From: Pseudoflavonifractor sp. An184
GTDB lineage: Bacteria > Bacillota > Clostridia > Oscillospirales > Oscillospiraceae
Assembly: GCF_002160305.1 (NCBI RefSeq)
Contig: NZ_NFKI01000006.1
Span: 20,145 to 84,144, forward strand
Direction: 5' to 3'
Length of the DNA stretch: 64,000 nt
Below the pieces are notes generated by a model. That model was not told where the DNA came from and did no database searches. It saw nothing but the letters and a program-made list of their open reading frames with translations. Each line of letters begins with the position of its first letter. Within the stretch, counting starts at the first letter, position 1. Below are positions 1 to 64,000 of this stretch, piece by piece. Both the position numbers and the translations under genes were made by a program.

Positions 1-1
1 C

Positions 2-670
2 CCCCAGAACCTGTACTTATTCGCCCTGTCCGGCCTGAGCCTGCCGGAGTTTCTGCTCCTCACCGGCCCCTACGCCGCGGGGGCGGCGCTGCTGCTGGGG
101 GTGTGCGTGCTCTTTGGCTACCGCCACCGCCGGCTGTCCATCCGCATGGGGGAGACCGCCCCTCTGCGCCGGGGAAACATCGCCTTTTATCTGGTCCTCT
201 TTCTGCTGTGCGTGCTCACGGTGGCGGGCTTTCTGCCCCACCCGGCACTGCTGGCGGTGGTGGGGATTCTGCTGCTGTGGCGGAACCGGGGGCTGTTTGT
301 CCGCATCGACTACTCCCTGATCCTCACCTTTGTGTTCTTTTTTATCTTTGTGGGTAATTTGAAGCAGCTGGATGCGCTCCAGACCTGGATCGGCGGGGCT
401 ATGGCCGGCCGGGACCGGCTCATCGGGGTACTGGTCAGCCAGGTCATCAGCAATGTGCCCGCCGCCATGCTCCTGTCCGGGTACAGCAGCGATCTGCGGG
501 AGCTCATCGTGGGGGTGAACGTGGGAGGCCTGGGGACCCTGATCGCCTCCATGGCCAGCCTCATCTCCTACAAGCAGGTGGCGGGGCAGTACCCCAGTCT
601 GAGAAAGCGGTATTTGATCCTGTTCACCCTCCTGAACCTGGGCTTTTTGGTGCTGCTGTACCTGATTTGA
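2..670 (+). CDS. Anion permease, ArsB/NhaD (SLC13-like) superfamily, C-terminal part
   Basis: The frame is open from base 2, so the 5' end lies outside the window and 222 codons plus a stop are seen. The first residues, PQNLYLF, match the conserved G-N-P-Q-N motif of the citrate/arsenite/sodium-proton antiporter family. About six hydrophobic segments follow, including a re-entrant-like SNVPAAMLLSG stretch around residue 155, which corresponds to the second conserved NxPA(A/T) motif of the family. An integral membrane transporter of an inorganic or organic anion is likely; the substrate cannot be told. The gene ends before a bidirectional terminator. Confidence 0.8.
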   Translation, partial: PQNLYLFALSGLSLPEFLLLTGPYAAGAALLLGVCVLFGYRHRRLSIRMGETAPLRRGNIAFYLVLFLLCVLTVAGFLPHPALLAVVGILLLWRNRGLFVRIDYSLILTFVFFFIFVGNLKQLDALQTWIGGAMAGRDRLIGVLVSQVISNVPAAMLLSGYSSDLRELIVGVNVGGLGTLIASMASLISYKQVAGQYPSLRKRYLILFTLLNLGFLVLLYLI

Positions 671-735
671 TTATGTGCACGCACAACAGCCTGCTCTGAT
701 TCTGGGAGCCCCGTGGAACTCTCTGGCACAAATCG

Positions 736-776
736 AAAAAGAGATGGAAAGTGAATTTACTTTCCATCTCTTTTTA
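736..776. terminator. Bidirectional rho-independent terminator
   Basis: GAGATGGAAAGT and ACTTTCCATCTC form a stem of about 12 bp, with A-run and T-run on the two sides. It separates two convergent genes. Confidence 0.9.
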
Positions 777-780
777 TTTC

Positions 781-1218
781 TCATGTTTCGCTCAGAGGGG
801 CGGTGAGACACAGGGTCTGTGCGTTGATGGTCAGATACAGGGTGGCGTCCCGGCTCCCATCGGCGTATTCTGTGACCCCGTACACCCCATAGCCCTCCGG
901 CTGGCCCGGAAACGCCAGGGTGTAGACCTGGGCGTTGGGATCTGCGTCCTCAGCGGGATAGAGGGTCCCGGTGCAGGTCTCCCCGGCGGCGTGGTCGGTG
1001 AGGGTGATGGTCCCGCCCTCTACCTGGGCTGTGAGGTTCAGCGAGGGGACGTTTTGGATGGAGGTCCCCTCCGCCGCGGCCAGAATATCTCCGTCCTCCT
1101 GGGACTGGAGGGTCTGGGCAGTCCAGGTCAGGCCCTCCGGGATGCCGGAGGCGGAAGCTCCGCCACACCCGGTCAGGAGCACCAGAGCAAAGGCACATAA
1201 AAGAGTGCGCAGTTTCAT
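781..1218 (-). CDS. Small lipoprotein of unknown function
   Basis: 145 residues starting MKLRTLL, with a lipobox LLTGC at about residues 14-18 followed by GGASAS, so it is an exported, lipid-anchored protein. The mature part contains beta-strand-like repeats rich in T, Y and G and has no motif I recognise. The start overlaps the stop of the XRE regulator upstream by four bases (ATGA), so the two genes are translationally coupled and probably co-transcribed. A role as the effector or sensor partner of that regulator is inferred from position only. Confidence 0.75.
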   Translation of the reverse strand: MKLRTLLCAFALVLLTGCGGASASGIPEGLTWTAQTLQSQEDGDILAAAEGTSIQNVPSLNLTAQVEGGTITLTDHAAGETCTGTLYPAEDADPNAQVYTLAFPGQPEGYGVYGVTEYADGSRDATLYLTINAQTLCLTAPLSET

Positions 1219-1778
1219 TTCAGTCTCCTTTCCAGCCGCCAGACCTGGACGGCCAGTACAATGCAGACAATCAGGGCAGCCAGCTGGGTGAGCAGATAGA
1301 ACTGGGGTGGAAAGGCAGTATCCGAGGCAGATACATAGATCTGAGTGGGGCCGTCGGCGCCGCCGATCACGCCGATGCTGGTAGACGGAAGGATCTGAGC
1401 CAGGAGAATGGTACCCCAGGGCAGACAAGAGAGCAGACACCAGACTCCAATTCCCGTGAGCAGCCACCGGAACAGCTTTAAATACCGCCGGGCGGTGTTT
1501 TTCTGGGACTGCTCCATGGCCTGGACCGCCGCCTGGCCCGCCTCCTCCTTGGTGAGGGTGGGGGAGGGGGTGCGCTCCCCCTGGAGGAGCTCCACCAGGG
1601 AGACCCCCAGCTCCTGGGCCAGGGGCTCCAGCAGCTTCAGGTCCGGAAACCCCTTGCCCGTCTCCCACTTGCTGACCGCCTTGTCGGTGACGTGGAGCCG
1701 CTCCGCCAGCTCCTTTTGGGTGAGATTCTGTTCCTTGCGGAGCTGGGCCACAAAGCGGCCGAACTGGATGTTGTCCAA
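1215..1778 (-). CDS. XRE-family transcriptional regulator with C-terminal membrane segments
   Basis: The N-terminal 60 residues are a lambda-repressor-type helix-turn-helix (LRKEQNLTQKELAERLHVTDKAVSKWETGKGFPDL), the form common in Firmicutes membrane-tethered XRE regulators. Two hydrophobic segments lie at about residues 95-125 and 155-180. I chose the TTG start at 1778 because the upstream ATG at 1796 would contain the AAAGGAG ribosome site itself (bases 1787-1793), which sits 8 bases before the TTG. It is followed by the lipoprotein gene with a 4-base overlap. Target genes are unknown. Confidence 0.85.
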   Translation of the reverse strand: MDNIQFGRFVAQLRKEQNLTQKELAERLHVTDKAVSKWETGKGFPDLKLLEPLAQELGVSLVELLQGERTPSPTLTKEEAGQAAVQAMEQSQKNTARRYLKLFRWLLTGIGVWCLLSCLPWGTILLAQILPSTSIGVIGGADGPTQIYVSASDTAFPPQFYLLTQLAALIVCIVLAVQVWRLERRLK

Positions 1779-1940
1779 GGAAATCGCTCCTTTCATTCCC
1801 TGCTATCATAGCGTATCGCCTGAAAAATGGCAACCTACCAAAAGTAGAGCGGCGCATTTTGGACAGAAGCGGGAATAAGATGCCCCCTTTTTGTCCACGC
1901 TATGGAGGTATGCGGAAGCGAATGAAGGAGGCGTTTGAAG

Positions 1941-2645
1941 ATGGAAGAACAGCAGGCGATGGAGCCCAGGGGCGAGAGCGCTGGGAGCCAGTCCATTTTA
2001 GAATTCGGGTCTTCTCTGATCCAGTCCAAGCGGGGGACCATCCACGTGCTCACCATCGTGGGGCAGATCGAGGGGCACCAAGTGCTGCCCCCCACCAGCA
2101 AGAGCACCAAGTATGAGCACGTCATGCCCCTGCTGGCCCTGGTGGAGGAGAGCGACGAGATCGACGGCCTGCTGGTGCTGCTGAACACGGTGGGGGGCGA
2201 CATTGAGGCGGGGCTGGGCATTGCGGAGCTCATCGCCAGCATGTCCAAGCCCACCGTCTCCCTGGTACTGGGGGGCGGGCACTCCATCGGCGTGCCCCTG
2301 GCGGTGTCCGCCAAGCGGTCCTTCATCGCCCCCTCGGCGGCCATGACCATCCACCCGGTGCGGCTCAACGGTCTGGTCATCGGGGTGCCCCAGACCTTCT
2401 ATTACTTCGAGCGCATCCAGGAGCGCATCACCCAATTTGTAATTGCCAACAGCGGGATAAAGCGGGAGGACTTTACAAAGCTGATGCTCCAGACCGGGGA
2501 GCTGGCCGCCGATGTGGGTAGCGTGATCTACGGCGAGGAGGCGGTGGAGCTGGGGCTGATTGATGAGATCGGGGGCCTGTCCGACGCGCTGACATATCTT
2601 CACAAGATGATCGAACAGCGGAAGCGGGCCGAACCGGCGGAATAG
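1941..2645 (+). CDS. ClpP-like serine protease of the TepA/YlqG type
   Basis: 234 residues with the ClpP fold signature: a strand-turn NTVGGDIEAGLGIAELI that shapes the oxyanion region, the nucleophile motif GGGHSIGVPLA (Ser about residue 112), the histidine motif AAMTIHPVR, and an acidic motif in QTGELAADVG. The sequence follows the TepA (translocation-enhancing protein) branch rather than housekeeping ClpP. This branch has no known ATPase partner and is thought to degrade signal peptides or small exported peptides. ATG 1941 was chosen because AAGGAGG at 1925-1931 lies 9 bases upstream; a TTG at 1935 is too close. It is divergent from the XRE gene. Confidence 0.85.
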   Translation: MEEQQAMEPRGESAGSQSILEFGSSLIQSKRGTIHVLTIVGQIEGHQVLPPTSKSTKYEHVMPLLALVEESDEIDGLLVLLNTVGGDIEAGLGIAELIASMSKPTVSLVLGGGHSIGVPLAVSAKRSFIAPSAAMTIHPVRLNGLVIGVPQTFYYFERIQERITQFVIANSGIKREDFTKLMLQTGELAADVGSVIYGEEAVELGLIDEIGGLSDALTYLHKMIEQRKRAEPAE

Positions 2646-2891
2646 ATGGTCCGGCCACCTGAACTGCCGCTGCAGAACAACCTCTGGGGCGGACAGAGAG
2701 GTTGGGCCGGGCCTGTCCCGCTGGGAGATGCGGTGCGGGAAAAAATTCAGAAGAGAGAGAAAAGAGACCGCCATAAACGGGGATTTTTTCCAAATAAGAG
2801 CGGGAGATTCTGAGTAAATCTGAGAGAAACAAAAACGGAACTCTAACTTGACAAGTAAAGACACTTTACAATCTGCGGTTGAGAAATGAAA

Positions 2892-2919
2892 TTGACAAAT
2901 TTTTAAATGAGTGTATAAT
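2892..2919 (+). promoter_or_regulatory. Sigma-A-type promoter for the SLH/transglutaminase gene
   Basis: TTGACA (2892-2897), a 16-bp spacer and TATAAT (2914-2919) lie about 105 bases before the start codon. The rest of the 378-bp gap (2646-3023) holds no gene that I can see. A palindrome GTAAAG-ACA-CTTTAC lies at about 2855-2869, upstream of the -35 box, and could be an operator. Confidence 0.75.
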
Positions 2920-3023
2920 TTATACAAACTTTGCCCCTTTTCGGCCAGATTCGACGGGGCAGGTGTGTGTTGTGTTTGATTTTGAAAAATGCCTACTGTT
3001 GCAGATTTGAGGAGAGTGTGTTT

Positions 3024-4787
3024 ATGAAGAAGCAAGCCCGAATGGGGACCTCGCTGTTCCTGTCCCTGCTGCTGTGCGGATGCAGCACTCTGCCAGCTCA
3101 GGCGGCGGAGGCGGCGCCGGAATCCCAGGACAGCGCCTATGTCCAGGAGGATGGACGGGTCTGGGTCCGGTTCGACGCCAACGGCGGCTCCGGGACGGTT
3201 CCGGACGGCCTGGCCGCGCAGAGGGGAGAGGAAGTGACCCTGCCCTCAGCCCAGCTGTCCGTGCGGATGGAGGGGGATACCTGGCGCTTCGTGGGCTGGT
3301 CCACCAGTGAGACCGCCTCCCTTCCGGAATATGAGCCGGGCGGCAGCTTCACAGTGGGAGAGGATACCACCCTGTACGCGGTGTACGCCTCCGGGGATTG
3401 CCGTGTCACCTATCGGGTGGACGGCGTAACCACCACCGAAAAGGTGCAGCCGGGCGAGACCCCAAAGAAGGTCCCTGATCTGCCCGACGGCTATACGGGC
3501 TGGGTGAACGGAAACGGAGCGGCGGTGGACCCGGCCTCCGCCCAGATCTGGAGTGACCAGACCTTTACCGCCTATGAGACCTTCACGCTGAACACCTGGG
3601 ACCACGGAAAGTACATGGACGGCTCCAGCGACGGTCTGTTCCATCCCGGCCAGTACATGACCCGGGCTGAGGTGGCTCAGGTGCTCTACGGTCTGCTGGC
3701 GGAGAAACCGGAGGCTGGAGTGTCTTTCTCGGACGTATCCGGCGACATGTGGTACGCCGAGGCCGTTGAGACTTTGGGCGCTATGGGAGTTCTGGACTGT
3801 GAGGCGGGCTCCGCCTTCCGGCCCGATGCCGCCATCTCCCGGGGAGAATTTGCTTTGATGCTCAGTCATTTTATCTCCGGGACCGGGGATTTGGAGTCCT
3901 TTGCAGATGTGCCTGCCGGAAGCCGGTACTATGAGGCTGCCGGCGCGGCGGCGGCGGAGGGACTGTTCAGCGGCTATGCCGACGGTACCTTCCGCCCGGA
4001 CGATGCCCTGACCCGGGCTCAGGCCGCAGTGGTATTCAATAATCTGCTCCACCGGGAGGCGGACGCCTCGGCCATCGCCGGCAACCCCAACGTCCGCCTG
4101 TTCCCCGACGTGCCCACCACCTACTGGGCCTACGGGGAGATCATGGAGGCCACCATCTCCCACACCTATGACGGCAGCACGGGGCGGGAGGTCTGGACCC
4201 AGGTGACCGCCGAGCGCACTGCCTTACCCGACGGTTACTACCGAATCAACGGCCGGCTCTACCGGGTGCAGGACGGCATGTTCCTCCACAACACCACGGT
4301 GGACGGCTTTACATACGACGCCCAGGGCCGCTACACCACCGGTTCGGCCACCCTGGATACCAAGCTGAACAACATTGTGGAGACCTATACCAACAGCTCC
4401 ATGACCCGGGACCAGAAGCTGCGGGCCCTCTATAACTATGTGCGGGATAATTTCACCTATCTGAAGCGGCCCCTGGTGTCCAAGGGACAGACCGGCTGGG
4501 AGGCCGCCTACGCCGAGGAGTTCCTGAACCTGGGCCGGGGCAACTGTTACAGCTTCTCCGCCACTTACTGCCTGCTGGCCCGGGAGCTGGGCCTGCCGGC
4601 CTACACGGTGGTGGGCGGTCTGGGGGCCAGCAACAGCCCCCACGGCTGGGTGGAGATGGAACTGGACGGCACGGTCTACATGTTCGATCCCCAGTTGGAG
4701 TGGCGGTATCTCCACGACTACGGGCGCACAGGCTATAACCTGTTCAAGATGCTCCCCAGCCATGCCCGGTTCACCTATATCCGCTGA
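3024..4787 (+). CDS. Surface lipoprotein with InlB-type repeat, SLH domains and transglutaminase-like domain
   Basis: 587 residues. A lipobox-like LLLCGC lies at about residues 14-19. Residues 45-125 form a Listeria-Bacteroides (Flg_new/InlB B-repeat) module (FDANGGSG ... FVGWSTSE ... LYAVY). Three SLH-like segments follow, about 185-370, with the usual FSDV...WYAEAVETLGAMGVL and YADGTFRPDDALTRAQAA patterns, which bind secondary wall polymers. The C-terminal third is a transglutaminase-like cysteine protease fold with Cys in GRGNCYSFSA, His in SPHGWVEM and Asp in MFDPQLEW. ATG 3024 has GAGGAG 9 bases upstream; an upstream in-frame start would add a non-signal peptide. It heads a cell-surface gene block. 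Confidence 0.88.
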   Translation: MKKQARMGTSLFLSLLLCGCSTLPAQAAEAAPESQDSAYVQEDGRVWVRFDANGGSGTVPDGLAAQRGEEVTLPSAQLSVRMEGDTWRFVGWSTSETASLPEYEPGGSFTVGEDTTLYAVYASGDCRVTYRVDGVTTTEKVQPGETPKKVPDLPDGYTGWVNGNGAAVDPASAQIWSDQTFTAYETFTLNTWDHGKYMDGSSDGLFHPGQYMTRAEVAQVLYGLLAEKPEAGVSFSDVSGDMWYAEAVETLGAMGVLDCEAGSAFRPDAAISRGEFALMLSHFISGTGDLESFADVPAGSRYYEAAGAAAAEGLFSGYADGTFRPDDALTRAQAAVVFNNLLHREADASAIAGNPNVRLFPDVPTTYWAYGEIMEATISHTYDGSTGREVWTQVTAERTALPDGYYRINGRLYRVQDGMFLHNTTVDGFTYDAQGRYTTGSATLDTKLNNIVETYTNSSMTRDQKLRALYNYVRDNFTYLKRPLVSKGQTGWEAAYAEEFLNLGRGNCYSFSATYCLLARELGLPAYTVVGGLGASNSPHGWVEMELDGTVYMFDPQLEWRYLHDYGRTGYNLFKMLPSHARFTYIR

Positions 4788-4814
4788 GCGGCCGTGTGAG
4801 GATATTGTCGAGAA

Positions 4815-6224
4815 ATGGTATTTAGTTCACCTGTTTTTCTGTTCGCCTTTCTGCCGGTGACGTATCTGGGGTACCGGCTCCTGCCTGGGCTGCCTCTGCG
4901 CAACGCCTGGCTCACCCTGGCCAGCCTGGTGTTTTTCTCCTTTGGACAGCTGCCCTACCTGGTACTGCTGCTCATCAGTGTATTGCTCAACTATCTCTTC
5001 GGGCTGTGGCTGCAGTCCGGGGGGCGTTATCGCCGTCTGGCCGCAGGTCTGGCGGCGGGGACCAATCTGGCCCTACTGGGCGTGTTCAAGTACATAGACT
5101 TTGTCATCGGGACCTTTAACAGCCTGTCCGGGGCGGATCTGGCCCTCACAGGCATCGTGCTGCCCATCGGGATCTCCTTCTATACCTTCCAGGGGATGAG
5201 CTACGTCATCGACGTTTACCGCCATCCTGAGTGGGGGACCCGGAACCCCGGTAAGCTGCTGCTGTACATCTCTTTCTTTCCTCAGCTTATCGCCGGTCCC
5301 ATCGTCATCTATCACGACGTAGCCGGCCAGATCGACCGGCGGGAGATGACCCCGGAACTGACCCTGTCCGGTCTGCGCCGGTTTATTCTCGGCCTGGGGA
5401 AGAAGATGCTCCTGGCAAACTCCATGGGGGAGATCGCCGACGCGGTGTTTGCCATGACGGCCGCCGAGCTGGATTTCCGCCTGGCCTGGCTGGGAGCGGT
5501 GTGCTACACCCTGCAAATCTACTTCGACTTCAGCGGATACAGCGACATGGCCATCGGCCTGGGCCGGATGTTCGGCTTCCGGTTTTTGGAGAACTTCAAC
5601 CTGCCCTATGCCTCCAAGTCCATCAAGGAGTTCTGGCGGCGGTGGCACATCTCCCTCAGCTCCTGGTTCCGGGACTATCTGTACATCCCCCTGGGGGGCA
5701 ACCGGAAGGGGGCGGCCCGCACCAATCTCAATAAATTCATCGTCTTTTTCGCCACAGGCCTTTGGCATGGGGCCAACTGGACCTTTGTGCTGTGGGGCCT
5801 GTGGCATGGTCTGTTCTCCACCCTGGAGGGGGTGGGGGCCATCCCCAAGCGCCTGCGGGAGTCCCGGCTGGGCCATGTGTACACCATGCTGGTGGTCATC
5901 CTGGGCTTCACCCTGTTCCGGGCGGACACCCTCGCCGGCGCGGGGGTGATGTTTGCGGCCATGTTCACCGGATTTTCCATTGCACCGGCCAACACTCTGG
6001 CCCTCATCGCACTGCTGGACGCCAAGGCGGTGTTCCTGCTGGTGACCGCCCTGCTCTTTGCCTTTGGCGTCCCCCAGTGGGCGTGGCGGCAGCTTCAGCA
6101 GCGGGGCCTGCCCCAGTGTGCGGGGGCGGCGGCCGCGGCCGTGGGGTACAGCGCCCTGTTCGGCGTGAGCGTGCTCACCCTGGCGGGGGCCACCTTCAAC
6201 CCCTTCATCTATTTTCAGTTTTAA
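4815..6224 (+). CDS. MBOAT-family membrane O-acyltransferase (AlgI/DltB-like)
   Basis: 469 residues with about ten hydrophobic segments. It has the PatA/AlgI/DltB signature: GISFYTFQGMSYVIDVYR, FPQLIAGPIV, YFDFSGYSDMAIGLGRMFGF, KEFWRRWHISLSSWFRDYLYIPLGGNR, and the catalytic-histidine segment TGLWHGANWTFVLWGLWHG near residue 318. Members move acyl groups, usually acetyl or D-alanyl, across the membrane onto extracellular polymers. The next gene encodes a DHHW/AlgJ-like partner, the usual two-component arrangement for O-acetylation of a wall or capsular polysaccharide. Which polymer is modified cannot be told. Confidence 0.92.
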   Translation: MVFSSPVFLFAFLPVTYLGYRLLPGLPLRNAWLTLASLVFFSFGQLPYLVLLLISVLLNYLFGLWLQSGGRYRRLAAGLAAGTNLALLGVFKYIDFVIGTFNSLSGADLALTGIVLPIGISFYTFQGMSYVIDVYRHPEWGTRNPGKLLLYISFFPQLIAGPIVIYHDVAGQIDRREMTPELTLSGLRRFILGLGKKMLLANSMGEIADAVFAMTAAELDFRLAWLGAVCYTLQIYFDFSGYSDMAIGLGRMFGFRFLENFNLPYASKSIKEFWRRWHISLSSWFRDYLYIPLGGNRKGAARTNLNKFIVFFATGLWHGANWTFVLWGLWHGLFSTLEGVGAIPKRLRESRLGHVYTMLVVILGFTLFRADTLAGAGVMFAAMFTGFSIAPANTLALIALLDAKAVFLLVTALLFAFGVPQWAWRQLQQRGLPQCAGAAAAAVGYSALFGVSVLTLAGATFNPFIYFQF

Positions 6225-6239
6225 GGAGGGGGACAGGAC

Positions 6240-7622
6240 ATGACACAAAAGACCAAGGCGCGCATTGCGCTCACCGCCTTTCTGGCGGCCTGCCTGATCC
6301 CCTCGGCGGGGATGCTTCTGCTGCCCCAGGGGGAGGCGGCGGCCAACCAGACCCTGGCCCCCGCGCCCCGGCTCTTTCTGGAGGACGGCAGCTTCAACAC
6401 CCAGGTGCTGGACGAGGTCACCGACTATGTGGCCGACCACTTCGCCTTCCGGCAGGAGATGATCACCGCCGGAGCCGCCCTGGACGCGGCGGTGTTCCAC
6501 GTGTCGTCCGAGGAGGACGTGGTGCTGGGGCGGGAGGACTGGCTCTTCTACCGGGAGACCCTGGACGACTACCTGCACACCAACCCATTGAGCGAGCAGC
6601 AGCTCTTCGGGGCGGCCCGGACCCTGGCCCTGCTCCAGGAGTACGCCCAGAGCCGGGGGGCCCGGCTGTATGTCACCGTGGCCCCCAACAAGGCCTCCCT
6701 GTACCCGGAGTACCTGCCCCATGTGGGGACGCCTCTGGAGGGGGAGGACGACATCGACCGGCTGATCCCCTATCTGGAGGGACAGGGGGTGTCCTACATC
6801 GACCTGTTTGCCCCCTTCCGGGAGACGGACGAGGTCCTCTACTACCACACCGACTCCCACTGGAACATGCGGGGGGCGGCCCTGGCCCACGATACCCTCA
6901 TCGCCGGGCTGGGCAAGACCGACCAGGAGCCCTTCTTTGACGGCTCTTACCACCTGGGGGAGCCCCACTTGGGAGACCTCTATGAGATGGTTTTCCCCAC
7001 CGGAATGAAAACGGAGGAGGACGCGGCCTACGACCGGGAATTTGCCTTCTCCTACGCCCGGCCCATCCGCAGCGCCGAGGACCAGTTCATTCAGACGGAG
7101 AACCCGGACCGGAGCGGGAACCTGCTCATGTTCCGGGACTCCTTCGGCAACCTGCTGCACCCCTATTTGGCGGACGCCTACGGCCAGGCCGCCTTCTCCC
7201 GGGCCATGCCCTATACCATGTCCCTGCTGGACCAGACCGGGGCGGACACGGTGCTCATTGAGATCGTGGAGCGCAACCTGGACTGGTGGGCCACCCAGGC
7301 CCCCATTTTCCCGGCCCCGGAGCGGGTCCTGAACGGCGTGCCCCCCCAGGGGACGGCCCAGGCCCGGCTCACCGCCGCGGAGGACGGCCTGCTGGAGGGG
7401 TACACCCGGCTGGAGGGACGCCTTACCGGAGACGTGGACGGCGATTCCCCCATCTATGTCCAGCTGGGGGATATGCTCTATGAGGCCAGCCCGGTGGGCG
7501 AGGCGGGGGAGGGGGTTCCCTTCACCCTGTACGTCCCGGCGGAGCAGGCCCAGGCGGACACGGAGATTTTGTATCAGTTTGAGGGACAGCTCTATACAAC
7601 CGGAGCGGTTTCCCGGCAATAA
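6240..7622 (+). CDS. DHHW/AlgJ-like extracellular partner of the MBOAT acyltransferase
   Basis: 460 residues with an N-terminal signal anchor. The SGNH-hydrolase-like fold of the DHHW/AlgX family is visible: DHFAFRQEM near residue 67, GREDWLFYRETLDDY near 97, YYHTDSHWNMRG near 203 (the acidic-His pair of the catalytic set) and LMFRDSFGNLLHPY near 297, which carries the nucleophilic Ser. In alginate and related systems such proteins complete acetyl transfer from the MBOAT protein to the polymer outside the cell. It starts 15 bases after the MBOAT stop with an AAGGAGG site, so one operon is likely. Confidence 0.88.
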   Translation: MTQKTKARIALTAFLAACLIPSAGMLLLPQGEAAANQTLAPAPRLFLEDGSFNTQVLDEVTDYVADHFAFRQEMITAGAALDAAVFHVSSEEDVVLGREDWLFYRETLDDYLHTNPLSEQQLFGAARTLALLQEYAQSRGARLYVTVAPNKASLYPEYLPHVGTPLEGEDDIDRLIPYLEGQGVSYIDLFAPFRETDEVLYYHTDSHWNMRGAALAHDTLIAGLGKTDQEPFFDGSYHLGEPHLGDLYEMVFPTGMKTEEDAAYDREFAFSYARPIRSAEDQFIQTENPDRSGNLLMFRDSFGNLLHPYLADAYGQAAFSRAMPYTMSLLDQTGADTVLIEIVERNLDWWATQAPIFPAPERVLNGVPPQGTAQARLTAAEDGLLEGYTRLEGRLTGDVDGDSPIYVQLGDMLYEASPVGEAGEGVPFTLYVPAEQAQADTEILYQFEGQLYTTGAVSRQ

Positions 7623-7653
7623 ACGACAAATTCAGAAAGGATTTGGATGTAAG

Positions 7654-8298
7654 ATGAAAAAGAGAACCATTGCCCTGCTCTTGGCTGCAACCCTGGCGGG
7701 CGGCCTCACCGCCTGCGGCGGGACCCCCTCTGATGCCTCCAGCGCCCAGGATGGAAGCGGCAGCCAGTCTGTCTCCTCCAGCCAGGAGGAGATCGCCTCG
7801 GTGGAGGACCGCTCCGCCGGCGGAGACGTGTCTGTGACCGCCCCCGAGGACAGCCCGGCCGGAGACAGCAGTTCCAGCGCCTCGGCAGGGGATGCCTCCA
7901 CCCAGGACCAGGAGGACGCCTCCGCAAGTACAACCACCCAGACTCAGCAGTCCTCCGGACAGCCTGCGGTGACCCAGCCCTCGGTCCAGCAGCCTCAGAC
8001 CCCCACGGTGACTGCGCCGGAGTCTGAGCCCGAACCCGATCCGGAACCCGCTTCGGAGCCCGCTTCGGAGCCCGCCGCCGACCCGGAGCCCGAGCCCGTG
8101 GCCGCCACGGCGGACGCCGCCCGGGCCTACATCGGACAGAGCGCCTCCAGCCTGATTGCCGCCATCGGCTCCCCCATCAGCAGCTCCTATGCCCCCAGCT
8201 GCCTGGGCCCGGGGGAGGACGGGGAGCTGGTCTATGACGGCTTCACCGTGTACACCTACCGGGAGAACGGCGTGGAGACGGTGGAGGACGTGCTGTAA
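7654..8298 (+). CDS. Lipoprotein with long disordered linker and small C-terminal domain
   Basis: 214 residues. MKKRTIALLLAATLAGGLTAC has a clear lipobox. Residues 22-150 are a low-complexity Ser/Asp/Glu/Gln/Thr/Pro linker with repeated EP and ASEP units, typical of wall-spanning stalks. The last 60 residues (ARAYIGQSASSLIAAIGSP ... YDGFTVYTY) form a compact domain resembling the small BamE/SmpA-like fold found in Firmicutes lipoproteins; I cannot name it with certainty. It lies 31 bases after the DHHW gene and probably belongs to the same operon. Confidence 0.75.
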   Translation: MKKRTIALLLAATLAGGLTACGGTPSDASSAQDGSGSQSVSSSQEEIASVEDRSAGGDVSVTAPEDSPAGDSSSSASAGDASTQDQEDASASTTTQTQQSSGQPAVTQPSVQQPQTPTVTAPESEPEPDPEPASEPASEPAADPEPEPVAATADAARAYIGQSASSLIAAIGSPISSSYAPSCLGPGEDGELVYDGFTVYTYRENGVETVEDVL

Positions 8299-8380
8299 GA
8301 GAAAACCTCTTGGCGGGAGTTCCGTCCGGTCCGGATGATCGTGGACCGGGCGGCAGCTTCCGAGATAGAAGGAGAGCGCT

Positions 8381-10099
8381 ATGCAGAAACGATGGACCGC
8401 TTTGATTTTGGCGGCGCTGATGCTGGTCACCACCTCCTGCGGCCGGACGGCCCAGCCCCAGGAGGACGTGTCCGGCTCCGCGCCCGACCCCTGGACCCCG
8501 CCGGCCAGCTCCTCCCAAGTGGAGGAGGAGCCGGAGCCTGTGAAGGAGCCCCCGGCCTGGGAGACGGGCCGCACGGTGGAGCACCTGCCGGACAACTACA
8601 ACGGTCTGGAGCTGCCCATTCAGGGGGCCACCGGCTACACCTCGGTGGAGCTGCCCCTGTGGGCCGACCCGGCCGACCAGGAGGCCGCCGCCACGGCGGT
8701 GGAGGAGTGGGAGAAGGCCGAGGAGGAGCGAAAGCGGCTGGAGGAGGAACAGAAGCGCTTAGAGGAGGAGCGGGCCCGCGCAGAGGCGGAGGCCGCCGCT
8801 CAGGCTCAGGCGCAGGGGGAGACCAGTTCCCCCTCGGCCTCTTCCAGTGCGAGCGCCGCCCCGGCGGAGCAGACCACTCCGGCCCCCGACGCGTCCGGCG
8901 GCGGGGAGACTGCGCCGGCAGCGGGGGAGACGGAGACGGCGCAGTCCCAGGAGGGGACAAGCTCCGCCCAGACGGGAACAGACCCGGCCCAGCCCGGAGA
9001 AACTCCGGCGGCGGAGACCCCCGCCGTCCAGGAGCCCGCCCCGGAGACTCCGGCCGATACGCCGGACCCCTCCGGTTCTGCTGAGACTCCGGCCGCGGAG
9101 CCCCAGACCCCGGCGGAGACCGAGCCGGTGGAAGAGGAGGAGCCCCCCACCCTCACCGACGGGGCCCTGGCCCTGGTGGCCTCCGGAACCCCCTTCACGG
9201 TGCTCCGGGAGGAGGGGGGCTGGTGGCAGGTGGCGGTGACCACAGACTACTTCACCGACGAGGAGCAGACCCAGACCCAGCGCGGGGAGATCACCGGCTG
9301 GCTGGAGCACAAGTACTGTCTGGTGAACCTGCCCGACGTGATCCCCTCCATCATCTATGACGCCACCAACAGCTACTCCTCCCACTTCCGGTCCTGCGGC
9401 AAGGTCATCCCCGAGGTCACCGGCGAGGCCTTCTACCCCAGCAAGACCTACAACGAGCGGCTGGGCAAGATGGAGTTTATGATGCCGGTACTCTACTCCA
9501 TGGCCTTCAAGCTGTGCGAGGCCCAGCAGAGCGCCCTGGCCGAGGGCAACAGCCTGATCCTGTACGAGGGCTACCGCCCCCACGAGGTACAGACCAAGGT
9601 GCTCAACTCCCTGTCCGCCATGACCCGCACCGATCCGGAGGTGAAGGAGGCGGTAACCGGGGCCCCCTGGCGGATCTCCTGGTTCATCTCCGGGGGCTAC
9701 TCCAACCACCAGCGGGGCTACGCGGTGGATATGGGGCTGGCCAAGGTGAGCGAGACCAAGGAGTACACCACCGGCGGGTACCGCTATGTGCGGGTGTGGA
9801 ACTATGAGCGCTATGAGATGCCCACCCCCATCCACGAGCTCAGCCGGGCGGCGGCTACCTACACCGCCCCGGTGACCATCAACTCCACCACCGCCTGGAA
9901 GAATGCGGAGATGACCCAGGCCATGGCCTCCAATAAGCCCGCCCTGGGGCTCCAGCGGTACTGCACCGGCGCGGAGCTCACCCCCCTGGCCTCGGAGTGG
10001 TGGCACTTCAACGACCTGTCCACCCGCAGCCAGGTGCTGGACAACCAAGGGATCGGGGATTTCCTCATCTCCAGCGTCCGAAGCGCCGCCCCCGCGTAA
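8381..10099 (+). CDS. Lipoprotein D-Ala-D-Ala peptidase (M15, VanX/VanY-like) with coiled-coil and SH3-like region
   Basis: 572 residues. A lipobox (LVTTSC) is followed by a charged coiled-coil (EEWEKAEEERKRLEEEQKR, about 107-145) and a Pro/Ala/Thr-rich linker to about 255. An SH3-like segment (about 260-300) precedes the peptidase. The M15 zinc-peptidase signature is complete: ILYEGYRPHEVQ (catalytic Arg), SNHQRGYAVDMGL (zinc ligands His and Asp) and ASEWWHFN (catalytic Glu and third zinc ligand His). It should trim D-Ala-D-Ala ends of peptidoglycan precursors or stems outside the membrane. An AGAAGGAGAG site supports the start. A VanR/VanS-like pair lies just downstream on the other strand. 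Confidence 0.88.
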   Translation: MQKRWTALILAALMLVTTSCGRTAQPQEDVSGSAPDPWTPPASSSQVEEEPEPVKEPPAWETGRTVEHLPDNYNGLELPIQGATGYTSVELPLWADPADQEAAATAVEEWEKAEEERKRLEEEQKRLEEERARAEAEAAAQAQAQGETSSPSASSSASAAPAEQTTPAPDASGGGETAPAAGETETAQSQEGTSSAQTGTDPAQPGETPAAETPAVQEPAPETPADTPDPSGSAETPAAEPQTPAETEPVEEEEPPTLTDGALALVASGTPFTVLREEGGWWQVAVTTDYFTDEEQTQTQRGEITGWLEHKYCLVNLPDVIPSIIYDATNSYSSHFRSCGKVIPEVTGEAFYPSKTYNERLGKMEFMMPVLYSMAFKLCEAQQSALAEGNSLILYEGYRPHEVQTKVLNSLSAMTRTDPEVKEAVTGAPWRISWFISGGYSNHQRGYAVDMGLAKVSETKEYTTGGYRYVRVWNYERYEMPTPIHELSRAAATYTAPVTINSTTAWKNAEMTQAMASNKPALGLQRYCTGAELTPLASEWWHFNDLSTRSQVLDNQGIGDFLISSVRSAAPA

Positions 10100-10117
10100 T
10101 ACATCAATCAGCAGAAC

Positions 10118-10150
10118 AAACCGGCCCGCCGAATCGGCGGGCCGGTTTTT
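10118..10150. terminator. Strong terminator between convergent genes
   Basis: CCGGCCCGCCG pairs with CGGCGGGCCGG around a 3-base loop, followed by TTTTT on the + strand. Confidence 0.92.
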
Positions 10151-10159
10151 GTGTTAAGC

Positions 10160-10885
10160 CTAATTCAAATTCAGAAGATATGCCTGATAGGGGGCGCGCA
10201 ACCGGTACCCCAGCTTTTCCGCCAGGGCAACCGAGGGCAGATTGTGGGCGTCCCAGCTGGGGACGAGCCCCCGGTCCAGACAGTCCAGAATCAGCCGCGC
10301 CCCGCAGGAGAGGGCCAGCCCCTTCCGCCGCTGGCCGGGCCGGGTGTCGATCTCGATCTCGACGCCTCCGTCACAGATGGTGTAGGAGGAGGCGCCGGCC
10401 ACTGGGACACCCTCCAACAGGACAATTACCCCCAGCCCCCGGCGGACAAAGTCGTCCCCGTCCCGGAAGTTGCCGCACAGGTCCTTGGACCACGCCTGTC
10501 CCATGAGGACGGGGTAGTGCTGAGGCAGGATAGGGGAGAGGGCGTACCCCTCCGGCAGGGCGGCGGCGTACGCGGCCAGCCGCTCCCGGTCAAACGCCTC
10601 CGGCCCATCCATGGCATAGCGGGGAAAGGGAGACGCCTTTTCACCAAAAACAGACCGGAGCACAGGCTCCCAGTCCGGGGTGCGGGGGATCAGGATGGGG
10701 CGGTCGGCCTGGCGGGCCAGCTCCGGGTCGGGTCTCCCGGCCAGAAAACAGAAGTCCCCCACCGCGCACAGGGCGCTCTCCGGGGGCGTGCGCCCGTCGG
10801 TGACCACCGTGCCCATGTGGCCCTGGAGGCAGCTCCGCACCATGGTTTTCTTCCAACCGGCGAACAGGGGGGCGGCGCTATCCAT
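10160..10885 (-). CDS. GNAT-family N-acetyltransferase
   Basis: 241 residues. The C-terminal half carries the acetyl-CoA-binding GNAT core: VPVAGASSYTICDGGVEIEI, then TRPGQRRKGLALSCGARLI (motif A, here Q/R-x-x-R/K-G), and DAHNLPSVALAEKLGYRL (motif B). The N-terminal half matches the long form GNAT_acetyltran often seen in Firmicutes. The substrate is unknown. The start lies inside the end of the histidine kinase gene (8-base overlap), so it is the third gene of the two-component operon. Confidence 0.83.
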   Translation of the reverse strand: MDSAAPLFAGWKKTMVRSCLQGHMGTVVTDGRTPPESALCAVGDFCFLAGRPDPELARQADRPILIPRTPDWEPVLRSVFGEKASPFPRYAMDGPEAFDRERLAAYAAALPEGYALSPILPQHYPVLMGQAWSKDLCGNFRDGDDFVRRGLGVIVLLEGVPVAGASSYTICDGGVEIEIDTRPGQRRKGLALSCGARLILDCLDRGLVPSWDAHNLPSVALAEKLGYRLRAPYQAYLLNLN

Positions 10886-12011
10886 GGAAATCCCCCTCCC
10901 GCCCCGCCTTGGGCAGGGTGACCTGGAACTCCACCTGGTTGTCCCAGCTCCGGGCGGAGATGGTCCCCCCGTGGAGCTCCACAATCTCCTTGGCGATGGC
11001 CAAGCCAAGGCCCGCGCCCCCCGTGCGGGTGGCGCGGGAGCTGTCCAGGCGGAAGAACTGCTCAAAGATGCGCTCCAGCTTCTCCGGAGGGATGGTCCTC
11101 CCCTCATTATGGAAGCTGAGAACGATAGATGCGCCGGTCTCCGCTCCGGAGATCTGAACCTCCGTCCCCGGCGTGCTGTAATGGCAGGCGTTGCGCAGCA
11201 GGTTGTCAAACACCCGGGCCAGCTTGTCCGGGTCGCAGGGGTAGTCCATCCGTGGCGGCAGGTCCAGGGTGCAGGTGAGCTGCTCCTCCGCGAGCATGGG
11301 CTCAAACTCGCTGACCACCTGCTGGAGCATGCGGCTTAAATCCACCGTCTGCTTCTCCAACTCCAGGTGGCTCAGGTTGAAGCGGGTGATGTCGAAAAAT
11401 TCGTTGATCAGGTCCTCCAGCCGCTCCGCCTTTTCTAAGGCGATGCCGGTGTACCGCGCCCGCAGCTCCGGGGAGATCTGGGGCTCGTCCCGCAGGAGGG
11501 TCAGATAGCCGATGACGCTGGTGAGGGGCGTTTTCAGGTCGTGGGCCAGATAGACCACCAGATCGTTTTTCCGCTGTTCCGCCTCCCGGGCGGCCTGCTG
11601 GGCCCGGAGGGCCTCCTCCCGAGCCAGATTCAGCTGGTCCTCCACGCTCTTCATGGCGGGAGGGAGGCGGATGGGCTCCTCCGTCGGCTGGGAGAGCTGT
11701 CCGGAGGCCTCCACCAGTGCCTGGAGCTGCTGGTTGGGCCGGGCGATGAAGTAGTAGCTGATGACCACCCACCCCACCAGAATGACAAAGGCAAACACAA
11801 AGAAGTAATAGTCCCGCACCCAGTTGAGCAGATGGTAGAGGGGGTTGGTCTCGTACCAGATCAGGCTGCGGCAGATAATAAAGCCCAGCACGCTGACCAC
11901 CAGCACAATGGTCACCCAGGCCATCAGGGCAAGCAGATAGTAGCCCCAGGCCTGGAGGGTGGAGCGGCGGGAGCGCCTCTGGCCGCCGCCCATTTGTCTT
12001 TGCTTACTCAA
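10878..12011 (-). CDS. Sensor histidine kinase, VanS-like
   Basis: 377 residues. Two transmembrane segments (about 20-50 and 72-95) flank a very short extracytoplasmic loop, as in VanS-type kinases. They are followed by a HAMP-like linker, the phosphoacceptor H-box (VVYLAHDLKTPLTSVIGYL, His about residue 161), the N-box (FDNLLRNACHYS), the F region and the G-box (RTGGAGLGLAIAKEIVELHGG). A TTG start at 12011 overlaps the response regulator stop; an in-frame ATG at 11993 is also possible. It phosphorylates the upstream-encoded regulator. Resemblance to VanS is from domain layout and motif wording; it does not prove glycopeptide sensing. Confidence 0.9.
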   Translation of the reverse strand: MSKQRQMGGGQRRSRRSTLQAWGYYLLALMAWVTIVLVVSVLGFIICRSLIWYETNPLYHLLNWVRDYYFFVFAFVILVGWVVISYYFIARPNQQLQALVEASGQLSQPTEEPIRLPPAMKSVEDQLNLAREEALRAQQAAREAEQRKNDLVVYLAHDLKTPLTSVIGYLTLLRDEPQISPELRARYTGIALEKAERLEDLINEFFDITRFNLSHLELEKQTVDLSRMLQQVVSEFEPMLAEEQLTCTLDLPPRMDYPCDPDKLARVFDNLLRNACHYSTPGTEVQISGAETGASIVLSFHNEGRTIPPEKLERIFEQFFRLDSSRATRTGGAGLGLAIAKEIVELHGGTISARSWDNQVEFQVTLPKAGREGDFHG

Positions 12012-12702
12012 TGGTATACCCCACCCCCCAAACGGTCTTGATGAATTTCGGCTTCCGGCTGGGCTCGTGCATCTTCTCCCGCAGCCGGGCGATGTGGCTC
12101 ATCACGGTGTTGTTGCTCTCAAAGTACCGCTCCCCCCACACCGCCTCAAAGAGGGCCTCGCTGGACACCACCTGCCCCCGGTGCTGGCACAGGTACCAGA
12201 GGATGGAGAACTCCAACGGGGTGAGGGAGAGCTCCTCCCCAAAGAGGACGCACTTGTGGTTCACTTTGGAAATTTGAAGCCCCCGGAAGTCGTACTCCTG
12301 GGGTCCGCCCCCCTCGGCGGGGGCGGAGGGGTTGTAGCGGGTGTACCGCCGCAGCTGGGTTTTCACCCGGGCCACCAGCTCCAGGGGGTTGAAGGGCTTT
12401 GTGAGGTAGTCGTCAGCCCCCAGGGTCAGCCCCATGATCTTGTCCATGTCCTCCACCTTGGCGGTGAGCATGAGAATGGGGAACAGGTGGTCCTCCCGGA
12501 TCTTCTGGCACAGGGTGAACCCGTCCACGTCCGGGAGCATCACGTCCAGAATGGCCAGGTCCAGGTGGGTGCTCTCCACACAGGAGAGGGCCTCCTTTCC
12601 GGTATAGAACTTGTGGACGGTGTAGCCCTCGTTTTTCAGGCAGATCTCCACCAGGTCGGCGATGGCCGCCTCGTCGTCTACCACTAAAATGTCGGTGCTC
12701 AT
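12004..12702 (-). CDS. OmpR-family response regulator, VanR-like
   Basis: 232 residues. The receiver domain has the acidic pair (VVDDEAAI), phospho-Asp in AILDVMLPDVDG (about residue 53), Thr in MLTAKVED and Lys in DYLTKPFNP. The C-terminal winged helix shows LTPLEFSILWYLCQHRGQVVS and the wing GVGYTIE. ATG 12702 was chosen because AAGGGAGG stands just before it; an upstream in-frame start lacks such a site. It heads the operon with the kinase and the GNAT gene. Confidence 0.92.
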   Translation of the reverse strand: MSTDILVVDDEAAIADLVEICLKNEGYTVHKFYTGKEALSCVESTHLDLAILDVMLPDVDGFTLCQKIREDHLFPILMLTAKVEDMDKIMGLTLGADDYLTKPFNPLELVARVKTQLRRYTRYNPSAPAEGGGPQEYDFRGLQISKVNHKCVLFGEELSLTPLEFSILWYLCQHRGQVVSSEALFEAVWGERYFESNNTVMSHIARLREKMHEPSRKPKFIKTVWGVGYTIE

Positions 12703-12814
12703 GGAAGAAACCTCCCTTTCGGTTCCGTCCCATTGTACCATAGATTTTCAGGGGAGGGAAGCGGCGGGGGCGGGGGAGAAATCTTAAATTTCATGGGTGT
12801 TTGAAACCTTTGGT

Positions 12815-12927
12815 CCCAGTTCTGCAATATGATATGTTCGGCACCCAGGTGGAACTGGAGGAGATCCACGCCATCTTGGATTCTCTGGAGCTGTCTCAGA
12901 TGACCGGTGGTTTTACGGGAAATTGAG
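12815..12927 (+). pseudogene. Possible C-terminal remnant of an unrecognised gene
   Basis: One frame reads LQYDMFGTQVELEEIHAILDS, then LELSQMTGGF, before a TGA. It has protein-like composition but no ribosome site and no complete gene. It could be the tail of a lost gene; I cannot name it. Confidence 0.25.
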
Positions 12928-12939
12928 GTTTGGGCGTTT

Positions 12940-13600
12940 TACGGACCCTCATCCGCCCCAGTGTGCGCACTGGGGCACCTTCCCCTAAAGGGGAAGGCTT
13001 TCGGGCGGCTGATAGCCGCCCCTACGAATAGGGGAGAGCGGTCCCAAAATCGGGCGGGCGGCCCAGGTGTGCCGCCCCTACGGGTGGAACGGTTTTCCCA
13101 CAGTGGGCGACCGCAAGGGTCTCCCCTACGGCGTTTCTATGCGGCGATTCAGAACGGCGCGTCCAGGAGGCCGCGCCCTACAAAGGGAGAATCCCTCCAG
13201 AGCGGGCGGGTGAGGACACCCGCCCCTACGGCGGATGCGGAAGCGTCCTGTCCTTTCGTAGGGGCCGGACACTGGCCGGCCCGCCGATCACGGACCAGCA
13301 AACACCTGCTCGGCAAAGCCAGGCGCAGATGTAGAACCACACCAGCAGCAATTTTTGCAACCCCAGGGCCCAGTGGCCCGGGAGGAATCGCGGAGGTCAC
13401 TCAGATTTTGCGCGCCGGAAATTCTCCTGAGACTGTCAAGTACGCGTCCCCCGTAATGGGGTCCGGGGAAAGGCGACTATGAGCACGAAGTGCTCATCGG
13501 AGCCGTCCCCGGTGGCGTTTTGGTTACTTTGCCGCCATGGGCAAAGTAACTCGCCGCCCGCAGGCGGCGAAACTCCCCTGCGAACGAAACAAGGGCGGCG
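12940..13600. repeat. Intergenic patchwork of short hairpin repeats
   Basis: The gap 12703-13698 holds no convincing gene. It contains repeated words such as GCCCCTACG (near 13018, 13073 and 13223) and CCCAGTGTGCGCACTGGGG near 12958, then CCTTCCCCTAAAGGGGAAGG. It also has GTTACTTTGCC/GGGCAAAGTAAC near 13525-13550 and a Gly/Arg-rich translation in every frame. This matches the small hairpin-rich repeats spread through intergenic DNA of Oscillospiraceae. Frames that appear open here, such as 12907-13482, are by-products of high GC. Confidence 0.7.
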
Positions 13601-13640
13601 GAGATGCGAAAAGACGAGGCAGGGGCAAAATCCCCTGAAA

Positions 13641-13680
13641 AATAAAACAAAAAGACGGAGCGCCGCAGCGCTCCGTCTTT
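13641..13680 (-). terminator. Terminator of the phosphofructokinase gene
   Basis: AAAGACGGAGCGC and GCGCTCCGTCTTT form a perfect 13-bp stem around CGCA. On the minus strand a T-rich tract follows. Confidence 0.92.
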
Positions 13681-13698
13681 CACAATATGAGGAAATGA

Positions 13699-14940
13699 TT
13701 ACATCTCGGTGGTGAGAACCTTCTTCAGGTGAGCGAACCGGGGCAGGCCGTTCTCCTTGGGAGCGTCGGTCTCACCCTGGATGAGGGGCAGGACGTAGTC
13801 GATGAACTCCTGCTTCACGCCGTTTCCGGCCTCGTTGATCCACTCGCGGGGGACCTTCTTCTCGAAGTTGGCCACGATGTCCAGGGGCTCCAGGGAGGTC
13901 TCGCAGGTGTAGCCGCCCTCGCGGGTGCACTTGAAGGCCACCATTTTGTCGGTGACGCCCTCCACGGCGGCGTTGACGGCGGCGGCGCCGGCCTGCCAGG
14001 CCTCCTTCACATCGGTCTTGGAGGCCAGATGAGCGCCGCAGCGCTGGAGCAGGGAGAGCTCGATGCCGCGGACCTTGGCGCCGGTGGCCTGCTTCACGGT
14101 ATCGGCCAGGTGAGCGGCCAGGCCGCCCAGCTGGGCGTGGCCGAAGCCGTCGGTGGCGGAGGTCTTGGCCTCGGACACGAAGGTGCCGTCGGCGTAGTGG
14201 ATACCCTCGGACACGGCCACCATGCACTTGCCGGTCTTCTCATAGACGGCCTTCACGTCGGCGAGGAACTTGTCCATGTCGAAGTCGGTCTCGGGCAGAT
14301 ACACCAGGTCGGGGCCGCAGCCGGTGAGGGAGGCCAGGGCGGCGGAACCGGCCAGCCAGCCGGCGTGGCGGCCCATGATCTCGATAATGGTAATCATGCC
14401 GGTGTCGTACACGTGGGCGTCCTGCCACACCTCGGCGCAGGAGGTGGCGATATACTTGGCGGCGGAGGCGAAGCCGGGGCAGTGGTCGGTGCCGTTCAGG
14501 TCGTTGTCGATGGTCTTGGGCACGCCCATGATGCGGCACTCATAGCCCACCTTCTGCATATACTTGGAGATCTTGTTGCAGGTGTCCATGGAGTCGTTGC
14601 CGCCGTTGTAGAAGAAGTAGCGCACATTGTACTTCTCAAAAATCTCCAGAATGCGCTTATAATCGGTATCGTCCACATCGGGGTCGGCCAGCTTATAGCG
14701 GCAGGAACCCAGGGCGGAGGAGGGGGTGTACTGGAGCAGGTCCAGCTCCGCGGGGTCCTCCTGGGACATGTCGTACAGCTTGTCCTCCAGAACGCCCTTG
14801 ATGCCGTGGGCGGCGCCCAGCACCCGGGTGATGCAGTCCGCCTTCAAAGCGGTCTGGATGACGCCCTGAGCGCTGGCGTTAATGACGGCGGTAGGGCCGC
14901 CGGACTGGCCAATGATACATGCGCCGGTGAGTTTTTCCAT
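13699..14940 (-). CDS. pfp: Pyrophosphate-dependent 6-phosphofructokinase
   Basis: 413 residues. It catalyses the reversible phosphorylation of fructose 6-phosphate with PPi in glycolysis. The N-terminus IIGQSGGPTAVINAS and the motif YNGGNDSMDT carry the extra Asp that replaces the Gly of ATP-dependent enzymes, and VPKTIDNDLNGTDH has the Lys of PPi enzymes in place of Gly. The catalytic MGRHAGW and substrate-binding ISEG-like AVSEGIHY segments are also present. The start has TAGGAGGA just upstream. It is divergent from the class II aldolase gene, the next step of the pathway, and the two probably share a regulatory region. Confidence 0.93.
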   Translation of the reverse strand: MEKLTGACIIGQSGGPTAVINASAQGVIQTALKADCITRVLGAAHGIKGVLEDKLYDMSQEDPAELDLLQYTPSSALGSCRYKLADPDVDDTDYKRILEIFEKYNVRYFFYNGGNDSMDTCNKISKYMQKVGYECRIMGVPKTIDNDLNGTDHCPGFASAAKYIATSCAEVWQDAHVYDTGMITIIEIMGRHAGWLAGSAALASLTGCGPDLVYLPETDFDMDKFLADVKAVYEKTGKCMVAVSEGIHYADGTFVSEAKTSATDGFGHAQLGGLAAHLADTVKQATGAKVRGIELSLLQRCGAHLASKTDVKEAWQAGAAAVNAAVEGVTDKMVAFKCTREGGYTCETSLEPLDIVANFEKKVPREWINEAGNGVKQEFIDYVLPLIQGETDAPKENGLPRFAHLKKVLTTEM

Positions 14941-15021
14941 GTTTAGTTCCTCCTAAAGTGTTGTTGAGATACCCAAAACTAGTTTTACCTAAATTTCTCT
15001 TACAAATCATACCACGTACCC

Positions 15022-15050
15022 TTGTATTTTTCAATCCACAATGGTACAAT
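15022..15050 (+). promoter_or_regulatory. Candidate promoter of the aldolase gene
   Basis: TTGTAT (15022-15027), a 17-bp spacer and TACAAT (15045-15050) stand 36 bases before the start, in the divergent gap 14941-15085. Confidence 0.6.
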
Positions 15051-15085
15051 ATGAGACGTAAAAAACTTACAAGGAGATGGTCACT

Positions 15086-16054
15086 ATGCCATTAGTTACC
15101 TCCACCGAAATGTTCAAGAAGGCCTATGACGGCGGCTACGCCATCGGCGCCTTCAACGTCAACAATATGGAGATCGTCCAGGGCATCACCGAGGCCGCCC
15201 GGGACCTGAATGCTCCCCTGATCCTTCAGGTGTCCAAGGGCGCCCGCGCCTACGCCAACCACACCTACCTGGTGAAGCTGGTGGAGGCCGCCGCCATCGA
15301 GTGCCCCAACATCCCCATCGTGCTGCATCTGGACCACGGCCCCGACTTTGAGACCTGCAAGTCCTGCATCGACGGCGGCTTCACCTCCGTTATGATCGAC
15401 GCCTCCTCCAAGCCCTTCCAGGAGAACATCGAGATCACCAAGAAGGTCGTGGAGTACGCCCACGACCACGGCGTGGTGGTAGAGGCCGAGCTGGGCGCTC
15501 TGGCCGGCATCGAGGACGACGTGAAGGTCTCCGCCGAGGAGTCCCACTACACCCACCCCGAGGAGGTGGAGGAGTTCGTATCCAAGACCGGCTGCGACTC
15601 CCTGGCCATCGCCATCGGCACCAGCCACGGCGCCTACAAGTTCACCGCTGAGCAGTGCACCCGCAATGAGAAGGGCGAGCTGGTTCCGCCTCCCCTGCGC
15701 TTCGACATCCTGGAGGAGGTCACCAAGCGCCTGCCCGGGTTCCCCATCGTGCTCCACGGCTCCTCCTCCGTGCCTCAGAACTTCGTGAAGATGATCAACG
15801 AGAACGGCGGCAAGATGCCCGACGCCGTGGGTATCCCCGAGGAGCAGCTGCGTCAGGCCGCCCGGAGCGCGGTGTGTAAGATCAACATCGACTCCGACCT
15901 GCGTCTGGCCATGACCGGCACCATCCGTCAGTTCTTCAACGAGCACCCCGACAAGTTCGACCCCCGCGAGTACCTCAAGCCCGCCCGGGCCGCCATCAAG
16001 GAGCTGGTCGCCCACAAGATCGTGGACGTGCTGGGCTGCGACGGCAAGGCATAA
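15086..16054 (+). CDS. fba: Class II fructose-1,6-bisphosphate aldolase
   Basis: 322 residues. It cleaves fructose 1,6-bisphosphate with a divalent metal. Visible signatures are IPIVLHLDHGPDFETC (catalytic Asp and zinc His, near residues 75-85), VVEAELGALAG (metal/substrate region), AIAIGTSHGAYKF (zinc His) and FPIVLHGSSSVP (zinc His and phosphate loop), ending with CKINIDSDLRLAMTG. ATG 15086 was chosen because AAGGAG at 15071-15076 directly abuts the ATG at 15077 but is 9 bases before 15086. It is divergent from pfp, forming a glycolytic pair. Confidence 0.95.
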   Translation: MPLVTSTEMFKKAYDGGYAIGAFNVNNMEIVQGITEAARDLNAPLILQVSKGARAYANHTYLVKLVEAAAIECPNIPIVLHLDHGPDFETCKSCIDGGFTSVMIDASSKPFQENIEITKKVVEYAHDHGVVVEAELGALAGIEDDVKVSAEESHYTHPEEVEEFVSKTGCDSLAIAIGTSHGAYKFTAEQCTRNEKGELVPPPLRFDILEEVTKRLPGFPIVLHGSSSVPQNFVKMINENGGKMPDAVGIPEEQLRQAARSAVCKINIDSDLRLAMTGTIRQFFNEHPDKFDPREYLKPARAAIKELVAHKIVDVLGCDGKA

Positions 16055-16073
16055 TTTCATCCGCTGTTACTTC

Positions 16074-16102
16074 AAAGGAGCGCCCATGGGCGCTCCTTTT
16101 TT
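16074..16102 (+). terminator. Terminator of the aldolase gene
   Basis: AAAGGAGCGCC-CATG-GGCGCTCCTTT followed by a T-run. Confidence 0.93.
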
Positions 16103-16251
16103 GCCTGAAAATGCCGCAAACGGACCTAAAACCGCGCCGCCTTGCCATGGGGGAAAAATCATGCTACAATTTTACTGTCCGTCCTGCCGGGGCGGGCGGT
16201 TTTGATCCCCATGATATTTCCATGATTTGTTCTGTAAGGAGGCGCTTTCCC

Positions 16252-17574
16252 TTGTCGAAAACCCCTATGGTGAGCATCATCGTCCCTGTCTACAACGCGT
16301 CTAAAACTCTCCGCCGCTGTGTGGACAGCGTGCTGAAGCAGGAGTACACCGATTTTGAGCTGTTTTTGGTGGACGACGGCAGCCAGGACGACTCCGGGAC
16401 CATCTGTGACGAGTACGCCCGGAAGGACCCGCGGGTCCGCGTGATCCACAAGGCCAACGCCGGAGTCTCCGCCGCCCGCAACGATGCGCTGGATCAGGCG
16501 CTGGGGGAATACCTTCAGTTTTTGGACAGCGACGACTGGCTCAGCCCGGACGCCACCCGGCTGCTGGTCCGCACCGCCCAGGAGACCCAGTGCGACCTGG
16601 TGATTGCGGATTTTTACCGGGTGTCCGGGGAGCGGGTCTCCCACAAGGGGGAGATCGACGAGGAGGGGGTCATGTCCCGGGAGACCTTTGCCGCCTATAT
16701 GATGGAAAACCCCGCCGACTACTACTATGGGGTGCTGTGGAATAAGCTCTTCCGCCGGAAAATCGTGGAGGAGTACCGTCTCCGTATGAACGAGGACCTG
16801 CGCTGGTGTGAGGATTTCCTGTTCAATCTGGAGTACATTCTCCACGGCGAGACCTTTGCCGCCCTCCGCGCCCCCATCTATTATTATGTGAAAACCAAGG
16901 GGTCCCTGGTGTCCCAGAGCATGAACCTGCCCAACATCATCCGCATGAAGCTGAGGGTGTTTGAATACTACAACGACTTCTACAAGCATGTGCTGGACGA
17001 GAGGGACTATGAGAAAAACCGGCTGAAGGTGTACCGCTTTCTGGTGGACGCGGCGGGGGACGAGAGCCTGCTGCCCAGCCTGAAGAAGCTGGGGGACGAG
17101 CGGCCCACCGTCTGCGCCCGGGCAGTGTCCGCCCAGGGGGCGGCAGCCGACGCCTACCGGAGCCGGAAGCTGCTGGAGCACTACCTGGAGCCGGCGGCCC
17201 AAAAGCACGATCTCACCGGAGTGGAGGTGCGGGTGCTGCTGTGCCTCTGGTGCGCGGGAGAGATGAACAGCCGGAAGGAACTGGCCGACTTTGCCGGTGT
17301 GAACCGGGTGGGCCTGATCCTGCCGCTCCAGAAGCTGGCGCTCCGGGGCCTGATTCAGGCGGAAGGGAGCGTGGAGGGGGAGGACGACTCCGGAAAGGGG
17401 AAGCGGCTGCGGGTCTCCCTGCTCCCAGCCGCCCAGCCCATTCTGGATGACATTGCCCAGGGGCTGGAGGACTACGACCAGGCCCGCTTCGCCGGTTTCA
17501 GCCGGGAGGAGCTGGAGCGGTACTCCGACCTGTCCGGAAAGATCCAGGAAAACATGCGGCGGGTCCTGCAATAA
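16252..17574 (+). CDS. Family 2 glycosyltransferase fused to a C-terminal MarR-like winged helix
   Basis: 440 residues. Residues 5-110 are a GT-A family 2 domain: MVSIIVPVYNASKTLRRCVDS, LVDDGSQDDSG, VIHKANAGVSAARN and the metal-binding QFLDSDDWLS. Residues up to about 320 continue the transferase (WNKLFRRKIV, EDFLFNLEY). Residues 325-440 read like a MarR regulator: LTGVEVRVLL, SRKELADFAGVNRVGLILPL as recognition helix-turn-helix, a wing with KGKRLRVSLLPAAQPIL matching the MarR D-x-R...v-L-T-x-x-G, and a last dimer helix FSREELERYSDL. TTG 16252 has AAGGAGG 9 bases upstream; an upstream ATG at 16111 lacks one. The fusion is unusual. Confidence 0.88.
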   Translation: MSKTPMVSIIVPVYNASKTLRRCVDSVLKQEYTDFELFLVDDGSQDDSGTICDEYARKDPRVRVIHKANAGVSAARNDALDQALGEYLQFLDSDDWLSPDATRLLVRTAQETQCDLVIADFYRVSGERVSHKGEIDEEGVMSRETFAAYMMENPADYYYGVLWNKLFRRKIVEEYRLRMNEDLRWCEDFLFNLEYILHGETFAALRAPIYYYVKTKGSLVSQSMNLPNIIRMKLRVFEYYNDFYKHVLDERDYEKNRLKVYRFLVDAAGDESLLPSLKKLGDERPTVCARAVSAQGAAADAYRSRKLLEHYLEPAAQKHDLTGVEVRVLLCLWCAGEMNSRKELADFAGVNRVGLILPLQKLALRGLIQAEGSVEGEDDSGKGKRLRVSLLPAAQPILDDIAQGLEDYDQARFAGFSREELERYSDLSGKIQENMRRVLQ

Positions 17575-17596
17575 GAAGCGCCGAGAGAGCTGGCGG

Positions 17597-18238
17597 CTAT
17601 CCGCCCAGGGTCACATCCTGCTTTTGGTACCATTGAAGGGCCTGAAAGAAATCCTCCGGCTGAAAATCGGGCCAGAGCCGGTCCACAACGAAGAAATCCG
17701 CGTAGACCGACTGCACCGGCAGAAAGCCGGACAGACGCCGCATCCCACCCCAGCGGATCACCAGATCCACCCGGGAGATATCCCGGGAGTTGAGCTGGGC
17801 GCAGATGGCTCCGCGGCGGATGCCGGGGTTGTTCAGGCAGGCCAGATCCCACTCCCAGCCGTAGTTGACCAGGAAATTGACCCGAGTGCCCCCGCCGTTC
17901 AAATCCCGCCGGGTTGTGTAGGGGAGCAGTGCCTGGGGAAACGCGGGCGCGTCCCGGTTGCCGGTCACCAGGAGAGAGACCGGCTCCGACGCGATCTGCT
18001 CCACCGCCTGGACGCACGCCCGGGAGAAGGCTTGGACCTGCTCCGGGGGCCGCCCGCAGTTGTCGGTGGTAAATCCATAAAACGTGAGCTCCTGGACTCC
18101 CGCGTCTCTGGCCAGCCGCAGCAGCTCCAGCCCCGGCTCCAGGCCGTGTGCGTAGCCGTCCTGCTTGGGCAGCCCGGCCCGCCTGGCCCAGCGCCGGTTT
18201 CCGTCCGGGATAATTCCGATGTGCTTTGGAATCCGCAT
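17597..18238 (-). CDS. Isoprenyl transferase (UppS family), divergent
   Basis: 213 residues, shorter than usual (about 245). The family core is clear: HIGIIPDGNRRWARRAGL (Asp of the pyrophosphate site, Arg pair), TFYGFTTDNCGRP, and a C-terminal VDLVIRWGGMRRLSGFLPVQ, then LWPDF. In E. coli UppS the equivalent of the last motif is R-x-G-G-E-x-R-I-S-N, whose Glu binds magnesium; here the Glu position is Met. The enzyme may be weakened or altered. ATG 18238 has GGAAGGTG upstream. The same frame continues upstream into a recombinase remnant. Confidence 0.78.
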   Translation of the reverse strand: MRIPKHIGIIPDGNRRWARRAGLPKQDGYAHGLEPGLELLRLARDAGVQELTFYGFTTDNCGRPPEQVQAFSRACVQAVEQIASEPVSLLVTGNRDAPAFPQALLPYTTRRDLNGGGTRVNFLVNYGWEWDLACLNNPGIRRGAICAQLNSRDISRVDLVIRWGGMRRLSGFLPVQSVYADFFVVDRLWPDFQPEDFFQALQWYQKQDVTLGG

Positions 18239-18547
18239 CGTATCACCTTCCTGCCTGCTAGGATTTTCTTTTGTCCCCAGAATTATGCAGAGCCCTTTAG
18301 ATCTAATAAAGTATCTGTTGATGGAGTTGTGGGAGAGTTCGCTGTTCCTCATATCCACGATCATTTTGTCCAGAACCAATTTTGTCAGGTCGCCTAGCTC
18401 CATTTGAGTATCAAGGAATTTTGAAATTGCGCTGAGATACTGGCGATAGGTAGTTAAAGTTTTTGCCGTCACACCCCCGGCCTGTCTGCTCAATAGGAAA
18501 GATTCAAAGTGTTCTGCGATGGTACCGTTCTCTGCACTCCTGGTTCG
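18239..18547 (-). pseudogene. N-terminal remnant of a tyrosine recombinase, in frame with the UppS-like gene
   Basis: The open frame upstream of the UppS-like start encodes a core-binding (SAM-like) domain: ESFLLSRQAGGVTAKTLTTY, then ISKFLDTQMELGDLT and SHNSINRYFIRSKGL. This is the standard start of an integrase/XerC-type protein, but no catalytic domain follows. The sequence passes directly into the UppS-like protein. No ATG with a ribosome site is seen. I read it as a truncated integrase at an old insertion junction near 18.28 kb, where base composition drops. Confidence 0.7.
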
Positions 18548-18836
18548 TCATTTTTTTAGAAAAAACCAAGCGTGCAAAATGAGGGCGCATGGAGCGGGTC
18601 AAAAAAAGAAAAACCGCTGAGACCTTTCAGGCTCAACGGTTTTCTCATAACTGGTCAGAGTGTAATTATAGGACTTGGAAAAATCCAGTCATATCAATGG
18701 TTTGCAAGCCGTCAGCAAGAGGTTTTATCCCCAATTATGCGTAAACTCCACAGGAATAATATCGGCAACCGCCTTTCTATTACTTTGTTTATTTAAATAC
18801 ACTTTAATTATTACAAAACGTGCTTTGCAAACCGAA
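18548..18836. other. AT-rich junction DNA with a degenerate tRNA-end motif
   Basis: No gene is convincing here. A hairpin AACCGctGAG/CTCaaCGGTT with a T-tract lies at about 18611-18644. Directly after it TGGTCAGAGTG (18652-18662) matches 10 of 11 bases of the tRNA-Pro 3' end seen at 39823 and 21980. It may be a decayed outer attachment site. The AT-rich DNA continues to the end of the next gene. Confidence 0.35.
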
Positions 18837-20840
18837 TCATTTAGACTTATCTAGAAAGTTCAGACCTAAAAATCGTATTTTATCATGTTTCGTATTTCCG
18901 ATTTTGTATCCCCATCTATTCTGTAAAAAATTCACAAGTTTTAAACCACGTTTTAAAATTTCGTCAGCGCCCCAATTCTCAAATTCCGTTAATTCAATTT
19001 CTGCATATGTTCCATAGCGGTATCCTATATGATTTCCTTTGCCATCTCTTTTGTCAGGAAAAGGTAAATTTGCTAAACGACTATTTTTTATAGTTGAAAC
19101 TGCTACAAAATTTCCAAGTGAGCTTCTAAGGGCGTGTTTTTGCTTTTGACTATATGGTTTGAAAGCATCTACCCAATATTGTTGACGTGCGCGTTGTGGA
19201 TAAATATGCTCAATGGAATCATAGCCTTTCCCAAAATATACATCCCGATCTAACTTGCTAATATGAGATTTAGACATATTTTGTAGGCTAATTTCATACT
19301 CGCATAAGAAATACCTCAAAAAATTTCCCTCATAAAACCCGGTTTTACTATAATAAAGAATAATATTCCTATTAATATTTTCGTCAGCTATAAGGGCGTT
19401 GACTAACTTATCAATTTTTTCTTTTACCCCTGATACTACCATATCACCTCGATTTAATTTCTTTAGAATATCCACAACCTCTAAATTAATCATATTATAG
19501 TTCCCATCGAGGCATTCAAAGGGAATAAAAATAACCAAAAACAAAAATTTTTCAAACGATTTCAAAAACTTTAACAGTACGCCATCATCCCTACAATGTT
19601 GCAAACAAGATAATAAAAGAACTTTATGACTATCAACCTGCATTGCACTAAAACGACGAGTTATGTTCGCTTTTCTGGGCATTAACAGATAGTGAATTTT
19701 GGTTATATATTCCACAATTTCTTCATTGTAAGATGAATCTGCTGGGTAATTGATGATGTGCCATATTTTTATACAATTTTTTAAGCTTTCAATATACTCC
19801 ATTACATTTTCTGTTGTAAGAGTACCTGATGGGATTTTATTAACAACAAAGTATTCCTCAAGCAAATAATTGTATAATGCAATACCAGGGCCGTAGAAAA
19901 CAGAGCTTTTACGACGATAATTCTTATATATTTCACTTATTTGATCACAAAAATAAAGATGGAAATGAGCATCTAAGAACTCATCATCCGGGAGATAATT
20001 ATTCTTGTCTTGCCCCAATATATGATATATATCTTTCCAACACTCATTAATATCTCTACGAAGTCGAGCTTTTATATCTGGAGAAACATCAAACAATGTC
20101 GATAGATATATGAGACGATTCTTTAGCAATTCCAGGTGTGACAAGGGTTTTCCACGGTTGTTCATGGTTTCAAAAGTAACATATACATCAATATCAGACG
20201 AGATTTCATATGTGTTAAAAAGGAATTGTTGAGTAATCTTTTTATATACTTTCTCAATTTCTTTTTCATCCATCTTTTCTAGCTGTGTTTCAAAATACGA
20301 TACAGCATTCATCAAATTAAGAGTATACGTTGTTTTTTGTATATCAGGTAACTCGTTTTTATTGTTGCTATAAATTTGATTAACAAGATAATTATAGCTT
20401 GGATTGTTTAATTCATATCCAAAAAGATAGGTGCAAGATTTGTTTTCATCTTTACTTTCCGAAATAAATCTCTTTCGTATCTCTGATATTCCCGTATAAT
20501 TTAATTGGGAAATCCCTCTTTTTTCCATGATGTTGATTATAGATTTTATAAGCAGTATGGATGTTGTTAGTCTCTGCTGTCCATCGACAATATAATATGG
20601 AGAGTATTTTTTAGACTCAATGAGCCAAACGTCATCTATCCAATTGCAATAAATCTTTTCTGAAACGGGTTCTAAAGTTAACACACCAACGTAGTGATTG
20701 TTTTGTCCGTCAAGCCGCATTAAATCATTCCAAAATTCTCCGACTTCTTTTTCTGTCCATGCAAAGCCTCTCTGATAGTCAGGAATTCTAAAGATTCTAT
20801 CCGTAAATATTTTTGAGAGTGTCATCAGCTGATCGTTCAT
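18837..20840 (-). CDS. GmrSD-like DUF262/DUF1524 protein (putative DNA-modification-dependent nuclease)
   Basis: 667 residues, AT-rich relative to its neighbours. The N-terminal DUF262 (ParB-like NTPase) motifs are FRIPDYQRGFAWTEKEVGEF and PYYIVDGQQRLTTSILL (about residues 18-110). The C-terminal DUF1524 His-Me/HNH-like domain shows YDSIEHIYPQ (catalytic His) followed by SSLGNFVAVSTIKNSRL near residue 600. Single-chain proteins with both domains belong to the GmrSD/type IV restriction group that cuts modified phage DNA and to related defence genes. AAGGGAGGG precedes the ATG. It stands alone in a decayed element; phage defence is inferred from the family. Confidence 0.85.
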   Translation of the reverse strand: MNDQLMTLSKIFTDRIFRIPDYQRGFAWTEKEVGEFWNDLMRLDGQNNHYVGVLTLEPVSEKIYCNWIDDVWLIESKKYSPYYIVDGQQRLTTSILLIKSIINIMEKRGISQLNYTGISEIRKRFISESKDENKSCTYLFGYELNNPSYNYLVNQIYSNNKNELPDIQKTTYTLNLMNAVSYFETQLEKMDEKEIEKVYKKITQQFLFNTYEISSDIDVYVTFETMNNRGKPLSHLELLKNRLIYLSTLFDVSPDIKARLRRDINECWKDIYHILGQDKNNYLPDDEFLDAHFHLYFCDQISEIYKNYRRKSSVFYGPGIALYNYLLEEYFVVNKIPSGTLTTENVMEYIESLKNCIKIWHIINYPADSSYNEEIVEYITKIHYLLMPRKANITRRFSAMQVDSHKVLLLSCLQHCRDDGVLLKFLKSFEKFLFLVIFIPFECLDGNYNMINLEVVDILKKLNRGDMVVSGVKEKIDKLVNALIADENINRNIILYYSKTGFYEGNFLRYFLCEYEISLQNMSKSHISKLDRDVYFGKGYDSIEHIYPQRARQQYWVDAFKPYSQKQKHALRSSLGNFVAVSTIKNSRLANLPFPDKRDGKGNHIGYRYGTYAEIELTEFENWGADEILKRGLKLVNFLQNRWGYKIGNTKHDKIRFLGLNFLDKSK

Positions 20841-21097
20841 ACTCTTCCCTCCTTATGGTACAACACTCCAAGGCGAAAAATGTTATAGCGCATAGTATTT
20901 TGTCAAAATCAATTATATATGATTTTATGGAAATGTGCAAAGCTTTTGGAAGAATTCGGAGAGTCATGGGTTGTAGCATACCATAGGCGAGAGTTTGAGA
21001 TTTTACTATGTATATCCTGTTAGATATTCGCCTCCAATGAGACTTACAGGTGGCGTTTTCATATAGAAAAATCCGAAGGGAGGAGATAACCCCACCG

Positions 21098-21120
21098 GCC
21101 AGCCGTGAGGCTGGCTTTTT
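21098..21120 (+). terminator. Terminator-like hairpin in the gap 20841-21147
   Basis: GCCAGCC-GTGA-GGCTGGC then TTTTT. The rest of the 307-bp gap shows no gene. Confidence 0.7.
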
Positions 21121-21147
21121 CCATTTCACGACAAAGGAGGTTTTTCA

Positions 21148-21762
21148 TTTGCAACCATGTCCCTGGAGAATGGGATGGATGTGAAAACGCTCTCAACGAT
21201 CATCAGCCATGTGTCGTCGGCCACGACACTGAATACCTACACCCACATCACCGACGAGATGTGGCAGAAAGCGGCGGTGAACATTGACCGAGGCATCGCA
21301 AAGGCGGAGGCGCAGCCAGAGCCGGAACAGGAGACGGAGAAGTCCCATGCACAAGAACCATTCACCCCTGTTTTCCCAGTCCGCCGCAGGCCGGGAACCG
21401 GATATGTCAAGCAGCTCAACGACCACCTCTGGGAGGGGAGATACTCCCCGGTGTGGCCGGACGGGAAAAAGCACTCCCGGAATGTCTATGGCCGTACGGA
21501 GGAGGAGTGTGAGGAGAAACTGAAAGCGCTGATCCTAGAAATGAAGGCGGAGATCGCCGCCCTGCGCTCGGGGGCCAGCACGGAGTACCCAGACGGGGTA
21601 AGCCCCAAGAAGAAAGCCATTGCCGCCTACCTGCGGGAGAATCCCGGTGTAACCAGCAAGTCCAGGATCGCCAGAGAGCTGAACATTGACCGGTCTACCG
21701 TACAGAAATATTACGACGAAATTCGGTCAGAGATTAGGGAGGGGAAAGTCCAGGCATCATGA
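21148..21762 (+). pseudogene. C-terminal fragment of a tyrosine recombinase, duplicate of the one at 36.3-37.8 kb
   Basis: From 21148 the DNA becomes nearly identical to 37247-37837, the last third of the second recombinase. The fragment keeps the region after the second catalytic Arg (MSLENGMDVKTLSTII), the Tyr motif NTYTHITDEMW, the C-terminal WEGRY arm-like domain and the last helix-turn-helix. It lacks the N-terminus, the core-binding domain and the first catalytic residues. The Gly of the I-I-G-H-V motif is Ser here. A start at 21157 might be translated (AAAGGAGG at 21133-21140) but it cannot recombine. It marks the right end of a decayed sister element. Confidence 0.88.
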
Positions 21763-21798
21763 AAAGTCAAAACCAGATGTAAAAGTACCCCCTCAAAT

Positions 21799-22024
21799 TC
21801 TGCGCCGCTGTAAACAAGAAGAAGGGCCCCCTTAAAAAAGGGCGGCCCTTCCTGTGGTCAAAGTAAAAATCCGTCTGTGGTATTTCTGTGGTCAGATCAA
21901 AGGCGACAGTTTTTGATGATACTTTTCAAAGTAAGAAGTAAAGAAAAAGTGCTGTTTTCTTGCAAAAACAGCACTTTTTTGGTCGGAGTGCCGGGATTCG
22001 AACCCGGGGCCTCTTGGACCCGAA
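21799..22024. repeat. 226-bp element end module, copy 1 (with att core)
   Basis: This DNA is repeated at 39643-39867. It contains a GAAGGGCC/GGCCCTTC hairpin (21821-21851), the direct repeat TGTGGTATTTCTGTGGTCA (21876-21894) with another TGTGGTCA at 21853, an A-rich GTGCTGTTTT hairpin, and then the 45-bp tRNA-Pro 3' end (21980-22024). The TGTGGT repeats next to the att core may be recombinase arm-binding sites. Confidence 0.85.
21980..22024. other. Attachment site (attL), duplicated 3' end of tRNA-Pro
   Basis: These 45 bases are identical to bases 39823-39867, the 3' part of the tRNA-Pro(CGG) gene from CCA to the anticodon loop. After 22024 the sequence diverges, so this is a partial tRNA copy left by integration. 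It defines the left end of the roughly 17.8-kb element. Confidence 0.92.
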
Positions 22025-22332
22025 GGCCGATTTCAAACTTTTTCTGGGTATTTTATGTGGTTTTTAACCCTTTTTGCTCCAATCCAATTCATCTTCAGAC
22101 CTCTTTGACCACCCGGTTTCCATGTGTTCCGAAGCGGTGTGTGGTATGTCCTGTGGTCAGAAACGCGCCCCCAGCCCCTGCCGGTGTTTTTCACCGACAA
22201 GGAGGGGGGAGCGCTTTTTTGCTTCCGGCTGCCTGTATTATAACTCGGATGGAAGGATGAAACAAGTTATTTCTACGCTGTCCACGGCTCAGGAATTGGG
22301 GGGCTGTAAACAAAGAATAAGTGCAGCCGCGG
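22025..22332. other. Left internal end of the integrated element, no gene
   Basis: No gene is visible. TGTGGT words recur at 22056 and in TGTGGTATGTCCTGTGGTCA (22140-22159), which resembles the repeats on the other side of the att core. They may be internal arm sites of the recombinase. Confidence 0.5.
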
Positions 22333-22668
22333 TTAACCTTGATCCTTCGGCATATTCCGAAGCGCTTGGAGTTGGTCCCTTCGGCCATAGACAACAACGG
22401 TGACCCATACGATTCTCTGACTTTCATTGATGCAATAATACACCAGAAAGTTTTCCACCGGCATTTTATGGATTCCCTCGGAACGCCACGGTTCTTCCGG
22501 CGTCAGAGGGTAGCGATTTGGCATCGTGCGCAGGGAAGAGATTTCCAACTTGACTCTTTCCAGCCATCGGCGGGCAGTCTCTGGAGACTGCAGCACGTTA
22601 GAGATATAGCTGACGATTTCCTGCAGCTGTTCCACTGCGTAGTCGGTCAGTTTGACTTGATACTCCAT
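22333..22668 (-). CDS. RelE/ParE-family toxin
   Basis: 111 residues. The pattern MEYQVKLTDYAVEQLQEIVSY, WLERVKLEISSLRTMPNRYPL and ENFLVYYCINESQRIVWVTVVVYGRRD is that of the RelE/ParE fold, with the usual final R-R-D. Members are ribosome-dependent mRNA endonucleases or gyrase poisons; which applies here is not clear. It starts 2 bases after the antitoxin stop, so the pair forms one operon. Confidence 0.88.
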   Translation of the reverse strand: MEYQVKLTDYAVEQLQEIVSYISNVLQSPETARRWLERVKLEISSLRTMPNRYPLTPEEPWRSEGIHKMPVENFLVYYCINESQRIVWVTVVVYGRRDQLQALRNMPKDQG

Positions 22669-22670
22669 CC

Positions 22671-22967
22671 TCAGATACTCTTACTGATACGGGCAAACGC
22701 GGCGTCCAGATCCATCCCCTGGCCTACCTTAGCCTGTTTCAGTCCCTTCTCCATCATCTGGTCAAATTGTTCCTCCGACAGTCCGTCCCGCGTCGGGAGC
22801 GTAGGGATCCGGAAGGAATAGGGGATACTGTTCGTCATGATAATTTGTCGATAAAGGGAATCGATCAGCACAGACACCGGAATACCCAACTGATCCAGAA
22901 TTGCCTCCGCTTTCTGCTTGATCTCCGGTTGAACCCGCGCCGTTACATTGGCCGTTTTGCCCGCCAT
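22671..22967 (-). CDS. RelB/DinJ-family antitoxin
   Basis: 98 residues. The N-terminal ribbon-helix-helix reads TANVTARVQPEIKQKAEAIL then LGIPVSVLIDSLYRQIIM, the RelB/DinJ form that binds its own promoter. The C-terminal acidic and hydrophobic tail should wrap the toxin. ATG 22967 was chosen because an AAAGGCGG site lies about 10 bases upstream; a GTG at 22976 abuts that site. Together with the toxin it may stabilise the element. Confidence 0.88.
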   Translation of the reverse strand: MAGKTANVTARVQPEIKQKAEAILDQLGIPVSVLIDSLYRQIIMTNSIPYSFRIPTLPTRDGLSEEQFDQMMEKGLKQAKVGQGMDLDAAFARISKSI

Positions 22968-22991
22968 AGGAAACACCGCCTTTCTGTCATG

Positions 22992-23020
22992 ATTATACTA
23001 TCTTGTGTGGCGTTTTGCAA
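22992..23020 (-). promoter_or_regulatory. Promoter of the toxin-antitoxin operon
   Basis: On the minus strand TTGCAA, a 17-bp spacer and TATAAT lie about 25 bases before the antitoxin start. Confidence 0.8.
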
Positions 23021-23240
23021 TACATTTTATTCTGTGAGTACGGAGCCAGTGGTGACTGGAATGGTTTCAATTAGGGAGAGCAGCTAACCGGATGTGTCCG
23101 TCTGGAAATAAAATGAAATTCAAAAATCCTTTGGTAGATTCATTGCGGATGTTATGTTATACTATGATAAAATCAGGAAGTTTTGCAGCGAAAAGTTCTG
23201 TTGTAAGAAAAAAGATCTGTTTCACGAAGGTCTCAGAGAC

Positions 23241-23399
23241 AAGTTGACCGGCGGCGAGGCCCGGTAGCTCCTGGCCCAGTGGGAGCGGGTGGAGAAGGAG
23301 ATCGCAGCCCTGCGGGTGGAGCTGAAAAAGGAGACCCAGTTCAGCCGGAAAGTGGAGCTGAATATGAAGATCAAGAAATTGGAGAACTCGGGTAAATAA
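23241..23399 (+). pseudogene. Remnant of a DUF4391-type type III RM accessory gene
   Basis: The frame reads KLTGGEAR, a TAG stop at 23265, then LLAQWERVEKEIAALRVELK, ETQFSRKVELNMKIKKLE and a TAA. This is the coiled C-terminus typical of DUF4391 proteins, which usually sit between mod and res of type III systems. The N-terminal part is missing and a stop interrupts the rest. It shows that the restriction locus was reshuffled. Confidence 0.7.
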
Positions 23400-23401
23400 A
23401 A

Positions 23402-24220
23402 ATGAATGAGAAATTAAAGGAGCTATGTGAAAGTATTACACAGCATATAAGACGAGCGCCATATAAATGGGGCTTCTGGTGCGTTACAATCACTTTTATT
23501 TTGATTCCATTACTTATCTGGATCTTATATTTTATAGGTGATAATTGCCGTATCTTGATAAATACAAGTTTATCTGTCGGAGAGGCGCTTGGATTCTATG
23601 GCGCATCATTAGCAGCTATAGGAACAATCGCTTTAGGTGTTGTATCAATTATACAGAATAATCGAGCCACGCAGCTAAACTTGAAATTGATAGAAGAGCA
23701 ACACAGGGCACAACTCCCTGTTTTCAGCGTCTTAAATACTACAGATTTAAGATACAAAATTGAAGATCAAAAATGGGATATTGGTTTTTTACACGGAGCT
23801 GATATTGGCTTTGAACTACAGAATAGTGCTATTGGCGGGCATGAAATAGGGTATATTACATTTGGGCTAAAAAATATTTCAAATTTCCAGATCTATGGGC
23901 TTAAAATTGTGAAAGCTACGCTCCATACGATAGGAGGAACTGATTTCCAAAGGTTTATGCCTGTATTTGAAGCACAAAATGGTATGGCGTCGGAGGAAAC
24001 GAAAAAAATTAGTGTTTCATTTATTGCTTCATCCCACAATTTTATGGGGATAGATAAGAACAAGGTTCAAATCAATCTTGCTTTTGAGTGTTATAACCCC
24101 CAGAACTATCGAGTCCAATTTCATATAAGTTTTATAATTTATAACGGAAAACTCAGAAGCCTTGGAGAACAAGTACTTTCAGAATATTGCAAGGAGGCCA
24201 CCACAGATGACAAAACTTGA
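23402..24220 (+). CDS. Two-TM membrane protein of unknown function next to type III RM
   Basis: 272 residues, AT-rich. Two hydrophobic segments (about 24-46 and 62-84) are followed by a cytoplasmic domain of about 170 residues that begins with a short coiled stretch (IIQNNRATQLNLKLIEEQHRAQLP) and continues as beta-rich sequence. No enzymatic motif is seen. It starts 2 bases after the DUF4391 remnant and overlaps the mod start by 14 bases, so it is co-transcribed with the restriction system. A membrane-associated defence helper is possible from context only. Confidence 0.7.
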   Translation: MNEKLKELCESITQHIRRAPYKWGFWCVTITFILIPLLIWILYFIGDNCRILINTSLSVGEALGFYGASLAAIGTIALGVVSIIQNNRATQLNLKLIEEQHRAQLPVFSVLNTTDLRYKIEDQKWDIGFLHGADIGFELQNSAIGGHEIGYITFGLKNISNFQIYGLKIVKATLHTIGGTDFQRFMPVFEAQNGMASEETKKISVSFIASSHNFMGIDKNKVQINLAFECYNPQNYRVQFHISFIIYNGKLRSLGEQVLSEYCKEATTDDKT

Positions 24221-26162
24221 CGGCAAAACGCCGGATTTGGCGGCGGAGAATATAGAGCAGCTGCGGCAGATCTTCCCGGATGTGTTTGAGGAGGGAAAGA
24301 TCGACTTTGACAAGCTCAAGCAGGTGCTGGGAGAGTATGTGGACGACGAAAAGGAGCGCTACAACTTCACCTGGAACGGCAAGGGAAAGGCCCTGCGGCT
24401 GGCGCAGGCCCCCACTACCGGCACCCTGCGCCCCTGTGAGGCAGAGAGCAAAAACTGGGACGACACCCAGAACCTCTACATTGAGGGCGACAATCTGGAA
24501 GTGCTCAAACTGCTGCAGAAGAGTTACCATGGGAAGATCAAGATGATCTATATCGATCCGCCCTACAACACCGGCGGTGACTTTATCTATCCAGATGACT
24601 TCGTTGACAGCGTTGAGAATTACAAGCGCATTACCAGCCAGGTGGATGATGAAGGTAGAAATACGGGAACAAATACAGAATCCAATGGACGCTACCACAC
24701 TGACTGGCTTAACATGATGTACCCTCGCTTGCGGTTAGCCCGTAATTTACTTAAGGAAAATGGGACGATTTTTATCAGCATTGATGAGCATGAGGTCAAT
24801 AATTTGAAGAAGCTGTGCAATGAAGTTTTTGGTGAGATGAACTTCCTTGCGTGTATTGCTAATATTAACAATCCAAAGGGACGCTCGGACGAGAAAAACT
24901 TTGCGACCGCTTTTGAATATATTATGGTTTATCAAAAGAGAGAGGCGTCGCTGATAGGATTTGCCCCTGAGGAAAATGTGATAAAACGATACAATAAAAT
25001 TGACGATGACGGAAGGCGCTATAGACACATTGATTTACGCAAGACCGGAGATAGTGATAAGCGCTCTGATAGACCTAATATGTTCTATTATTTTATGTAT
25101 TGTGAAAAAACAGGCGATTTCTATCCAACTTATGAAAGTACCATTCCGGAAGGCTATATAAAGATTGCTCCAATGAAAGATGATGGAACAGAAGGCCGAT
25201 GGCGTGTGGGATTAGAAACTGCGCTTGAGAGAAAAAGTGTACTGCTTCCCAATTATATGCAGATTAAAAATAGATGGACGATTGTAGAAAAAGACTATCT
25301 CACAGACGATTTGCGTGTTAAACCTACTACTGCATGGACTTTTAAAGATGTGAATAGTGAAAGAGGTACAGAGCAGTTTATTGATTTGAAATTTGATAAA
25401 GAGGTTTTTCCGAGGCCAAAACCACTTGGAACAATAATGCGGCCACTTACATTGGCTACAAATGGGAATGATATTATACTCGATTTTTTCTCCGGTTCAT
25501 CCACCACTGCTCACGCAGTCATGCAGATCAATGCTGAGGACGGTGGTAATCGCAAATTCATCATGGTGCAGCTACCGGAACCCTGTGCGGATGGCACCGA
25601 GGCAGCCAATGCAGGCTTTGAAAACATCTGTGAGATCGGCAAGGAACGCATCCGCCGGGCCGGAGAGAAGATCAAGGCGGAGGTCGAGGAGCAGAACGCC
25701 CAGTTAAAAATTGACGAGGAACCCAGGAAAGTCCCGGACATCGGCTTTAAGGTGTTCAAACTGGACAGCTCCAACCTGAAACAGTGGCAGCCGGACTATG
25801 ACGACCTGGAGACCACCCTCTTTGACAGCATCAGCAACTATGTGGAGGGCCGCAGCGAGCTGGATGTGGTCTATGAGATCATGCTGAAAATGGGCATGGA
25901 GCTCACCTGGCCCCTGGAGACCCACATCATCGCCAGCCGGAATGTGTACGACATCGGCATGGGCGCCCTGATGATCTGCCTGGACGACCACATCACCGCC
26001 GAAGTGGCCGAAGGCATGGCGGCGCTCCGCCAGGAGGAGTCCTCCGAGGTCTGGCGGGTCGTGTTCAAAGACAACGGCTTTGAAAGCGACAGCGCCAAGG
26101 TCAACATCAAGGAGATTCTCAAACGCGCCGGCCTGGAAGAGGACGCGTTTACGACAGTGTGA
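24207..26162 (+). CDS. mod: Type III restriction-modification methyltransferase subunit
   Basis: 651 residues. An N6-adenine methyltransferase of the beta class: the catalytic motif YIDPPYNTGGDF comes first (about residue 115) and the AdoMet motif DIILDFFSGSSTTAHAVMQ later (about 425), with RLAQAPTTGTL and the long target-recognition part between. The N-terminal section PDLAAENIEQLRQIFPDVFEEG is typical of Mod proteins. ATG 24207 has AAGGAGG at 24191-24197. Base composition changes inside the gene: the recognition region, about 24.8-25.5 kb, is AT-rich between GC-rich conserved ends. This suggests exchange of the specificity segment. Confidence 0.93.
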   Translation: MTKLDGKTPDLAAENIEQLRQIFPDVFEEGKIDFDKLKQVLGEYVDDEKERYNFTWNGKGKALRLAQAPTTGTLRPCEAESKNWDDTQNLYIEGDNLEVLKLLQKSYHGKIKMIYIDPPYNTGGDFIYPDDFVDSVENYKRITSQVDDEGRNTGTNTESNGRYHTDWLNMMYPRLRLARNLLKENGTIFISIDEHEVNNLKKLCNEVFGEMNFLACIANINNPKGRSDEKNFATAFEYIMVYQKREASLIGFAPEENVIKRYNKIDDDGRRYRHIDLRKTGDSDKRSDRPNMFYYFMYCEKTGDFYPTYESTIPEGYIKIAPMKDDGTEGRWRVGLETALERKSVLLPNYMQIKNRWTIVEKDYLTDDLRVKPTTAWTFKDVNSERGTEQFIDLKFDKEVFPRPKPLGTIMRPLTLATNGNDIILDFFSGSSTTAHAVMQINAEDGGNRKFIMVQLPEPCADGTEAANAGFENICEIGKERIRRAGEKIKAEVEEQNAQLKIDEEPRKVPDIGFKVFKLDSSNLKQWQPDYDDLETTLFDSISNYVEGRSELDVVYEIMLKMGMELTWPLETHIIASRNVYDIGMGALMICLDDHITAEVAEGMAALRQEESSEVWRVVFKDNGFESDSAKVNIKEILKRAGLEEDAFTTV

Positions 26163-26173
26163 GGAAAGAAAGT

Positions 26174-27052
26174 ATGAGACAGAGAATTTCAGAAAAAAAT
26201 AAATTCCCTTCCTTTGATTTATTTGATGAATATCAAAAGTTGGAAGCTATTTTTTCAAATTGGCGCACCATGGGTACATATGATGAATGGAGAACTCGAA
26301 AGCCGCCTATGTATACTTTTGAGGACTATATTCGCGATCTGCAATTTGAAAACTGGAATCTGCGGGGAACATTTATCAATTTACAGGAGATGCGTTCCAA
26401 ACTCAACATTGCGCCAGAAGATTTTGTAGAAAAAAAGGTTTCTGAAGAACAATTATTAGATTTCATACAATTTCTCTTGAATTGTTGGTTGCGGATTCAC
26501 GCAACTATCGAAACAGCACAAGCACATGCAATAGCATATATCGCAGACAAAAATGCGCTTGAAATGCTATTCCAAAATTGTAAATATCTTTTGGAAAAAT
26601 TTCATTGCAAATGTCAGGTAGACGAAGAAAACAATGAAGTATATGTGATTTTCAAAGATGATTTAGCGACAATCATTTCCCAGAAAGATCCTGATGTTGA
26701 ACCCAGCCTGACCGAATATAATCGAATTGATAATTGTGGAAATATAAGGCGAAAAGGTGAGATACTTTGTACGCTATCTAAGAAATTAGAAGCTGTAGAA
26801 TCGCAAATCAAAGGAACAGAATTTTATCCTCTCTATAACGATACTACCTTTTTGCTTAACAAAATCGGCGCCCGACATTGGACGGGAAAAGATAAATTAG
26901 CCAATGCTACTTTTATGAAAATGTCACCAGACGAACTTGAAAAATGGTATGATACAACATTCAACTTAGTTGTGTCTTGCCTTGCTGCAGTTCCATATTT
27001 AACGGCTAAGGATAAAATCAAGGAAATTAAGCAGACGGGGGTTGACAAATGA
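26174..27052 (+). CDS. Unknown AT-rich gene inserted between mod and res
   Basis: 292 residues with no motif I can name. It is rich in helices and aromatic/charged residues, with segments such as WLRIHATIETAQAHAIAYIA and NKIGARHWTGKDKLANATFM. It looks soluble. Codon use is AT-rich compared with mod and res. It starts 11 bases after mod and overlaps the res start (ATGA), so it is translated as part of the operon. The place is normally taken by DUF4391, whose remnant lies upstream of mod. An anti-phage accessory role is plausible but not shown by sequence. Confidence 0.7.
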   Translation: MRQRISEKNKFPSFDLFDEYQKLEAIFSNWRTMGTYDEWRTRKPPMYTFEDYIRDLQFENWNLRGTFINLQEMRSKLNIAPEDFVEKKVSEEQLLDFIQFLLNCWLRIHATIETAQAHAIAYIADKNALEMLFQNCKYLLEKFHCKCQVDEENNEVYVIFKDDLATIISQKDPDVEPSLTEYNRIDNCGNIRRKGEILCTLSKKLEAVESQIKGTEFYPLYNDTTFLLNKIGARHWTGKDKLANATFMKMSPDELEKWYDTTFNLVVSCLAAVPYLTAKDKIKEIKQTGVDK

Positions 27053-30039
27053 AACTCCAATTTGAAGCCAACCTCCAATATCAGGAGCAAGCAGTTTCCG
27101 CTGTGGTAGATCTCTTTCGCGGCCAGACGCCAAAACGGAGCGTATTCACCGTCACAATGGAGGATGACGCAGGGCAGATGACCACAGATAACGGTATTGC
27201 CAACAAGCTGGAACTGATCGAGGATGAGATCCTGGAAAACCTCCAGGCGGTGCAGTTGCGCAACGGCCTGCCCCAGGCCAAGATGCTGAAAAAAGGGGCC
27301 TGTGATTTTGACATTGAGATGGAGACTGGCACCGGAAAGACCTATGTCTATCTGCGCACCATCTTTGAACTGAACAAGGCCTACGGTTTTAAAAAGTTCA
27401 TCATTGTGGTGCCAAGCATCGCAATTAAAGAGGGAGTGGCCAAGTCCCTGGAGATCACCAAGGAACACTTCCAGACCATCTATAACAATGTGGTCTATGA
27501 CACCTATATTTACGATGGCAGCAAGCCGGAGGAGGTACGCTCTTTCGCTGTCAATGATAACATCTCCATTATGGTCATCAATATCGCCGCCTTTCGAAAG
27601 AGCTTTGACGATCCGGAGAAAGAAAATAAGGCCAATATTATCCACCGGGCCATTGACAAACTTAACGGAATGCGCCCCATCAGCCTGATCCAGGAGACCA
27701 ATCCAATCGTCATCGTGGACGAGCCCCAGAGCGTAGAGGGCAAAGGCGCCACGGCCTCTAAAAAAGCTATGGAATCCCTCAACGCCCTGTGTACCCTGCG
27801 TTACTCCGCCACCCATGTGGAAAAGCACAATTTGGTATACAAACTGGACGCGGTGGACGCCTTCGATCTGGAGTTGGTAAAGCAGATCGAGGTAGCCAGC
27901 TTTGAGAGTCTGGACTACCACAACAAGGCGTATATGAAACTGTTGTCGGTGGACAACAAGAAGTCTCCCATTACGGCCAAAATCGAGTTGGACTGTGAGG
28001 TCAAGGGTACGATCAAGCGCAAAGCGGTAACCGTGCGCCAGGGGGACGACCTGTCCGAGAAGCTGTCCGGCTATCGGGAAGTGTACAACGGCTATGTGGT
28101 AGACGACATCTATTGTGAGAAGGGCAATGAGTATGTCAGCTTTACCACCAAACCGGAGATCCTGCGGATCGGTGAGGCGGTGGGCGACATTGATGACCGG
28201 GCCATCAAGGAACAGCAGATCCGCAAGACCATTGAGGAGCACCTGAACAAGGAACTGGTTCTGAACCGCCGGGGCATTAAGGTGCTGAGCCTATTCTTCA
28301 TCGACAAAGTGTCCAACTACCGCTATTACGACACTGATGGGGTGCGCCACAACGGTATCTACGCCGACATGTTTGAGAAGAACTATCGGGAACTGATCCA
28401 GCGGCCCAAGTATCGGACGCTGTTTCAGGATCAGGACATTGATTTGGAGTCCCTGCCCCATGAGGTGCATGGAGGATATTTTTCCGGCGACAAGAAGGGC
28501 GGAAACTCTGACAAGGAGTGGAAGGACACCAGCGGCACTACGGCTGTAGACGAGTCGGCCTACAACTTGATCATGCGCGACAAAGAAAAGCTACTGTCCT
28601 TTGACAGTAAGCTCCGTTTCATTTTCTCTCACTCAGCCTTGCGGGAGGGCTGGGATAACCCCAATGTATTTCAGATCTGCACCTTGAATGAGACGAAAAG
28701 CGAAGTTAAAAAGCGTCAGGAAATTGGACGTGGCCTACGGTTATGTGTCAATCAGAACGGTGAGCGGCAGCATGGTTTTGCTATCAACACGCTGACTGTC
28801 ATGGCCAATGAGAGTTATGAAAGGTTTGCCGCAACCTTGCAGAAAGAATATGAGCAGGATGAGGGTATCCGCTTTGGCCTTCTGGAAAGCCACAGCTTTG
28901 CCAATATTCCCATTCAGCAGCCGGACGGTTCTATGGCTTATCTGGGTGCTGAGAAGTCAGAACATATCTATCAGGCATTCAAAGAGTGCGGCTACCTGGA
29001 CGAAAAGGACAAGGTGACCGATGCGCTGAAGATTGCACTGAAAATGAATACCCTGCAGGTTCCAGTGGAGCTGGTCGAGCATAAGCATGCCATCGCCGGT
29101 GTATGCAAGAAGGCTGCCAGTGGCCTGAATATCAAACCTGCAAATGATAAGCGGACAGTTCACCTGAACAAAGAGCGTTTTCTGAGCGAGGAATTCAAGG
29201 AACTCTGGGATCGAATCAAATACAAGACGACATACAGGGTAGATTTTGACTCTGAAAAGCTGGTAGAACAGTGCTGCGAGAAGATGCAGTTGGATCTGGA
29301 TGTAGGGGCGGCCAAGTTGATGTACACCAAAGCGAAGGTGCAGGTGTCCGAGGGCGGTGTGGACACCACTGAAACCCAACGGCTCTCCGTAAAGACCACC
29401 GATGGCAAGGAGCAGTTGCCTGACATCATCACTTATCTGCAAAATCGAACTGGCCTGACCCGCAGAACCATCGTAAAGATCCTGACTGAGAGCAAGACGC
29501 TTAATCTGTTCAAAAAGAATCCCCAGGCGTATATGGATCAAGTAGCGAAGTTGATCAGTTCCACTATGCAACTCTTCATTTTGGATGGCATCAAATACAC
29601 AAAATTGGGGGACACAGAGTTCTATGCCCAGGAACTCTTTGACTCAGAGGAACTCACCGGATACCTTGAGCGAAATATGTTTGAGAGCCATCGTTCTGTC
29701 TATGACTATGTGGTCTATGACAGCGATGTGGAACACGGATTTGCGGAAAAGCTTGAAAGCAACGAAAGTGTAAAAGTATATGCCAAACTTCCCAATTGGT
29801 TCAAGGTTCCCACGCCCCTCGGTAGCTACAACCCGGATTGGGCTGTCGTCATTGAGGATAATGGACTCAATAAACTCTACTTTGTTGTAGAAACGAAGGG
29901 AAGTATTGAGGGCAAGGATCTTCGTCCTAAAGAACAAGCAAAGATTCGGTGCGGAGAAAAACATTTTGCCGCTCTTGGTAATGATGCAAAGTTCATGAAA
30001 GCTGATAGTTTCCAAAGGTTTACCGAGCGTTTGGTTTAA
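27049..30039 (+). CDS. res: Type III restriction enzyme subunit Res
   Basis: 996 residues. A superfamily 2 helicase/translocase with an endonuclease end. Walker A is METGTGKTYVYLRTIFEL (about residue 90), the DEAD-type box is IVIVDEPQSVEG (about 223), motif V/VI are SALREGWDNPNVFQI and KRQEIGRGLRLCV (about 530-565). The C-terminal PD-(D/E)xK nuclease motif reads YNPDWAVVIED ... YFVVETKGS (about 928-950). It needs the Mod subunit to recognise unmethylated sites. All motifs are intact, so the system looks functional. It overlaps the preceding gene by 4 bases. Confidence 0.93.
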   Translation: MKLQFEANLQYQEQAVSAVVDLFRGQTPKRSVFTVTMEDDAGQMTTDNGIANKLELIEDEILENLQAVQLRNGLPQAKMLKKGACDFDIEMETGTGKTYVYLRTIFELNKAYGFKKFIIVVPSIAIKEGVAKSLEITKEHFQTIYNNVVYDTYIYDGSKPEEVRSFAVNDNISIMVINIAAFRKSFDDPEKENKANIIHRAIDKLNGMRPISLIQETNPIVIVDEPQSVEGKGATASKKAMESLNALCTLRYSATHVEKHNLVYKLDAVDAFDLELVKQIEVASFESLDYHNKAYMKLLSVDNKKSPITAKIELDCEVKGTIKRKAVTVRQGDDLSEKLSGYREVYNGYVVDDIYCEKGNEYVSFTTKPEILRIGEAVGDIDDRAIKEQQIRKTIEEHLNKELVLNRRGIKVLSLFFIDKVSNYRYYDTDGVRHNGIYADMFEKNYRELIQRPKYRTLFQDQDIDLESLPHEVHGGYFSGDKKGGNSDKEWKDTSGTTAVDESAYNLIMRDKEKLLSFDSKLRFIFSHSALREGWDNPNVFQICTLNETKSEVKKRQEIGRGLRLCVNQNGERQHGFAINTLTVMANESYERFAATLQKEYEQDEGIRFGLLESHSFANIPIQQPDGSMAYLGAEKSEHIYQAFKECGYLDEKDKVTDALKIALKMNTLQVPVELVEHKHAIAGVCKKAASGLNIKPANDKRTVHLNKERFLSEEFKELWDRIKYKTTYRVDFDSEKLVEQCCEKMQLDLDVGAAKLMYTKAKVQVSEGGVDTTETQRLSVKTTDGKEQLPDIITYLQNRTGLTRRTIVKILTESKTLNLFKKNPQAYMDQVAKLISSTMQLFILDGIKYTKLGDTEFYAQELFDSEELTGYLERNMFESHRSVYDYVVYDSDVEHGFAEKLESNESVKVYAKLPNWFKVPTPLGSYNPDWAVVIEDNGLNKLYFVVETKGSIEGKDLRPKEQAKIRCGEKHFAALGNDAKFMKADSFQRFTERLV

Positions 30040-30154
30040 GAATTGCACTGCTGAAACGAAGGATTGAGGTACATTATGTATCCCAATCCTTTGTTCTGCC
30101 AGAAGGGGGCGATTCACTTTCCGCCGTGACAAAGAGAAAGTGCAAATTCAAATA

Positions 30155-30183
30155 TTGACGGCAGGGAACGCTTGTTCTAAAAT
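30155..30183 (+). promoter_or_regulatory. Sigma-A promoter with embedded LexA (DinR) box
   Basis: TTGACG (30155-30160), a 17-bp spacer and TAAAAT (30178-30183). Within the spacer GAACGCTTGTTC (30166-30177) fits the Gram-positive SOS box GAAC-N4-GTTC. A bound LexA would block the polymerase, so the downstream genes should be induced by DNA damage. Confidence 0.72.
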
Positions 30184-30377
30184 ATGATCAGGCGAAAGCC
30201 TAAAACTCGTAGCTTTCCGGTGAGGTCCACACCCCGGTGGGACCTCAGACATTCATGGGCCTCGTAGGGCACCACAACCACCCTGTACGAAGGGAACTTC
30301 CATGAAGGTCTTCAGTATTTGGCGCTGTGCCGGCAGCGCGGGTGTGCGCCTTTCCGTGGAAAGCGGAAAGGATGCAA
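30184..30377 (+). other. Structured leader before the element operon
   Basis: About 190 untranslated bases contain a hairpin GAGGTCCCAC/GGTGGGACCTC-like pair near 30221-30246 and a second GCCTTTCCGTGGAAAGC-type hairpin just before the ribosome site near 30350. No reading frame with a start site is seen. A post-transcriptional role is possible. Confidence 0.45.
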
Positions 30378-30767
30378 ATGAACGACTCTGTCGCGATTAC
30401 CTATAGTGGCCAGCAAGTATCAGTGCCAAAGGAGGTCGCAGACTTCCTGGAGCAGGATCGGAAGCGGGAACAGGCGCAGGAGAAACGGGACCAAAGGCAT
30501 CTGAGTAGAAGTGAGTTTGAAACGGTGCTGTTCTGTTCGGATTGTGTCAGGCGTCCCGTGGAGGATGCTGTACTCCGGAACCTCCAGCTTGAAACTCTGC
30601 GGAAAGCCGTCGGTGATCTTGGTGACCAGGGCCGGGATCTGATCCAGCTCCGATATGGCAGAGGCCTGACCATGGAGGAGATCGGGACGATCTACGGCGT
30701 ATCCAAGGCGTCGGTATCAAAGCGGCTGAAAAAGCTCCACGAACAGCTGAGGGGCTCTGTCTCATGA
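30378..30767 (+). CDS. Sigma-70 region 4-like HTH protein
   Basis: 129 residues. The N-terminal half is charged and helical (KEVADFLEQDRKREQAQEKR). The C-terminal 70 residues match sigma factor region 4: LGDQGRDLIQLRYGRGLTME, then EIGTIYGVSKASVSKRLKKL as helix-turn-helix. Small proteins of this kind are common in Clostridial integrative elements and act as element-specific activators or sigma-like factors. ATG 30378 was chosen because GGAAAGGA lies 6-7 bases before it; an ATG at 30372 is too close. It is the first gene after the SOS-type promoter. Confidence 0.8.
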   Translation: MNDSVAITYSGQQVSVPKEVADFLEQDRKREQAQEKRDQRHLSRSEFETVLFCSDCVRRPVEDAVLRNLQLETLRKAVGDLGDQGRDLIQLRYGRGLTMEEIGTIYGVSKASVSKRLKKLHEQLRGSVS

Positions 30768-30788
30768 CAGAGTCCCTCAGCTATTTTT
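30746..30788 (+). terminator. Terminator after the sigma-like gene
   Basis: GCTGAGGGGCTCTGTC pairs with GACAGAGTCCCTCAGC, followed by ATTTTT. It overlaps the end of the coding region. Confidence 0.88.
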
Positions 30789-30991
30789 GTTCTCTGAATT
30801 GTATTGTTCCAAGGCTCCGCTCCTGTCCACACTGGACGGGAGCAAAATTTTTAAAAATATTTTTTATTTTTGGGTTTACAAACCGCCTCTAAGTGTCCTG
30901 ATAAGTAGAGGGTGATTTTCCGGCACTCGGAAACCTGACCTTGGCCGTAGTCAGGGGAACCCAGATCAAAATACACAGAGGAGCGATGACG

Positions 30992-31354
30992 ATGGATTTA
31001 TTTGGTACAAGGCAAAAACAACTGCTGCATTTCCTGACTGCCGATGCTGAGAAGGAAACTCTGGACTATGTCCTTCAGGAGATGCGGGAAGTTCTGGGGG
31101 AAGAGATGCCGGAGGAGGACGCGGTGCGAGCCTATCTGCAAGACCCGGACAAACCCACGAAGCTCAGCACAGAACAACAGATCGTGGTGATCGATAAGCT
31201 GCTGGAGTGTGCGGAGGTCAATCTCCGAACACTCTGTGATCTGATTCGTTACCAGCAACTCAAAGATGCCGGTGTAGTCAACTCCGTAAGGGAGTTCCTG
31301 CGTCTGGTCCATCCAGATGATGTCCGCGATATTTCAAAGGAGGATGCCGATTGA
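30992..31354 (+). CDS. Small helical protein of unknown function
   Basis: 120 residues, MDLFGTRQKQLLHFLTADAE onwards, all-helical in appearance with many Glu, Leu and Asp. No motif I know. ATG 30992 was chosen because AGAGGAG lies 8 bases upstream. It overlaps the excisionase-like gene by 4 bases and so belongs to the regulatory/mobilisation operon of the element. Confidence 0.65.
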   Translation: MDLFGTRQKQLLHFLTADAEKETLDYVLQEMREVLGEEMPEEDAVRAYLQDPDKPTKLSTEQQIVVIDKLLECAEVNLRTLCDLIRYQQLKDAGVVNSVREFLRLVHPDDVRDISKEDAD

Positions 31355-31560
31355 AAGAATCCGAATACAAGTTCTACGATGACCTGCCGCTGTTTCTCAA
31401 CGCGGATACAGTAGGGAAGGTGCTGGGAGTGTTGCCCGCCAGTACCTATGAACTGATGCACGAGCCGGACTTCCCGATGCTGCGCGTCGGCAGCAGGATG
31501 GTAGTACCAAAGGAACAGTTCATCCAGTGGGTGAACGAGCACACGGGAGGCGGCGTATGA
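31351..31560 (+). CDS. Excisionase-like small HTH protein
   Basis: 69 residues. It has the winged-helix pattern of the excisionase/HTH_17 family: LFLNADTVGKVLGVLPASTY, then FPMLRVGSRMVVPKEQFIQWV. The usual role is to bend DNA at the attachment arms and steer the recombinase to excision. It has a TTG start with AAAGGAGG upstream and 4-base overlaps with both neighbours. Confidence 0.83.
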   Translation: MKESEYKFYDDLPLFLNADTVGKVLGVLPASTYELMHEPDFPMLRVGSRMVVPKEQFIQWVNEHTGGGV

Positions 31561-31931
31561 GGTACAGCAAGTACAGTGGCCGGGGTAATTTTTTCTCTCT
31601 GCCCAATGAGATTTTCCAGCTTGGACTGAACGCCGGTGAACTGTCGGTGTACTGCTTTCTGCGTCGGTGTGAAAACCACAGGACCCACCAGTGCTGGCCC
31701 AGCATCCGAACCATCGGAGAAGCAGTGGGCATGAGTGAAAACACTGTCCGCAAGTACATCCGGCAGCTGGAGGAGCGTGGATTCGTCACCACAGAACCCA
31801 CAGAGGTAATCACTAAACACAACGGCCGGCGCAATGGCAATCTGCTGTTCACCCTCCGTCCGATCCAGGAGGTGGTCGACCAGTATTACGACCGGCAGAT
31901 GGAGGAACTGGAACTGGCCACCGAGCGCTAG
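31557..31931 (+). CDS. Helix-turn-helix protein resembling replication initiators of integrative elements
   Basis: 124 residues. NFFSLPNEIFQLGLNAGELS and WPSIRTIGEAVGMSENTVRK followed by YIRQLEERGFVTTEPT form a GntR/RepA-like winged helix that opens many element-borne initiator and regulator proteins. Only this domain is present. ATG 31557 overlaps the previous stop by 4 bases (ATGA). A role in element replication or regulation is inferred. Confidence 0.75.
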   Translation: MRYSKYSGRGNFFSLPNEIFQLGLNAGELSVYCFLRRCENHRTHQCWPSIRTIGEAVGMSENTVRKYIRQLEERGFVTTEPTEVITKHNGRRNGNLLFTLRPIQEVVDQYYDRQMEELELATER

Positions 31932-32287
31932 CGTGTGGCGAAGCTCCTGCGAGAACAGGAAAGCCCAGCGTGACTGCTTGCGGGCCCCTGTGTGCCCTGA
32001 TTGCGGGAGGGGCAGAGTCCCTGCCCCTCCCGGCGGTTCCAAGCCGGATTTGGGGCAGTTTCACGGCCCTTATAGGGGACGAAAGGAAAAGCAGGATAAA
32101 GGACAGGCGTCAAGACCGCCGCTCTGCCCAGTCACATCTGCCCGCAGTGCGGGCAGTTCCGAGCGTTTCCCAGGTGGTCGGAATTGGGGTCAAATCCAGA
32201 AAGAAAAAATGATTCTGCGGTCACATTCCCCGAACGCCTACTGCCATAAGAAGAAAATAGGGGTCATACCCCGGAAAGGAGCCTATT
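31932..32287 (+). other. Gap with inverted repeats, candidate oriT
   Basis: 356 bases without a supported gene lie directly before mobC and the relaxase. CTGCCCGCA/TGCGGGCAG (32138-32156) and GGGGT-CAT-ACCCC (32260-32272) are inverted repeats. The transfer origin of mobilisable elements is usually just upstream of mobC, so this is the best candidate; no nick site could be identified. Confidence 0.45.
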
Positions 32288-32707
32288 TTGAGCCGAAAAG
32301 AGAAGTTTGCCTTTTACCTGACGCCGGAGAAGAAAGTACTCCTGGAACGACGGTATCAGGAGGACGGAAGCCGGAGTCTCACTGCTTTTATCGAAAACGC
32401 CGTGGACTTTTACCTGGACTACCTCAGCGCCAACAGTGCCGGACTATTCCTCCCTACTTCCCTCAAGTCCTATCTGGACGGGCGGCTGGGACGGTTGGAG
32501 GACCGGCTGTCCTCGCTCATATTCAAACAGGCGGTGGAGCAGGACATGGTAGCCGGCATCCTGGCAGATGCGTTTCAGTTCAGCGAAGATGACTTGCACC
32601 GCCGGCGAGCGGAGAGTGTTAACAATGTGAAGAAGACCAACGGTCGCATCTCACTGGAGCAGCGGGTGCGGGAAGCTTGGGAGGAGGACAATGAGTGGCA
32701 AGACTGA
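32288..32707 (+). CDS. MobC-like relaxosome accessory protein
   Basis: 139 residues. An N-terminal ribbon-helix-helix-like segment (KFAFYLTPEKKVLLERRYQE, then RSLTAFIENAVDFYLDYL) is followed by helices, the layout of plasmid/ICE mobilisation proteins that bind oriT and help the relaxase. TTG start with AAAGGAG 6 bases upstream. It overlaps the relaxase gene by 13 bases. Confidence 0.72.
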   Translation: MSRKEKFAFYLTPEKKVLLERRYQEDGSRSLTAFIENAVDFYLDYLSANSAGLFLPTSLKSYLDGRLGRLEDRLSSLIFKQAVEQDMVAGILADAFQFSEDDLHRRRAESVNNVKKTNGRISLEQRVREAWEEDNEWQD

Positions 32708-34650
32708 TTGTCAAAAGCCCATACCTCAAATGCGGTGGGAGCAATTCTGTCAGCGGCTACCTGCGGTACATCGGAACCAGAGAGCGTGTAGAGCTACTCC
32801 CAGGTAACCGTCCGCCCACCAGAAAACAGGAGCAGCTCATCACAAAACTGGTAAAGGATTTTCCTAATAGCCAAGAGTTGGATGAGTATTCTGACTACGC
32901 AACCAAGCACACCAAAGCCAATGCCTCGACGTTCATCACAAGAGCACTGGAAGAAAACTGGGCAGCGGTGCAGCAGTCGGAGGGCTACATGAAGTACATC
33001 GCCACCCGACCAAGGGCGGAGCGGCTGGGGGATCACGGTCTCTTTGGTGACGAGGATGGCGTTGACTTGGCAACAACAATGGATGAATTAGATCGCTACA
33101 CCGGAAATGTGTGGACGCACATTCTCTCCCTGAAACGGGAGGATGCTGCTCGCCTTGGCTATGACAACGCCAAAGCGTGGATGAATCTACTCCGGGCCAA
33201 CCGCAATGACATCGCCGCCGCTATGAACATCCCGCCGAATCACTTCCGCTGGTACGCTGCCTACCACGATGAGGGCAAGCACCCCCATGTCCATATGATG
33301 GCATGGTCGACGGTGCCAGATGAAGCCTATCTGACGCGGGAGGGCATCCGCAAGATCAAGTCCACACTGGCCAATCAAATATTTAGGCAGGAGATGCTGC
33401 ACACCTATGAGCAAAAGTCCTACTCCCGGGATGAACTGGTGTGGGAAGCCCGCCGTGCAATCCATCGTCTTATCCAGGAGATGGCCCGGAGCATCTACAC
33501 CTACCCGGAGGCGGAAGAACTGATGCAGACGCTCTCTGCACAATTGGAAACGGTCAAGGGAAAGAAGTCCTACGGCTACCTCCCCAAGCCGGTGAAGAAA
33601 ACCGTGAATGAGGTGGTGGACCGGCTGGAGGAGCTGCCGGTAGTCCGGGAGTGCTACAATCAGTGGTGTGCCCTCCAAAGTGAAGTCGACAGCTACTACC
33701 ACGACAAGACTAGAGAAAAGAAAAAGCTGTCCCAGGAGAAAGAGTTCCGGCAGATCAAGAACGCCGTCATCCAGGAGGCGGAGCGCATCCGGCTGGGGGA
33801 AATCACCTTCGAGGATGCCGACCTGACTGGCCATGATGAACCAGAACAGGGGTGGGGAGAGTCCTATGCCTGCTGGGAACTGCGGCAGATCATCCGGGAC
33901 GAGTCCCTTTCTCTGGCAGACCGGGACGACGCGGTGGAGGAATTGGAGCGGCTGGCAGAGCGAGGCGACGCCTATGCTCAATACTTGATGGGTCAGCTCT
34001 ATCGGGACGGCCATCTGCTGATCCCGGACAGTCAAAAGGCGAAAGACTGGTTCACCCAGGCGTCAGGGCATGGCCTGCCGGAGGCCCAGTATGCCCTGGG
34101 TAAGATTCTTCTCTCTAATGATCCCGAAGTCCGAGAACCGGACGAGGGCATCCGTTGGTTGAAAGAAGCGGCGGCCCAGGGAAATTCCTGGGCCGCCTAC
34201 CGGCTGGGCAAGGAGTATCTCGGCGGCGAGGTTGTGTCAAAAGATGCAACCAGAGCCACAGCGTGGCTCACCCAGTCAGCGGAGGCGGGCAACCAGTACG
34301 CCCAGTACATGCTGGGCAAGCTGTACCTGACAGGGCAGGGAGTGACTCACGACCAGACCCAGGCAATGGTTTGGTTCGGCCGTTCCGCCGCCCAAGGAAA
34401 CCAGTATGCCCAACTCTTCCTGGAGCGGCAAAATGAAATCCGTCCGCCCTCCGTAATGCTGGCGGCCACCCGCCTGCTCTACCACATGAGCCGGATCTTT
34501 GAGAACCACTCTCTGCCCCAGTCCGGTGCCGGCCTGCACATCGACCGAAAGCGCCGCCAGCAGCTCCGGGAAAAGAGGATCGCGCTGGGCCACAAGCCAA
34601 ACGACCATGAGGAAGAACAAAGCCAGGGTATGACTATGAAGGGGTGGTAA
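32695..34650 (+). CDS. MobP-type relaxase with C-terminal Sel1 repeats
   Basis: 651 residues. The N-terminus ARLIVKSPYLKCGG and the metal-binding motif HDEGKHPHVHMMAWS (about residue 191) are those of MobP3/MobL-type relaxases, which nick and covalently hold oriT for conjugative transfer. A coiled section (about 290-365) is followed by Sel1/TPR-like repeats (about 400-585): AYAQYLMGQLYRDGHLL, PEAQYALGKILL, SWAAYRLGKEYLGGEVV, QYAQYMLGKLYLTGQGVTHD. Sel1 repeats bind proteins. GTG start with GAGGAGGAC upstream. No conjugation pore genes are present, so transfer would use a helper element. Confidence 0.87.
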   Translation: MARLIVKSPYLKCGGSNSVSGYLRYIGTRERVELLPGNRPPTRKQEQLITKLVKDFPNSQELDEYSDYATKHTKANASTFITRALEENWAAVQQSEGYMKYIATRPRAERLGDHGLFGDEDGVDLATTMDELDRYTGNVWTHILSLKREDAARLGYDNAKAWMNLLRANRNDIAAAMNIPPNHFRWYAAYHDEGKHPHVHMMAWSTVPDEAYLTREGIRKIKSTLANQIFRQEMLHTYEQKSYSRDELVWEARRAIHRLIQEMARSIYTYPEAEELMQTLSAQLETVKGKKSYGYLPKPVKKTVNEVVDRLEELPVVRECYNQWCALQSEVDSYYHDKTREKKKLSQEKEFRQIKNAVIQEAERIRLGEITFEDADLTGHDEPEQGWGESYACWELRQIIRDESLSLADRDDAVEELERLAERGDAYAQYLMGQLYRDGHLLIPDSQKAKDWFTQASGHGLPEAQYALGKILLSNDPEVREPDEGIRWLKEAAAQGNSWAAYRLGKEYLGGEVVSKDATRATAWLTQSAEAGNQYAQYMLGKLYLTGQGVTHDQTQAMVWFGRSAAQGNQYAQLFLERQNEIRPPSVMLAATRLLYHMSRIFENHSLPQSGAGLHIDRKRRQQLREKRIALGHKPNDHEEEQSQGMTMKGW

Positions 34651-34794
34651 CTCTCAAAATTATGATGCGGTTAACAATGAATACAGCGGCAGGCCGGAGT
34701 GCCTAAATGATAACAGTTTGATAACTATGCGCCGAGATACTAGCTATTTCCTGTTTCTGTGGTATGTTGTGTCGTTGAAAAGGAGGCGGCACAC

Positions 34795-35097
34795 ATGAGA
34801 GACACCCTGGAGAATCTGTACTTTGGAAAAATCACACCCAATGAGCAAGACATCACACCAGGTTCGGTCCTGGCAGATGCTATGGGCCGGGCGGAACAGT
34901 GCGAGGAGAGGCTCACTGCCCGGCTGGAAGGGGAGGAGAAGACTATGCTGCTCCGGCTCCTCAACGCCGAGAACGAGATCAGCAGCACCATGGCTCTGGA
35001 GAATTTTATCCTGGGTTTCCGGCTGGGGATGAGAATCGCTATCGACTCCTTGGACGAGGATGACGGGAGCCTGACTATGAACCGAGAGGAGGGATGA
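34795..35097 (+). CDS. Small conserved element protein (DUF6809-like)
   Basis: 100 residues, MRDTLENLYFGKITPNEQDI then helices (EEKTMLLRLLNAENEISSTM, NFILGFRLGMRI). It resembles short proteins found just before recombinase genes in Clostridial elements; I believe the family is DUF6809 but cannot confirm it. AAAAGGAGG precedes the start. The stop is 3 bases before the first recombinase. Confidence 0.65.
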   Translation: MRDTLENLYFGKITPNEQDITPGSVLADAMGRAEQCEERLTARLEGEEKTMLLRLLNAENEISSTMALENFILGFRLGMRIAIDSLDEDDGSLTMNREEG

Positions 35098-35100
35098 ACT

Positions 35101-36258
35101 ATGGGAAAGAGACGGCCGTCCGGCGACGGCATGGTGCGGAAACGGGAGGACGGACGGTGGGAAGGCCGCATCGTCATCGGTCACAAGGACAACGGAGAGC
35201 CCATCTTCCGGTATGTATCGGCCAAGACACAAAAGGATCTGCTGAAAAAACTCCATCAGAATATCGAGGAGTACCGGGATGTGAATCTGTGTGAGGACAG
35301 CAAGATGTCCCTGAGGGAATGGCTGGACCGCTGGCTGGAGGAGTATGTCGCCCCATCGGTGCGGCCCTCCACCCTGGAGGGATATCGAGGATACATCCAA
35401 CGAAACATCAAGCCACACCTGGGGGATAAGCCGGTGGGAAAGATTACCACAGAGGACATCCGGAAGTTGTACCGGGAGCTCCAGGCCCACGGGCGGCAGG
35501 AGGAGCACCCTCAATATGGGTACCGGCTGGCAGGCTCCACCATCCGCCGCATCCATGGCGTCCTGCATGAAGCTCTGGATGCGGCGGTGCGGGAAAATAT
35601 GATTGCCCGCAACCCCACCGAAGGCGTCACCCTGCCTAAGAAGAAAGCGGTCCCCAAACAGATCCTCAACGATGCACAGCTGGAGAGGTTTATGAAAGTC
35701 ATTCAGGAGGACAAAATCTGGCACGACTTCTTCTACACGGAGTTGACCACCGGACTGCGGCGGGGTGAGATCTGCGGCCTCATGTGGTCGGATTTCGACG
35801 AGGCTCACGGGACGCTCTCCATCCGCCGCACTGTCCACGCCCAGAAGGGTGGCAGGTTGACCACTGGTGAGACTAAGACCGGCACTGGAAAGCGGACCAT
35901 CACCCTGCCGCCCAGCACGGCCAAACTGCTGGCAGAGCGCAAGACAAAATCATACTCGGAGTGGATCTTTCCGGACCCACTGCGTCCCGAGCGCCCCATG
36001 CGACCCAATGCCGCTTACATCTACCTGAAAGAACTGCTGAAACAGGCCGGACTGCCTAGCATCCGATTCCACGATTTGAGGCATACATTTGCCACCCACG
36101 CTCTGGCCTCCGGAGTGGACGCCAAGACCCTCTCGGGTATCCTGGGCCATACCCAGGCCTCCTTCACCCTGGACACCTACACCCATGTGACCGGGGATAT
36201 GCAGAAGCGGGCCAGCGAGATCGTGGGCAGCTTTATGGAAAACATCATGGTGAGGTGA
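35101..36258 (+). CDS. int: Tyrosine recombinase/integrase 1
   Basis: 385 residues. The arm-binding domain (GMVRKREDGRWEGRIVIGH) is followed by the core-binding domain (about 68-180) and the catalytic domain with TGLRRGEICGL (Arg I, about 219), FHDLRHTFATHAL (His-x-x-Arg, about 323), LGHTQASFTLDTYTHV (His and nucleophilic Tyr about 358). All catalytic residues are present. It abuts a second recombinase gene, 4 bases away. Confidence 0.93.
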   Translation: MGKRRPSGDGMVRKREDGRWEGRIVIGHKDNGEPIFRYVSAKTQKDLLKKLHQNIEEYRDVNLCEDSKMSLREWLDRWLEEYVAPSVRPSTLEGYRGYIQRNIKPHLGDKPVGKITTEDIRKLYRELQAHGRQEEHPQYGYRLAGSTIRRIHGVLHEALDAAVRENMIARNPTEGVTLPKKKAVPKQILNDAQLERFMKVIQEDKIWHDFFYTELTTGLRRGEICGLMWSDFDEAHGTLSIRRTVHAQKGGRLTTGETKTGTGKRTITLPPSTAKLLAERKTKSYSEWIFPDPLRPERPMRPNAAYIYLKELLKQAGLPSIRFHDLRHTFATHALASGVDAKTLSGILGHTQASFTLDTYTHVTGDMQKRASEIVGSFMENIMVR

Positions 36259-36262
36259 GCGC

Positions 36263-37837
36263 ATGTCGGGAAAGAGAAAGAAAGGGTCGGGAACCATCCG
36301 CCTTCGGAAAGACGGCCGCTGGGAGGGGCGGGTAGTTATCGGCTATGATGAGGCGGGCAGTCCAAAAACAAAAAATGTACTGGCAAAGACGAAGCGGGAG
36401 TGCGCGGAAAAGCTGAAGAAGCTGAAAGAGCAGTGCGGCGGCTTCCGCCCTGTTCAAGTCCGGCCTGAGATGCGGTTCGGGGACTGGTTAGAGTACTGGT
36501 ACCAGAACTTCTCCAAGCCAAAGCTGCGGCAAAGTACACAACTTAGTTACGAGGGATGGATCTACAACCGCCTGATCCCCGGCGTGGGAGACATCCCTCT
36601 GAACAAACTGACCCAGGCAGATCTCCAGACCTTCTTCCGCAGTATGAAAGAAGCCGGTCGGATGACTAATGTAGACAAATGCGGGAAGGGGCTGTCAGAC
36701 CGCTCAGTGCGAAGCTGCTACGCCGTCTGCCAGATGGCGCTGGACAAGGCAGTAGAGGAGCGGCTGATCCACAGCAACCCGGCCATCGGGTGCAAGCTGC
36801 CGCCCCTGAAGGGCAAGGAGATGAAAATCCTGACCCAAGAGGAGATCCAGCGGTTCCTCATTCAGGCCAAGGCGGAGGGAATGTACGAGCTGTTCCTGCT
36901 GGAGCTGACCACCGGAATGCGCCGGGGGGAACTGCTGGCCCTTCGCTGGGAGGACCTGGACTTCGCCACCGGAAAGCTCCGCATCGACAAACAGGTCAAC
37001 CCGGTAGGCGGCAAGCTAGTCATCAGCGAACCGAAAACAAAGGCCGCCAACCGCACCATTATCCTGCCGCCTGCCATGTTGGAGGTGCTGGCGGAGTACA
37101 AGAGGGGCATCTTCTCGGACTTGATGTTTCCCTCCCGCACGAAACCGAACCAGCCCATCGACCCGGGCTATGTGCGCAAACGGCTCCAGGTGATCTTAAA
37201 GCGGGCAGAGTGCAAGAGGATAAGATTCCACGCTTTACGCCATACTTTTGCAACCATGTCCCTGGAGAATGGGATGGATGTGAAAACGCTCTCAACGATC
37301 ATCGGCCATGTGTCGTCGGCCACGACACTGAATACCTACACCCACATCACCGACGAGATGTGGCAGAAAGCGGCGGTGAACATTGACCGAGGCATCGCCA
37401 AGGCGGAGGTGCAGTCAGAGCCGGAGCAGAAGGTGGAGAGACCCCATGCACAGGAAACATTCACCCCGATCCTTCCGGCCCGCCGCAGACCCGGCACGGG
37501 CTATGTCAAGCAGCTCAACGACCACCTCTGGGAGGGCAGATACTCTCCGGTGTGGCCGGACGGGAAAAAGCACTCCCGGAATGTCTATGGCCGTACGGAG
37601 GAGGAGTGTGAGGAGAAACTGAAAGCGCTGATCCTGGAAATGAATGCGGAGATCGCCGCCCTGCGTTCTGGGGCCAGCACGGAGTACCCCGACGGGGTAA
37701 GCCCCAAGAAGAAAGCCATTGCCGCATACCTGCGGGAGAATCCCGGCGTAACAAATAAATCCAAAATCGCAAGGGATTTGAACATGAATCGCACGACAGT
37801 GCAGAAATACTATGACGAGGTTCAGGCGGAGTTTTAA
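36263..37837 (+). CDS. int: Tyrosine recombinase/integrase 2 with a second arm-binding-like domain and HTH at the C-terminus
   Basis: 524 residues, about 130 longer than integrase 1. N-terminal arm-binding domain GTIRLRKDGRWEGRVVIGYD; catalytic set TGMRRGELLAL (about 216), FHALRHTFATMSL (about 322), IGHVSSATTLNTYTHI (Tyr about 357). After residue 410 a second WEGR-type domain appears (LNDHLWEGRYSPVWPDGKK, RTEEECEEKLKAL), similar to the N-terminal one. A short helix-turn-helix follows (YLRENPGVTNKSKIARDLNM). The last third is duplicated at 21148-21762. Two active recombinases side by side are unusual. Confidence 0.92.
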   Translation: MSGKRKKGSGTIRLRKDGRWEGRVVIGYDEAGSPKTKNVLAKTKRECAEKLKKLKEQCGGFRPVQVRPEMRFGDWLEYWYQNFSKPKLRQSTQLSYEGWIYNRLIPGVGDIPLNKLTQADLQTFFRSMKEAGRMTNVDKCGKGLSDRSVRSCYAVCQMALDKAVEERLIHSNPAIGCKLPPLKGKEMKILTQEEIQRFLIQAKAEGMYELFLLELTTGMRRGELLALRWEDLDFATGKLRIDKQVNPVGGKLVISEPKTKAANRTIILPPAMLEVLAEYKRGIFSDLMFPSRTKPNQPIDPGYVRKRLQVILKRAECKRIRFHALRHTFATMSLENGMDVKTLSTIIGHVSSATTLNTYTHITDEMWQKAAVNIDRGIAKAEVQSEPEQKVERPHAQETFTPILPARRRPGTGYVKQLNDHLWEGRYSPVWPDGKKHSRNVYGRTEEECEEKLKALILEMNAEIAALRSGASTEYPDGVSPKKKAIAAYLRENPGVTNKSKIARDLNMNRTTVQKYYDEVQAEF

Positions 37838-37887
37838 CGGCAGGGCACAGAGTAAGTTTAAAGAAATGTAAATAATTTGTAAAATAG

Positions 37888-37908
37888 CACTCGTGACTGG
37901 TGAGTGCC
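37888..37908. other. Inverted repeat upstream of the RT-locus promoter
   Basis: GCACTC-gtgactggt-GAGTGC stands 3 bases before the -35 box. It has no T-run, so an operator is as likely as a weak terminator for the recombinase genes. Confidence 0.45.
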
Positions 37909-37911
37909 AGT

Positions 37912-37940
37912 TGACATGATCGAAAAAATGTTCTATAATA
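37912..37940 (+). promoter_or_regulatory. Perfect consensus sigma-A promoter of the ncRNA-reverse transcriptase locus
   Basis: TTGACA (37912-37917), exactly 17 bp, TATAAT (37935-37940). All twelve positions match consensus. Transcription should start near 37947, about 320 bases before the reverse transcriptase start codon. Such strength is fitting for an abundant structural RNA rather than a rare enzyme. Confidence 0.93.
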
Positions 37941-37946
37941 AAAATG

Positions 37947-38250
37947 CCTCACACGAAAGGTGTGGGGGAGGAATATTGTTGTCAACCCTTTCTTCATAAT
38001 TTCTGTCAGGAGACTGCACAGGAGAGCTTGAAGTTGGAGTGACTGACTGGGATCCCACCAGATGGTGGCCGCCGCCAGACACATCCAGAAGGTAGTGACA
38101 CAAGCTTCCCGCTCAATTATAACATGATTGAGCATTGCAAACTGGGCAGTCGGTTTCCTTAGACACACACCAAACGGGTGAAGCAGGAGACTGCGTCAAA
38201 CTGTATATCCGCCGACTGAGGGATGCTGCCCCCCGTGTCGGCGGATATTG
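37947..38250 (+). ncRNA. Structured untranslated RNA upstream of the reverse transcriptase
   Basis: About 300 bases without a supported sense reading frame. Visible hairpins: CCTCACAC-GAAAG-GTGTGGGG (37948-37968), CCACCA-GA-TGGTGG (38055-38068), GCTCAAT/ATTGAGC (38111-38133) and a 12-bp stem ATATCCGCCGAC/GTCGGCGGATAT (38205-38248) that closes the region just before the ribosome site. The 11-base word CAGGAGACTGC occurs at 38007 and 38184. In several antiphage reverse transcriptase systems (retrons, DRT2, DRT9) an RNA encoded just upstream is the template and partner of the enzyme. The exact ends are guesses. Confidence 0.75.
38007..38194 (+). repeat. 11-base direct repeats bracketing a 177-base unit in the RNA
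   Basis: CAGGAGACTGC at 38007-38017 and 38184-38194. The unit from one repeat to the next is 177 bases, or 59 codons. Sense frames all contain stops. On the antisense strand the only stop triplets lie at 38113-38115, 38117-38119 and 38159-38161, in two of the three frames. The third frame has none and would continue without end if units were joined head to tail. An antisense extended -10 box TGTTATAAT lies at 38116-38124. Confidence 0.7.
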
Positions 38251-38268
38251 CAATTGTAAGGAGATTTC

Positions 38269-39633
38269 ATGACAAAACAGGAATGGTTGACCTCGGAAAC
38301 TGTGATAGAGAAAAGTCGAAGATCATACGCGCATTTTGATTGTCGAACGGATATTGCCCAGCAGCGGTCCTATATATCCGTCCCCCAAAATATAGAACAG
38401 CATGGGTTTTACCCATTCATACATTATCAGCAGAGACAAGTTAAATTTAATAAAGAGACTGGACCAAAAGAGAAAAAACGAGATATTTGCTATGCGTCGC
38501 ATATTGATCGCTGCATTTATCAGTATTATAGTTTCTTATTGGGGGAAAAATACAACCAGCGCGTAGTGAAAGATGGGCTATCAAATGTCGCTGTAGCATA
38601 TCGGACAGATTTACATAAAAACAATATTCATTTTGCTAAGCGAGTAATCCAGTTTATTCGTAACAACTCGCCCTGCTACATTATGATAGGAGATTTCACT
38701 GGTTTCTTTGACCACCTGGATCATGGATATTTGAAGCAGCAATGGTGCTCGCTGATGGGGGTGTCTGAACTCCCGAAAGACCACTATAAAGTGTTTCGAA
38801 GTGTGACCCGTTACAGTACATGGGAATTATCAGATTTATTAGCTTTGAACAGCCTAAAAGATAACCGGGCAGGACGTAGAACGCTGAATTCGATGTTGCG
38901 TGTGCTGACACCAGAAGAATATAAGGCTAATTCTAATAGGAAACATATCAAACCGAATCCAGATGCATTTGGGATACCACAAGGTTCCCCAATCAGTGGA
39001 CTACTTGCAAATGTTTACATGTTGGAAATAGACAAGACAGTCAATGATTTGATAACAGAGAAAAATGGCCTATATATGCGGTACAGTGATGACTTTATTG
39101 TTGTGTTGCCAGATACGGAATCAACAACTCGCCAAATTCTCAAGAATGTATCTACCAGCTTCAATAGCATTCCTGGTTTGGCATTGGAACCGAATAAGAC
39201 TCAGTATTTCCGATATGAGGACACGAAGTTAGAGAACTGCGGCTCTTTGTTTGGGGTTCCTTTGGAAGGGCAAAAGAGATTCATTAACTTCCTTGGGTTT
39301 ACTTTTGATGGTAAAACTGTATCGATTCGAATGAAAACTCTGGGTAAGTATTATTATCGAATGTACAGTAAGGCAAAGACGATACAGAAAAGTGGCAATT
39401 ATTCCCCCAAAGGAAAACACATTAGCAATAAAAATTTATATGCTCTTTATTCAATCAAAGGTGCAAAGGGAAGCTGGATTACTCAAGTGGATGGAACGCA
39501 AAAATGGCATTCAGGAAACTTCCTATCGTATGTTCAACGAGCAACAAAAGAATTTGGATCACATGAATCACTGGAACGAGGTACTAAAAACCATATGGCA
39601 AAAATACGAAGGGCACTAGAAGGGAAAAAATAA
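38269..39633 (+). CDS. Reverse transcriptase of the defence-associated (UG/DRT) type
   Basis: 454 residues. The palm motifs are MIGDFTGFFDHLDHGYLK (first catalytic Asp, about residue 141), FGIPQGSPISGLLANVYM (about 234) and MRYSDDFIVVL (catalytic YSDD, about 270). Then comes LEPNKTQYF and a thumb-like FINFLGFTFDGKTVSIR. There is no maturase or HNH domain of group II introns, no S-Q motif of diversity-generating elements, and about 130 residues before the palm. The single gene is preceded by a structured RNA and has AAGGAG 5 bases before the ATG. This layout matches antiphage DRT systems, DRT2 being my best guess; the subfamily is uncertain. Confidence 0.88.
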   Translation: MTKQEWLTSETVIEKSRRSYAHFDCRTDIAQQRSYISVPQNIEQHGFYPFIHYQQRQVKFNKETGPKEKKRDICYASHIDRCIYQYYSFLLGEKYNQRVVKDGLSNVAVAYRTDLHKNNIHFAKRVIQFIRNNSPCYIMIGDFTGFFDHLDHGYLKQQWCSLMGVSELPKDHYKVFRSVTRYSTWELSDLLALNSLKDNRAGRRTLNSMLRVLTPEEYKANSNRKHIKPNPDAFGIPQGSPISGLLANVYMLEIDKTVNDLITEKNGLYMRYSDDFIVVLPDTESTTRQILKNVSTSFNSIPGLALEPNKTQYFRYEDTKLENCGSLFGVPLEGQKRFINFLGFTFDGKTVSIRMKTLGKYYYRMYSKAKTIQKSGNYSPKGKHISNKNLYALYSIKGAKGSWITQVDGTQKWHSGNFLSYVQRATKEFGSHESLERGTKNHMAKIRRALEGKK

Positions 39634-39642
39634 TACTCAGAA

Positions 39643-39867
39643 TCTGCGCCGCTGTAAACAAGAAGAAGGGCCCCTTGAAAAAGGGCGGCCCTTCAAGTGG
39701 TCAAAGCTAAGAACCGTTTGTGGTATTTCTGTGGTCAAAACAAAAACACCTATTTTTGATAACACTTTTCGGAGGAAAAAGTAAAGAAAAAGTGCTGTTT
39801 TCGCAAGAAAACAGCACTTTTTTGGTCGGAGTGCCGGGATTCGAACCCGGGGCCTCTTGGACCCGAA
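39643..39867. repeat. Element end module, copy 2
   Basis: Nearly the same sequence as 21799-22024: GAAGGGCC/GGCCCTTC hairpin at 39665-39694, which also serves as the terminator of the reverse transcriptase gene, TGTGGTATTTCTGTGGTCA at 39719-39737, the GTGCTGTTTT hairpin and the 45-bp att core. Small differences show that the copies have diverged since the two insertions. Confidence 0.87.
39823..39867. other. Attachment site (attR) inside the tRNA-Pro gene
   Basis: The 45 bases shared with 21980-22024. They cover the tRNA from its CCA end through the T-arm, variable loop and 3' side of the anticodon arm, so integration leaves the tRNA intact. Confidence 0.92.
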
Positions 39868-39899
39868 CCAAGCGCGATACCAAGCTTCGCCACACCCCG
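39823..39899 (-). tRNA. tRNA-Pro (anticodon CGG)
   Basis: 77 bases with encoded CCA. Acceptor CGGGGTG pairs with CACTCCG (one G-U), anticodon stem CTTGG/CCAAG encloses the loop TTCGGGT with anticodon CGG (codon CCG), and the T-arm GGGTTCGAATCCC is standard. The 3' half is the integration target. Confidence 0.95.
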
Positions 39900-40013
39900 A
39901 TTGTGACAGCTATCTAATTATAGTGATTTTCCCTTCTCCTGTCAAGAGGAATATCCCAAACTTATCAGGAATAACCTTACTCTATCCAAAGTGTTGCACG
40001 GGAGGGAATGCAG

Positions 40014-41006
40014 ATGTACAGAACTGTCCAGCGATCCAGCCGGAGGACGTACGGCTATACTGTCCGGGAAGGGAACCGGCGGCAGAGAACCGCGTCCCGG
40101 GAGCGGGTGCGTCTGACGCAGCTGGCGGTGTGCGCCGTCCTGTTCGCGGTGGTCTTTATCGGCAAGGGTGTCTTTCCCCAGCGTCTGACCCAGCTCAAGG
40201 GGGATCTGCAGGCCCTCCTGTCCTCGGACACCGATTTCCGGGCGGCTCTGGCGGACCTGGGGGAGAACCTGGCCGGTAAGGGGCCGGTTTTAGGGGAGCT
40301 GGGGGACTTCTGCGTCCAGGTGTTCGGCCCCTCCCAGGAGGAGAAACTTCTGGACCCGTCGGTGCAGGTCCAGGCGGCCCAGGACTTTTTGAACCAGCAG
40401 GCGGGGACGGCAGAGCAGGCGGCCTACTACCTGCACCTGGACCAGGTGCCCGAGGAGTGGCTTCAGACGGAGGTCCAGGCGGAGGAGCCGGTCTCTGAGC
40501 CGGCAGCGGAGGAGACTATTCCGGCGGTGGGTACCGTGGTATGGAAGTCAGATTACAGCGGCGAGCCCCTGCCGGAGAACTACACCATGGACTGCATCTC
40601 CCTGGGCGGCCTTGAGACCATAAACCCCATCCTTGGTCATCTGCGCTCGGAGTACGGTTACCGGGACCACCCGGTGGACGGGGAGTACAAGTTCCACAAC
40701 GGGGTGGACATCGGCGGCCAGATCGGGGACCCCATCGGGGCCTTCGCGGCGGGCACTGTGGACTACATCGGGGAGAACGACGACCACGGACTCTACCTGC
40801 AAATTGACCACGGCAACGGCATCAAATCCTTCTACGCCCACTGCAGCAAGCTGTGCGTCTCCCAGGGGCAGGTGGTGGCGGCGGGGGAGAAGGTGGCTGA
40901 GGTGGGCTCCACCGGGGTGTCCACCGGCCCCCACCTGCATCTGGAGCTGAAATGGAACGGACTGCATCTCAATCCCGCCTACTACGTGGAATTTTTGACC
41001 GGCTGA
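40014..41006 (+). CDS. M23-family membrane-anchored protein, SpoIVFA/SpoIIQ-like
   Basis: 330 residues. One transmembrane segment (about 36-52) and a long extracytoplasmic stalk precede a LytM/M23 domain: FHNGVDIGGQIGDPIGA (first zinc His and Asp), LYLQIDHGNG, SFYAHCSKL and GPHLHLELKWNG (HxH). All zinc ligands appear present. Because the next gene encodes an SpoIVFB-like intramembrane protease, it most likely fills the SpoIVFA place in the sigma-K checkpoint. ATG 40014 has GGGAGGG 7 bases upstream; ATG 40008 is too close. Confidence 0.87.
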   Translation: MYRTVQRSSRRTYGYTVREGNRRQRTASRERVRLTQLAVCAVLFAVVFIGKGVFPQRLTQLKGDLQALLSSDTDFRAALADLGENLAGKGPVLGELGDFCVQVFGPSQEEKLLDPSVQVQAAQDFLNQQAGTAEQAAYYLHLDQVPEEWLQTEVQAEEPVSEPAAEETIPAVGTVVWKSDYSGEPLPENYTMDCISLGGLETINPILGHLRSEYGYRDHPVDGEYKFHNGVDIGGQIGDPIGAFAAGTVDYIGENDDHGLYLQIDHGNGIKSFYAHCSKLCVSQGQVVAAGEKVAEVGSTGVSTGPHLHLELKWNGLHLNPAYYVEFLTG

Positions 41007-41623
41007 GGCCTGGGAGGGTGGAGGTCACCGGAGGCTTCCTTCTGCTGGCCGCCTGGCTCAACTACCTGGACCGCCAGGGGATCGTCCCTCTGGCGCTGCT
41101 CTCCTGCGCCCTCCATGAGCTGGGCCACCTGCTGGTCCTCCGTCTGCTGGGGGTGCGGGTGCGGCGGCTGTCCATTACCGCCGTGGGGGCGGAGATGGAG
41201 ACCGACCGGTCCCTGTCCTACGGCGGGGAGATTCTGGCCGCCCTGGCCGGCCCTCTGGTCAATCTGGTCCTGGCTCTGACGTTCTGCCGGTTCTCCCGGG
41301 GCTGGGTGTTTGCCGGGCTGAACCTGGTGCTGTGCTGCTTCAACCTGCTGCCGGTGGGGCGGCTGGACGGGGGGCGGGTGCTCCGGTGTGTTCTGGCCTG
41401 GCTGCTGGGGCCGGAGGCGGCCTGGCGGGCGGGCTGGTGGCTGGACCGGCTTCTGGCGGGGGCGCTGGCCGCCCTGGGGCTGGTCCTGGTGGGGGCGGGG
41501 GCCGGTCCCACGCTGCTCCTCACCGCGGCGTGGCTGTGCTCCAACCTGCTCCGGGAGGGGCGCTTTGAGGGAAAGAGAAAACCCCTCCGCCGGAGAAAAC
41601 GGCGGAGGGGTGAAGCTGAATAG
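40952..41623 (+). CDS. M50 intramembrane metalloprotease, SpoIVFB-like
   Basis: 223 residues with about six membrane segments. The zinc motif is ALHELGHLLVLRLLG (HExxH) and the second metal motif is NLLPVGRLDGGRVL (N-x-x-P-x-x-x-x-D-G). In sporulating Firmicutes this family cleaves pro-sigma-K in the mother cell. The gene overlaps the M23 gene by 55 bases if it starts at 40952 (GGAG 5 bases before); a later GTG at 41018 is possible. The C-terminal tail is very basic, and its DNA forms a perfect 11-bp hairpin (41581-41611). Confidence 0.86.
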   Translation: MERTASQSRLLRGIFDRLRPGRVEVTGGFLLLAAWLNYLDRQGIVPLALLSCALHELGHLLVLRLLGVRVRRLSITAVGAEMETDRSLSYGGEILAALAGPLVNLVLALTFCRFSRGWVFAGLNLVLCCFNLLPVGRLDGGRVLRCVLAWLLGPEAAWRAGWWLDRLLAGALAALGLVLVGAGAGPTLLLTAAWLCSNLLREGRFEGKRKPLRRRKRRRGEAE

Positions 41624-41632
41624 GAGAGCGGG

Positions 41633-42112
41633 TCAGGTCTCCTCCTGCCAGCCCTTGCACACGTCGATCCAGCCCAAGCTGCGGGAGTACTCCTCCAGCT
41701 CATCGCAGGTGAGCTCAATGGCGGAGTTGGAGCTGCCAGCGGCGGGGAAAACGGTGTCGAAGCGCTTGAGGGACACATCCAGGTAGGTCTTGACCCCCTC
41801 GGGGTTGGCAAAGGGACACACGCCGCCCACGGCGTGGCCGGTCATCTCCTGGGCCTGCTCCGGGGTGAGCATCTTGGCCTTGGTGTGAAACATGGCCTTG
41901 TACTTGGGGTTGTCGATCTTGGCGTCCCCGGCGGCCACGATGAGGACGCAGCCGTCGTCCACCAGGAAGGACAGGGTTTTGGCGATGCGGGCGGGGATGA
42001 CGCCCGCCGCCTGGGCGGCCAGCTCCACGGTGGCGCTGGAGACGGGGAACTCCAGAATGTCACTCTCCCGGCCCAGTGTGCGGAAATACTCCCGGACACG
42101 TTCAATGGACAT
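41633..42112 (-). CDS. YbaK/EbsC-family aminoacyl-tRNA deacylase
   Basis: 159 residues. The family pattern is visible: ARIAKTLSFLVDDGCVLIVA (catalytic Lys), then MLTPEQAQEMTGHAVGGVCPFA and the GSSNSAIELTCDELEEYS end. Such proteins hydrolyse mischarged tRNA, often Cys-tRNA-Pro or Ala-tRNA-Pro. It lies 3 bases after the thioesterase gene and is in the same operon. Confidence 0.92.
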   Translation of the reverse strand: MSIERVREYFRTLGRESDILEFPVSSATVELAAQAAGVIPARIAKTLSFLVDDGCVLIVAAGDAKIDNPKYKAMFHTKAKMLTPEQAQEMTGHAVGGVCPFANPEGVKTYLDVSLKRFDTVFPAAGSSNSAIELTCDELEEYSRSLGWIDVCKGWQEET

Positions 42113-42115
42113 GGC

Positions 42116-42508
42116 TCAGCCCTCCAGCTTCCGTCCGGCCTTGGCCAGGAAGCGGTCGTTGGTGATGATGAAGCGCTCATGCACGCCCTGGCCGATGAGG
42201 CCCTTCTCGTCGTAGGCGGCCACCTTCAGAACGATGCGCTTGCCGTCCACCTGGGTGACCTCGCTCTCGGCCCACACCTTGATCCCCAGGGGTGAGGCGG
42301 AGTCGTGGGTGATCTCCAGCTTGGTGCCCACGGTGCTCTCGCCCTCGCTGAGATAGGGGGCCAGGGAGGTCCAGGCGGCCTTCTCCATGAGGGCGGTCAT
42401 GGCGGGGGTGGCAAAGACGGGCAGGGTGCCGGAGCCCACCGCCTGGGCAGTGTTCTCCTCCCGGACCACGTCTTCGGCCCGGCCCTTGATTCCAATTTCA
42501 ATGGACAT
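42116..42508 (-). CDS. Hotdog-fold thioesterase (FlK-like)
   Basis: 130 residues. Motifs FATPAMTALMEKAAWTSLAPYL, GTKLEITHDSASPLG and a final KGLIGQGVHERFIIT match the FlK/thioesterase-like hotdog family that hydrolyses small acyl-CoAs or removes unwanted thioesters. The Thr/Glu/His set of FlK seems present (TPAM, ME, TH). The substrate is unknown. It shares an operon with the ybaK-like gene. Confidence 0.85.
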   Translation of the reverse strand: MSIEIGIKGRAEDVVREENTAQAVGSGTLPVFATPAMTALMEKAAWTSLAPYLSEGESTVGTKLEITHDSASPLGIKVWAESEVTQVDGKRIVLKVAAYDEKGLIGQGVHERFIITNDRFLAKAGRKLEG

Positions 42509-42535
42509 GGGTGATTTCTCCTTTGTATCCAGTGT

Positions 42536-42583
42536 TCCGGCCCCTGGGAGCGCTGAAGCGCCATTGCCCCCAGGGGCCGGTTT
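42536..42583. terminator. Strong hairpin between minus-strand genes
   Basis: CCGGCCCCTGGG pairs with CCCAGGGGCCGG around an inner GCGCT-gaa-GCGCC-like loop. No T-run on the minus strand, so it may be a folded barrier or a weak terminator of the GH18 gene. Confidence 0.55.
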
Positions 42584-42680
42584 GCATACTGCATTTTACC
42601 CCAAGTTTCGGGAAAAATCTAGGCCTTGTTTGAAAATCGGGAAAGGTCCGCCCTTTGAGCGGGCGCTTTCAGAATAAGGT

Positions 42681-43961
42681 CTAGTCTCCCGGCGGAATTT
42701 CATATAAGCTGTTCAGCAGGGCCCAGTTCTGAGGGAAGGGGCGCATGAGATTCCAGTAGCCCACCCCGTACAGGCCGCGGGAGCGGGCCAGCTCCAGCTT
42801 GGCACGGATGCTCCGGGCGTCCTCGAACCACACCTCGTGCTCCCGGCCCTGGCCATCCACGTACCGGAACCAGGGGGACTGGGCTGCCTGGTCGAAGCGG
42901 ATGGCCGCCCGGTTTTGGATGGCCAGAGTCACCGCCTCCTGGTTGGAGATGGACCGGGCACGGCTCCCCTGCCGGAAGGGTAGAGTCCAGTCATAGCCGT
43001 AATTGGGAATGCCCATCCAGATCTTCTCCGCCGGGATCTCGCTCAGGGCGTAGTCCACCACCAGCTCTACATTGCGCAGGGGGGCCACCGCCATAGGCGG
43101 ACCGTAGGTATAGCCCCACTCGTAGGTCATCAGGAACACAAAATCCGCAGCCGCACCCAGCAGGCGGTAGTCGTGGCCCTCGTACAGGTCTCCATGCTGG
43201 TCGGCGGAGGTCTTGGGGACCAGGGCTGCAAAGACCGGGAGGCCCAGGGGGGACAGGCTTTCACGCATGCGGGCGATGAAGGCGGCGTAGGCCGCGGCGT
43301 CCTCCGGGTAGATAAACTCGAAGTCCACGTCCAGCCCCCGGTACCCCTTCTGCTGAATGGTCTCCAGCAGGCTGGCCGCCAGGCGGTTCTGCACCGCCCC
43401 GTCGGTGAGGACAGTGTGGGCCAGCTCGTTGGAGAAGGTGCCCTCCTGGGTGAGGGTGGACAGGTGAAGCAGGGGCCGCACCCGCATGGACTTGGCCGCG
43501 TCGATGAGGGCCTGGTCGTCCAAGGGGACAAGTCCGCCCTGGGGGGTGATGCCGTAGGTGAAGGGGGCCATGGTGGTGAGGAAGGGGAGAGTCTGGCGCA
43601 GAAGGGCCGGGTCGATCTCCGGGTAGGCGTAGCCGCCCACCGAGAGGGAGCCCTCCTTCTCCTGCTGGAAGGAGAGGACCAGCTCCTGGCCGGGGAGGGC
43701 GGTTTCCCCGCCCTCCAGCTGGGGGTTGTTCCGCAGAAGCTGGCGCAGGGAGATCCCGCCCCGCTGGGCGGCCTGGGCCAGGGTCTCCCCCGGCTGGAGG
43801 ATCAGGGTCTCCTGGGGGTACTGGACCACCAGTGACTGCCCCACCGCCAGCCGGCCGGGGTCCGGGGGCCGGTTATCCAGCAGCAGGCGGGACATGGGAA
43901 CGCCGTACTGCTGGGCGATCCGGTAGAGGGTGTCCCCGGGCTGCACCACATGAATGTCCAT
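42681..43961 (-). CDS. LysM-GH18 spore-cortex/wall hydrolase (SleL/YaaH-like)
   Basis: 426 residues. Two LysM modules open the protein (VVQPGDTLYRIAQQYGVPMS and ILQPGETLAQAAQRGGIS). A GH18 barrel follows, with the catalytic GLDVDFEFI (D-x-x-D-x-D-x-E) near residue 215 and MTYEWGYTYGPPM near 280. This is the layout of SleL/YaaH N-acetylglucosaminidases that act on spore cortex fragments during germination. No signal peptide, as in those proteins. AGGAGG precedes the start. It lies 11 bases after the amidase gene. Confidence 0.9.
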   Translation of the reverse strand: MDIHVVQPGDTLYRIAQQYGVPMSRLLLDNRPPDPGRLAVGQSLVVQYPQETLILQPGETLAQAAQRGGISLRQLLRNNPQLEGGETALPGQELVLSFQQEKEGSLSVGGYAYPEIDPALLRQTLPFLTTMAPFTYGITPQGGLVPLDDQALIDAAKSMRVRPLLHLSTLTQEGTFSNELAHTVLTDGAVQNRLAASLLETIQQKGYRGLDVDFEFIYPEDAAAYAAFIARMRESLSPLGLPVFAALVPKTSADQHGDLYEGHDYRLLGAAADFVFLMTYEWGYTYGPPMAVAPLRNVELVVDYALSEIPAEKIWMGIPNYGYDWTLPFRQGSRARSISNQEAVTLAIQNRAAIRFDQAAQSPWFRYVDGQGREHEVWFEDARSIRAKLELARSRGLYGVGYWNLMRPFPQNWALLNSLYEIPPGD

Positions 43962-43972
43962 GGCGTGCCTCC

Positions 43973-44716
43973 TCAGCCGTTGAGGGTGACGAAGTCGTCT
44001 TTGGCGTAGCCGATGGTCCCCTTGTAGTTGACCAGGTACCAGCCGCCGGAGTGATTGAGGATGGCAAGGGGGGCGCCGTCCGGGGCCTGGGCCAGGATGG
44101 AGGCGTTCAGATTAGGGCGGGCGCGGATGTTCAGCACCCCCCAGTCCACATCCACCCGACCGGATCGGATGGGCTCCGGGGCCAGGAAGGGGATGTCGAA
44201 GAAGTCGGTGAGGGACATGACCAGATTCCGGGCCACCGCATCCAGATTCTCCTTGATCCAGTTGGCGTCCTCCAGGTTGTCGTGGTAGCCCAGCTCCAGA
44301 AAGGCGGAGGGGGCCCGCACCCGGCGCACCTCCCCGATGGTGGTGGTCCCCTGGGCCCGCACCAGGTTGGGCAGGGGGTAGATTGCTTTTAAATTGTTGG
44401 CGATGATGGTGGAGGCCCGCTGGCCGGGCTGGCTGGTGGGGTAGTAAAAGACGATAATCCCCCGCACCTGGCCGTATTTTCCCTCCGGGGCGGCGTTGGA
44501 GTGGAGGGCCAGATGCAGGTCGTAGTCCCCCGCGTTGGAGGCGGCGATGGAGGATGCGGCGGTCATGTCCGGGGTGTTCCGGGTGTACCGGATGCCGGAG
44601 GCGTCCAGATAGGGGACCATTTTGTCCGCCAGCAGGTTCATGTACTCCTCCTCGGTGCCGCCGTTGACGTAGTAGTTGCCCTCCTGGGTGGAGGGGGAGA
44701 GATAGATGATGGGCAT
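43973..44716 (-). CDS. N-acetylmuramoyl-L-alanine amidase with SH3-like C-terminus
   Basis: 247 residues. The Amidase_3 fold is indicated by IIYLSPSTQEGN, then YDLHLALHSNAAPEG (zinc His), IIVFYYP, FLELGYHDNLEDANWI (catalytic Glu). An SH3b-type domain ends it: GVLNIRARPNLNASIL, then GWYLVNYKGTIGYAKDDFV. It cleaves the bond between MurNAc and the stem peptide. It forms an operon with the GH18 enzyme; both probably work on the spore or cell wall. Confidence 0.9.
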   Translation of the reverse strand: MPIIYLSPSTQEGNYYVNGGTEEEYMNLLADKMVPYLDASGIRYTRNTPDMTAASSIAASNAGDYDLHLALHSNAAPEGKYGQVRGIIVFYYPTSQPGQRASTIIANNLKAIYPLPNLVRAQGTTTIGEVRRVRAPSAFLELGYHDNLEDANWIKENLDAVARNLVMSLTDFFDIPFLAPEPIRSGRVDVDWGVLNIRARPNLNASILAQAPDGAPLAILNHSGGWYLVNYKGTIGYAKDDFVTLNG

Positions 44717-44919
44717 AGGGCGTTACCTCCTGTTTTTTCCCATCCTATGCGGGGGCGGGAGGGGAGGTGATTTTACCCGGTTCCAAAGCCTTTTGCCGCC
44801 CCCCGGCGGAAAATTTTCCTCAAAAATGGAACTTCACCGCAACCGGCCGCTTCCGTTTCCGTCTGAATGGTTGAAGGGAAGATTCCCGTATTTGGACCGG
44901 AAGAAAGGAGCGAAGCGAG

Positions 44920-45852
44920 ATGAAACGAGCAGTGACCATGTGGCTGGCGGCTCTGCTGGCCCTCTCCCTCACCGCATGCGGCGGGGGAGCCAGCGGAGGA
45001 GGGGAGGCCGATGCCTCCAGCAGCGCCGGAGGAGGGGAGAGCCTCTCCTTCTCCGCTGAGGACGCCCAGAACAGCGCCCCCGCCGAGCCGGGGGCGGCAA
45101 ACGGGGAGGAGGCCTCCCCCCAGGCGGGGCAGAACGCCAAGCTGATCCGCCGGGCGGAGCTGGAGATCCAGACCGAGGCCTTTGACGCGGCGGCGGCCTC
45201 CCTGGAGGCGCTGGTGGCGGAAGCCGGCGGGTACTTCCAGTCCGCCCAGGTGGAGGGGGGCAGCCTCCGGGACCAGAACGCGGCCCGGTACGGAAACTAT
45301 GTGATCCGGCTGCCCGAGGAGAATTTCAGCGCCTTTCTGGACCAGTCCGGCGCCCTGGGCTATGTGGTCCGGCGCTCCGAGAGCAGCGAGAACGTGAGCC
45401 AGGCCTACTACGACACCGAGACCCGGCTGGCCGCCCAGCGCACCAAGCAGGAGCGGCTGCTGGCCCTGCTGGCCCAGGCGGACACCATGGAGAGCATCAT
45501 TGAGCTGGAGAACGCCCTGAGCGAGACGGAGTACGAGATCCAGAGCCTGACTACCGACCTGGAGCACTACGACGACCTCATCGACTACGCCACCGTGGAC
45601 CTGTACCTGGCAGAGGTCCTCAGCCTCAGCCAGACGCCGGGTGAGACCGCCGGACTTGGGGAGCGGATGGCCGCCGGCCTGTCCGCCAGCGCGGCGGGAC
45701 TGGTTCAGGGGGTCCAGGACCTGCTGGTGTGGCTGTCCTACCACCTGTTCCCGGTGATTGTGGTGCTGGGAGCTGCCGGGGGCGGGCTGTTTTACTGGCG
45801 GCGGGTGCGCCGGGGCCGGAAAGACGGAACTCCGGAGGAGAAACAGCCGTGA
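44920..45852 (+). CDS. DUF4349 lipoprotein
   Basis: 310 residues. Lipobox LSLTAC at about residue 20, a Gly/Ser/Glu/Ala linker, the DUF4349 domain (KLIRRAELEIQTEAFDAAAA, then FLDQSGALGYVVRRSESSEN and a coiled coil EIQSLTTDLEHYDD), and one C-terminal transmembrane helix (about 275-298) with a basic tail. Members have a membrane-anchored coiled-coil region; the function is unknown. GAAAGGAGC precedes the ATG. Confidence 0.88.
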   Translation: MKRAVTMWLAALLALSLTACGGGASGGGEADASSSAGGGESLSFSAEDAQNSAPAEPGAANGEEASPQAGQNAKLIRRAELEIQTEAFDAAAASLEALVAEAGGYFQSAQVEGGSLRDQNAARYGNYVIRLPEENFSAFLDQSGALGYVVRRSESSENVSQAYYDTETRLAAQRTKQERLLALLAQADTMESIIELENALSETEYEIQSLTTDLEHYDDLIDYATVDLYLAEVLSLSQTPGETAGLGERMAAGLSASAAGLVQGVQDLLVWLSYHLFPVIVVLGAAGGGLFYWRRVRRGRKDGTPEEKQP

Positions 45853-45916
45853 GGCCAAGAAGAAGGACGTGGTCAGAGGAGGGGCGCGGCTTCTGCCGCG
45901 CCCCCGGAAAAAGTGA

Positions 45917-45945
45917 TTGACAGCCCGGTTGAACTGTGGTATCAT
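45917..45945 (+). promoter_or_regulatory. Promoter of the ABC-F leader
   Basis: TTGACA (45917-45922), 17 bp, TATCAT (45940-45945), followed by a 250-base leader before the gene. Confidence 0.87.
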
Positions 45946-45979
45946 CGTCCCGACTTGACACAGAACAGGAGGCGGGAGC

Positions 45980-46000
45980 ATGCGCAATTCCCATCGCTGA
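45980..46000 (+). CDS. Leader peptide of the ABC-F attenuator
   Basis: A six-codon frame, MRNSHR then TGA, has AGGAGG at 45967-45972, 7 bases before its ATG. It stands about 140 bases before a terminator hairpin, as in known antibiotic-induced attenuators of ABC-F resistance genes, where ribosome stalling on the short frame decides the RNA fold. Confidence 0.6.
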   Translation: MRNSHR

Positions 46001-46141
46001 GCGTGATAGAGCGAGAGAGGACCGGAGACGGTCCCGGCTTTGTCATGCCGTATGCGAGAGGGTCTTGTCCGCCTGCTCTGCCTCCGGCTGTTTTATATTC
46101 GGTCCTGGTGCGCCTGTACGCGCCGGGGCCCTGTCGGTGTG

Positions 46142-46177
46142 CCGCGAGTGTGGGGAGGACCCCAGCTCGCGGTTTTT
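46142..46177 (+). terminator. Attenuator terminator before the ABC-F gene
   Basis: CCGCGAG-tg-TGGGG pairs with CCCCA-g-CTCGCGG, followed by TTTTTGATTTTT, and only 14 bases later comes the ribosome site. TGTCGGT (46132-46138) and ACCGACA (46185-46191) could extend the stem or join an alternative fold. Confidence 0.85.
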
Positions 46178-46206
46178 GATTTTTACCGACAAAGGAGGGC
46201 ATGACC

Positions 46207-47706
46207 ATGTCTCAAATTTTGATCCAGAACCTGGATTTCACCTACGACGGGGACCACACCCCGGTCTTTGAACGACTGAACCTCCAGTGGGACACCGATT
46301 GGAAGCTGGGCCTGGTGGGGCGGAACGGACGGGGCAAAACCACCCTGCTGCGGCTGCTGGAGGGCAGTCTGGAGGGGAAGGGGACCCTGATCCGGCCGGA
46401 GCGGCCCCTCTATGTGCCAAAGCCCGTCCGGGACCCACAGCGGCCCGCCCGGGACGTGCTGATGGACGGAGTGCCGGAGGAGGACGAGTGGATGCTCCTG
46501 CGGGAGCTGAACAAGCTGGGGCTGGGGGAGGAGCTGCTGGGCCGGCCCTTTGACCGCCTCAGCGGCGGGGAGCAGACCCGGGCCCGGCTGGCCGCCCTGT
46601 TCCTCCAGGAGGACGGCTACCCCATGATCGACGAGCCCACCAACCACCTGGACGAGGCGGGGCGGGCGCTGACCGCCCGGTATCTCCGGGGGCTGCGCCG
46701 GGGGTTCCTCCTGGTCTCCCACGACCGGGCCTTTCTGGACGGGTGCGTGGACCACATTCTGGCCCTGAACCCGGCGGGGCAGGAGCTGATCCAGGGGAAC
46801 TTCTCCGTGTGGTTTCGGGAGAAGGAGGCCCGGGACCGGCGGGAGGAGGCCCAGAACGAGAAGCTGAAAGGGGAGATCCGGCGGCTGGAGCAGGCCGCCC
46901 GGCGCACTGAGAGCTGGTCCGACCGGGTGGAGCGGAGCAAGTACGGCAGCGAGAACTCCGGGTTGAAGGTGGACCGGGGCTTTGTAGGCCACAAGTCCGC
47001 CAAGATGATGAAGCGCTCCAAGAGTCTGGAAAACCGGCAGCGCAGCGCCATTCAGGAGAAATCCGCCCTGCTGAAGGATGTGGAGCACGCCGACGCCCTG
47101 AAGCTGGCGCCCAGATCCTTCCCAGGCGGCAGGCTGATGGAGGGGCGGGAGGTATCCGTGTGCTACGGGGGCCGCCCGGTGTGCGCCCCCTGCACCTTCC
47201 AGGTGGAGGAGGGGGACCGGGTCGCCCTGCTGGGGGGCAACGGCTCGGGCAAGACCAGCCTGCTGCGGCTGCTCATGGGGGAGGAGCTGGAGCACACCGG
47301 AGTGCTGCGGCGGGGCTCGGGGCTGGCGGTCTCCTATGTGCCCCAGCGCGCCGACCACCTGTCCGGCCTCCCGGCGGACTTCGCCCAGTCGCAGGGGGTG
47401 GACCGCACCCAGTTTTTCACCATCCTGCGGAAGCTGGACTTCTCCCGGGCCCTGCTGGAGCGGGACATGGCGGGGTACAGCGCGGGCCAGAAGAAAAAGG
47501 TGCTCCTGGCGGCCAGCCTGTGCCAGAGCGCCCACCTGTATATCTGGGATGAGCCGCTAAACTATATCGACCTGTTCTCCCGCATCCAGCTGGAGGAGCT
47601 GCTCCTCCAGTACCGGCCCACCATGGTCTTTGTGGAGCACGACCGGACCTTCCGGGAGCACGTGGCCACCGCCTCGGTGGAGCTGGCGCGGTGGGAAATG
47701 AAATGA
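46207..47706 (+). CDS. ABC-F ribosomal protection protein, Lsa-like
   Basis: 499 residues. Two ATPase domains without membrane segments: Walker A GRNGRGKTTLL and GGNGSGKTSLL, signatures LSGGEQTRARLAAL and YSAGQKKKVLLAA, Walker B YPMIDEPTNHLDEAG and LYIWDEPLNYIDLFS. Between them is a charged helical linker (EARDRREEAQNEKLKGEIRR). N-terminus SQILIQNLDFTYDG and NTDWKLG-like DTDWKLGLVGRNG are those of Lsa/Vga-type proteins, which displace lincosamides, pleuromutilins and streptogramins A from the ribosome. ATG 46207 is 8 bases after AAAGGAGG; ATG 46201 is too close. Real resistance spectrum unknown. Confidence 0.88.
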   Translation: MSQILIQNLDFTYDGDHTPVFERLNLQWDTDWKLGLVGRNGRGKTTLLRLLEGSLEGKGTLIRPERPLYVPKPVRDPQRPARDVLMDGVPEEDEWMLLRELNKLGLGEELLGRPFDRLSGGEQTRARLAALFLQEDGYPMIDEPTNHLDEAGRALTARYLRGLRRGFLLVSHDRAFLDGCVDHILALNPAGQELIQGNFSVWFREKEARDRREEAQNEKLKGEIRRLEQAARRTESWSDRVERSKYGSENSGLKVDRGFVGHKSAKMMKRSKSLENRQRSAIQEKSALLKDVEHADALKLAPRSFPGGRLMEGREVSVCYGGRPVCAPCTFQVEEGDRVALLGGNGSGKTSLLRLLMGEELEHTGVLRRGSGLAVSYVPQRADHLSGLPADFAQSQGVDRTQFFTILRKLDFSRALLERDMAGYSAGQKKKVLLAASLCQSAHLYIWDEPLNYIDLFSRIQLEELLLQYRPTMVFVEHDRTFREHVATASVELARWEMK

Positions 47707-47724
47707 TTGATTTGCTCCCTGTAT

Positions 47725-48000
47725 GGGCGGCCCTTGCGGCCGCCCGCAGCGTATCGAAAAACCTATGCAGAATAAAATCCGCCTGAGACAGGGCGGGGGA
47801 GCTCGAGGGGGCAGCCGCCCGCCTCGAATTGGATCAAATGCCCCGGAAGCCTTGCCGTGCAAGGATTCCGGCAAGCGAAGCGCGGACTTTTGCGCCGCAC
47901 ATCGGCGCAAAAGTAACGGCATTTTTCAGGCTGTCGGAAAAGTCCTTGGACTTTTTTGACAGCCTGGGGGCGGCCCTTGCGGCCGCCCGCTTTTTTACCC
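47725..48000. repeat. Intergenic hairpin repeat block with terminators
   Basis: The 401-base gap between the ABC-F and blaI genes has no gene. GGGCGGCC-cttgc-GGCCGCCC occurs twice (47725-47745 and 47968-47988), the second with a T6 run. Between them are ACTTTTGCGCCG-cacat-CGGCGCAAAAGT near 47887-47915 and a long stem CAGGCTGTC..AAAAGTCC/GGACTTTT..GACAGCCTG near 47929-47966. They resemble the block at 12.9-13.6 kb. Confidence 0.75.
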
Positions 48001-48034
48001 AGGGCCGGAAATCATAAAAAACGCTGAAACCCTC

Positions 48035-48085
48035 TTGACAAAGAGAGGTTACGAGTGTAACCTATATACAGGTTACAGCTGTACC
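48035..48085 (+). promoter_or_regulatory. blaI promoter with two BlaI-type operators
   Basis: TTGACA at 48035-48040. A perfect palindrome GGTTAC-GAGT-GTAACC (48047-48062) covers the spacer, and a related GGTTACAGCTGTACC (48071-48085) lies downstream of the likely -10 region. BlaI/MecI repressors bind TACA/TGTA dyads of this type, so the operon should be self-repressed. Confidence 0.8.
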
Positions 48086-48107
48086 CTATCTTTGGGAGGG
48101 ATTCCAC

Positions 48108-48494
48108 ATGAATGAATTGGCCGCGAAAATCTCCGCCTCCGAGGTGGAGGTGCTGGAGGTGCTGTGGCAGGCGGACGCGCCCATGCCCATCGCCGCCATC
48201 CGCGCCGCCCTGGAGGGGGGCCACCAATGGGACGCCTCCACCGTCAAAACCCTGCTGCGCCGTCTGTGCGAGAAAGGCGCGGTGGAGGCGGAGAAGCGGG
48301 AGGTGTTCTACTACCGCCCCATTCTCACCCGGCAGGAGTACCAGGCGTGGTCCACCAGCTCCCTCATTGACAAGGTGTACCGGGGGAGCGCCAAGGACCT
48401 GGTGGCCGCTCTGGTGGAGCGGTCCCAGCTCAGCGCCCAGGACCTGGAGGACCTGCGGTCCATCCTGTACCCGGAGGAGGAGGGCCATGGGTGA
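48108..48494 (+). CDS. blaI: BlaI/MecI/CopY-family repressor
   Basis: 128 residues. The winged helix reads ISASEVEVLEVLWQADAPMP, then WDASTVKTLLRRLCEKGAVE and REVFYYRPILTR, the standard BlaI/MecI sequence, followed by the dimer helices DLVAALVERSQLSAQDLEDL. The protease of the partner gene normally cleaves such repressors. TTGGGAGGG precedes the ATG and two palindromic operators lie upstream. It overlaps the M56 gene by 8 bases. Confidence 0.93.
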   Translation: MNELAAKISASEVEVLEVLWQADAPMPIAAIRAALEGGHQWDASTVKTLLRRLCEKGAVEAEKREVFYYRPILTRQEYQAWSTSSLIDKVYRGSAKDLVAALVERSQLSAQDLEDLRSILYPEEEGHG

Positions 48495-49959
48495 GGAATT
48501 TCTGGCCGCCCTGCTCTCCCTGTCCCTGTCAGGCGCCTGCCTGATGGGGCTGGCGGAGGTGCTGGCCCGCCTGCTGAGGGGCAGAATCCCGCCCGGCGTC
48601 CGGCGGCTCTTGTGGCTGTTGGTGCTGATCCGGCTGCTGTGTCCCTGGAGCATCTCGGGGGGACTGCTGGACCGGGGGACGGCGGAGCTGCGCCAGGCGG
48701 TGGGCCCTGAGCAATCCACCCAGGCGCTGAAGGAGGTCCCCTCCCACACCGCGCCGTCCTATGAGATTACAGAACATGAGGAAACGGGAAGACAGATCGA
48801 CCTGGCGGCGGGCCTCACCGCCCTGTGGGCGGCGGGCTTTCTCGGGGCGCTGGCCCGCCGGGTGGTCGCCTACGGCCGGATGTGCCGGGGTCTGAGGCGC
48901 ACCCTGCGGCCCGCCGGGCCGGGGGAGCGGGCCGTGTTCGCCCGTCTGACCCAGGGGGAGAAGGGAGTGCCCACCCTGCGGGTCAGCCCGGCGGCGCCCA
49001 CCCCCATGCTGGCGGGGCTGCTGCGGCCCCGGCTGATCCTGCCGGAGCTGGAGCTGTCCCAGGAGGAGCTTGAGGGGGTGCTCTCCCATGAGCTCACCCA
49101 CTGGCGGCACCGGGACCTGTGGATCAAGTGGCTGGCCGCCCTGGCGGTGTGCGTCCACTGGTTCAACCCGGCGGCCCGGCTCCTGGCGGAACGGCTGGAC
49201 CGGGACTGTGAGCTGTACTGCGACCAGACGGTGGCCCGGAACTGGGACCGCTCCCGGCGCGCCCGGTACGGGGAACTGCTGCTCCGGCTGGCCGCGGGCG
49301 GGAAAGGGAACCCATCCACCGCCCTGTTTTCCCAGAAACAGCGATTAGAGGAGCGCTTGACCGCGATGATGAATGGAAAAACTTATGGAAAGAAGGCGTT
49401 TGCGCTGGGTGCGGCCGCCTGCCTGACCCTGGCGCTGGCCACCACCGCCCTGGGGGCCTATACCGGCCCCGCTGCGGAGAAGCCTCTGGCCGACCTGACG
49501 GAGGTATCCCGGCCCGAGAACACGCCCGACGTTCTCTCCTGGCCGGTTGAGACGGGGGACACGGTGGAGCTGTCCAGCTTGTTTCCCGGCCGCGTCCACC
49601 CCATCACAGGGGAGTGGAAGGAACACGGAGGCATCGACCTGCCCCAGGCCGGGGGAACCCCGGTGCTGGCGGCGGCGGACGGCGCCGTGGTGGCGGTGGG
49701 ATATTCCGCGGAAGACGGAAACTGCGTCCTGCTCCAGCACGGGAGCATGACCACGAAATATGCCCACTTACAGGAGTACACCGTGGCGCCGGGAGAGACC
49801 GTCTCCGCCGGGGACCAGATCGGCCTGGTGGGCCGGACAGGGACGGCCACCGGGGACCACCTCCACTTCGAGGTGGCCCTGGACGGGACCCGGGTGGACC
49901 CGCTGGACTACCTGGACCAGTCCGTCGCCGCCGTGATGGGCGGAGCGGAGCCGCAATAA
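48487..49959 (+). CDS. BlaR1/MecR1-type M56 protease fused to an M23 domain
   Basis: 490 residues. Membrane segments (about 3-25, 35-55, 100-120, 300-320) frame an M56 zinc protease: VLSHELTHWRHRDLWIK (HExxH) and ERLDRDCELYCDQ (third ligand Glu) near residues 200-250. In place of the penicillin-binding sensor of BlaR1, the outside part is a LytM/M23 domain (about 355-480): GRVHPITGEWKEHGGIDLPQ, MTTKYAHLQEY and TGDHLHFEVAL. This suggests that a wall-degrading or wall-binding M23 domain serves as sensor or effector. ATG 48487 has GAGGAGGGCC upstream. Confidence 0.9.
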   Translation: MGEEFLAALLSLSLSGACLMGLAEVLARLLRGRIPPGVRRLLWLLVLIRLLCPWSISGGLLDRGTAELRQAVGPEQSTQALKEVPSHTAPSYEITEHEETGRQIDLAAGLTALWAAGFLGALARRVVAYGRMCRGLRRTLRPAGPGERAVFARLTQGEKGVPTLRVSPAAPTPMLAGLLRPRLILPELELSQEELEGVLSHELTHWRHRDLWIKWLAALAVCVHWFNPAARLLAERLDRDCELYCDQTVARNWDRSRRARYGELLLRLAAGGKGNPSTALFSQKQRLEERLTAMMNGKTYGKKAFALGAAACLTLALATTALGAYTGPAAEKPLADLTEVSRPENTPDVLSWPVETGDTVELSSLFPGRVHPITGEWKEHGGIDLPQAGGTPVLAAADGAVVAVGYSAEDGNCVLLQHGSMTTKYAHLQEYTVAPGETVSAGDQIGLVGRTGTATGDHLHFEVALDGTRVDPLDYLDQSVAAVMGGAEPQ

Positions 49960-49973
49960 CCACAGACCACACG

Positions 49974-50002
49974 AAAAATGGCCGCATAACGCGGCCATTT
50001 TT
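49974..50002. terminator. Bidirectional terminator
   Basis: AAAAATGGCCGC-ataac-GCGGCCATTTTTT between convergent genes. Confidence 0.93.
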
Positions 50003-50046
50003 TGCGGCAAAAGCCTGTAAAGGGAAAATACTATCTAGTTACCGAA

Positions 50047-50847
50047 TTAAAAGGTTTCCTCCACTTCCGCCTCAAATACGGTGACCGCCGGGCCGGTCAT
50101 CCGGATGTGCCCGTCCTCCCGCCGCCAGTCCAGCTCCAGCACACCCCCCGGCAGGTGGACGGAGGTCCTCCGGCCGCACCGGCCGGTCTTGACCCCCGCC
50201 GCCAGCACGGCGCAGGCCCCGGTGCCACAGGCCAGGGTGAGGCCGCTGCCCCGCTCCCACACCCGCACATCCAGCCGGTCCCCGTCCCGGGGGGCGGCGA
50301 ACTCCACGTTCACCCGGCCGGGGAACAGGGGGGAGCGCTCCAGCACCGGCCCCACCCGCTCCAGGGGGACCTCTCTGGGGTCCGGGCAGAAGATGACCGC
50401 GTGGGGGTTGCCCACCTCCACCGGCCAGGCGGAGAAAACCTCGCCCTCCGCCTCCAGCTCCACCGAGGGGAGGACCTTAGGTTCCCCCATGTCCACGGTG
50501 ACCTGGTCCACCCGGCCCCGGTGCAGGTGGAGCTCCAGTGCCCGGGGGCCGGCCCCGGTGTCAATGGTGAGGCAGGTCTTACGGGTGAGCCCCTTGTCGT
50601 ACACGTACTTGCCCACGCACCGGATGCCGTTGCCGCACATGGCCCCCCGGGAGCCGTCGGCGTTGTACATGTCCATGGAGAAGTCCCCGGTCACGCCGGG
50701 CCGGATGGCGATGAGGCCGTCGCCCCCCACCCCGAAGTGCCGGTGGGACAGCCGCACCGCCAGCCCCGGCAGGTCCTCCGGGACCGTCTCCAGACAGTTT
50801 AAGTAGATGTAGTCGTTGCCCAGCCCCTGCATTTTGGTGATGTGCAT
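50047..50847 (-). CDS. dapF: Diaminopimelate epimerase
   Basis: 266 residues. It converts LL- to meso-diaminopimelate for lysine and peptidoglycan synthesis. The signatures are MQGLGNDYIYL, FGVGGDGLIAI, NADGSRGAMCGNGIRCVGKY (first catalytic Cys), VEVGNPHAVIF, ERGSGLTLACGTGACAVLA (second catalytic Cys). GGAAAGGAGC precedes the ATG. It stands alone, convergent with the M56-M23 gene. The 267-base gap upstream to the next gene shows no other gene. Confidence 0.96.
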   Translation of the reverse strand: MHITKMQGLGNDYIYLNCLETVPEDLPGLAVRLSHRHFGVGGDGLIAIRPGVTGDFSMDMYNADGSRGAMCGNGIRCVGKYVYDKGLTRKTCLTIDTGAGPRALELHLHRGRVDQVTVDMGEPKVLPSVELEAEGEVFSAWPVEVGNPHAVIFCPDPREVPLERVGPVLERSPLFPGRVNVEFAAPRDGDRLDVRVWERGSGLTLACGTGACAVLAAGVKTGRCGRRTSVHLPGGVLELDWRREDGHIRMTGPAVTVFEAEVEETF

Positions 50848-51114
50848 GTCATCGCTCCTTTCCAGCGCTGCTGTTAGAGCTTATGCGCCGGACAGAACGA
50901 TAAGACCGTTCAACAAAAACAAGGTTTTGTTTACCAAGTCAAGTTCGGTTCGTCATACCGACGAGCCGGAGAAGGGGGGAGAGACGAAAAGTTGGAGCAT
51001 CGGGACAGAAAATTATAGTTGCAATTCCCCCAAAATTCCCCTATAATAGGCCCACTGCGCCTTGCGGCGCAGAATACCAAACAAGCCGCAGATGCGGCGA
51101 AGGGAGATCGAGAG

Positions 51115-51975
51115 ATGAAAAAAGCAGTCACTCTGACACTGGCGTCCACCATGGTGCTGGGCCTGATGGCCGGATGCGCCACCACACAGAGCGGGAGCCA
51201 GTCGGCCGGGGCGGCGGACACATCCCTTGCGGATGCCACAAAGCACACCGTGGAGACCACGGAAACCGGAAACTTTTCCGACGAGATGAAAATTCCCTAT
51301 GCCGTCGACCTGTCCCCGGAGGACGGGGCCGACTCGGTGGAGCGGCAGGGCGACCACGCCGACTCCATCTACTTTGCTCACCCGGACTTCTACAACATGG
51401 AGTCCAACGACACCCTCACCATCCTCACCAATTTCCAGACCATCCAGCAGACCAGCGAGTGGAGCTGCGGCGTAAGCAGCGTGCTCATGGTCCTCAACTG
51501 GTACGACCAGCTGGGGGACTGGAACGAGGAGTCTCTGGCCGCCCTGCGCCACTCCCTGGACGGCACCGAGCTGGAGGGGTATCCCGGCACCACCCTGGTG
51601 CAGCTTCTGGATATTTTGGACGGAGTCGGCGGCTTTACATACACCTCTACGCTGGACTGCCAGGACGTGTACAGCGAATTCACTCTGGATACCATCCAGT
51701 CCACCCTGGCGGAGGGCAAGCCCATTCTGATCGCCTGGAACGACTGGGGCGGACACTGGCAGGTGATCATCGGCTACGACACCCTGGGCACCGAGACCAC
51801 CCAGGACGACGTGATCATCGTGGCCGACCCCTATGACACCACCGACCACAACCAGGACGGCTACGGCATCTATCCCGCCGAGCGGTTCTACTACAACTTC
51901 ACCATGTACAACCAGTTCCCCCAGGAGGAGGGCGGCAACGACATGCTGTTCGTCATCCCCACCCCCGCTTCCTGA
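51115..51975 (+). CDS. C39-like cysteine peptidase lipoprotein
   Basis: 286 residues. Lipobox LGLMAGC at about residue 21. The C39-like peptidase domain starts near residue 105: FQTIQQTSEWSCGVSSVLMV (Gln and nucleophile Cys), then GKPILIAWNDWGGHWQVIIG (His) and VIIVADPYDTTDH (Asp). Such secreted proteins cut peptides at double-Gly-like sites or wall bridges; the target is unknown. ATG 51115 has GAAGGGAGATC upstream. It is followed by a strong terminator. Confidence 0.86.
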   Translation: MKKAVTLTLASTMVLGLMAGCATTQSGSQSAGAADTSLADATKHTVETTETGNFSDEMKIPYAVDLSPEDGADSVERQGDHADSIYFAHPDFYNMESNDTLTILTNFQTIQQTSEWSCGVSSVLMVLNWYDQLGDWNEESLAALRHSLDGTELEGYPGTTLVQLLDILDGVGGFTYTSTLDCQDVYSEFTLDTIQSTLAEGKPILIAWNDWGGHWQVIIGYDTLGTETTQDDVIIVADPYDTTDHNQDGYGIYPAERFYYNFTMYNQFPQEEGGNDMLFVIPTPAS

Positions 51976-52002
51976 GCCAGGAAAAGCATACCAAAAACAG
52001 TA

Positions 52003-52035
52003 CGAGCTCCGGCCCCAATTCAGGGCCGGAGCTCG
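52003..52035. terminator. Terminator between convergent genes
   Basis: CGAGCTCCGGCCC-caattca-GGGCCGGAGCTCG. Confidence 0.85.
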
Positions 52036-52037
52036 CT

Positions 52038-52592
52038 CTATCTTTCGGACGCCGGCTCCTCCAGCTCCGCCAGCACCTGCCGGGCGGTCTGGACCAGACG
52101 CCGGCCCTCGTCCATACTCCGCTTCTGGAGCCGGTGGTGGGCCTCCTCCTCGGTGAGGCCCCTTTTCTCCATCAGGGCCCTCTTGGCCCGGTCGATGTCC
52201 CGCTGCTCCGCCGAGCTGCGGCTGCTGCGGGCAAAGCGCTCCATCCGATGGCTGAACTGGATGAGCAGCCGCACAGTGAGGATGGTCTCCTCCCGGCGCA
52301 GGGGGGTGGGGAGCTTGAAGATATCCGGGCTGCCGCACAAATCCAGTTGGTGCTTGGGCCCGACCATCAGCATCAGGCAGGAGGGGGGGAGGTCGTCAAA
52401 GAGCCACTCCGACGGCCCGTCGGTGAGGTGGGGGCCGCAGATGACGCAGCAGGCCCCCTGCCGCTGGAGCAGGCGGCGCACCTGGTCCCCGGAGGAGCAG
52501 GGGAGACACTCGGCCAACCCGGCGCTCTCCAGCAGCTCCCGGAGCTGGCGGACAAATTTGGCGTTTTCAAAGGCCACAATGACGGTGTCCAT
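52038..52592 (-). CDS. ANTAR-domain antitermination regulator
   Basis: 184 residues. A receiver-like N-terminus lacks the usual phospho-Asp set (VIVAFENAKFV, CCVICGPHLTDG), so it is a pseudo-receiver. The C-terminal ANTAR domain is clear: RDIDRAKRALMEKRGLTEEE, then AHHRLQKRSMDEGRRLVQTA. ANTAR proteins bind twin hairpins in leader RNA and stop terminator formation. It lies 65 bases downstream of glnA on the same strand, and a terminator-bearing leader precedes glnN, so nitrogen assimilation is the likely target. AAAGGAGGG precedes the ATG. Confidence 0.92.
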   Translation of the reverse strand: MDTVIVAFENAKFVRQLRELLESAGLAECLPCSSGDQVRRLLQRQGACCVICGPHLTDGPSEWLFDDLPPSCLMLMVGPKHQLDLCGSPDIFKLPTPLRREETILTVRLLIQFSHRMERFARSSRSSAEQRDIDRAKRALMEKRGLTEEEAHHRLQKRSMDEGRRLVQTARQVLAELEEPASER

Positions 52593-52657
52593 AAGTGTCT
52601 CCCTCCTTTATTACTGATCTGGTACAGGGGGCCGCCCTGCGGGGCGGGGGCATTGCC

Positions 52658-53989
52658 TCAATAGGTCACCAGATACTTCTCAATCTCCCAACTGGACACC
52701 CGGGTCTGGTACTCCTCCCATTCCCGCTGCTTGCCGGCCAGGTAGTGGGAGGCCACATGCTCACCCAGCACGTCCATGACCAGCTGGTCCTGCTTCATGG
52801 CCTCCAGGGCCTCCTCCAGGGTGCGGGGGAGGGTCTCGATGCCGAAGGCGGAGCGGGTGGCCGCGTCCATCTCATAGATGTTCCCGGGGATCTCCGGGGG
52901 AGGGGTGAGCCCCCGCTCGATGCCGTCCAGCCCGGCCGCCAGGCATGCGGCAATGGCCAGATAGGGGTTGCAGGCCGGGTCGGGGCTGCGCAGCTCCACC
53001 CGGGTGGAGCTGCCCCGGGAGGCGGGGATGCGGATGAGGGCGGAGCGGTTGGAGGCCGACCAGGCCTTGTAGCAGGGGGCCTCATACCCGGAGACCAGCC
53101 GCTTGTAGGAGTTCACCAGGGGGTTGGTCAGGGCAGTGAACCCCTTCACGTGCTCCAACAGGCCGGCGATGAAGGAGTAGGCCATCTGGGACAGGCCCCG
53201 GGGGTCGGCGGGGTCATAGAACAGGTTTTTCCCATCCCGGAACAGGGACATGTTCAGGTGCATGCCGGAGCCCGCAGCCCCAAAGAGGGGCTTGGGCATA
53301 AAGGTGGCGTGGAGGCCGTTTTTCTGGGCGATGGTCTTGACCGCCAGCTTGAAGGTCATGATCTTGTCGGCGGCGTCCACGGCGTCCACATATTTAAAGT
53401 CGATCTCATGCTGTCCGGCGGCGCTCTCGTGGTGGCTGGCCTCGATCTCGTAGCCCATCTCCTCCAGCATCCGGCAGATCTCCCGGCGGGTGGACTCCCC
53501 CTGGTCCAGAGGGCCCAGGTCAAAGTAGCCTGCCTGATCCCCGGTGCGGGTGGTGGCCCGGCCCTCCTCGTCGGTCTCAAAGAGGAAAAACTCCAGCTCA
53601 GGGCCGATGTTGAAGGCGTCAAAGCCCATATCCCGGGCCTTCCGGACCACCCGGCGGAGCACCCCTCTGGGGTCGCCCACGAAGGGGGTGCCGTCGGTGT
53701 CGTACACGTCGCAGATGAGCCTGGCCACCCGCCCCTGGGCGGGCCGCCAGGGGAAAATGGCAAAGCTGCTCCGGTCCGGGAACAGGTACTGGTCCGACTC
53801 GTTCACCCGGGTAAAACCCTCGATGGAGGAGCCGTCGAACATGATCTGGTTGTTTAACGCCTTGCCGGTCTGCGAGGCGGTGATGGCCACATTTTTCAGC
53901 TGTCCGAAGATGTCCACAAACTGCATGCGGATGAATTCAATCTCTTCCTCCTCCACGATCCGGAGGACGTCTTCCTTGGTGTAGGACAT
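52658..53989 (-). CDS. glnA: Glutamine synthetase type I
   Basis: 443 residues, the length of the GSI-alpha form of Firmicutes. It joins ammonia to glutamate with ATP. Signatures: VAITASQTGKALNNQIMFDG followed by SSIEGF, GPELEFFLFETD (metal Glu), HHESAAGQHEIDFKY, KNGLHATFMPKPLFG, GSGMHLNMSLF and SRGSSTRVELRSPDP (Arg site). The Tyr adenylylation motif of GSI-beta is not seen. It is divergent from glnN and upstream of the ANTAR gene, with which it shares direction. Confidence 0.96.
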   Translation of the reverse strand: MSYTKEDVLRIVEEEEIEFIRMQFVDIFGQLKNVAITASQTGKALNNQIMFDGSSIEGFTRVNESDQYLFPDRSSFAIFPWRPAQGRVARLICDVYDTDGTPFVGDPRGVLRRVVRKARDMGFDAFNIGPELEFFLFETDEEGRATTRTGDQAGYFDLGPLDQGESTRREICRMLEEMGYEIEASHHESAAGQHEIDFKYVDAVDAADKIMTFKLAVKTIAQKNGLHATFMPKPLFGAAGSGMHLNMSLFRDGKNLFYDPADPRGLSQMAYSFIAGLLEHVKGFTALTNPLVNSYKRLVSGYEAPCYKAWSASNRSALIRIPASRGSSTRVELRSPDPACNPYLAIAACLAAGLDGIERGLTPPPEIPGNIYEMDAATRSAFGIETLPRTLEEALEAMKQDQLVMDVLGEHVASHYLAGKQREWEEYQTRVSSWEIEKYLVTY

Positions 53990-54176
53990 AGTTGTATCCC
54001 CTTTCCGCAGGTTTTGGCTGATAAAAACAGTATACCGGCCTGAAACCTCCTGTCAAGCGGATGTTTGCTCCGCTGCGCCCCTTTTCGTGGAAAATTCCAC
54101 ATCCGGTTCCCGGAGGTTTCTGAAGTTTGTGGGTTTCAAGACTTGCAAATTGCCCGCCGGTACGGTATTCTTAATA

Positions 54177-54265
54177 CAATGCACCCAGTGGATCGCGGCG
54201 CTGAGAGGGCGCCGGTCTGCGGAGGGGACAAGCGTGTCCGGAGGGGGCGGGCTTGTCCCTCTTTT
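54177..54265 (+). promoter_or_regulatory. Leader terminator upstream of glnN, likely ANTAR target
   Basis: GAGGGGACAAGC (54222-54233) pairs with GCTTGTCCCTC (54251-54261), followed by TTTT, only 40 bases before the glnN start. A smaller hairpin GGCGC-TGAGAGG-GCGCC (54197-54213) lies just upstream. A hairpin next to a terminator is the arrangement recognised by ANTAR antiterminators, and such a regulator is encoded 1.6 kb away. No search for the precise loop consensus was possible. Confidence 0.6.
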
Positions 54266-54306
54266 CGTTTCGGGGAGCTTGTATGCTAAGGAAAGGGTTT
54301 GAAAGT

Positions 54307-56415
<2,109 letters not shown>

Positions 56416-56451
56416 GGCGGTTTTCCTTTCTTGCTGTTGAACTGCAACTTT

Positions 56452-56490
56452 GCCCGCCGCCTGAAACGCTTTTTTCGGGCGGCGGGCTTT
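56452..56490 (+). terminator. Terminator of glnN
   Basis: GCCCGCCGCC pairs with GGCGGCGGGC, followed by TTTCT. Confidence 0.8.
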
Positions 56491-56543
56491 CTGCCTGGGT
56501 CCGGCGCCGGGGGAAAAATGTCCGCGTCCGGAAAAATTGATGC

Positions 56544-56573
56544 TTGACAAACAGAGGGAGGGGCGGCTATAAT
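56544..56573 (+). promoter_or_regulatory. Promoter of the T-box leader
   Basis: TTGACA (56544-56549), 18 bp, TATAAT (56568-56573). Confidence 0.9.
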
Positions 56574-56589
56574 AGCCCCAACAACCAAA

Positions 56590-56858
56590 CAGCATGAAAC
56601 CTGTGAGAAAGAGTAGTAGCCGGTGCGGCAAACCTGAAGAGAGTCCCGGGTGGTGAGATCGGGGCGGGGCGCGGCCGAGTGAATGGACTTTCGAGGGCGG
56701 CTTGAACGGGAGACTAAGTAGATGCCGACGGGGACCCACCCGTTATCCATCGGGCACGCGTGATGGCGCGTGAAGCGAGCGGACGTTTGAAACGTCAATT
56801 TGGGTGGTATCGCAGGAGTGCAGCTCTTGTCCCATGGGGGATAAGGGGCTGTTTTTTT
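56590..56858 (+). ncRNA. T-box riboswitch, tryptophan specifier
   Basis: The T-box sequence TGGGTGGTATCGC stands at 56801-56813. The stem I base GAAAG (56607-56611) pairs with CTTTC (56688-56692) and encloses a specifier loop reading GTGAATGGA with TGG (Trp) at 56684-56686. The AG-bulge AGAGAG (56638-56643) and GGTGGTGAGA fit the distal part of stem I. A terminator GCTCTTGTCCC/GGGGATAAGGGGC with T7 ends it. Uncharged tRNA-Trp should favour the antiterminator and switch on the transporter genes. Confidence 0.9.
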
Positions 56859-56950
56859 ATACTCCAAAATCAAGGCCGTTGGCAGCGGCCCCTCCATCAC
56901 CCACCCAGACAAATTTCAGCCCGAAACGGGCAGACTATGGAGGTATTCCC

Positions 56951-57982
56951 ATGAAAAAGAACACGATGAAGAAGCTTTTGGCCGCGTCCCTGTCCCTGTC
57001 TCTCGCCCTGTCCCTGGCCGCCTGTTCCGGCGGCTCCAGCAGTTCCGCCCAAGACCCCGCCGGTAGCGGCGAGGCGGCCCCCGCGGACGGCGGCTACAAG
57101 ATCGCCGTGGTCCGGCAGCTGGACCACGCGTCCATGAACGAGATCCGGGACGCCATCTTTGCCGAGCTGGATGCCAAGGCGGCGGAGCTGAGTCTCACCA
57201 TCAGCTATGAGGACTTCAACGGCAACAACGACACCTCTACGCTGTCTCAGATCGGCGCTCAGATTCTGGCCGACCAGTATGACGCCATCATCCCCATCGG
57301 CACCCTGGCCGCCCAGCAGATGGTGTCCGTGGCGGAGGAGAGCCAGACCCCGGTGATCTACGGCACCGTCAGCTACCCGGAGGTGGCCAACCTCACCGGC
57401 ATCGACTATGTCACCGGCACCAGCGACGCGCTGAACGTAGAGCTGCTGCTGGACATGATGCTGGCGGCCGACCCGGACATCCAGACGGTGGGCCTGCTGT
57501 ACTCCACCTCCGAGGTGAACAGCGCCCCCGCCATTGAGGAGGCCAAGGCCTATCTGGACGAGAAGGGCGTCTCCTATCTGGAGAAGACGGGCACCACCTC
57601 CGACGAGATCATTGCCGCCGTCAACTCCATGCTGGGCCAGGTGGACGCGGTGTTCACCCCCACCGACAACGCCGTCCAGGCCACCGAGCTGGCCATTGCC
57701 CCCATCCTGGCTGAGGCGGGCATCCCCCACTACGCCGGGGCCGACTCCTTCGTGCGCAACGGCGCTTTCGCCACCTGCGGCGTGAACTACACCAACCTGG
57801 GCACCCAGACCGCCGATTTGGCCCTGGAGGTCCTCCAGACCGGGGAGTTCCCCGAGTATGTCACCGTGTCCGGCGACATTATCACCGTAAACACCGACAC
57901 CGCCTCCACGCTGGGCCTGGACTACTCCCTGTTCCAGGACATGGGTTCCCAGGTGGTGGAGGTCCAGACCACCCAGGACTGA
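56951..57982 (+). CDS. trpX: ABC transporter substrate-binding lipoprotein, TrpX-like
   Basis: 343 residues. Signal peptide with lipobox ALSLAAC, then the ABC_sub_bind family fold: KIAVVRQLDHASMNEIRDAI, YDAIIPIGTLAAQQMV, TPVIYGTVSYPEVANLTGID, QTVGLLYSTSEVNSAPAIEE, VDAVFTPTDNAVQ. This family with its permease and ATPase is known as TrpXYZ when controlled by a Trp T-box, as here. It should capture tryptophan or a precursor. GGAGG lies 8-10 bases before the ATG. Confidence 0.88.
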   Translation: MKKNTMKKLLAASLSLSLALSLAACSGGSSSSAQDPAGSGEAAPADGGYKIAVVRQLDHASMNEIRDAIFAELDAKAAELSLTISYEDFNGNNDTSTLSQIGAQILADQYDAIIPIGTLAAQQMVSVAEESQTPVIYGTVSYPEVANLTGIDYVTGTSDALNVELLLDMMLAADPDIQTVGLLYSTSEVNSAPAIEEAKAYLDEKGVSYLEKTGTTSDEIIAAVNSMLGQVDAVFTPTDNAVQATELAIAPILAEAGIPHYAGADSFVRNGAFATCGVNYTNLGTQTADLALEVLQTGEFPEYVTVSGDIITVNTDTASTLGLDYSLFQDMGSQVVEVQTTQD

Positions 57983-58065
57983 TTGGGATTTTGAAAAAGC
58001 CGTTTCTACCCCTCGCCGGCCGGCGGGGGGTAGCGGCCTGTTTTGATTGAGAGGAGCGTTCCACT

Positions 58066-58971
58066 GTGCTGACCATTGTTCAGGCCGCGCTGGAGGCGGG
58101 ATTTCTCTACGCCCCCATCGCCTTGGCCCTGTTTCTCAGCTTTTCCATCTTGAATATCGCCGATATGACCACCGACGGCGCCTTTGTGCTGGGCAGCGCC
58201 GTGTCCGCCATGATGTGTCTGGCGGGACACCCCATCCTGGCCCTGCCCGCCGGCATGGCGGCCTCGGCGGCGGCCGGGTTCATCACCGCCTTTTTACAGA
58301 CCAAGCTAGCGGTGCCCTCCATTCTGGCTGGCATCGTCACCAACATCGGCCTGTACAGCATCAACCTGATGGTCATGGGCAAGAGCAACCAGTCCCTGTT
58401 CCAGACCGACACCATCTACACCATGGCCAAGGACGCCGGCTTCGCGGGGAGCTGGTATGAGCTGGCGGTGACCGCCATCATTGTGCTGGCCCTGTGCGCC
58501 CTGCTGGTCCTCTTTCTGGGCACCCGGCTGGGCCTGTCCATCCGGGCCACCGGGGACAACGCGGACATGGTGCGGGCCTCCTCCATCAACCCCAACTTCA
58601 CCATCACCGTGGGCCTGTGCGTGGCCAACGCCATGACCGGCCTGTCCGGCGCTATGGTGGCCCAGTACAGCACCTTCGCCGACGTGAACAGCGGCACCGG
58701 CATGGTGGTGCTGGCCCTGGCCGCCCTGGTCATCGGGGAGACCCTCATCGGCAAGGGCTCCATGACCCGGCGGGTGCTGGGCGTGGTGGCCGGCAGCATC
58801 ATCTACCGGTTCATCTACGCCGCCGCCCTGCGGTTCAACGTGCCCGCAGACTACATGAAGCTGGTGTCCGCCGTCATCGTGGGGGTGGCCATCGCCGCTC
58901 CGGCAGTGAAGCGGTGGGCCGCGTTCCAGATGCAGAAGCGCCGCGCGCTGGCGGGAAGGAGAGGTGAGTGA
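58066..58971 (+). CDS. trpY: ABC transporter permease, TrpY-like
   Basis: 301 residues with about nine hydrophobic segments and the BPD_transp_2 pattern SILNIADMTTDGAFVLGSAV, then LAGIVTNIGLYSINLMVMGK, IRATGDNADMVRASSINPNF and LALAALVIGETLIGKGSM. GTG start with GAGGAGCG upstream. It is the second gene of the T-box operon. Confidence 0.88.
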   Translation: MLTIVQAALEAGFLYAPIALALFLSFSILNIADMTTDGAFVLGSAVSAMMCLAGHPILALPAGMAASAAAGFITAFLQTKLAVPSILAGIVTNIGLYSINLMVMGKSNQSLFQTDTIYTMAKDAGFAGSWYELAVTAIIVLALCALLVLFLGTRLGLSIRATGDNADMVRASSINPNFTITVGLCVANAMTGLSGAMVAQYSTFADVNSGTGMVVLALAALVIGETLIGKGSMTRRVLGVVAGSIIYRFIYAAALRFNVPADYMKLVSAVIVGVAIAAPAVKRWAAFQMQKRRALAGRRGE

Positions 58972-58972
58972 C

Positions 58973-59767
58973 ATGGATATGCTGGTGATCCAGAACATTG
59001 CCAAGACCTTCAACCCCGGCACCGTCAACGAGAAGCAGGCCCTGAGCGGCCTGTCTCTCCAGCTGGCGGCGGGGGATTTCGTCACCATCGTGGGCTCCAA
59101 CGGGGCGGGCAAGTCCACCCTGTTCAACGCCATCGCCGGGGACTTCTATGTGGACGAGGGCTCCATCGCCCTGGACGGGCAGGACATCACCTATCTGCCC
59201 GCCCACAAGCGCAGCCGCCAGATCGGCCGGCTGTTCCAGGACCCCATGCGGGGCACCGCCCCCCACATGACCATTGAGGAGAACCTGGCCCTGGCCGCGG
59301 GCAGCGGCGGGTGGTTCTCTCCCATGACGAAGGCGGACCGGAAGCGGTTTCAGGACCGTCTGGCCCTGCTGGACATGGGGCTGGAGGACCGGATGCGCCA
59401 GCCGGTGGGCCTGCTGTCCGGCGGACAGCGCCAGGCCCTGACCTTGCTCATGGCAACCATGAATCCCCCCAAGCTGCTGCTGCTGGACGAGCACACGGCG
59501 GCACTGGACCCAGGGACGGCGGAGAAGGTGCTGAAGATCACCCGGGACGTGGTGGCCCAGCACAAGATCACCACCCTCATGGTCACCCACAACATGAAAA
59601 ACGCCCTGGAGCTGGGCAACCGCACCCTGATGATGGACTCCGGGCACATTGTCCTGGACGTCCAGGGGGAGGAGCGCGCCGGCATGACGGTGAACGACCT
59701 TCTGGAGCGGTTCCGGGCCGGGGCCGGGAAGGACCTGGACAACGACCGGATTCTGCTGTCCGACTGA
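58973..59767 (+). CDS. trpZ: ABC transporter ATP-binding protein, TrpZ-like
   Basis: 264 residues. Walker A GSNGAGKSTLFNA, Q-loop RLFQDPMRGTAP, signature LSGGQRQALTLLMAT, Walker B LLLLDEHTAALDP and switch His in MVTHNMKNALELG. ATG 58973 was chosen, 8 bases after AAGGAGAGG; a GTG at 58964 is within that site. It begins 1 base after the permease stop. Confidence 0.9.
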   Translation: MDMLVIQNIAKTFNPGTVNEKQALSGLSLQLAAGDFVTIVGSNGAGKSTLFNAIAGDFYVDEGSIALDGQDITYLPAHKRSRQIGRLFQDPMRGTAPHMTIEENLALAAGSGGWFSPMTKADRKRFQDRLALLDMGLEDRMRQPVGLLSGGQRQALTLLMATMNPPKLLLLDEHTAALDPGTAEKVLKITRDVVAQHKITTLMVTHNMKNALELGNRTLMMDSGHIVLDVQGEERAGMTVNDLLERFRAGAGKDLDNDRILLSD

Positions 59768-59790
59768 GCATCCACAATTCAGAAATACAG

Positions 59791-59852
59791 ACCCGCCGCC
59801 CGCGGGGAGGGGCTCCGATTTTGGAGGACCCCTCTCACCGCGGGCGGCGGGT
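59791..59852. terminator. Long inverted repeat between convergent genes
   Basis: ACCCGCCGCCCGCGG pairs with CCGCGGGCGGCGGGT, with inner GAGGGG.../...CCCCTC pairing. A T-run follows weakly (GTTTC). Confidence 0.8.
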
Positions 59853-59863
59853 TTCTGATTGGA

Positions 59864-61060
59864 TCAGCAGGCGGCGGACTCGGCCGGCCTGCCTGCGGTG
59901 CGCCGCAGCAGCCCCTCATGGCTTGCGGTCATCAGCGCCAGAATCACCAGCAGATATCCCGGCAGCAGCGACACGCCGATGTGATTGGCCAGCAGGCCGA
60001 AGAACGGCGGCATCAGGCAGGTGCCCACGTAGGCGGAGGCCATCTGAACCCCGATCATGGCCTGTGAGCAGGCCGGACCGAAGTGCTCGGGGGTGGCGTG
60101 GATGATGGAGGGGTAGATGGGGGCGCAGCCCAGCCCAATGAGAATCAGGCCCGGCAGTGCGGCCCGCTCCCCCAGGGGCAGAAGCAGCAGGACGATGCCG
60201 CCCAGGACGACGCCCTGCCCAAGGCGCACCATCTGGGCGTCTGAGCACTTTAAGGTCAAAAACCCGCTGAGGGCCCGCCCCACCGTGATCCCGATGAAAA
60301 ACAAGCTGGCGAAATGGGCGGCGGTCTCCGAGGAGAGCCCCCACTGCAGCACCAGGTAGCTGCTGGCCCAGAGCCCCGTGGTCTGCTCCAGCGCGCAGTA
60401 GCAGAAAAAGGTGAGCATGACCTCCTTCGCCCCGGGAATCCGGACGATCTGGGGCAGAGAGAGGGCTCGGGCCGCCGGGGCAGGGGAGGGGCCGTCCTGG
60501 TCTCCGACCGAGGGGGCGCGGCCCCAGAGGGGGAGGCTAAGGAAGAGAACGGCCGTCAGAAGGATCTGAAGGGCCGCGATGGAGCGGTACCCCATGCTCC
60601 AGCTCTGGCCGCCGGAGAGAGCCAGGCCCAGAATGGCGGGTCCGAGGGAGGCCCCCACCCCCCACATGCAGTGGAGCCAGCTCATGTGGCGGCTGGCGTA
60701 GTGGAGGGCCACATAGTTGTTCAGAGACGCGTCCACACAGCCCGCCCCCAGGCCATAGGGGACCGCCCACAGGCACAGCTCCAGGTAGGAGCGGCTGATG
60801 GAGAAGCCGAAGAGGGCCGCCGCCGTCAGCAGCACGCTGAAAGCGGTCACCCGCCCCGTGCCGAAACGGGCGGTCAGGCGGCCGCTCTGCAGGCTGGAGA
60901 CGATGGTGCCCGCCGCGATGATCATGGAGATCCCTCCCATATAGGAGACCGGGACGGAGAACTCCGGATATATGCTGGGCCACGCCGCGCCCAGCAGAGA
61001 GTCCGGCAGGCCCAGGCTGACAAACGCGAGATAGATGATCCCTAGAAGCAGATGAAACAT
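59864..61060 (-). CDS. Major facilitator superfamily transporter
   Basis: 398 residues with 12 hydrophobic segments. The N-terminal segment LAFVSLGLPDSLLGAAWPSI and the loop RLTARFGTGRVTAFS (motif A) belong to the FucP/YbjJ-like branch of sugar-type transporters. The substrate is not visible. ATG 61060 was chosen because GGAGG stands just upstream. It is divergent from an AraC-type regulator gene, which probably controls it. Confidence 0.88.
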   Translation of the reverse strand: MFHLLLGIIYLAFVSLGLPDSLLGAAWPSIYPEFSVPVSYMGGISMIIAAGTIVSSLQSGRLTARFGTGRVTAFSVLLTAAALFGFSISRSYLELCLWAVPYGLGAGCVDASLNNYVALHYASRHMSWLHCMWGVGASLGPAILGLALSGGQSWSMGYRSIAALQILLTAVLFLSLPLWGRAPSVGDQDGPSPAPAARALSLPQIVRIPGAKEVMLTFFCYCALEQTTGLWASSYLVLQWGLSSETAAHFASLFFIGITVGRALSGFLTLKCSDAQMVRLGQGVVLGGIVLLLLPLGERAALPGLILIGLGCAPIYPSIIHATPEHFGPACSQAMIGVQMASAYVGTCLMPPFFGLLANHIGVSLLPGYLLVILALMTASHEGLLRRTAGRPAESAAC

Positions 61061-61183
61061 CGGATTGCCTCCTGTCAATGTTGCTTTTCACATCATACCG
61101 ACAAAGCGGCCTTGAATCAATTCAATTTTAGACTTATAATATAAGAAAACCGCCAAGTTTGGCGGAGACCGGGGGTGTGCCGC

Positions 61184-62080
61184 ATGTCGCTTCAGGAGTG
61201 CGGGCTGAATCTGGACCGGGGGCTGAAGGAGCTTCAGCCCCACGGGACGCTGGAGTTTCCCTGCGCGGGGTACTCCACCCGCTACACCGGACAGCAGAGG
61301 GACGGGATTCCATGGCACTGGCACGAGGAGCTGGAGCTTCTCTATGTACAGGAGGGGGCGCTGGAGTGGAGAACGGCGTCGGAGACCGTCCTGCTCCGGA
61401 CGGGCGATCTCTTTGCGGTCAACTCCAATATGCTCCACGCCGGGAGGACCCCGGACTTCTGCGAGCTGCGCTCTCTGGTGTTCCACCCGTCCCTGCTCAC
61501 CGGCGGCGAGCACTCCGTATTTGCCCGGCGGTACATAGACCCGCTGATCCGCTGTCCCGCCTTCACCGGTTTTCTCTTCCCGGAGGAGGGGGAGCGGGAG
61601 GCGTCGGACAACTTCCGCCGGGCCTTCGAGGCGGTGGAGGGCGAGCCGGACGGCTATGAGTTTTTGGTGCGGGACTGCCTGTCCCGCCTCGCCCTTCAGC
61701 TGATTCAGACGTTTCAGCCCCAAATGGACCGCCCCGGGGCGGGGCAGAGCCTGGACAACCTGCGCATGCGGAAAATGCTGGAGTACATCCATCAGAACTA
61801 CGCCGGGGAGCTCACCCTGCCGGACATCGCGCGGGCGGCCGACATCGGGGAGCGGGAGTGCCTGCGCTGCTTTCAAAAGACCATCCAGTGCTCCCCCATC
61901 CAGTACCTGCTGAAATACCGGGTGACACGGGGGGCAGAACTGCTGCTGCGCCATCCGGAGCGGAGCGTCTCAGAGCTGTCCCTGGCCTGCGGGTTCGGCA
62001 GCCCCAGCAATTTCGCCAAGCAGTTCCGGCGCTTCTACCGCTGTACGCCCCGGGAATACCGGGCCGCGGGGGAGCGGTGA
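61184..62080 (+). CDS. AraC-family transcriptional regulator
   Basis: 298 residues. N-terminal cupin with WHWHEELELLYVQEG and RTGDLFAVNSNMLHAG (ligand pocket). C-terminal AraC DNA-binding domain (about 195-295): MLEYIHQNYAGELTLPDIAR, then CLRCFQKTIQCSPIQYLLKY and LSLACGFGSPSNFAKQFRRF followed by TPREYR. ATG 61184 has GGGGGTG upstream. It is divergent from the MFS gene with a gap of 123 bases. Confidence 0.93.
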   Translation: MSLQECGLNLDRGLKELQPHGTLEFPCAGYSTRYTGQQRDGIPWHWHEELELLYVQEGALEWRTASETVLLRTGDLFAVNSNMLHAGRTPDFCELRSLVFHPSLLTGGEHSVFARRYIDPLIRCPAFTGFLFPEEGEREASDNFRRAFEAVEGEPDGYEFLVRDCLSRLALQLIQTFQPQMDRPGAGQSLDNLRMRKMLEYIHQNYAGELTLPDIARAADIGERECLRCFQKTIQCSPIQYLLKYRVTRGAELLLRHPERSVSELSLACGFGSPSNFAKQFRRFYRCTPREYRAAGER

Positions 62081-62205
62081 GGCCGGCCGGCCGGAGCGCA
62101 CCTTCTTTAAGATTTCCGAAAAATGCTGGTATTCTCCGATGCGATGTGCTAATATATATGACAGCGTCCATTTTTGAAAACTACCATAACGGAGGTACCT
62201 GCACT

Positions 62206-63057
62206 GTGTCGTACATCATGGTCGTCGTCCTGGGCGTAATCCAGGGCGTCGCGGAATTTCTGCCCATCTCCAGCTCCGGGCACCTGACCCTGTTTCAGCA
62301 TTTTTTTGGAATGAGCGAGCCGGACAACCTGTTCAACATCCTGCTCCATTTTGCAACCCTGATTGCGGTGTGCGTCTACTACTGGCGTGACATCTGGGAG
62401 ATGATCCTGGAGTTCTTCCGCTTCTTTGGGGATCTGTTCTCCCGCACCCCCAGCCGGGGAGAGCCCCCCGCCGCCCGGCGGCAGATTCTGCTGCTGATCG
62501 TGGCCACCCTGCCCCTGTTCCTGGTGCTGCCCATCAAAGACAAGGTGGAGGCCGTGGGCAACTACCCGGTGGCGGTGAGCTGCATCCTGCTGCTCACCGG
62601 CGTTGTGCTCTTCACCTCGGACCGCATGGCCAAGGGCCGCAAGAACGCCCGGAACACCACGCTGCTGGACGCCCTGCTCATCGGCGTGGCCCAGGGCTTT
62701 GCCACTCTGCCCGGCCTGTCCCGCTCCGGCAGCACCATCGCCGCCGGAATGGCCCTGGGGCTGGACCGGAAGTTTGCCGTCCGCTTCTCCTTCCTCATGT
62801 CCCTGCCCGCCGTGCTGGGGGCCACCATTTTAGAAGTGGTGGATGTGGTCCAGGCGGGAGGCATTGATACCGCTCTGCTGCCCAAGTATCTGCTGGGCAT
62901 GGTCATCGCCGGCGTGGTGGGCTATTTCTCCATCGGCCTTGTGAACCTGCTGGCCTCCAAGGGTAAATTTGGGGCCTTCGCCTACTACTGCTGGATTGCA
63001 GGCGGGGTGTTCCTGATACTCAGCCTCCTGAACGTCACCCTGGTCCCCGCGGCGTGA
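62206..63057 (+). CDS. uppP: Undecaprenyl-diphosphatase
   Basis: 283 residues with about eight hydrophobic segments. BacA/UppP signatures: VIQGVAEFLPISSSGHLTLF (Glu-rich active-site motif 1), LLHFATLIAVCVYYWRDIW, and FATLPGLSRSGSTIAAGMAL (motif 2 with the catalytic Ser and Arg). It recycles the lipid carrier for wall synthesis and confers bacitracin tolerance. GTG 62206 has GGAGG 10 bases upstream; the earlier ATG at 62158 lacks a site. Confidence 0.94.
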   Translation: MSYIMVVVLGVIQGVAEFLPISSSGHLTLFQHFFGMSEPDNLFNILLHFATLIAVCVYYWRDIWEMILEFFRFFGDLFSRTPSRGEPPAARRQILLLIVATLPLFLVLPIKDKVEAVGNYPVAVSCILLLTGVVLFTSDRMAKGRKNARNTTLLDALLIGVAQGFATLPGLSRSGSTIAAGMALGLDRKFAVRFSFLMSLPAVLGATILEVVDVVQAGGIDTALLPKYLLGMVIAGVVGYFSIGLVNLLASKGKFGAFAYYCWIAGGVFLILSLLNVTLVPAA

Positions 63058-63089
63058 CCGCGATCTCCTGAGAAAGGATCTCAAACGCT

Positions 63090-64000
63090 ATGGCAACGTC
63101 ACAAAAGAAGACCGGAGGGAGCCGCTCCGCCTCGTCCTCGTCGGGAGGGCGGCGGACGGCCTCCTCCTCATCCAAATCCAAGAGCGGCTCCTCCCGCAGC
63201 CGCAAGCAGCCCCCCGCGCCCGCCCACCGGCCCTTCCGCCGGGAGGTGGGGGCGGGTATCTGCCTGCTGCTGGCCATCTTCACCATCTTCGGCTGCTTTC
63301 ACGTCCAGGCCCTGTTTATCGACGCCCTGTGCGGCCTCATCAAGGGCCTGATCGGCTACGGCTTCTGGCTGATGCCGCCGGCTCTGCTGCTCGCCAGCTT
63401 CATCCTGGCCTTCCACCGGGGCCGCCCGGTGCGCCTGCGGGTGTTCTGCGCCCTGATGCTCCCGCTGATGTTCTCCTGCGTGGTCCACAGCGTGATCGCC
63501 GAGACTCTGCCCTGGAACGCCTCCCTGGCTCAGACCCTGTGGCAGAGCGGCGAAGCCCTGACCGGCGGCGGCGTGCTGGCCGGAATTCTGGGACAGGCCT
63601 TTGTCCAGGTGTTCAGCCGGGTGGGCGCGGCGGTGGTCTTTGTGCTGGCTCTGCTAATGCTGGGATTGGGAGCCTTCAACCGCACCATCGTGGACGTGGC
63701 CGACTGGTTTTTCAGCCGTCCCCGGTATGAGTACGAGCCCCAGGACCCGCCGGAGCGCCCGGTGGTCCGGGTGCCCCAGCCCGCGCCCCGGACCTCTGGA
63801 CGGCGGACGGAGGCTCCGGATATTGACATTCCGGTGGACGACGGCCCCCTGGTGGGCAAGGAGCCCCCTCCGCCCCCGGAGAAGAAGAAGCACTTCTTCG
63901 ACCGCAGGCCCAGGGTTCCCACCCCGGACCAGATTCTCACCGGAGGGGCGGCCGTGCCCCCGGAGCCCCAGAGCGCCGCTCCCGCCCCGCAGCCGGAGCC
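63090..64000 (+). CDS. FtsK/SpoIIIE DNA translocase, N-terminal part
   Basis: 303 residues are seen and the frame runs off the window. A basic Ser/Arg/Lys-rich head (about 1-48) precedes four hydrophobic segments (about 55-80, 85-110, 120-145, 165-200), then a Pro-rich acidic linker (RPVVRVPQPAPRTSGR ... PPPPPEKKKHFF). This is the normal N-terminal layout of FtsK/SpoIIIE. The motor domain lies beyond the window, so the call rests on layout. GAAAGGA lies 11 bases before the ATG, 32 bases after uppP. Confidence 0.82.
   Translation, partial: MATSQKKTGGSRSASSSSGGRRTASSSSKSKSGSSRSRKQPPAPAHRPFRREVGAGICLLLAIFTIFGCFHVQALFIDALCGLIKGLIGYGFWLMPPALLLASFILAFHRGRPVRLRVFCALMLPLMFSCVVHSVIAETLPWNASLAQTLWQSGEALTGGGVLAGILGQAFVQVFSRVGAAVVFVLALLMLGLGAFNRTIVDVADWFFSRPRYEYEPQDPPERPVVRVPQPAPRTSGRRTEAPDIDIPVDDGPLVGKEPPPPPEKKKHFFDRRPRVPTPDQILTGGAAVPPEPQSAAPAPQPE

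What the first reader, a model, noticed from the sequence alone, without database searches (positions are those of the whole stretch)
38007..38194. 177-base unit between 11-base direct repeats could form an endless antisense reading frame by rolling-circle reverse transcription
Seen: CAGGAGACTGC at 38007 and 38184; 177 = 3 x 59; in the antisense strand TTA, CTA and TCA (sense view) occur only at 38113, 38117 and 38159, leaving one frame fully open. That frame also crosses the junction, where it reads ...ALLCSLL then LHPFGVC. It includes helix-like parts FAMLNHVIIERE and FWMCLAAATIWW. As I recall from DRT2, short repeats let the enzyme jump back on the RNA template and make concatemeric cDNA whose endless ORF (neo) encodes a toxic or protective helical protein. 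A stop-free frame plus a length divisible by 3 can occur by chance at a rate that is not negligible, so this is a hypothesis.
Basis: partly seen in the sequence, partly recalled or inferred. Interest (0 to 1): 0.93.

Follow-up and report, generated by a model that had tools for sequence, protein, structure and literature searches.

The report
Hidden endless gene in DRT2 RNA
Next to a DRT2-family reverse transcriptase gene on a mobile element of a Flavonifractor-like bacterium lies an RNA gene with a 159-base segment that, if copied head to tail as predicted, would form a promoter at each joint and a reading frame without stop codons, likely a phage-defence gene that exists only after copying; most relatives examined keep the same layout.

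Summary
The finding is right in kind and wrong in its boundaries. The gene downstream (38269-39633) is a Drt2 reverse transcriptase; the stretch lies in its noncoding RNA, whose first part matches Rfam RT-6. The better unit is 159 nt, 37975-38133, between two ATTG copies. Joined head to tail it gives an exact TTGACA-17-TATAAT antisense promoter, absent from the linear locus, and one stop-free antisense frame of 53 codons. A rule that ignores length and stops gave lengths divisible by 3 in 29 of 32 anchored loci, and all 29 keep that frame open; scaffold lengths show no such pattern. One of the three misses stays unexplained. The RNA has a covarying pseudoknot and tower. The jump motif is ATTG, not the published ACA, and can pair with the RNA's own 3' tail. 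I read this as a DRT2 variant of Bacillota with a likely neo gene. Copying, toxicity and phage defence are inferred from Klebsiella DRT2; nothing was tested here by experiment.

The parts
37911..37939 (+). predicted promoter of the ncRNA, TTGACA-17-TATAAT, 12 of 12
   Evidence: 3 promoter-like sites of 9/12 or better found there, 0.7 expected in shuffles
37945..38256 (+). DRT2-type noncoding RNA (5' end from promoter and RT-6 match; 3' end inferred)
   Evidence: Rfam RT-6 match 37945-38018, 57.5 bits, gathering 46.7; fold z-score -5.0
37945..37967 (+). 5' handle hairpin
   Evidence: Rfam RT-6 alignment, MFE fold
37975..38133 (-). predicted template and repeat unit, 159 nt, 53 antisense codons without stop (proto-neo)
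37975..37978 (+). jump motif copy 1, ATTG
   Evidence: microhomology of 4
37980..37985 (-). antisense -35, TTGACA
38116..38121 (-). antisense -10, TATAAT, with TG in the extended -10 position; 17 bp from the -35 across the joint only
   Evidence: best on the linear minus strand is 9 of 12 elsewhere
38111..38133 (+). [quoted passage not shown]
   Evidence: 73% of cells paired, 5 of 7 pairs with changes on both sides
38134..38139 (+). jump motif copy 2 ATTG plus CA; pairs with the RNA's 3' tail
   Evidence: MFE fold; first 5 pairs hold in 76% of cells, the sixth in only 37%
38249..38254 (+). 3' tail TGCAAU, predicted to dock on 38134-38139 as primer
   Evidence: MFE fold; 9 cells changed on both sides, 0 of 500 shuffles
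38144..38149 (+). pseudoknot strand 1, GGGCAG
   Evidence: 93% of cells paired, 5 of 6 pairs with changes on both sides (the nested MFE fold of the window alone cannot show it and pairs part of this strand elsewhere)
38226..38231 (+). pseudoknot strand 2, CUGCCC, inside the tower
38151..38193 (+). scaffold helix 38151-38158 with 38186-38193
   Evidence: 79% of cells paired, 8 of 8 pairs with changes on both sides
38205..38248 (+). tower hairpin
   Evidence: 100% of cells paired, 10 of 12 pairs with changes on both sides
38269..39633 (+). Drt2 reverse transcriptase, 454 aa
21965..39867 (.). inferred integrated mobile element that carries the system: 60-bp direct repeats 21965-22024 and 39808-39867, the right one overlapping tRNA-Pro

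Best explanation
The stretch is part of a noncoding RNA of the Rfam RT-6 kind beside a Drt2 reverse transcriptase gene, and the enzyme is predicted to copy its 159-base segment 37975-38133 again and again by re-docking on an ATTG repeat, which would build tandem DNA with a promoter at each joint and a stop-free antisense frame for a likely growth-arresting Neo protein. Shown in the sequence: the RT family, the RNA family match, the covarying pseudoknot scaffold, the ATTG copies, the exact TTGACA-17-TATAAT that appears only when the unit is joined to itself, the 53-codon stop-free frame, and the conservation of length modulo 3, frame, junction promoter and hydrophobicity in most relatives examined. 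Inferred from Klebsiella DRT2 (PMC12039810, PMC11100668): phage-triggered copying, second-strand synthesis, transcription from the joint, toxicity and abortive infection. Inferred here: the 3' tail of the RNA docks on the downstream ATTG and primes the first round; later the nascent DNA end CAAT docks on the same place.
For: RT: NCBIfam Drt2 394.1 bits (cut-off 390); PADLOC Drt2 482 bits against 72 for Drt9; best solved relative is Klebsiella Drt2 (9c0i, E 1.7e-55). RNA: RT-6 at 37945-38018, fold z -5.0, 0 of 100 shuffles as stable, 31 of 39 pairs with changes on both sides in 22 sequences, 0 of 500 shuffles on each of five measures. Unit: 39 loci given to a rule that sees neither length modulo 3 nor stops (written after one search had shown open frames in part of these loci); 32 had the 5' anchor; 29 of 32 gave a length divisible by 3 and all 29 have the same antisense frame open, 0 of 29 in either other antisense frame. 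Dereplicated at 85%, misses included: 23 of 26. With the 3 misses and L019 left out beforehand: 22 loci, 12 distinct lengths (126-192), while 12 distinct scaffold lengths fall 5/4/3 over the residues. Chance of the frame being open is 0.006-0.19 per unit. Neo frame GRAVY 0.71 on average over 22 units, other antisense frames -0.52, shuffled -0.14. The published ACA rule, ends placed by eye, on an E. coli Drt2 locus gives 117 nt and one open frame.
Against: No experiment. In the window no in-frame start has a Shine-Dalgarno match of 4 or more within the tested span (17 of 22 units have one, 5 do not: window, L058, L004, L003, L010; no shuffle control was run for this), so where translation starts is open. 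No third-position excess among substitutions (window against L058: 7, 11, 7). L071r, with an intact RT, has one in-frame stop at 147 nt and a best-scoring length of 166. For L026 no unit was found. In five Lactobacillus loci (L015, L016, L017, L020, L023) only 2 nt of jump homology remain and the -10 is 4-5 of 6. On the Photobacterium control L064 the joint rule scores an 85-nt unit as high as the 111-nt one, and on E. coli L074 it finds nothing, its -35 being a different word. Loci are related and some nearly identical, so the product of per-unit chances (10^-28.8) is not a probability.
Confidence: 0.86

Rival explanations
1. One reading: 177 nt between CAGGAGACTGC copies is the template, and the RT jumps between these repeats.
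For: Exact 11-base repeat, length divisible by 3, one open frame.
Against: None of 20 relatives has an exact copy; the second copy lies in a covarying scaffold helix; the joint makes no promoter; the 159-nt unit explains the same open frame.
Confidence: 0.03
2. Copying of a noncoding template only: the DNA product or the RNA-protein complex acts by itself, as the DNA is reported to do in DRT9, and the open frame is a by-product.
For: No codon-position signal; weak start site in the window.
Against: Lengths divisible by 3 in the template, not in the scaffold; one frame open in 29 of 29; hydrophobic bias only in that frame; in 17 of 22 units a start codon in the same frame with at least a 4-base Shine-Dalgarno match follows the -10. 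RT scores far closer to Drt2 than Drt9.
Confidence: 0.06
3. A DRT2 system in which the first round starts by another route (protein priming, or a DNA primer added to the RNA end as in Klebsiella) and the tail-ATTG pairing is only a resting clamp. This differs from the best explanation in the priming step alone.
For: Klebsiella Drt2 adds a 5-nt DNA primer to its RNA 3' end at a site inside the template (PMC12039810); the tail pairing holds in 76% of cells only; the true RNA 3' end is unknown here.
Against: The MFE fold and the covariation place the tail next to the template's 3' end.
Confidence: 0.4

Closest known systems
Klebsiella pneumoniae DRT2 (Wilkinson et al., PMC12039810; Tang et al. 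preprint, PMC11100668)
   Same: Drt2 RT directly downstream of a pseudoknotted ncRNA with 5' handle, template and 3' scaffold; unit length divisible by 3; one stop-free antisense frame; -35 and -10 joined at 17 bp across the repeat junction; hydrophobic, helix-predicted Neo.
   Different: Jump motif ATTG instead of ACA; unit 159 nt (126-192 in this clade) instead of 111-129; RT about 32% identical to an E. coli and a Photobacterium Drt2; the RNA matches Rfam RT-6, while the Photobacterium plasmid locus matches RT-12; jump motif copy 2 can pair with the RNA's 3' tail.
Rfam RF03027, RT-6 RNA
   Same: The window RNA is a member by score (57.5 bits, gathering 46.7).
   Different: The 75-nt model covers only the 5' handle and the first part of the template; nothing in the entry as returned says what the RNA does.
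DRT9 and DRT10 (PMC12483538, start of abstract seen; PMC12632851, start of abstract and passages seen)
   Same: ncRNA-templated repetitive DNA by a related RT.
   Different: DRT9 is reported to make a homopolymer and DRT10 tandem repeats, both protein-primed; what I saw names no coding role for either.

Membership tests
DRT2 | RT of the Drt2 equivalog family with YxDD active site | tested here: met
   NCBIfam NF041746 394.1 bits, cut-off 390; PADLOC; Y272-S-D-D invariant in an alignment of 11 sequences, window included
DRT2 | upstream ncRNA with 5' handle, template and pseudoknotted 3' scaffold | tested here: met
DRT2 | template bracketed by short direct repeats that allow jumping | tested here: met
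   ATTG at 37975 and 38134
DRT2 | that repeat is ACA | tested here: not met
   ATTG in this clade; ACA was described for Klebsiella-like DRT2, so this marks a variant and is not treated as defining the family
DRT2 | unit divisible by 3 with one stop-free antisense frame | tested here: met
DRT2 | promoter formed only across the junction, 17-bp spacing | tested here: met
[quoted passage not shown]
   17 of 22 units; not in the window itself
DRT2 | phage-induced concatemeric cDNA, neo mRNA, Neo toxicity, phage defence | not testable with these tools
   needs experiment
DRT9 | Drt9 RT best match | tested here: not met
   Drt9 72 bits against Drt2 482 bits

The most novel reading that the evidence does not exclude
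In the RT-6 clade of Bacillota one docking site serves two primers: the ncRNA's own 3' tail carries a copy of the cDNA repeat end (CAAU) and starts the first round on the downstream AUUG, and each finished DNA repeat (ending CAAT) then re-docks on the same AUUG. Other distant DRT2 clades would each have their own jump word (exploratory candidates GTAT, TATT, CAT, ATGA, an 8-base TGTTGCAC), so that neo genes are general in DRT2 and were hard to see only because ACA was expected.
Probability: 0.4. Interest if true: 0.7.

Novelty: new variant of a known kind. Interest (0 to 1): 0.52.

Why it matters
The Tang preprint reports that Neo annotation was more challenging in divergent DRT2 clades and raises alternative mechanisms. 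Here a Gram-positive clade, the window's RT being about 32% identical to E. coli Drt2, keeps the length, frame, promoter and hydrophobicity signatures of neo once the jump word is read as ATTG. If right, gene synthesis from RNA extends to many Bacillota (several of the relatives come from gut samples by their record titles), there is a simple rule for finding hidden genes in other clades, and there is a testable account of how template jumping is primed.

Tried and rejected
Viral contigs: one scan with the single protein found nothing, one with an alignment found one locus. Whole-genome searches: 52 of 391 class genomes matched at E 0.001 but only four, the window's own included, at 1e-100 or better; 6 of 400 in the family, 5 of 394 in the order, 4 of 398 in the phylum, 3 of 64 in the genus at 1e-30 (they overlap and include the window's own genome). 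dN/dS-like test: no signal. Neo fold of one linear unit: two helices, mean pLDDT 69, pTM 0.31; too weak for a fold search, none run. One search cut units at the -35 and not at the microhomology, so its stop counts for loci without ATTG are superseded. One row of alignment A2 (L029r) was cut short by my coordinates and has gaps in the tail.

L064 and L074 were controls. One search left out the three misses and L019 before dereplication (28 of 32 used, 22 kept); one search repeats it with all 32 (26 kept, 23 divisible by 3). L030r, L017, L071r are the three misses of the rule; the first two are open with the unit chosen by hand (147, 192), the third is not. Seven loci lack the anchor (L026, L066, L067, L069, L070, L072, L073) and were fitted by a looser, post hoc rule: 6 of 7 gave an open multiple of 3, L026 none; L069 needed an 18-bp spacer and its candidate tied for the top score, and in L073 two antisense frames are open. 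L019 is 135 by one rule and 156 by another, open in both.

Literature: I read the main text, discussion and bioinformatics section of PMC12039810; of PMC11100668 the abstract, the results sections on jumping, coding and conservation, the discussion, part 1 of the figure legends and passages; passages of PMC12596737, PMC12632851 and PMC13213688; of PMC12483538 only the start of the abstract in a search listing. The final journal version of Tang et al. is not held, nor another paper looked up by DOI. The searches list no paper on neo in this clade; the listings are capped, so that is no proof of absence. Supplementary files were not read.

Full report
What is there. The ORF at 38269-39633 is a Drt2 reverse transcriptase: NCBIfam 394.1 bits with a cut-off of 390, PADLOC Drt2 482 and 303 bits with the next family at 75; the nearest solved proteins are the Klebsiella Drt2 structures. 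Upstream, Rfam RT-6 matches 37945-38018, and a 12-of-12 promoter lies at 37911-37939, so that transcription would begin about where the RT-6 match begins.

The observation. But none of 20 relatives has an exact copy, the second copy lies in a helix of the 3' scaffold, and the 177 joint reaches at best 6 (antisense) or 7 (sense) of 12 promoter positions.

The better unit. In Klebsiella DRT2 the template ends carry an antisense -35 and -10 that come together at the repeat joint with 17 bp between them (PMC12039810). In the window the antisense TTGACA is at 37985-37980 and TATAAT at 38121-38116. With a jump between the ATTG at 37975 and the ATTG at 38134 the joint reads TTGACA-17-TATAAT, the unit is 159 nt = 53 codons, and one antisense frame is free of stops. 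On the linear minus strand of the locus the best promoter-like pair is 9 of 12 and lies elsewhere.

Comparison. After a first look at part of the loci I gave 39 loci to a rule that uses only the 5' anchor, the -10 at exactly 17 bp and the shared bases at the joint. 32 had the anchor. 29 of 32 gave a length divisible by 3; in all 29 the same antisense frame is open, in 0 of 29 either of the other two; sense frames are open in 5 and 1. The three misses: L017 and L030r are open with hand-chosen units, L071r is not. Dereplicated at 85%, 23 of 26 are divisible by 3. Without the misses and L019 there are 22 loci with 12 distinct lengths from 126 to 192. The scaffold between joint and tower, in 22 sequences, also has 12 distinct lengths, but these fall 5, 4 and 3 over the residues: indels in the template come in threes, those in the scaffold do not. 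Under dinucleotide shuffles the frame would be open in 0.6 to 19% of cases per unit; the loci are related, so these are not multiplied into a probability. The frame is hydrophobic (GRAVY 0.71 on average over 22 units, 0.58 in the window) where the other antisense frames are not (-0.52), as reported for Klebsiella. AlphaFold2 gives two helices for the single unit at low confidence. Against a strongly constrained protein: substitutions show no codon-position pattern. In 17 of 22 units a start codon in frame with a Shine-Dalgarno match of at least 4 follows the -10, in 10 of 22 one of at least 5; the window lacks it, and no shuffle control was run. The window's in-frame ATGs are at 38084-38082 and 37997-37995, plus one that spans the joint.

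Controls. An E. coli Drt2 locus (L074) with ends placed by eye at the published ACA words gives 117 nt and one open frame; my joint rule finds nothing there. On a Photobacterium plasmid locus (L064) the joint rule gives an 85-nt and a 111-nt unit with equal score; the 111-nt one is open.

The RNA. The RNA folds with z -5.0. In 22 sequences the tower pairs in 100% of cells, the pseudoknot in 93% with 5 of 6 pairs changed on both sides, the scaffold helix in 79% and the -10 hairpin in 73%; sliding the partners by 1-3 columns drops the total from 85% to 34-48%. The structure was taken from the window, which favours it over the slid versions. In the nested fold of the window, 38134-38139 pairs with 38249-38254, that is, the second ATTG with the RNA's 3' tail. 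Across the alignment the first 5 of these pairs hold in 76% of cells, with 9 cells changed on both sides and 0 of 500 shuffles as high, though the number of pairs with such a change is reached by 108 of 500 shuffles; the sixth pair holds in 37%. In L015 and L016, where the downstream motif is ATGAT or ATGAC, the tail reads GTCAT and still pairs. I infer that the tail primes the first round on the same site at which later repeats re-dock.

Known or new. The features of DRT2 that can be tested here are met, except that the jump word is ATTG and not ACA and that the start site in the window is unclear. One published survey covered 42 close relatives of Klebsiella DRT2; the other found Neo harder to annotate in divergent clades. 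The searches list no paper on neo in this clade, but the final version of Tang et al. is not held. I call it a new variant of a known kind.

Setting. The system is the last cargo of an inferred element of about 17.9 kb between 60-bp direct repeats (21965-22024, 39808-39867), the right one overlapping a tRNA-Pro gene, with a type III restriction-modification pair, a MobL relaxase and two tyrosine integrases. The An100 record is identical over the 2405 compared bases 37495-39899 and no longer matches at the same offset beyond (23-27% ungapped), which points to recent transfer.

Noticed in passing
21965-39867: Inferred integrated mobile element of about 17.9 kb at tRNA-Pro(cgg), with a type III methyltransferase (24162-26162) and restriction enzyme (27049-30039), MobL relaxase (32695-34650), two adjacent tyrosine integrases (35101-36258, 36263-37837) and DRT2.
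   Followed up: partly
37495-39899 against L001: Flavonifractor sp. An100 is identical here base for base and stops matching (ungapped, same offset) beyond the tRNA: likely recent horizontal transfer into the same tRNA site.
   Followed up: partly
L071 (minus strand): A Drt2 locus with an intact RT but a degenerate -10, a 147 or 166 nt unit and a stop in the expected frame: the only anchored locus that stays against the rule.
   Followed up: partly
L066, L067, L069, L070, L072, L073, L030: Distant DRT2 loci, two of them on phage records, one on a Lactiplantibacillus plasmid and one on a viral contig, where other short words at the joint give open units divisible by 3; exploratory and fitted post hoc.
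   Followed up: partly
L015 and L020: Two different Drt2 loci lie about 5.7 kb apart in Lactobacillus johnsonii ATCC 33200 with similar ncRNAs.
   Followed up: no
L004 and L061: RT reading frame apparently broken (L004) or short (L061, about 200 codons) while the antisense frame of the template is still open.
   Followed up: no
56594-56837: T-box leader on the + strand.
   Followed up: no
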